The position numbers and the translations under genes were made by a program. Of a stretch of DNA of 21,222 bases, positions 1 through 21,222 are shown piece by piece. A model generated the notes under the pieces. It was not told the DNA's origin. It saw only the letters and a program-made list of their open reading frames with translations, and did no database searches. Numbering within the stretch: position 1 is the first letter of the stretch; each line of letters opens with the position of its first letter. The stretch comes from a virus, in IMG/VR virus record IMGVR_UViG_3300032214_000572, positions 1 to 21,222 of that record. One strand, 5' to 3'.

Positions 1-11
1 AGTAATTCTGT

Positions 12-18
12 TATAATA
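12..18 (+). promoter_or_regulatory. Possible -10/late-type promoter box before the first gene
   Basis: The sequence TATAATA lies five bases before the ATG at 24. Read as a sigma70 -10 box or as a variant of the T4-like late box TATAAATA, it would start transcription at or next to the A of the start codon. There is no Shine-Dalgarno-like purine run before this ATG. Upstream sequence is cut off by the window edge, so a -35 element cannot be judged, and AT-rich phage DNA gives such boxes by chance. Confidence 0.25.
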
Positions 19-23
19 GTAGC

Positions 24-326
24 ATGACTACTATTACTCGTGACCAATTATCTGCCCTACTACACACAGGAGAGTGTGTTGTAGAATTTACCAAAGTAGA
101 CGGCACAGTCCGTTCTATGCCCTGCACTCTTAACGAAGCTTTGCTTCCACCGCCTCCTGTGCATATCACTAACACAAATAATCCCATAGATTTTCCTGCC
201 CCTAAACGAGAAAAGAAACTGAATCCAGACATCATGAGCGTTTGGTGTTTAGACAAAAAGGAATGGCGTTCCTTCCGTATCGCCAATGTAATTTCTGTGA
301 AAGCCAAAGATGAAAATCAAGTTTGA
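24..326 (+). CDS. Small SH3/Sm-like WYL_2 (DUF2693-type) phage protein
   Basis: A 100-residue protein of unknown role. It resembles the WYL_2/DUF2693 family, small Sm-like SH3 beta-barrel proteins common in T4-like and other large phages. The visible signature is an N-terminal TTITRDQLSALL helix, a beta-rich EFTKVDGTVRSM strand pair, a Pro-rich loop, and the C-terminal block DIMSVWCLDKKEWRSFRIAN (about residues 69-88), which is the typical part of the family. The family is suspected of binding nucleic acid or ligands, but its function is not established. The chosen ATG has no ribosome-binding site, only a TATAATA box five bases before it. The 3' end overlaps the next small gene by 17 bases, suggesting co-translation. 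It opens a run of accessory genes rather than structural ones. The family call comes from pattern memory and is fairly confident; the function is unknown. Confidence 0.75.
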   Translation: MTTITRDQLSALLHTGECVVEFTKVDGTVRSMPCTLNEALLPPPPVHITNTNNPIDFPAPKREKKLNPDIMSVWCLDKKEWRSFRIANVISVKAKDENQV

Positions 327-477
327 TAAAGAAACCATGCCCGACGAACTTTACAATGCGCTATTAAAGCACTTTGTAAACGAAGCAGTTGGGTTAGGTG
401 TAGAAGTAACCAAGTTTACCGAATTTAACAATTGGGTAATTGAATGTACAGTAAATGAGAAAGCAGCGGTACACTAA
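310..477 (+). CDS. Hypothetical 55-aa protein between WYL_2 gene and uvdE
   Basis: A short open frame encoding 55 residues, beginning MKIKFDKETMPDELYNALLK and ending NEKAAVH. It starts inside the end of the upstream gene (17-base overlap), and its TAA stop shares an A with the ATG of uvdE at 477, the TAATG arrangement typical of translationally coupled phage genes. The predicted fold is an amphipathic helix (about residues 11-30) followed by a beta hairpin around NNWVIECTV. No signal peptide, membrane segment or metal motif is visible. I do not recognise a family. The case that it is real rests on exact tiling between two convincing genes in the same direction and on ordinary, non-repetitive protein composition. 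There is only a weak purine stretch (gccaaag) before the start. Confidence 0.65.
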   Translation: MKIKFDKETMPDELYNALLKHFVNEAVGLGVEVTKFTEFNNWVIECTVNEKAAVH

Positions 478-1502
478 TGATTAAACGAATCGGCTTTGCT
501 TGCAAGTGGATCGACGGTCCTAGTCAGATTGACGGTATCAAACAGACTGATAATTGCAAACAGTATAATACTGGTAGCACTACAGTGGCTTGGTTAAATA
601 GACAGACTAAAGAGGTTGCAGAGCAAAAACTGTGGGACCTAATGGTAGGTAACATTGAATCTACTCGTAAACTTGTAGAATTAGTTGGAGAACAACATGA
701 AGATCTTAGAATGGTACGACTGTCAAGCGATATACTTCCTGTATATACTCAGCAGGATTGGTGCGGGTTTTGGCGGCGTAGCGATGTACGAGCCTATTGC
801 GAAAGAGCATTTGGAGCCGTGGGAACTTTGGCTCGCAAGAATAGTGTTAGGGTCAGTATGCACCCTGGTCAGTTTACTGTGCTTGCCTCTAGTAATCCAG
901 GCATTGTAGAACGATCGATTGAAGAATTTGAATATCATACTGATATGGCTCGCTGGATGGGCTTCGGTAAGACATTCCAGGACTTTAAGATTAATGTGCA
1001 TGTCAGTGGCCGTGAAGGTCCCGAAGGTATTCGCAGAGCATTGACTAAACTTAGTCCCGAAGCCCGTAATTGCATTACGATTGAAAACGATGAAATGACT
1101 TGGGGTATCGATTCTAGTATTGAACTAGCAAAAGATTGTGCCCTAGTACTAGATATTCATCACCATTGGATTAACTCAGGAGAATATATTGACCCGAATG
1201 ATGACCGTGTTAAAAGGATTATTGATAGTTGGCGTGGTGTGCGCCCTGTTATACATTATAGTGTTTCACGGGAAGATGTTGTTGTTGACCATGCCAGCGA
1301 CACCCTTCCCGCCCTTGATGCGCTGATTGCACAAGGCTACAAAAAACAAAAGCTCAGAGCACATTCAAACTTCTACTGGAATACAGCAGCGAATGAATGG
1401 GCGCTGAGCTTTCGTAAAAACTTTGACATTATGTGCGAAAGCAAGGCTAAAAATCTAGCCAGCTTTGCACTCTACGAACAAAGTCTTAAGCAGCTGGCTT
1501 AG
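477..1502 (+). CDS. uvsE: UV damage endonuclease (UvdE/UvsE family)
   Basis: A 341-residue TIM-barrel endonuclease expected to nick DNA 5' of UV photoproducts (cyclobutane dimers, 6-4 products) and some other lesions, starting alternative excision repair. Family blocks appear in order: RLSSDILPVYT (81-91), VRVSMHPGQFT (124-134) with His129, EYH (152-154), NVHVSG (173-178) with His175, TIENDE (201-206) with Glu203, VLDIHHHW (224-231) with Asp226 and the His cluster, VIHYS (258-262) with His260, RAHSNFYWN (294-302) with His296, and MCESKAK (319-325) with Glu321. These match the metal-binding residues known in the family. The length is normal. The start overlaps the previous stop by one base and no strong ribosome-binding site is visible, so translational coupling is likely. 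It converges on the minus-strand Ala/Lys-rich gene, overlapping it by 17 bases. T4 itself uses the unrelated DenV for this job. The call is firm. Confidence 0.93.
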   Translation: MIKRIGFACKWIDGPSQIDGIKQTDNCKQYNTGSTTVAWLNRQTKEVAEQKLWDLMVGNIESTRKLVELVGEQHEDLRMVRLSSDILPVYTQQDWCGFWRRSDVRAYCERAFGAVGTLARKNSVRVSMHPGQFTVLASSNPGIVERSIEEFEYHTDMARWMGFGKTFQDFKINVHVSGREGPEGIRRALTKLSPEARNCITIENDEMTWGIDSSIELAKDCALVLDIHHHWINSGEYIDPNDDRVKRIIDSWRGVRPVIHYSVSREDVVVDHASDTLPALDALIAQGYKKQKLRAHSNFYWNTAANEWALSFRKNFDIMCESKAKNLASFALYEQSLKQLA

Positions 1503-1767
1503 CTTTTGGCTTGCGTGTACCTGTAGACTTAGTAGGGGCTGCTTTTGGAGCAGCCTCTTTCTTTGGAGCAGCAGGCTTTTTAGCCGCAGGCTTCTTAGCT
1601 GGCTTTGCAGCCGGTGCTGATTCTACAGGAGCAGGCGCAACCTCTACTACAGGAGCAGGGGCAGCTTCAACAGCAGGCGTTTCAACTTTATAAGGTGCCG
1701 GTGCCTCAACTGCGGGTGCAGGTGCTGCCTCTTTGGCTCCAAATAATTTCTTAATTAATCCTAGCAT
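1486..1767 (-). CDS. Ala/Pro/Lys-rich histone H1-like low-complexity protein
   Basis: A 93-residue protein read on the minus strand. It starts with a short amphipathic segment MLGLIKKLFG (1-10), continues with an acidic Ala/Pro/Val/Glu-rich stretch (about 11-53), and ends with a strongly basic Lys/Ala/Pro tail (about 54-93) containing PAKKPAAKKPAAPKK. The tail resembles the KAP repeats of histone H1 and of bacterial H1-like proteins such as AlgP, so DNA or RNA binding is plausible; the acidic half could mask it or bind a basic partner. It is a real gene rather than a shadow, because an excellent AAGGAG ribosome-binding site stands six bases before the ATG and a CTAAATA late-type promoter box lies upstream. 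Its last 17 bases overlap the end of uvdE on the other strand. It diverges from the superoxide dismutase gene. Low complexity makes homology assignment unreliable; function unknown. Confidence 0.75.
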   Translation of the reverse strand: MLGLIKKLFGAKEAAPAPAVEAPAPYKVETPAVEAAPAPVVEVAPAPVESAPAAKPAKKPAAKKPAAPKKEAAPKAAPTKSTGTRKPKAKPAA

Positions 1768-1773
1768 ATTAAT

Positions 1774-1779
1774 CTCCTT
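1774..1779 (-). promoter_or_regulatory. Strong ribosome-binding site (AAGGAG) for the KAP-rich gene
   Basis: On the minus strand, AAGGAG is followed by a six-base spacer ATTAAT and then ATG at 1767. This is a near-ideal Shine-Dalgarno site. It decides both strand and start for the low-complexity gene, whose opposite strand is also open. Confidence 0.85.
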
Positions 1780-1786
1780 AGGATTT

Positions 1787-1793
1787 TATTTAG
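1787..1793 (-). promoter_or_regulatory. Late-type promoter box CTAAATA reading left
   Basis: On the minus strand, CTAAATA lies 19 bases upstream of the KAP-rich gene's ATG. If placed like a T4 late promoter (box about -12 to -6), transcription would start near 1781, giving a 14-base leader that just contains the AAGGAG site. Placement relative to the gene is good and the partner box on the plus strand is immediately adjacent. Confidence 0.5.
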
Positions 1794-1795
1794 CG

Positions 1796-1802
1796 GTAAA
1801 TA
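1796..1802 (+). promoter_or_regulatory. Late-type promoter box GTAAATA reading right, before sod
   Basis: GTAAATA sits five bases before the superoxide dismutase ATG at 1808 and three bases from the oppositely oriented CTAAATA box. T4-like spacing puts the transcription start at about 1808, so a transcript from it would be leaderless or nearly so. The sequence GGTAAATATAC recurs exactly at 17821-17831 before another gene, which supports a shared regulatory signal. Confidence 0.4.
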
Positions 1803-1807
1803 TACAT

Positions 1808-2365
1808 ATGACGTTTAAATTCATTCAAAACTTTATAATTGAAGGTAAGAAAGATAAGCTGTTTCATCTTCGGTTGCCCTACGATCGAAGTGAATTAGAA
1901 CCTGCTGTCTCTGAACAAACCATAGATTATCATTACGGTACACTGTACAAAGCCTATGTTGATCGCTATAACAAAGGCGAGGGAGATGATGATTTTAACG
2001 AAGCAGGAGCATTTTTACATAACATTTTATTTGCACAGTATAAAAAACCCGAAGGGTCAAATAGACCCTACGATGCCAGTCTGGAGTTTATCGAAAAACA
2101 TTATAAAACTTTTGATAAGTTTAAAGAAGAATTTAGCAAAATAGCTATGGCCATACAAGGCAGCGGTTGGGCCTATCTTGCCAAAAACGGTGATATCAAA
2201 ACTATTGTTAATCACGAAATCAAGAATGATATTGTCTTACTAATTGATTGGTGGGAACACGCCTGGGCTCTTGACTACCAAGCAGATAAAAAGAAATACT
2301 TAGAAAATCAGTGGAAGATCATTAATTGGGAGAAAATAAATGGCGTACTCGGACAAGGTAATTGA
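1808..2365 (+). CDS. Fe/Mn-family superoxide dismutase, Mn-type pocket
   Basis: A 185-residue cytoplasmic enzyme expected to convert superoxide to oxygen and hydrogen peroxide. Family blocks are clear: LPYDRSELEP (23-32), SEQTIDYHYG (35-44), FLHNILF (69-75), IQGSGWAYL (116-124), DWWEHAWALDY (147-157) and WKIINW near the end. The four metal ligands His42, His71, Asp147 and His151 and the second-shell Tyr (Y50) are present. Gln117 before GSGW with Gly67 four residues before His71 is the MnSOD arrangement, unlike FeSOD. Two gateway residues are missing: the His of GKHH (E. coli His30) is Leu46, and the Tyr after WEHAY (Tyr174) is Ala154. The ATG at 1808 is preferred over an upstream in-frame ATG at 1733, which would run back through the divergent control region. 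No good ribosome-binding site is seen. The gene overlaps iscU by 26 bases and leads the Fe-S cassette. Activity is likely but unproven. Confidence 0.9.
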   Translation: MTFKFIQNFIIEGKKDKLFHLRLPYDRSELEPAVSEQTIDYHYGTLYKAYVDRYNKGEGDDDFNEAGAFLHNILFAQYKKPEGSNRPYDASLEFIEKHYKTFDKFKEEFSKIAMAIQGSGWAYLAKNGDIKTIVNHEIKNDIVLLIDWWEHAWALDYQADKKKYLENQWKIINWEKINGVLGQGN

Positions 2366-2747
2366 TCATTACGAAAACCCAAGAAATGTAGGATCTTTTG
2401 ATAAAAGTGATACTGATATTGGTACTGGTATGGTTGGTGCACCTGCTTGCGGGGATGTAATGAAATTACAAATAAAGGTCGACTATGATACAGGTATTAT
2501 TACAGATGCAAAATTTAAAACGTATGGCTGCGGATCGGCTATCGCGAGTTCGAGCCTCATCACAGAGTGGGTCAAAGGAAAAACACTCGACGAAGCAGGA
2601 TCAATTAAAAACTCCGAAATCGCCACAGAACTAGCACTGCCGCCAGTTAAGATACATTGTTCTATATTAGCAGAGGATGCAATTAAAGCAGCCGTAAATG
2701 ATTACCGTAACCGACACAGCACAAAAGAAAATCAAGCAATTACTTAA
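2340..2747 (+). CDS. iscU: Iron-sulphur cluster assembly scaffold IscU
   Basis: A 135-residue scaffold on which a [2Fe-2S] cluster is built from iron and IscS-derived sulphur before transfer to carriers and apoproteins. It is strikingly like bacterial IscU: MAYSDKVIDHYENPRNVGSF at the start, GAPACGD with Cys37 and Asp39, KTYGCGSAIASSS with Cys64, and LPPVKIHCSILAEDAIKAA with Cys107. All three cluster cysteines, the Asp and the LPPVK motif recognised by the HscA chaperone are intact, so it should work with host IscS and HscA/HscB, none of which is encoded in this window. Length is slightly above the usual 128, from a variable C-terminal tail (residues after DYRNRH). GGGAG stands seven bases before the ATG, inside the end of sod, so the genes are coupled. 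The high similarity to beta/gammaproteobacterial proteins suggests acquisition from such a host. Confidence 0.96.
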   Translation: MAYSDKVIDHYENPRNVGSFDKSDTDIGTGMVGAPACGDVMKLQIKVDYDTGIITDAKFKTYGCGSAIASSSLITEWVKGKTLDEAGSIKNSEIATELALPPVKIHCSILAEDAIKAAVNDYRNRHSTKENQAIT

Positions 2748-3024
2748 AAAGCGAGGTAAAGGCGCAGGTATTCGTATTGGTGTTAGAACCACTGGCTGTA
2801 GCGGACTTGCCTACACAATAGAATATGTAGACAAATACGAGGCAGAAATTGGCGTAACAAATTTTGGATGTCAAGATTTTATATTATTGATAGACGCTAG
2901 AAGCTTAGTTTATTTGAATGGTTTAACTATGGATTGGGTTCGCAATGGACTTAATGAAGGTTTTGAATTCCTCAATCCTAACGAACGTGATCGTTGTGGT
3001 TGTGGAGAATCGTTTAGAGTTTAA
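2698..3024 (+). CDS. iscA: A-type iron-sulphur carrier IscA
   Basis: A 108-residue A-type carrier (HesB/IscA/SufA family) that accepts Fe-S clusters or iron and hands them to target enzymes. It shows the full family pattern: ITVTDTAQKKI at the start, RGKGAGIRIGVRTTGCSGLAY with Cys34, GLNEGFEFLNPN, and the C-terminal CGCGESF with Cys100 and Cys102. The RGKG and LNEGFEF segments resemble IscA more than SufA or ErpA. One additional cysteine (Cys58, in TNFGCQDF) is not one of the family's usual ligands. The gene starts 50 bases inside the end of iscU in another frame, with only a weak purine-rich AAAGCAG before the ATG, so translation is probably coupled to iscU. It ends by sharing TTAA with the convergent minus-strand gene. 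Together with sod and iscU it forms a three-gene cassette. Confidence 0.95.
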   Translation: MITVTDTAQKKIKQLLKKRGKGAGIRIGVRTTGCSGLAYTIEYVDKYEAEIGVTNFGCQDFILLIDARSLVYLNGLTMDWVRNGLNEGFEFLNPNERDRCGCGESFRV

Positions 3025-3308
3025 TACCTGCCCACGGGTAACGTACTGCTAGCTGGCATATCCCATATCTTTTTACGCTCAACACCTTTGCGTTGAGCAA
3101 ATCGCTTTGTGTCGCAGGACGAACAGCAATGAAAATAATTGTTGCTTAGTCGTTTTCTTTCTATATGTTTAAGATCTCGCTTAAACATTTCATCACAACT
3201 GTCACAACGAAACACAGCTAAGGTCTTATTACGCTTATATGCGTGTTCTTGGCCTAGCTTACTCAGCCTAACATATTGAGTTTCAACAAGTTCTGTCATT
3301 AGGAACAT
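3021..3308 (-). CDS. Small zinc-ribbon-like phage protein
   Basis: A 95-residue minus-strand protein with two cysteine clusters: FRCDSCDEMF (Cys35, Cys38) and FHCCSSCDTKRF (His60, Cys61, Cys62, Cys65), a layout able to bind one zinc ion. A basic conserved-looking segment follows (RFAQRKGVERKKIWD, 69-83). Small proteins of this pattern occur in T4-like phages of aquatic bacteria, usually annotated as hypothetical. Some resemble the zinc-binding part of HNH nucleases, but no HNH catalytic core is visible, so I do not call it a nuclease. Two starts are possible: ATG at 3308, four bases after a GTAAATA box, or ATG at 3299. Neither has a good ribosome-binding site. It converges on iscA with overlapping stop codons and diverges from the giant fibre gene, so it is separately expressed. 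Confidence 0.75.
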   Translation of the reverse strand: MFLMTELVETQYVRLSKLGQEHAYKRNKTLAVFRCDSCDEMFKRDLKHIERKRLSNNYFHCCSSCDTKRFAQRKGVERKKIWDMPASSTLPVGRY

Positions 3309-3312
3309 TCTG

Positions 3313-3319
3313 TATTTAC
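3313..3319 (-). promoter_or_regulatory. Late-type promoter box GTAAATA reading left
   Basis: On the minus strand, GTAAATA lies four bases before the possible ATG at 3308 of the zinc-ribbon gene. T4-like spacing gives a start of transcription near 3307, which would favour use of the internal ATG at 3299. It faces away from a CTAAATA box on the plus strand 23 bases to the right. Confidence 0.35.
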
Positions 3320-3342
3320 ATTCGGCTTATAAAATTTTCAAA

Positions 3343-3349
3343 CTAAATA
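3343..3349 (+). promoter_or_regulatory. Late-type promoter box CTAAATA before the giant fibre gene
   Basis: CTAAATA sits 32 bases upstream of the ATG at 3382. T4-like spacing puts the start of transcription near 3355, leaving a leader of about 27 bases that includes a TTAGGA ribosome-binding site. This is the best-placed late promoter in the window and would drive the fibre gene run that follows. Confidence 0.6.
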
Positions 3350-3381
3350 GTAGAGTAAGCATTAAATCTTAGGATTCTACT

Positions 3382-6300
3382 ATGGCAAGAAAAACGATAG
3401 ACATCGGCGTTGTAGGCAACGACGGCACAGGCGATAGCATTCGCGACTCATTTAGAAAAGTCAATGACAATTTCCGCGAACTTTATGGAGCATTAGGGCT
3501 AGGCAGCAGACTACGCTTTGCTACCTTAGAAGATGCTCCTCCGGGAGGCGAAGGCGATGATTATTATAGAGGTTTAGAAAACGCAATCGTAGCTGTAAAT
3601 GCTGACGAATCTGGATTAATTTTTAAACAGTTAGTTGCCGGTACTGGTATAAGTTTAAACTTTACTAACGAAAATCAAATTGAAGTTACTAATACAAGAT
3701 CAACAGTAGCAGCCGATCCTGCCCCTAGACTAGGTGGAAATTTACAAGGCCAGTCTGGTGGCGTTCAATATCGTATACAGCAACTTACTACGCCTATCAC
3801 TTCAGACGAGGCTGCAAACAAAGCCTATGCTGATACCAAAATTGCTCTTGCTGGAGTAAATGCACAAGATCCAGCAGCTGGTAATGCAATTAACACAGCA
3901 TTTGGTACTATGACCGGACCGTTAATTTTGTCCAGGAACCCGGAACCAGAAGATGATATTACCTATGGTGGTTTTATTGCTGCTACAAAAAACTACGTGG
4001 ATAATGCAGGCTTTGCGTCAGTAGCAAACTTGTTTGTTGCCACGTCCGGCTCAGACGAAAGAATTGGAGTTGGAGCTAGTGTTCAAGGACGAGCATTGCC
4101 CTTTGCCTATAGAACACTAGAAGCTGCTTTAAAAAGAGCAGAAGAACTTATTTTAGAAGCGCCGCCTGAAATTGGACCTTACAAAAAGGTACTAACTTGG
4201 ACAAATCCAGATAGCGGAGTTATTAATGATTGTACACTTGCTGATATCGATGTATCTGACGATAACGGTGCAGGATTTGCTGGAAGGGTTACGTTAACTA
4301 TTGATACTATTGAACTAGTATCAGGTGGTTTTAACTATCAAGTAGGAGAAATTTTAAGAATTAATGCTGTCGGTGGTGACACTATTAATGCGGCAACTGT
4401 AGAAATTTTAACTGTAAACAGTTCCCCAGGTACACCCAACGGTCCAATTCTTACCTTTAGATTGTTAACTGGCGGTAAGTTTGACGAAGGTGCAGACGGT
4501 TTAGGTCCTGGACTTCCTGTCGAAGGCCCTACAGGTATAACTGTTACCGCCGGAAGTACCTTTGGTACCAACGGTGTGTTTGCTGTTACCTACAAAGTAA
4601 GCACAGCTCTTATTCAATCGGCCGGAACTGGATATAGTTTAGTTTCAGTTCGAGTCGAACCTACAATTACAGACACCGATGCAAGATCTGGATTTGGCTT
4701 TGCTGATGTTGTATCTGGTGCTATTGCTGGTATTACCATCACCGACGGCGGCAATAACTTTACTGAGTTTCCTAATCTAATTGTTAGCCTTCCTAGATTC
4801 TTAATCTACACAGGAGGTCAAAGAACTGATTTTACTGGTGATGTAACCACCGACAGCGCAGAAGCACGTAGAGGACGAGATATTAGAGAAGGTCTATATC
4901 TACAAGGTGAAACATCCGGAGCTCTAGCTCAAATCCTAGCTCACAGCGGTGCGTTGGATACGTTAGGTAACGAGATATTCGATATTGATATCAAATACGG
5001 AACATTTGAAATTGGCGAAAAGATCAGCTACGGCGATGTTGCCAATAGTAGACAGATTTCAGTTCTTGTAGAAAGTGGAATCTATTACGAAAACCTTCCT
5101 TTGAAGATTCCACAAAACGTTGCAATTATCGGTGATGAATTCCGCAGAACAATTATTCGTCCAAAGAAAGGAGCTAGCTCAAGCCCTTGGGCATTTAAAT
5201 ATTTTAGAAGAGATAAAATTATCGATGGGTTGAATACCGCTAGAAGTGATTACAACGCCGCTAGAGAAGACCTGTATGGTTATCATTATCTAACCAATGC
5301 CGACGAACCAGTATATGACGAAGCATTAATTAACAACAAAGGTTTCTATAGATCTGCTGCTGACCTATTAAGACTTAACAAGAAATTTATTCAGGAAGAA
5401 GTAATAACTTGGATCAATAAACAGATTGCAGAAGAAATAGCACCATTTGTCGGATTTGAATATAACTCGGATATTTGCAAACGAGATGTGGGATTGTTAA
5501 TTGACGCTATGGTCTTTGACCTTAGATACGGCAGTGCTCCAAGAACTATTTCGGCAGCACTAAAATACAAAGATGCAAACAATGCCAGCGCGGTACTAGC
5601 TATTACCGAGCAGTTAGATCAAACTATTGCAGCCATTCGAAGATTAGAAACTGTTGCTCAGGCAGCTATTCGAAACATTGAAATTGTAAATTCTGAATAT
5701 CTGCAACCTATTACAGGAACCCTAATAACCTATAGTGAGCCTCAGGTTATCGATACTGCCTATACAGCAGAAACAGGATCAGGCGGAACTCCTGTTACAG
5801 TATCCTCAGTGACTAAAGGTGTTACAACAACAATTACTACTACCGGAACACACGGACTACTTACAGGGGAAATTGTTACCTTCCGAAATATGTTAGGACT
5901 GACTAATCTGAATGGTAACAGCTATTGGATCACTGTAGCGACTCCTACGCAGTTTGTAATCTATACTGATCAGGCTAGATCTATACCAGTAAACAGTACA
6001 GACTTTGCAGGAACATATACTGCAAATTCAGGAGATGCTGTGCCTAATGGTGGAGTTATCGGCAGGCTAACTGACGTTATCATTGACATTATTGACACAG
6101 GCAGCGAATCATACAATGTGCCATTAGACAATGACAAAATGGATGTATTCTTATGCAACGATGCAGTTATTGGTCGTGCTATGACATTGCAAGGGGCCGG
6201 AGGCTTCGGCTGCGTACTAGATCCCGAAGGTCAAATTCTTGCCAAGTCTCCTTACTTCCAGGAAGGTGCTGTGTTCTCAAAGAGTACAGGACGTCAAACC

Positions 6301-9300
6301 TTTGCAGGTGGTATGTTCATCGACGGCTTTGCAGGTAATATTAAATTTAGAATTACCAATAAGATTAGTAATACTAGACTAGAAGTCAGCGACCTAAAAC
6401 GCTTCCCTCAATTGCCAGCTTCGTTTATCGTTGAAGATACTGTATACCGTATTAACTATGTTCGAGATTTTGAATACGGCACCAGCGGCAGTACAGCTAC
6501 GTTTGTTCTAGACGAAGTTACTCCTTGGCCGTTTGATGTGTTTACCTATAATGAAAGTATCTGTAATAGAGACGTTGGATTAATCATCGATGGCCTAGGC
6601 TATGATATTGTATTTGGTTCAAACTATCACAGCAGAAGAGCAGGTCAAACCTATAGAGAAGCCAATGCTGAAGTTGTAATTAACGATCAACTTAACTTAA
6701 CAGTAAGGGCAATTGATCGAGCTCACGACCTAGCAGATGAAACTCTTGCTGCTCTAATTCCTGCTACCAATTACAACACCAGTCGAGCTGTAGTATCTCA
6801 AAGTAAATTAAACTTAAAAAATATTATTCGAAGAGGTGTTACTGCTGCTCCGACATTGAGTATTCCCAATCCAACTGGATTAGCCAGCAACATTGCCAAT
6901 GCCAAATTGTCGTTGATCAATAATACAGAATTCTTGAAACAAGTTGGAACTGGTTATATTACAACTACATATCCATCTCTGGCATTTAGTGCTCCGGATA
7001 GTCAGAAAGATATTGAAAGAATTATAGATGCACTCTGTTACGATTTGACCTATGGAGGCAATAGCGAGATTCGCAAGTCTGCGTATGCGTACTTTAATGG
7101 TGTAGGTGATGCCCTAGTTATTCAACTGTTATCAACACAGCCCGAAGCCTGTGAAAATGCATTAACGGTTGTTAAGAATGCTGCAAAAAATGTCATTGTT
7201 AATACTACGGTTACTCCAACATATGGTGCTACCACAGGGCAGCGCACCGATGGCCCTGCTAGTGATATTGCAATTCAAGGTGAAATTGAAACTTTGATGA
7301 GCATTATTATTACAGCTCTAAATACCTATAGAATAACTGCTGGCACAGAGGCAGCAAAATTAGCTGCGGCCGTGGCAACATTGCCAGCTGAAGTTTTACC
7401 TAACTTGTCAGCATATGCTTACGAAACTGCTAGAAAAACTGCTAGAACAACTTTACAGACTTCTAAAGCTACCATTCAATCAGATGTTATAAGTTTTGTC
7501 AACGACAATGCCAACGTCTATGAAGTTCTAATGCCTGGTAATAGAAGTATGTTGTCAAACGACTTTACACAGATCTGCGATATGGGCTACGGCCTAGTCA
7601 CAGCCAACGGTGGTCTTGCCGAAGCTGTGTCTATGTTTACCTATTACTGCTACACTTCATACTTCTCATTATCCGGAGGACAAATTCGAAGTGTTGGCGG
7701 ATCGAGTGCGCACGGTGTGTATGCTCTAGCTGCCGAAGGTTCAGATCCGTTAGAAGTTCCAACGCCTGTTGATCTTTACTATGATCTTGGTCAAGGTGCT
7801 GTAGTCTATAACGACGGCGGTGTATATGATAACGATGTCAACGGATTTATTATCTACGTTACTGATTATACCTATCCTCCAAGAGATGGTAGTGAAATTG
7901 AAATTGATCACGGGGGTACCGATGGACTTGTTCGATATCCTATCATTAGTGCAGTTACCGAAACTGATTTTCCGGCAGACTCTACAGGTCAAAAGATCTA
8001 TCGTTTAAATTTAGATTCGGATACCAGCGGACTTATTGCTGGGGTACCTAATGGAACTAGAGTAACTTTACGTGTTAACACCGAAGTTGTGTTAACTGGT
8101 GATGTAGTTGGTGTTGCAGTTCGCCCGTCTACAGCTTTAAAAATTAACGAATTATTTGATACACAATTATATCGTGTTTTAGAATTTGCAGATTACTTCC
8201 CTCCAGAAACAGAAAATACTGTTTGTACATTTACTACAGGTGCTGAGACTTTAATTACAGCCGCTAGTCACGGACAACGACCAGGATATCAAGTTAGATT
8301 TTATTCTAGCGGAGGCTTACCATCTGGATTAATTTCTGGAGACAGTTATTATATTATTGACAACGGTTTTACTGTTAATACATTTAAAGTATCACTAACT
8401 AAAGATGGACAGCCAGTGGCTACTACTACAGCAGGAGTAGGTAGTCATTACTTTGTTGCAGATGGACTTGCTGCTACTCAGTTGAAAGATGGATATAACT
8501 ATGCTGAAATGACCCTGTGGCCAAGGCAAGAATTTAGTCCAATAACTTTATCTTCACCGAATGCTTGGTCTGGAGGTCCTCGACTAATTCAAAGTGCAAC
8601 TGAAATACAATCAGGCACACGATACACGATCGTGACTGCAGGTAGTACAACTTGGACTTCAATCGGTGCTGCTGCCAATACTGCCGGAACAGTATTTACA
8701 GCCACTGGAACAGGAACTGGAACTGGAACAGCCGTAGTAAATTCTACATTGTTTACCTTTGATCATACTACCGATATTATTAGCAAGACTAGTCACGGAT
8801 TTAACAACGGAGATGTTATTAGATTTGAATCCAACGGCACAATGCCTAGCGGTGTGTTTACTTCCAGACAATATTTTGTTGTTAACAAGAACACTAACGA
8901 TTTTCAAATTGCTAGTTATTTTGGTGGCCCAGCCATTACATTTACTGATAACGGATCAGGTTATTTTGCAGTGGGTAAAGTTGACGGTAAGGTAGGTGAT
9001 AGTAATGTTGCTATTGTTGAAATAGGACCAGTAGATGCTGAACGTATTGTAGGATCAAAGTTAACCTTCCAAGGTAGAGATTATACCATTACTCAATATG
9101 ATGATGCAGACATAACCGGAGAACCATACGGTAAGATCTATTTCAATACTCCATTAGAAAATAGTGCTATTAAATTTGAAAGCCCTATTACAATGTTCGC
9201 AGGTGTTGCAGCACGTACAGAAGAATCTCAAGGTACACTAACTATTCGTATTTCATTAACTCGTGTAACTGGACACGACTTGTTAGAAATAGGTACTGGT

Positions 9301-12300
9301 TCTTATGCTGATACAAACTATCCTAGTGAAATTTACGGTGCTCCTGTACGTATTGCTACAGAAACATTGCTGGATACCACAGGTGAAGTTGAATACTCTC
9401 AGATTGTTGAAAGAGGTGAAGGACGTTGCTTCTTTGTAACCACTGACCAATTTGGTAACTTCTCCGTAGGTCCATTCTTTAGGGTTGATCAAGGTACTGG
9501 TACTGTTACATTCTCTGCTAGCTTGGCATTGAGTAACTTGAGTGGACTAGGATTTAAACGCGGTGTTCCAATCGCTGAATTCTCAACCGACACAACATTT
9601 AGTGATAACGCTACAGATACTGTACCAACAGAAAATGCTGCTCGTGGTTATATTGATCGTAGATTAGGTGTAAGCCACGGCGGAGATAGTATTGACGAAG
9701 GACGTTTAATTCCACCAACTTCGGGTGGCTTTATGGCACTGACTGGTCAGCTACCGATGAAAGGTATCATGAACATGAACGACTACAGAATTAGAAATGT
9801 AGCCGATCCTGTTGACCCCCAAGATGCTGTAAATCGACGAAGTATTAGTTTTGATGCTATTATTGCTAACTCATTCCCAGGACAGGCCGTAGATGCTGGA
9901 TACACTATTGCATTTACTGGAACGGGTAATGAAGGCCGTGCTGTAAAAATTGCAGGTGACTTAGAAGTTCCCGGTGACAATGCAATTACTACTGGTATTG
10001 ATTCAACAGCTAACGAATATAATATCTATATCAAATCAAATATTATTGATAATGCTAATATTAATTCAGCGGCGGCTATTGCTCAAAGTAAACTAGCAAT
10101 GGTTACTGCAAGTACTAGAGTAAACGCTGCCGGTATTACACAGGCTGATAGAGGCCTAGCAAGTTTTAATGATGCTGAATTTACAGTAACTAGTGGTTGG
10201 GTTGAATTAAAAACTAACGGAATTGCTGTAGGAAAATTAGCACAAGTTGCTACCGACACTGTTCTAGGTCGTAGTGCTAGCGGAACTGGTGATGTTAGTG
10301 CTGTAGCATTTAGCACAGTGGTTAATGAAGGCGGAGCAATTAAAAAATCTCAATATTCGTCAACTGGTTTCTTAAGACGAACTAATGCTTCGACATCTAG
10401 TGAAGACACAGACTACGGAGTGGTCGAAGCTGTAAGCGCATATACAAGTTTTACTGACGTTGTAGCTAACAGTAAACTTGTAATCAGAGACGGTAGCGGA
10501 GATATCGGTTCTAGAGATATTTACGCAAGTAGAAGATTTTATGTAGGAACTAGTGCTAGTGTTAATAAACTGTTGTCAGATACTTCTGTAACTGCTACAG
10601 GCGGTAGTATTAACGTATACGGTTTTAATGGTGTACTTGGAGTTAGCATTGGTGACGGTAGTTTGGTCAGCGATAAAGTTTCTTCTTATAGAAACAACAG
10701 TCATAGATTCCGTTTAAATGACGACTCGGCATTTGCTCCAATCCAAGTGAGCTCTATTACTTCTGACACATTTACCACAGGCGGCGCAACTACAGCTGGT
10801 ACCTTAACTGGTAACCTAACAATGAGCGCCAATAGTAGTCTAACACTAGGTACAGGAACAATTAACGCATCAGCAGGTACATTGCAGTCTACTACATTAA
10901 CCACTGGTGCTACTGGTACTGCTGGCTCATTGACTGGAACTTGGACTCTTCAAGGAGCTAGTAAAATAGTTGGACAGAGTACAAGTGAGATTGATTTTGC
11001 GTCTGGTAGTATCAAAACAAGATCGTTTACTACAGGAGCCAATACAACTACAGGTAATCTAACAGGTAACTGGAGTTTGACTTCGGGAAGTAAAATTGAT
11101 TACACTCTTGGAACACTACAGTCTACTACATTAACCACAGGCGCTACTGCCACAGCAGGTATTATTACTGGTCAGTGGTCAGTGGCTGCTGGATCTAGTA
11201 TTAGCTTAGGAACTAGCGGATTTACCACTAGAGCAATTACTACTGGTGCCGAAGCAACTACTGGTACATTGACAGGCGATTGGTCAATGGTTGGTACTAG
11301 TAATCTAACTTGGGGTACTGGTTATCTTGATATGAGAACTGGTACGTTCTATACTGATACTATTACTACAGGAGCAGCAGGAACAGCAGGAACTATAACA
11401 GGTAGTTGGTCAATGGTTGGTGCTAGCGATTTGACCTTAGGTACTGGTTTTATTGATGCTCGTTCAGGTACATTGTATTCAGACACTTTAACAACAGGAG
11501 CTAGTGGCACTGCTGGTCAAATTGTAGGAGCATGGACATTAGGAAGTGGAAGCACATTGGTTGCATCAACTATTGCTAGTCAGGCAAACTCTGCAACAAT
11601 TACTTCTACTAATGCTAACACAGCTAACACTATTGTTTCTCGAGACGCTAGTGGCAACTTCTCAGCTGGCACTGTTACAGTTAGTGGTTTAACTATCGGG
11701 TCTGATTCAATAGCTGAGTACATCGCTGACACAGTTGGTGCTATGGTAACCAGCAACACCGAATCAGGAATTAGTGTTACCTACGACGATGCAGATAATA
11801 CTTTGGACTTTGATGTTGGTGATTTTACTATTACATTAACCGGAGATGTTACTGGTACAGGTACAGTTACTAACCTAGGTAGCGTATCTATAACAACTAC
11901 AGTTTCAGCAGATTCCACAGTGTTAGGCACAGACACAACTGGTCAATATGCACAGACGGTTGCTGTCAGCGGTAGCGGATTAACTTGTACAGCACCAAAC
12001 GCTGCCGACGGTACTGCTTATACTATTTCAAGTAATGCTACCAATGCTAATACAGGCAGCACAATTGTATTCCGTGATTCAAGTGGTAATTTTTCAGCGG
12101 GGACTATCACTGCTGCACTAAGTGGAAATGCAAGCACTGCTAGCACTTGGCAGACTGCAAGGACATTAACACTGGCAGGCGACCTAAGCGGTAGTGTAAG
12201 TATTAGTGGTGGAGGCGATGTAACATTAACAGCTACCGTTGTTGCTGATGCCGTAGCGTTGGGGACTGATACTACAGGTAGTTATGTTCAGCAAGGTGCT

Positions 12301-12849
12301 ACAAGCGGTAACGGCATTAGCGGTAGTGTAAACAGCGAAGCTGGAACATTTACAGTAACTTCAAATGCTACCAGTGCAAACACTGCTAATACGATTGTGT
12401 TCCGTGATGCTAGTGGTAACTTTAGTGCTGGTGTTATGACTGGTACAGCCACAGCAGCTCGTTATGCTGACTTGGCAGAACGCTATGCTACCGACAAAGA
12501 ATATCCAGTAGGAACAGTTGTTGTGTTTGGCGGTGATAAAGAAATTACCGTTACCAATACAAAAATGGATACCAGAGTAGCAGGTATTATTTCTGCTAAC
12601 CCGGCCTATATGATGAACTGCGAAGCAGGCGATGACAAAACACATCCATATGTTGCTCTAGCTGGTCGTGTACCTTGCCGTGTAGCAGGTAAAATTAAGA
12701 AAGGTGATCTATTGATTACCAGCGGAATACCAGGAGTAGCTGTTGCTGCTTCAGGCGATATAAAGGTAGGATCTATGATTGGAAAAGCACTTGAGGACTA
12801 TGACTCAGATCACATAGGTACAATTGAAGTTGTAGCAGGGAGAGGATAA
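3382..12849 (+). CDS. Giant 3155-aa tail fibre / adhesin
   Basis: A very long, modular virion protein expected to form an extended fibre that contacts the host surface. Order: N-terminal module with NDGTGDSIRDSFRKVNDNF (about 13-31); GGFIAATKNYVDN repeats; a beta-helix-like start at about 216-260 (GSDERIG, PFAYRTLEAAL) resumed at VAIIGDEFRRTIIRP; three helical CxRDVGxIIDAxxYDLxYG blocks (698, 1060, 1210); a conserved GYGLVTANGGLAEAVSMFTYY block (about 1400); three SHG modules; FVTTDQFGNFSVGPFFRVDQ (about 2018); seven TTGA-TAG-LTG-W repeats (2463-2720); three ANTIVxRDASGNFSAG motifs; and a C-terminal domain from YADLAERYA (about 3030). No enzyme active site is recognised. TTAGGA precedes the ATG. 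The stop overlaps the next start. Similar fibres occur in T4-like marine phages; the exact position on the virion is inferred. Confidence 0.85.
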   Translation: MARKTIDIGVVGNDGTGDSIRDSFRKVNDNFRELYGALGLGSRLRFATLEDAPPGGEGDDYYRGLENAIVAVNADESGLIFKQLVAGTGISLNFTNENQIEVTNTRSTVAADPAPRLGGNLQGQSGGVQYRIQQLTTPITSDEAANKAYADTKIALAGVNAQDPAAGNAINTAFGTMTGPLILSRNPEPEDDITYGGFIAATKNYVDNAGFASVANLFVATSGSDERIGVGASVQGRALPFAYRTLEAALKRAEELILEAPPEIGPYKKVLTWTNPDSGVINDCTLADIDVSDDNGAGFAGRVTLTIDTIELVSGGFNYQVGEILRINAVGGDTINAATVEILTVNSSPGTPNGPILTFRLLTGGKFDEGADGLGPGLPVEGPTGITVTAGSTFGTNGVFAVTYKVSTALIQSAGTGYSLVSVRVEPTITDTDARSGFGFADVVSGAIAGITITDGGNNFTEFPNLIVSLPRFLIYTGGQRTDFTGDVTTDSAEARRGRDIREGLYLQGETSGALAQILAHSGALDTLGNEIFDIDIKYGTFEIGEKISYGDVANSRQISVLVESGIYYENLPLKIPQNVAIIGDEFRRTIIRPKKGASSSPWAFKYFRRDKIIDGLNTARSDYNAAREDLYGYHYLTNADEPVYDEALINNKGFYRSAADLLRLNKKFIQEEVITWINKQIAEEIAPFVGFEYNSDICKRDVGLLIDAMVFDLRYGSAPRTISAALKYKDANNASAVLAITEQLDQTIAAIRRLETVAQAAIRNIEIVNSEYLQPITGTLITYSEPQVIDTAYTAETGSGGTPVTVSSVTKGVTTTITTTGTHGLLTGEIVTFRNMLGLTNLNGNSYWITVATPTQFVIYTDQARSIPVNSTDFAGTYTANSGDAVPNGGVIGRLTDVIIDIIDTGSESYNVPLDNDKMDVFLCNDAVIGRAMTLQGAGGFGCVLDPEGQILAKSPYFQEGAVFSKSTGRQTFAGGMFIDGFAGNIKFRITNKISNTRLEVSDLKRFPQLPASFIVEDTVYRINYVRDFEYGTSGSTATFVLDEVTPWPFDVFTYNESICNRDVGLIIDGLGYDIVFGSNYHSRRAGQTYREANAEVVINDQLNLTVRAIDRAHDLADETLAALIPATNYNTSRAVVSQSKLNLKNIIRRGVTAAPTLSIPNPTGLASNIANAKLSLINNTEFLKQVGTGYITTTYPSLAFSAPDSQKDIERIIDALCYDLTYGGNSEIRKSAYAYFNGVGDALVIQLLSTQPEACENALTVVKNAAKNVIVNTTVTPTYGATTGQRTDGPASDIAIQGEIETLMSIIITALNTYRITAGTEAAKLAAAVATLPAEVLPNLSAYAYETARKTARTTLQTSKATIQSDVISFVNDNANVYEVLMPGNRSMLSNDFTQICDMGYGLVTANGGLAEAVSMFTYYCYTSYFSLSGGQIRSVGGSSAHGVYALAAEGSDPLEVPTPVDLYYDLGQGAVVYNDGGVYDNDVNGFIIYVTDYTYPPRDGSEIEIDHGGTDGLVRYPIISAVTETDFPADSTGQKIYRLNLDSDTSGLIAGVPNGTRVTLRVNTEVVLTGDVVGVAVRPSTALKINELFDTQLYRVLEFADYFPPETENTVCTFTTGAETLITAASHGQRPGYQVRFYSSGGLPSGLISGDSYYIIDNGFTVNTFKVSLTKDGQPVATTTAGVGSHYFVADGLAATQLKDGYNYAEMTLWPRQEFSPITLSSPNAWSGGPRLIQSATEIQSGTRYTIVTAGSTTWTSIGAAANTAGTVFTATGTGTGTGTAVVNSTLFTFDHTTDIISKTSHGFNNGDVIRFESNGTMPSGVFTSRQYFVVNKNTNDFQIASYFGGPAITFTDNGSGYFAVGKVDGKVGDSNVAIVEIGPVDAERIVGSKLTFQGRDYTITQYDDADITGEPYGKIYFNTPLENSAIKFESPITMFAGVAARTEESQGTLTIRISLTRVTGHDLLEIGTGSYADTNYPSEIYGAPVRIATETLLDTTGEVEYSQIVERGEGRCFFVTTDQFGNFSVGPFFRVDQGTGTVTFSASLALSNLSGLGFKRGVPIAEFSTDTTFSDNATDTVPTENAARGYIDRRLGVSHGGDSIDEGRLIPPTSGGFMALTGQLPMKGIMNMNDYRIRNVADPVDPQDAVNRRSISFDAIIANSFPGQAVDAGYTIAFTGTGNEGRAVKIAGDLEVPGDNAITTGIDSTANEYNIYIKSNIIDNANINSAAAIAQSKLAMVTASTRVNAAGITQADRGLASFNDAEFTVTSGWVELKTNGIAVGKLAQVATDTVLGRSASGTGDVSAVAFSTVVNEGGAIKKSQYSSTGFLRRTNASTSSEDTDYGVVEAVSAYTSFTDVVANSKLVIRDGSGDIGSRDIYASRRFYVGTSASVNKLLSDTSVTATGGSINVYGFNGVLGVSIGDGSLVSDKVSSYRNNSHRFRLNDDSAFAPIQVSSITSDTFTTGGATTAGTLTGNLTMSANSSLTLGTGTINASAGTLQSTTLTTGATGTAGSLTGTWTLQGASKIVGQSTSEIDFASGSIKTRSFTTGANTTTGNLTGNWSLTSGSKIDYTLGTLQSTTLTTGATATAGIITGQWSVAAGSSISLGTSGFTTRAITTGAEATTGTLTGDWSMVGTSNLTWGTGYLDMRTGTFYTDTITTGAAGTAGTITGSWSMVGASDLTLGTGFIDARSGTLYSDTLTTGASGTAGQIVGAWTLGSGSTLVASTIASQANSATITSTNANTANTIVSRDASGNFSAGTVTVSGLTIGSDSIAEYIADTVGAMVTSNTESGISVTYDDADNTLDFDVGDFTITLTGDVTGTGTVTNLGSVSITTTVSADSTVLGTDTTGQYAQTVAVSGSGLTCTAPNAADGTAYTISSNATNANTGSTIVFRDSSGNFSAGTITAALSGNASTASTWQTARTLTLAGDLSGSVSISGGGDVTLTATVVADAVALGTDTTGSYVQQGATSGNGISGSVNSEAGTFTVTSNATSANTANTIVFRDASGNFSAGVMTGTATAARYADLAERYATDKEYPVGTVVVFGGDKEITVTNTKMDTRVAGIISANPAYMMNCEAGDDKTHPYVALAGRVPCRVAGKIKKGDLLITSGIPGVAVAASGDIKVGSMIGKALEDYDSDHIGTIEVVAGRG
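5473..5535 (+). repeat. CxRDVGxxIDAxxxDLxYG block, copy 1
   Basis: Encodes ICKRDVGLLIDAMVFDLRYG (residues 698 onward of the giant fibre), the first of three diverged copies of an amphipathic helical motif. The flanks contain long helical stretches (for example LAITEQLDQTIAAIRRLETV), unusual in an otherwise beta-rich protein. Confidence 0.7.
6559..6624 (+). repeat. CxRDVGxxIDAxxxDLxYG block, copy 2
   Basis: Encodes ICNRDVGLIIDGLGYDIVFG (residues 1060 onward). It is followed, as in copy 1, by a helical stretch (EVVINDQLNLTVRAIDRAHD) and by polar residues that look like a coiled helix pair. Confidence 0.7.
7009..7062 (+). repeat. CxRDVGxxIDAxxxDLxYG block, copy 3
   Basis: Encodes DIERIIDALCYDLTYGGN (residues 1210 onward). 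The Cys-Lys/Asn-Arg lead is lost but IDALxYDLxYGGN is intact, so this is a more diverged copy of the two earlier blocks. Spacing to copy 2 is about 150 residues, against about 360 between copies 1 and 2. Confidence 0.6.
8704..8730 (+). repeat. Short six-base tandem repeat encoding Thr-Gly
   Basis: Units of the type ACTGGA / ACAGGA repeat in frame and encode alternating Thr-Gly just after the block AAANTAGTVFTATG. A repeat of this kind can change length in steps of two residues without a frameshift. Confidence 0.6.
10768..11541 (+). repeat. Seven diverged protein repeats in the giant fibre
   Basis: Seven copies of a unit reading roughly T-[LFI]-T-T-G-A-x-x-T-[AT]-G-x-[LI]-[TV]-G-x-[WL]-[TS]-[LMV] start near 10768, 10894, 11023, 11128, 11233, 11359 and 11485. 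Periods are 42, 43, 35, 35, 42 and 42 residues, that is, two unit lengths differing by about seven residues. Between the units lie SxLTLGTGxIxAxxGTLQS-type spacers. At DNA level the copies have diverged, but one 20-base segment (CAGTCTACTACATTAACCAC) occurs in two of them. Confidence 0.85.
12838..12845 (+). promoter_or_regulatory. Strong ribosome-binding site overlapping the end of the giant fibre gene
   Basis: GGGAGAGG precedes the ATG at 12849 by three bases (its GGGAG core by six) and lies within the last codons of the upstream gene, whose TAA stop shares one base with that ATG. It fixes the start of the 471-residue fibre gene. Confidence 0.8.
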
Positions 12850-14264
12850 TGGCAAGACAAACTATAACACCAGGTTCGGCTCCTATAGTGTGGAGTACTG
12901 TTGACGATGCATTTGAAAAGATCAATGCTAATTTTGCAGAACTGTATGCTAGCGTAGGTGGCGATGCAATTGGATTTGATGCACTAGAAAGTGATCTAGT
13001 ACCTGCACAAAATGACACCTACGATTTAGGTAGTCCGCAAAAACGTTGGGCTAGTGTTTACATCAGCGATACTCTTAGTATCGGCGGCGCTGCTATTACC
13101 AACGAAGGATTAACAGTTGATCTTCCTAGCGGAACTACCGTAGCCGGCCAATTGATTATTGATCCAGATAAAGCATTTTTTAAAGAATTCTCAGTTGACG
13201 GGGAAACATCTGTTATAGCTGATCAGTTTAATGATGTTTTAGATTTTAGTTCAGGGACCGGAATTCAACTAAGTGTTAATTCATCTAACGATCAAATAAC
13301 TATAGCCAACAACGGAGTAACATCTTTAACTGCTGGAACTGGAATAAGCGTTAGCGGATCAAGTGGTGCTGTTACTGTAACTAATGCTGGTGTTAGATCA
13401 GCGGCGGCCGGTCTAGGCATAAGTGTTAGTAGTGCGACGGGCACAGTTACTTTTGCAAATTCTGGAATAGTTGAAATTGACAGCGGCAATATTACTAACC
13501 TAACTGTTAGTGCTAGAGATCCAGTTACCGGTAAAGTTACCATAACCAACACCGCTCCAGCAGGTAATGCCTATAGAATTGTCAGTGTGGTAAACAGTGT
13601 AGGCAGTATTGAAAACACTCTTAATGCTAACAGTACTGGTGCAACAATTATTCTTCAAGAAGGCACAGGTATCAATCTCGTTGGAACAACTACTCCGAAT
13701 AAAGTTGTTTTTGAAAACTCAGGTGTTACTAGTTTAATTGGCGGAAACGGTATTACAGTTAGTTCTGCCACTGGTGCAGTGACTGTGAGTATTGGCCGAG
13801 GTGATTTGATTGGCAGTGTGTTTGCTGACGACTCTACAATACTGGTAGATGGAACTAACGGAGTTCTTCGAGGAACACTTATTGGAAGTTTAACTGGTAA
13901 CGTTACAGGAAATACAGCAGGAGTACACACTGGAAACGTTTCAGGTAATGTCACTGGAAACGTAACAGGTAATGTCACTGGAAACGTAACAGGCAATGTT
14001 GTTGGTAATGTAGACGGCGATATTACTGGCAGTGTATTCAGCGACAGTTCAACAATGTTAATTGACGGTACTGAAGGAAAAGTAGTTGGAGTAGTTGAAA
14101 CAACCACAGTCACTGCCAGCAGCTATATTCAAACTGCTACCTATGCTGACCTAACCGCAATTGCTGCCGGTATTCCAACTGCGGTCAAAGGCATGATAGT
14201 ATTCGACGACGGAACAAATCAATTTAGAGGCTTTGATGGCTCTAGTTGGGTAGCATTAAATTAA
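12849..14264 (+). CDS. Tail fibre-like structural protein with GNVTGN repeats
   Basis: A 471-residue virion protein. The N-terminus carries a diverged copy of the shared fibre module (STVDDAFEKINANFAELYAS, about 15-34), followed by DTYDLGSPQKRWASVYIS, a segment frequent in T4-like phage structural proteins. The middle is beta-rich, with GTGI-SVSGSSGAVTVTN-type repeats (GVTSLTAGTGISV, GVRSAAAGLGISV, GVTSLIGGNGITV). Then comes a run of GNVTGN hexapeptides (about 345-392) and SVFSDSSTMLIDG, which echoes SVFADDSTILVDG earlier. The C-terminal tail GMIVFDDGTNQFRGFDGSSW looks like a conserved fibre tip. No catalytic motif is seen. The gene is coupled to the giant fibre (one-base overlap) and followed 11 bases later by another fibre gene. 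It may be a second fibre subunit or a fibre cap; which one cannot be told from sequence. Confidence 0.82.
   Translation: MARQTITPGSAPIVWSTVDDAFEKINANFAELYASVGGDAIGFDALESDLVPAQNDTYDLGSPQKRWASVYISDTLSIGGAAITNEGLTVDLPSGTTVAGQLIIDPDKAFFKEFSVDGETSVIADQFNDVLDFSSGTGIQLSVNSSNDQITIANNGVTSLTAGTGISVSGSSGAVTVTNAGVRSAAAGLGISVSSATGTVTFANSGIVEIDSGNITNLTVSARDPVTGKVTITNTAPAGNAYRIVSVVNSVGSIENTLNANSTGATIILQEGTGINLVGTTTPNKVVFENSGVTSLIGGNGITVSSATGAVTVSIGRGDLIGSVFADDSTILVDGTNGVLRGTLIGSLTGNVTGNTAGVHTGNVSGNVTGNVTGNVTGNVTGNVVGNVDGDITGSVFSDSSTMLIDGTEGKVVGVVETTTVTASSYIQTATYADLTAIAAGIPTAVKGMIVFDDGTNQFRGFDGSSWVALN
13893..14024 (+). repeat. GNVTGN tandem repeat with an exact 24-base duplication
   Basis: A run of six-residue GNVTGN-like units in the 471-residue fibre. 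Within it two 24-base units (13944-13967 and 13968-13991) are identical, while the flanking units have diverged. Exact identity suggests a recent duplication or ongoing slippage in an in-frame array. Confidence 0.85.
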
Positions 14265-14265
14265 T

Positions 14266-14269
14266 GGAG
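14266..14269 (+). promoter_or_regulatory. Ribosome-binding site GGAG for the 943-aa fibre gene
   Basis: GGAG lies six bases before the ATG at 14276 in the 11-base gap after the previous stop. It is the only signal in that gap, so the gene is read from an upstream promoter. Confidence 0.75.
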
Positions 14270-14275
14270 CGATAG

Positions 14276-17107
14276 ATGGCTAAAAAAGTAATTAGAACTG
14301 GCACAACTGCTGACCCAACCGGTGACAGCCTTAAGAATGCCTTTACCAAGGTAAATGACAATTTTACAGAACTGTATAATGCATTAGGCCTAGATGCAGA
14401 AACACTTAACCTAGGTGCGTTTGAATTTGCTGGTAGTGTAATGACTACTACAGATAGTACACCTATTGTTATTGATCAAGCTACCACCATAACCAGCAAC
14501 CTGTCAGTAGGTGGAGATATTCTTCCGCAGACTGCCAATGGTGGGGATCTAGGCTCAAGCACACTGCCTTGGCGTAGCCTGTATGTCAGCAACAACACTA
14601 TCTACATTGGTGGCACAGCAGTAGGTCTAGATGCTAATGGTAATCTAACAGTCAATGGCGGTCAAGTAAATGCTCCGAGCAGCACATTGGTCAACGGTTC
14701 AAAGACTGTTAGCCTTGGCTCAGATGGTAATTTAACTCTACCAGCAGGCGGCACTATACTCAACAGTTCAGGTCAACCTTATGTGAATGGCGTGTCCAGC
14801 ATCAACACATCAGTCTCCACTTCAATTTTCACTGATGCCAGTGGTGATTATCAATACGGAACATTGAGCTATGACTATGCGGTCAACGGTGTATCAAATA
14901 GCTTTAGTATAGAATATTCTCGACCACTGGTAGGTGGTAATGTGGACATCAATGTTGGCAATACGATTGTCAACGGTGATTTAACCTTATCAGGCGACAT
15001 CAAGAGCAACGGCAACATTAATATCGATATAAATCTTGCAGATTCGACTCTGCGCCGTTGGCAGTTTGGCGAAGATGGCCATTTGACATTGCCAGCAGGC
15101 GGCGACATTAAAGATAGTACAGGCACAAGTGTACTAGGTGGCGGCGGCAGCGTCAGCAGTTTAGTTAACGGTGCTTACACAGTCAGTCTTGGATCAACTG
15201 GTACTCTAACAGTACCGGCAAATGGAATCATAACAGCACCCATTAATCAAGAATTTCAACTACAGGCCAAAGATGCCAATTCTGTATTAAGAAATGAAAT
15301 AAATCTAGACCCTAATAATGGCACTTATATGAGTGTGTGGCGTGATGGAGAGACTTCTTTTTCTTCCGCTGGTTGGGGCAGTGGATCGTGGAATAACGAA
15401 GGCGGCTTGGGTGCCGCCCGCTTTACCGATGCCCAAGCCCTTCAGAATTTTTGGACCACCGGCCCTGGCAGTATTGAAGGTGTTGCCATTGAAGCCTCCA
15501 TCAATGGCGGGGCAAGGACCCCCAATGTTTTTTATGAAAACAACAATGGCGAAACATATGGTGTTTTTCTTGGCCTGGATGCTGTTCCTCCTGGAGGACA
15601 GGGAACAACCGTACCAATAACCAGTTTAGTTTTTTACTACCGACTGCAAAGCAAAATTAATATGGATGTCACTGGTAATGAGATACTAGTTGACGCTCAG
15701 GCTATGGATATTGATTTGCGAACCACACTCAATCTAGATTTACGAGCCAACGAAAATTTAAATCTACGAGGTCTTGGTTCGTATCCTGTTAGAATTTACA
15801 CTAACGGTATCACCCATAAGTGGGAATTTGATAACACAGGTTCGTTAACACTGCCACCCGACGGCAAGATATACGGTATTGGTGCTGGCGCCAACGACCG
15901 TTATGGTTATATGTTTTGGGACGGCGAATCATCGGGCGACGGGTCGGGTTTCAATACCATGAGGTTGGTGCCTGATCAAAACCTTGAATCAGCCGACCAA
16001 TATATTATTTTAGATCCTACAGCTGGTGCACCAGGACACATTCATATTCGTGCTGGTGGAACACAAGACAACAGTCTAGCACATTTATATTTGGGCGGTG
16101 AGCACAGTCATGTAAAAATAAGTGCAGGGCTAAATCCTCCTGTGACTGTAATGGCCAACGACAACTCTTGGACATTTGGCACAAGTGGTGATCTAACAAT
16201 ACCAGGCGATATTAAAGGCACAGCTAACACATCAATAATTGTAGATAATGTTGTGCTATTCGCAAATGTTACAGTAGAACAAGCTCAACCATATGGTCCC
16301 AGCGGTTCGCGTGTGTTTATTTCAGAAAGTGCTTATCCCACTTTGGGCTCAATTGTTCAGGTAGGCGACACCGTAACTATAGGCTGGGGAACTCCCATAA
16401 CTGTTACCATTACCAACATCACCGGCGGTGGTTTCTGGGAACTGCGCTTTAATCAAATTATAACCGCAGAATTAATACTTAATCCGGGAACAATTACAAT
16501 TACTTCGGCACAGGTTAACACTTGGACATTTGACAATGATGGCGGACTGACATTCCCAGACGGTACTGTGCAGACCACAGCCTGGACTGGTACATTTAGC
16601 ACATTGTCAGTTACTGGTGCCGTCACAGCTGAAAGATTCAACACTGATCAAATCACAGTAGTGGGCAATAGAATCAGCACAACGGTCACAAACGCTAATC
16701 TTGAATTAGAATGCAACGGCTCTGGTGGTGTTGTAATCAATGCCGTAGCAGATGCTACCACAGCCAGTACTGCCAAGAGCGTGGGCTATTTAGGTCTACC
16801 ACAGAGTGCGACTGCTACCGATGGCACCCTGGCCATGAGTGATGCTGGCAAACACATTTATGTGACTACTGCAGGCCAGACCATAGCTATTCCGGACAAC
16901 TCATTAGTGGCCTATCCCATAGGAACTACTCTTACATTTATTGCAGGTCCAAGTGCTACCACAGTGCTTATTGTGATTAACACAGATACATTGAGATTGG
17001 CAGGCAGCAGTTCAACTGGTACAAGAACACTGGCTGCAAATGGTATGGCCACAGCAGTCAAGGTAGCGTCTACCTTGTGGTACATTAACGGAATAGGACT
17101 AACATAA
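14276..17107 (+). CDS. Tail fibre protein, 943 aa, with HxH motifs and conserved tip domain
   Basis: A large virion protein. Residues 1-45 hold the shared fibre module (TADPTGDSLKNAFTKVNDNF), then GGDLGSSTLPWRSLYVS. The body repeats W-x-F-x-x-x-G-x-LT-[LIF]-P units (near 260, 516, 631 and 749, for example RWQFGEDGHLTLPAGG), the last ending FPDGTVQTTAW. A conserved block at about 570-615 reads YIILDPTAG, then HIHIRAGG and GGEHSHVK, giving two His-x-His pairs. The C-terminal part (about 830-943) contains SVGYLGLPQSA, DAGKHIYVTTAG, IPIGTT-like PIGTTLTF and ANGMATAVKVASTLWYI, a domain that ends many phage fibres. GGAG stands six bases before the ATG. A stretch near 15340-15660 has a different codon flavour. 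Host-surface binding is the likely role, inferred from architecture. Confidence 0.82.
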   Translation: MAKKVIRTGTTADPTGDSLKNAFTKVNDNFTELYNALGLDAETLNLGAFEFAGSVMTTTDSTPIVIDQATTITSNLSVGGDILPQTANGGDLGSSTLPWRSLYVSNNTIYIGGTAVGLDANGNLTVNGGQVNAPSSTLVNGSKTVSLGSDGNLTLPAGGTILNSSGQPYVNGVSSINTSVSTSIFTDASGDYQYGTLSYDYAVNGVSNSFSIEYSRPLVGGNVDINVGNTIVNGDLTLSGDIKSNGNINIDINLADSTLRRWQFGEDGHLTLPAGGDIKDSTGTSVLGGGGSVSSLVNGAYTVSLGSTGTLTVPANGIITAPINQEFQLQAKDANSVLRNEINLDPNNGTYMSVWRDGETSFSSAGWGSGSWNNEGGLGAARFTDAQALQNFWTTGPGSIEGVAIEASINGGARTPNVFYENNNGETYGVFLGLDAVPPGGQGTTVPITSLVFYYRLQSKINMDVTGNEILVDAQAMDIDLRTTLNLDLRANENLNLRGLGSYPVRIYTNGITHKWEFDNTGSLTLPPDGKIYGIGAGANDRYGYMFWDGESSGDGSGFNTMRLVPDQNLESADQYIILDPTAGAPGHIHIRAGGTQDNSLAHLYLGGEHSHVKISAGLNPPVTVMANDNSWTFGTSGDLTIPGDIKGTANTSIIVDNVVLFANVTVEQAQPYGPSGSRVFISESAYPTLGSIVQVGDTVTIGWGTPITVTITNITGGGFWELRFNQIITAELILNPGTITITSAQVNTWTFDNDGGLTFPDGTVQTTAWTGTFSTLSVTGAVTAERFNTDQITVVGNRISTTVTNANLELECNGSGGVVINAVADATTASTAKSVGYLGLPQSATATDGTLAMSDAGKHIYVTTAGQTIAIPDNSLVAYPIGTTLTFIAGPSATTVLIVINTDTLRLAGSSSTGTRTLAANGMATAVKVASTLWYINGIGLT

Positions 17108-17108
17108 T

Positions 17109-17819
17109 ATGGCAGGAGCAGTAGCATTACTGGCCAGTTACGGGGCATACACGCCTCCTCCCGGCTTTGAGAATCCTAGCCTCACAGTAGGTTCAGCAGT
17201 ATCTACTGTAGCACAAAGTCCGTTTGCGGGTGGTGGCAATAGTTATAGTTTTAGCAGCAGTGTGAATTCATTCATTGATACTCCTGCTTCAAGTGACTGG
17301 GCTGTAGGCACAGGTGACTTTACCATAGAATGGTTTAGTTATCAAACTACCTTAACTGGATTCCAACGGGCATTTACAGTAGACGACTTTGCCAGTATTG
17401 ACATCGGCAGCAGCATTGAATCAGGTACATTCTATTACTGGGCAAATGATACTTTTAGATATAGTTCTTCATCTGCATCTACAGCAAACACTTGGATACA
17501 CTGGGCTATAGTTCGTGCCAGCGGCATCACTAAGGTATATAAAAATGGCGTTCTGCGAGGTAGTCAAATTTCAGACTCCTTTAATATCAACAATACTGTT
17601 GATGAACTTACCATAGGTAATGAAAATACAGCTTCTACTATTGCCGCATTTGTAGGATACATTACTAATTTCCGTTGGATCAAAGGTCTAGCCGTTTATA
17701 CTGGCGACTTTACAGTTCCAACAAGTGTGCTGACCGCAGAAGCATCAGCTAATCCATACGGCGGAGCTAACACTGCTGCCGTTGGTGCAGGTTTCACTAA
17801 ACTACTGCTGGTTCCATAA
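17109..17819 (+). CDS. Concanavalin A-like / LamG-type lectin domain protein
   Basis: A 236-residue protein that is mostly one Laminin_G_3 / concanavalin A-like jelly-roll domain (about residues 40-220), the fold used by phage and bacterial adhesins for glycan binding. Recognisable pieces are SYSFSSSVNSFIDTP, GTGDFTIEWFSY, NTWIHWAIVRASG, KVYKNGVLRG, VDELTIGNEN, and the closing FVGYITNFRWIKGLAVYTGDF followed by TVPTS, all in the usual family order. The N-terminal 40 residues are Gly/Ala/Pro-rich and lack the shared fibre module, so it probably attaches through another protein. It starts one base after the previous stop with AGGA about 13 bases upstream, implying co-transcription with the 943-residue fibre. 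No signal peptide or catalytic glycosidase residues are evident. Glycan-binding is an inference from the fold. Confidence 0.85.
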   Translation: MAGAVALLASYGAYTPPPGFENPSLTVGSAVSTVAQSPFAGGGNSYSFSSSVNSFIDTPASSDWAVGTGDFTIEWFSYQTTLTGFQRAFTVDDFASIDIGSSIESGTFYYWANDTFRYSSSSASTANTWIHWAIVRASGITKVYKNGVLRGSQISDSFNINNTVDELTIGNENTASTIAAFVGYITNFRWIKGLAVYTGDFTVPTSVLTAEASANPYGGANTAAVGAGFTKLLLVP

Positions 17820-17821
17820 CG

Positions 17822-17828
17822 GTAAATA
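17822..17828 (+). promoter_or_regulatory. Late-type promoter box GTAAATA before the 184-aa gene
   Basis: GTAAATA lies just after the stop of the lectin gene and 18 bases before the ATG at 17847. The longer string GGTAAATATAC is identical to that before sod. T4-like spacing puts transcription start near 17834, directly at the AAAGAGAG ribosome-binding site. It would allow separate expression of the last three genes. Confidence 0.5.
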
Positions 17829-17846
17829 TACTAAAGAGAGCGGACT

Positions 17847-18401
17847 ATGGCAACTATACAAACAATCAACATTGGTAACATCGTAAACGACGGTCTAGGC
17901 GATGATCTACGCACCGCGTTTCAAAAGGTAAATGCTAATTTTACATCATTAAATGCTGCGTTAACTGTAACAGCCAGTAACCTGGGCACAGTTGGCGAGA
18001 GTGTTTTTAAACAGAAGAACGGTGTTAATTTAGAATTTAAGAAATTAGTAGCCGGCAATAAGATTACAATTACCAGTAGTCCAGATAGTTTGTTAATTGC
18101 CAGTTCAGTAGGAACATCGTTTACTAGAATTACTACTCAAAGCGGGTTTATTGATGCCGACGATCACGAGTTTGTTACTATTCAAGGCGATGCAGATGTT
18201 ACTGTGAGTGCTGTCAACGATGTTATTACAGTTAGCACTACCCTAGATTTAAATCAAATTTTAAAAGTTGTAGACTTTGGACCTATTAATGGATCGTATT
18301 CTAGTACCGTACAAATGAATACAGCAGGCTTAAACTTAGACTTTGGCACCTACACAAATCCAGGAACTATAAATTTAGACCTGGGACTTTTAAATTCCTA
18401 A
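17847..18401 (+). CDS. Short fibre-like structural protein (184 aa)
   Basis: A compact member of the fibre group. The shared N-terminal module is very clear (VNDGLGDDLRTAFQKVNANF, about 12-31). It is followed by SVFKQKNGVNLEFKKLVAGNKITITSS, which resembles the region after the module in the giant fibre (LIFKQLVAGTGISLNF), so the two are paralogues over at least 100 residues. The C-terminal half is beta-rich, with FGPINGSYSST and a repeated LDFG / LDLG ending. At 184 residues it has the docking module but no long shaft or tip, so it may be a connector, cap or competitor at the fibre attachment site. It has its own late-type promoter box and an AAAGAGAG ribosome-binding site, and the next gene starts one base after its stop. 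Confidence 0.78.
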   Translation: MATIQTINIGNIVNDGLGDDLRTAFQKVNANFTSLNAALTVTASNLGTVGESVFKQKNGVNLEFKKLVAGNKITITSSPDSLLIASSVGTSFTRITTQSGFIDADDHEFVTIQGDADVTVSAVNDVITVSTTLDLNQILKVVDFGPINGSYSSTVQMNTAGLNLDFGTYTNPGTINLDLGLLNS

Positions 18402-18402
18402 T

Positions 18403-21183
18403 ATGACAATAAGATGGATCACACCTGCAGGAAATCTAAGCACCGTTGTAGAACGTGTCAGCCTTAGCATTCCCATAGAAGCAACATCAAATGTTGGTCC
18501 CGTTACTTTCAGTGTAATTTCAGGAAGACTACCTCGAGGAGTGAGGCTAGATACTACCGTATCATCTGACAGCAGTGTCTATACTGTGTTAATCAAAGGT
18601 TCTCCAACTGAAGTTCGTAGATTTACTACTAACAGATTTGTTATTCGTGCCAGCGACGGACAAGACTTAGAAGATAGAACATTTAGCATAAGCATAGACG
18701 GAGACGATGCACCTCAGTGGATTACTCGAGAAGGTTTTCTAAACGTAGGGCCTGCAAATGCATATTATGTCTTAGACAACAGCTACGTAAATTTTCAACT
18801 AGAAGTCCGAGACCCAGACATTATCGCTGGTGACACTATTGAATATTATCTTATTCCTAACGGTGGAGAACTACCTCCCGGATTAACATTAACTAGAGAT
18901 GGCCGTATTAATGGCTACACTGATCCAGTGTTTGCTTTAGAATACAACGATTCGAGAACTGGTGCCTACGATAGCGGCACATTTGACACGCAACCATTAG
19001 ACCTTGCCAATACGGCTACCACAGGTTTTGATAGTTTTATCTATGATTTTGAGGATTGGGACACACAAGAAACTACCAAAGCCCCTAGAAGACTCAGTAG
19101 ATTTTATACATTTATCGTTGCGGCATCTGACGGCGTACACGAAGTAAGAAGATTATTTAAAATTTGGGTAGTCACTGAAGAATTTTTAAAATCCGATAAT
19201 ACCATTGTTCAGGTTGACACAAACATATTTCAGGCTGACGGAGATGGTACACGTAGACCAATATGGGTCACTGCCAGTGATCTTGGACGAGTACGTGCTA
19301 ATAATTATGTTACTGTATTTTTAGATGTATACGATCCGCCTAGTCTCGAAGGGACTATGGCCTACTTCAAACTTAATACTAATCCAGGAACCTATCAGCT
19401 TAAATCAACAGGTGAAATTAGTTACGAAGGGTATTACGAACTGTCTGAAATTCAACCTACCTTTAAGTACACAGTTAAAGGTACCTGGAGTAGTAGCATA
19501 AATTATCTAGTAGGTGATCTTGTAGTCTATGGTACACAGAGTTTTGTCTGTCAACAAAATCACATCAATCACGTACCTGCAAACGGAAGTTTTTGGAACG
19601 ATGATTTTTCGTCTATAACTTCAACCTTTAATCCTGCATCGGCCGCAAGCTGGACTGTTATTGAACCAGAAACAGCCAGTATATTTCCTCCAGGAATGAC
19701 ATTGGATGTGCAGACTGGAGAGATAGCCGGGCGTGTTCCTTATCAGGCTGCGGTTACTAAAAACTATAAATTTACCTTAGAAGCTGTAAGTTTTCCCCCT
19801 GTACTGTTTGAACAAAACTATACATTAAGAGGTGACTGGAATTCAACCACTGACTATGTTGTGGGCGATGCTGTAAGGTATGGAGTTTATCTGTGGGTCT
19901 GTATTAAGGATCATAGATTCCAATCTCCTCAAGATGGAATATATTGGGACCGAGGTGTTTCTACTACAGCTAAAACTTTTAGTATAAATGTTATAGGTGA
20001 AATCGAAAGTGCTATCGAATGGCTAACCGACAACAATCTAGGAACTATTCCTCCAAACATTGCCAGCGATAAACAAGTTATTGCAGAAACTAAACTTTAC
20101 GGCGGACGAACAGTCTACGAACTTGTCAGCGGTGAACTGCCTCCTGGCCTTGAACTTATTTCAAATGGTTTTATTCAAGGAAAGGTTAAACAATTTGCAG
20201 ATGTTAACGGACTTGGGCTTACACGATTCTATGAACGGGTCGACTCTGCTGAAGATAGTTCTACAAGATCTAGAACATTTAATGAATCGTTCGACGGCGA
20301 AACTACCAGTTTTGATAGAAAATTTACCTTTGATATTAAGGCCAAAGACGCAATTAACGTTGCAGAAAACATAAGAACTTTTACGTTAACTGTTGCTACT
20401 AAGACAAATACTACCTTTGCAAATCTTTATGCCAAAGCCTTCCAGGCCAAAGATAAACGCCTTGCCTGGTATAATTTTATCACGGACAATACAATTTTTA
20501 GAGAGAATGAAATATATCGATACGGCGATCCTAACTTTGGAATTCAGCCTGAATTAAAAATGTTAATGTACGCAGGAATCGAAAGCCGAGATGCAGAATT
20601 TTTTATACAGGCAATGAGTCGTAACCATTACAGAAAGCAAGTAAGATTTGGCGCAGTAAAGTCAGCAGTAGCCAAAGATCCTGTTACTCAAATACCAATT
20701 TACGAAGTTGTCTACGTGGAAATTGTAGATGAATTTGAAAATGCCGATAAGAAAAGTATCAGTAATGTAGTACAATTAAGAAACGACATTAACAGCAAGG
20801 TCTTAGTTAGCTACGATGCTATAAAGATTGACAGTAATATTCCCCTGGTCAGCGACAGCGATCATCAAAGAATATTCCCAAATTCATATAAAAATATGCG
20901 TAAGCAAATTAAAGCTATGGGTGAACGAGATAGAGATTTTTTGCCTCTGTGGATGCGCAGTATTCAACCAGATACTTTTGCAGAACCAGGTTGGGTCAAA
21001 AGTGTAGTACTCTGCTATTTAAAACCCGGATATTCAACTAATGTACTAACCCGAATTAAAAATCAAAACTTTGATTTCAAAACTCTTGACTTTACAATAG
21101 ACCGCTACCTGATTGACGTGATCAGCGGAGTCTTTGAGAATAAATACCTAGCGTTCGCACAACGTGGAGAAAAACTACCGTGA
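18403..21183 (+). CDS. Large structural protein with Ig-like (He_PIG) and CBM5/12-like domains
   Basis: A 926-residue virion protein. It has four copies of the putative-Ig signature: GRLPRGVRLD (about 41-50), GELPPGLTLTRDGRINGY (about 154-171), FPPGMTLDVQTGEIAGRVP (about 427-445) and GELPPGLELISNGFIQGKV (about 578-596). Two chitin-binding-like modules of the CBM5/12 pattern sit next to the third: GTWSSSINYLVGDLVVYG (about 356) and GDWNSTTDYVVGDAVRYG (about 476), each ending in a CxxxH and an aromatic Trp. The C-terminal third is different, with FLPLWMRSIQPDTF and DRYLIDVISG blocks conserved in T4-like marine phages. The role could be a baseplate or fibre-connector protein with decorations that touch glycans. 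It begins one base after the previous stop with little ribosome-binding signal. It lacks the shared fibre module. Function is inferred from architecture. Confidence 0.8.
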   Translation: MTIRWITPAGNLSTVVERVSLSIPIEATSNVGPVTFSVISGRLPRGVRLDTTVSSDSSVYTVLIKGSPTEVRRFTTNRFVIRASDGQDLEDRTFSISIDGDDAPQWITREGFLNVGPANAYYVLDNSYVNFQLEVRDPDIIAGDTIEYYLIPNGGELPPGLTLTRDGRINGYTDPVFALEYNDSRTGAYDSGTFDTQPLDLANTATTGFDSFIYDFEDWDTQETTKAPRRLSRFYTFIVAASDGVHEVRRLFKIWVVTEEFLKSDNTIVQVDTNIFQADGDGTRRPIWVTASDLGRVRANNYVTVFLDVYDPPSLEGTMAYFKLNTNPGTYQLKSTGEISYEGYYELSEIQPTFKYTVKGTWSSSINYLVGDLVVYGTQSFVCQQNHINHVPANGSFWNDDFSSITSTFNPASAASWTVIEPETASIFPPGMTLDVQTGEIAGRVPYQAAVTKNYKFTLEAVSFPPVLFEQNYTLRGDWNSTTDYVVGDAVRYGVYLWVCIKDHRFQSPQDGIYWDRGVSTTAKTFSINVIGEIESAIEWLTDNNLGTIPPNIASDKQVIAETKLYGGRTVYELVSGELPPGLELISNGFIQGKVKQFADVNGLGLTRFYERVDSAEDSSTRSRTFNESFDGETTSFDRKFTFDIKAKDAINVAENIRTFTLTVATKTNTTFANLYAKAFQAKDKRLAWYNFITDNTIFRENEIYRYGDPNFGIQPELKMLMYAGIESRDAEFFIQAMSRNHYRKQVRFGAVKSAVAKDPVTQIPIYEVVYVEIVDEFENADKKSISNVVQLRNDINSKVLVSYDAIKIDSNIPLVSDSDHQRIFPNSYKNMRKQIKAMGERDRDFLPLWMRSIQPDTFAEPGWVKSVVLCYLKPGYSTNVLTRIKNQNFDFKTLDFTIDRYLIDVISGVFENKYLAFAQRGEKLP
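21166..21169 (+). promoter_or_regulatory. Ribosome-binding site GGAG for the truncated last gene
   Basis: GGAG followed by a run of A stands ten bases before a GTG that overlaps the stop codon of the 926-residue gene (GTGA). The spacing is slightly long but acceptable and supports GTG as the start. Confidence 0.55.
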
Positions 21184-21222
21184 CCAGCAATATTAACTAT
21201 TTGAGCATTAATGAGAACTTTC
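21180..21222 (+). CDS. Start of another structural gene, cut by the window end
   Basis: An open frame starting with GTG encodes MTSNINYLSINENF before the sequence ends. The start codon overlaps the previous stop in a GTGA arrangement with GGAG upstream. The SNINYxSINENF opening is familiar from T4-like marine phage proteins that follow the large Ig-like structural protein and belong to the tail or baseplate fibre set, so this is very probably a genuine partial gene. Only 14 codons are visible, so no domain can be assigned. Confidence 0.65.
   Translation, partial: MTSNINYLSINENF

Follow-up and report, generated by a model that had tools for sequence, protein, structure and literature searches.

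A docking-type N-terminal segment related to T4 gp9 and gp10 on four proteins of one viral fibre cassette

The window analysed here is an entire virus record of 21,222 bases (IMG/VR IMGVR_UViG_3300032214_000572), which is probably a fragment. Its right two thirds carry a fibre cassette on one strand. The cassette starts with a complete ORF for a giant fibre-like protein of 3155 aa (3382..12849, + strand; slot A), with matches to tail-fibre PHROGs over its body. The start codon of the next gene, a complete ORF for a fibre-like protein of 471 aa (12849..14264, +; slot B), overlaps the stop codon of A (TAATG), and a complete ORF for a fibre-like protein of 943 aa follows (14276..17107, +; slot C). 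Downstream lie a 236-aa protein with a LamG/concanavalin-A-like lectin domain (17109..17819, +; Laminin_G_3, E 1.3e-10) and a short conserved protein of 184 aa, a complete ORF represented by a 17-row alignment (17847..18401, +; slot D). The co-conserved neighbour of D is a 926-aa protein (18403..21183, +) with Ig-like (He_PIG) and CBM_5_12-like domains by Pfam. Its stop codon is overlapped by the GTG start of a further gene, the 5' end of which closes the window (21180..21222, +; VTSNINYLSINENF...); this gene belongs to a family termed E, with a full-length relative at L001:12778-13362 (loci on other contigs carry L numbers). Upstream of the fibre genes (477-3024) are genes for a UvdE-type endonuclease, an Fe/Mn superoxide dismutase, a NifU/IscU-like scaffold and an IscA-like Fe-S protein, and in several relatives a small Fe-S-type gene, similar by sequence, also precedes A. 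A 93-aa Ala/Pro/Lys-rich ORF on the opposite strand (1486-1767, −) has no Pfam match. Promoters are not in excess in the window (37 found versus 35.8 expected).

The proteins A, B, C and D have an N-terminal segment of about 41 residues in common, far above chance (3382-3504, 12849-12971, 14276-14398 and 17847-17969, all +). When the fourth copy was searched with a profile of the other three, A, B, C and D scored 56.6, 25.7, 49.9 and 35.4 bits, respectively, against a maximum of 3.5 bits for any other ORF of the window (89 ORFs) and of 10.7 bits for shuffled sequences (2000 per test). The common N-terminal motif that a first-pass annotation had noticed on these four genes is thus borne out, and all four are complete ORFs. 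Its pattern, TGDxLRxAFxKVNxNFxELY, describes A, C and D; the B module has no TGD and reads PGSAPIVWSTVDDAFEKINANFAELY, with the helix part AF.KIN.NF.ELY retained. The annotation had also stated that the four proteins diverge completely after the module. Pairwise blastp (E<=1e-3) yields a single match for each of the pairs A-B, A-C, A-D, B-C and C-D and none for B-D, and all of these matches begin inside the module, the range ending at residue 40-141, so that the statement holds except for a weak extension in A-B, A-D and B-C. In the window as well as in its relatives, the module forms the extreme N-terminus of its proteins.

A profile of 31 module sequences was compared with 177,635 PDB sequences, and the five distinct matches at E<=1 are all T4-type gp10 or gp9 (best E 2.4e-12). 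On eight T4 proteins, the same profile matches gp10 (residues 2-40) and gp9 (residues 7-46), with no match on gp6, gp7, gp8, gp11, gp12 or the part of wac that was included. The whole D protein also matches T4 gp10 in the PDB (E 0.004). Since gp10 and gp9 are the only proteins matched in the PDB set, the shared segment is, by homology, the N-terminal docking segment of the T4 baseplate proteins gp9 and gp10, and the earlier view of a docking-type module at the N-terminus of otherwise different fibre-like proteins is upheld. The homology covers the segment, not whole gp9 or gp10: the stretches after the module (the next ~146-231 residues in A, B and C, and the corresponding stretch in D) have no match to phrog_677 or phrog_958 at E<=1, and over these stretches the middle and C-terminal domains that characterize a whole gp9 or gp10 are not found. 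The Pfam family T4_gp9_10_N (PF07880; cut-off 25 bits) is approached by D at 17.1 bits and has no match to A-C at E<=0.1; as this model spans 175 positions, many more than the common segment, we do not count A-D among its full members.

Searched alone, the 41-aa A module and the C module match phrog_677 (T4 gp9 type; E 8.9e-13 and 2.6e-11, respectively), B matches the same family at E 0.0087, and D matches phrog_958 (T4 gp10 type; E 8.7e-8). All six A modules and all six C modules compared prefer phrog_677. The link of B to gp9 is weak: three of six B modules match phrog_677 (E 0.002-0.009) and the other three match no family. The best family for D is phrog_958 in two of six, phrog_8859 in one and phrog_677 in three; it is gp10-type in the window and gp9-type in three of the five other contigs. 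As the matches of D are mixed, an assignment of D to gp10 and of A and C to gp9 proper is not pressed.

According to the excerpts of the T4 study used here (PMC3004832), the N-terminal domain of gp9 binds a domain of the wedge protein gp7, the long fibre sits on the C-terminal domain of gp9, gp10 has 23% identity to gp9 over its first 200 residues, and gp9 and gp10 occupy different places on one wedge. By analogy with gp9, which binds gp7 through this domain, and with its homologue gp10, the segment is best interpreted as a plug into the baseplate. A very improbable alternative is that it serves fibre N-termini as a general cap for trimerisation or chaperone recognition and lacks a dedicated partner on the baseplate. 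In favour of this, it precedes unrelated bodies, and conservation falls mainly on a single predicted helix (residues 17-38 of D, from an AlphaFold2 model with a mean pLDDT of 46, too poor for structure search). However, conserved residues are also present ahead of the helix, the modules have slot-specific signatures, and its homologues, gp9 and gp10, belong to the baseplate, the former binding gp7 through its N-terminal domain in the same excerpts.

The approximately 40 N-terminal residues are already common to two proteins in T4, whereas four proteins carry them in the window; moreover, A-D have very different lengths, the B variant is divergent, and the stretches tested after the module are unlike the gp9/gp10 families. 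The A module shares 50% identity with gp9 of cyanophage P-SSM4 across 52 residues, annotated as 'baseplate wedge tail fiber connector', but the number of modules per phage (E<=0.01) is one in S-SSM4, one in Mosig and none in P-SSM2, as compared with two in T4. A scan of cellular genomes returned 178 stretches fitting the pattern, among them one weak relative (24 residues, Methylobacterium). The relevant literature, as far as its excerpts go, concerns T4, CBA120, RaK2, phiKp24 and A-1(L), with one use of PF07880 as a marker; within these full texts, outside of which most subscription journals lie, no phage with more than two gp9/gp10-type N-terminal segments is described.

Scans of viral contigs yielded five loci for the 926-aa protein, 31 for D and, as the best ones, 80 for the module, and module ORFs are present in all 80 of the latter. 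Among 20 whole environmental contigs, eight have four module matches and seven have three (E<=0.001); in the other five there are one or two matches, none of them farther than about 14.2 kb from a contig end. The gene order in relatives is A, (B), C, D, 926-aa family, E, interrupted in places by other genes. In L003, a fifth module protein follows the 926-aa homologue and belongs to the cyanophage gp9 family (phrog_677, E 1.6e-61). The content between C and D varies: relatives carry module-less fibres, a fatty-acid-desaturase-like gene (L016) or nothing, and it is this place that the LamG protein occupies in the window.

For a nearest-neighbour comparison of the modules, slots were labelled from gene order, three-module contigs being taken as ACD or BCD by a first ORF of >1500 aa, and loci with fewer than three modules and 11 duplicates were left out. 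This gave 103 modules from 30 contigs among the matches listed, or 86 from 29 contigs (including the window) once identical ones were removed. The nearest module in another contig is of the same slot in all 86 cases among the matches listed, while labels shuffled within contigs gave at most 43 in 2000 tries. Among the same matches, the result is still 86 of 86 when contigs having a same-slot copy at least 80% identical are excluded, and 85 of 86 with a 70% exclusion, the sole miss being the C module of L010. In a tree, which is limited by the short alignment (39 columns), B forms one group (100/100) and D another (97/97) among the matches listed. The A group (99/95) also contains T4 gp9, and T4 gp10 stands beside D, both on long branches over these few columns. 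C is not a single group and takes three changes, the C modules of L080 and L126 lying outside the other C rows. The slot labels need five changes on the tree versus a mean of 48.9 after shuffling (among the matches listed). As judged from sequence, the docks are thus slot-specific, and their families are kept in parallel in a fixed order, which argues against a single shared socket. Each copy being kept distinct across related viruses, the modules look like plugs for different sockets.

This bears directly on the proposal of the first-pass annotation that one site, or a set of equivalent sites, accommodates interchangeable or alternative fibres, so that particles with mixed fibres result. A homologous docking segment on all four proteins is what that proposal expects, and the C copies are not fully held apart, as seen for L080 and L126. 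Nevertheless, we regard it as quite unlikely, given that conservation is parallel and slot-specific (86/86 among the matches listed), that order is fixed with three to four copies per untruncated cassette, and that A and D lack cross-slot tip matches among the matches listed; neither the tie of module to slot nor the small number of label changes on the tree fits a shared site. The annotation had further regarded the protein of 184 residues as a shortened fibre, a view that is not sustained: D is conserved in its own right, its non-module part being retained across relatives.

The bodies of the four proteins differ in how they are kept. Between the window and four close relatives, whose 926-aa proteins are 77-80% identical, identity in D is 73-76% along almost the entire protein, B is retained over residues 1-342 or more at 55-62%, and C keeps only the first ~150-275 residues and scattered short pieces. 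The last 108 residues of the window C protein (836-943) are 68.5% identical to residues 472-579 of the slot B protein of L004. In a comparison of tips from 30 cassettes (E<=1e-5; cut-off or very short tips left out), the cross-slot matches among those listed comprise 48 pairs, all between B and C and many of them short, and A and D have none. The within-slot pairs among the matches listed number 120 for A-A (from 16 proteins), 193 for B-B, 95 for C-C and 306 for D-D. Exchange of tips between B and C is therefore evident at the level of sequence. With the listed cross-slot tip matches linking only B and C, and with C poorly and D well kept, B and C resemble fibres that face the receptor and can exchange their ends, and A and D resemble fixed parts. 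The length of C varies as well, with 67-120 residues (<=120 aa) in 22 of the 30 cassettes among the matches listed, many of which are near relatives of each other.

Another arrangement to be weighed is a branched fibre complex, in which only one of the proteins is attached to the baseplate, the other modules being plugged into a partner fibre. Such complexes are published for jumbo and related phages (excerpts of PMC8825819, PMC10253068 and PMC9700779), and the very long A could offer docking places. CBA120, RaK2 and phiKp24 resemble the present case in that several receptor-binding proteins per particle use T4 baseplate-type domains, although here this is read from genes. In these phages, as far as the excerpts describe them, one primary protein is anchored with an anchor domain of its own and the others branch off via gp10-like XD domains, whereas each protein of the window has its own gp9/gp10 segment at its extreme N-terminus. 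Neither such anchor domains nor the XD domains (XD2/XD3 jellyrolls) gave a Pfam or PHROGs match in A-D, where HMM scans can miss them. On this balance, a branched complex appears unlikely.

We consider it probable instead that the cassette encodes four dedicated gp9/gp10-type docks on one baseplate, with exchangeable tips on B and C. The N-terminal docking segment would then sit on four proteins of an uncultured large myovirus: a giant fibre (A), one of medium size (B), one that may be reduced to a stub (C) and a short protein resembling a pin (D). From the different places of gp9 and gp10 on the T4 wedge, together with the parallel conservation of the modules, we infer that the four proteins form trimers, dock on the wedge and occupy different places in the same particle. 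Each copy of the dock being specific to its own place, one wedge would probably carry four different trimers side by side, and a change of receptor range would likely come from exchanging the distal parts of B and C and not from replacing entire fibres at a single site. Docks that stay and tips that move would represent two evolutionary processes in one cassette, bearing on how receptors might be changed without breaking assembly. A more specific version, which we offer tentatively and hold to be rather doubtful, is that one wedge has four mutually exclusive sockets, each of them specific to one variant of a common ancestral docking segment. The socket code might be written in the residues around GD/PPLLW and in the helix, and the sockets might have to be filled, with slot C kept even at 67-120 residues and tips free to move between B and C. 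If this were true, the modules would provide a natural set of orthogonal anchors for several different fibres on one particle. The probable reading of four dedicated docks, with the aspects concerning the particle inferred, turns what appears as 'many fibre genes' into a testable layout of which socket takes which fibre, and the homology links a group of large uncultured myoviruses to the best understood contractile baseplate, that of T4.

The lineage to which the window belongs can be approached through its relatives. The L001 clamp loader has 53% identity to its counterpart in PA5oct-like phages and 46% to the one in Atu_ph07. The gp25 family is above the Pfam cut-off in two of 12 large contigs. 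Its neighbours there include matches to families of baseplate hub and gp6-type wedge proteins, and the protein beside gp6 shows 28-31% identity with virion proteins from Phosso, Atu_ph07 and PA5oct-like phages. The sheath family PF04984 is found in 0 of 12 contigs and stays below its cut-off in both of two phages. Taken together, gp25, the hub and gp6-type matches and the clamp loader point to large contractile-tailed phages. The jumbo myoviruses PA5oct (Wroclawvirus) and Atu_ph07 (Polybotosvirus) share the related clamp loader and the protein beside gp6 but differ in that the module is undetected at E<=0.01. This applies to all five cultured jumbo phages of this kind that were searched (Atu_ph07, Paride, Phosso, SCTP-2 and PA5oct), a 22-position match in Atu_ph07 (E 0.065) not being counted; hence the module is either a feature of the window's branch or has diverged elsewhere.

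No relative of gp7 was identified. The 926-aa protein was considered as one, and its profile gave no gp7 match in the PDB. Its AlphaFold2 model is poor (mean pLDDT 51), and a fold search with it returned Ig-, cadherin- and glycoside-hydrolase-type rows. The 926-aa family is present in all 12 related contigs searched; the C-terminal part of the protein has a relative in Atu_ph07, which has parts of this protein, yet no module detected at E<=0.01. Candidate docking partners are the 926-aa family, as the closest neighbour, and the protein beside gp6, which has ~1.5-1.9 kaa in L140/L141.

L104:9778-11358 encodes a subtilase-type protein (Peptidase_S8, E 3.3e-33) beside the fibre cassette, and proteins of L084, L112 and L117 have starts resembling it. 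Other recurring N-termini of module-less fibres are found between C and D or beyond in L080, L084, L099, L106 and L112, examples being MANRIPLIVDxxDxNKLKELPxGDNL and xIRRGTxAxRLxxTPAxGELIYTTDTKKLYVGDG. Their recurrence suggests further docking families. The start of the E family, NENFPVAGQDNDTQxFRDNFDTIK, resembles the module by eye; as a candidate for a fifth, divergent module, the gene at 21180 was rejected, hhalign of 28 rows against the module profile giving a probability of 8% over eight columns. This N-terminus (NENFPVAG...RDN) begins proteins of ~190-205 aa in the nearer relatives of the window; family members include L036:18999-21629 besides the L001 gene. In Atu_ph07 it caps an 876-aa protein (gp328), and it is possibly another reused docking end.
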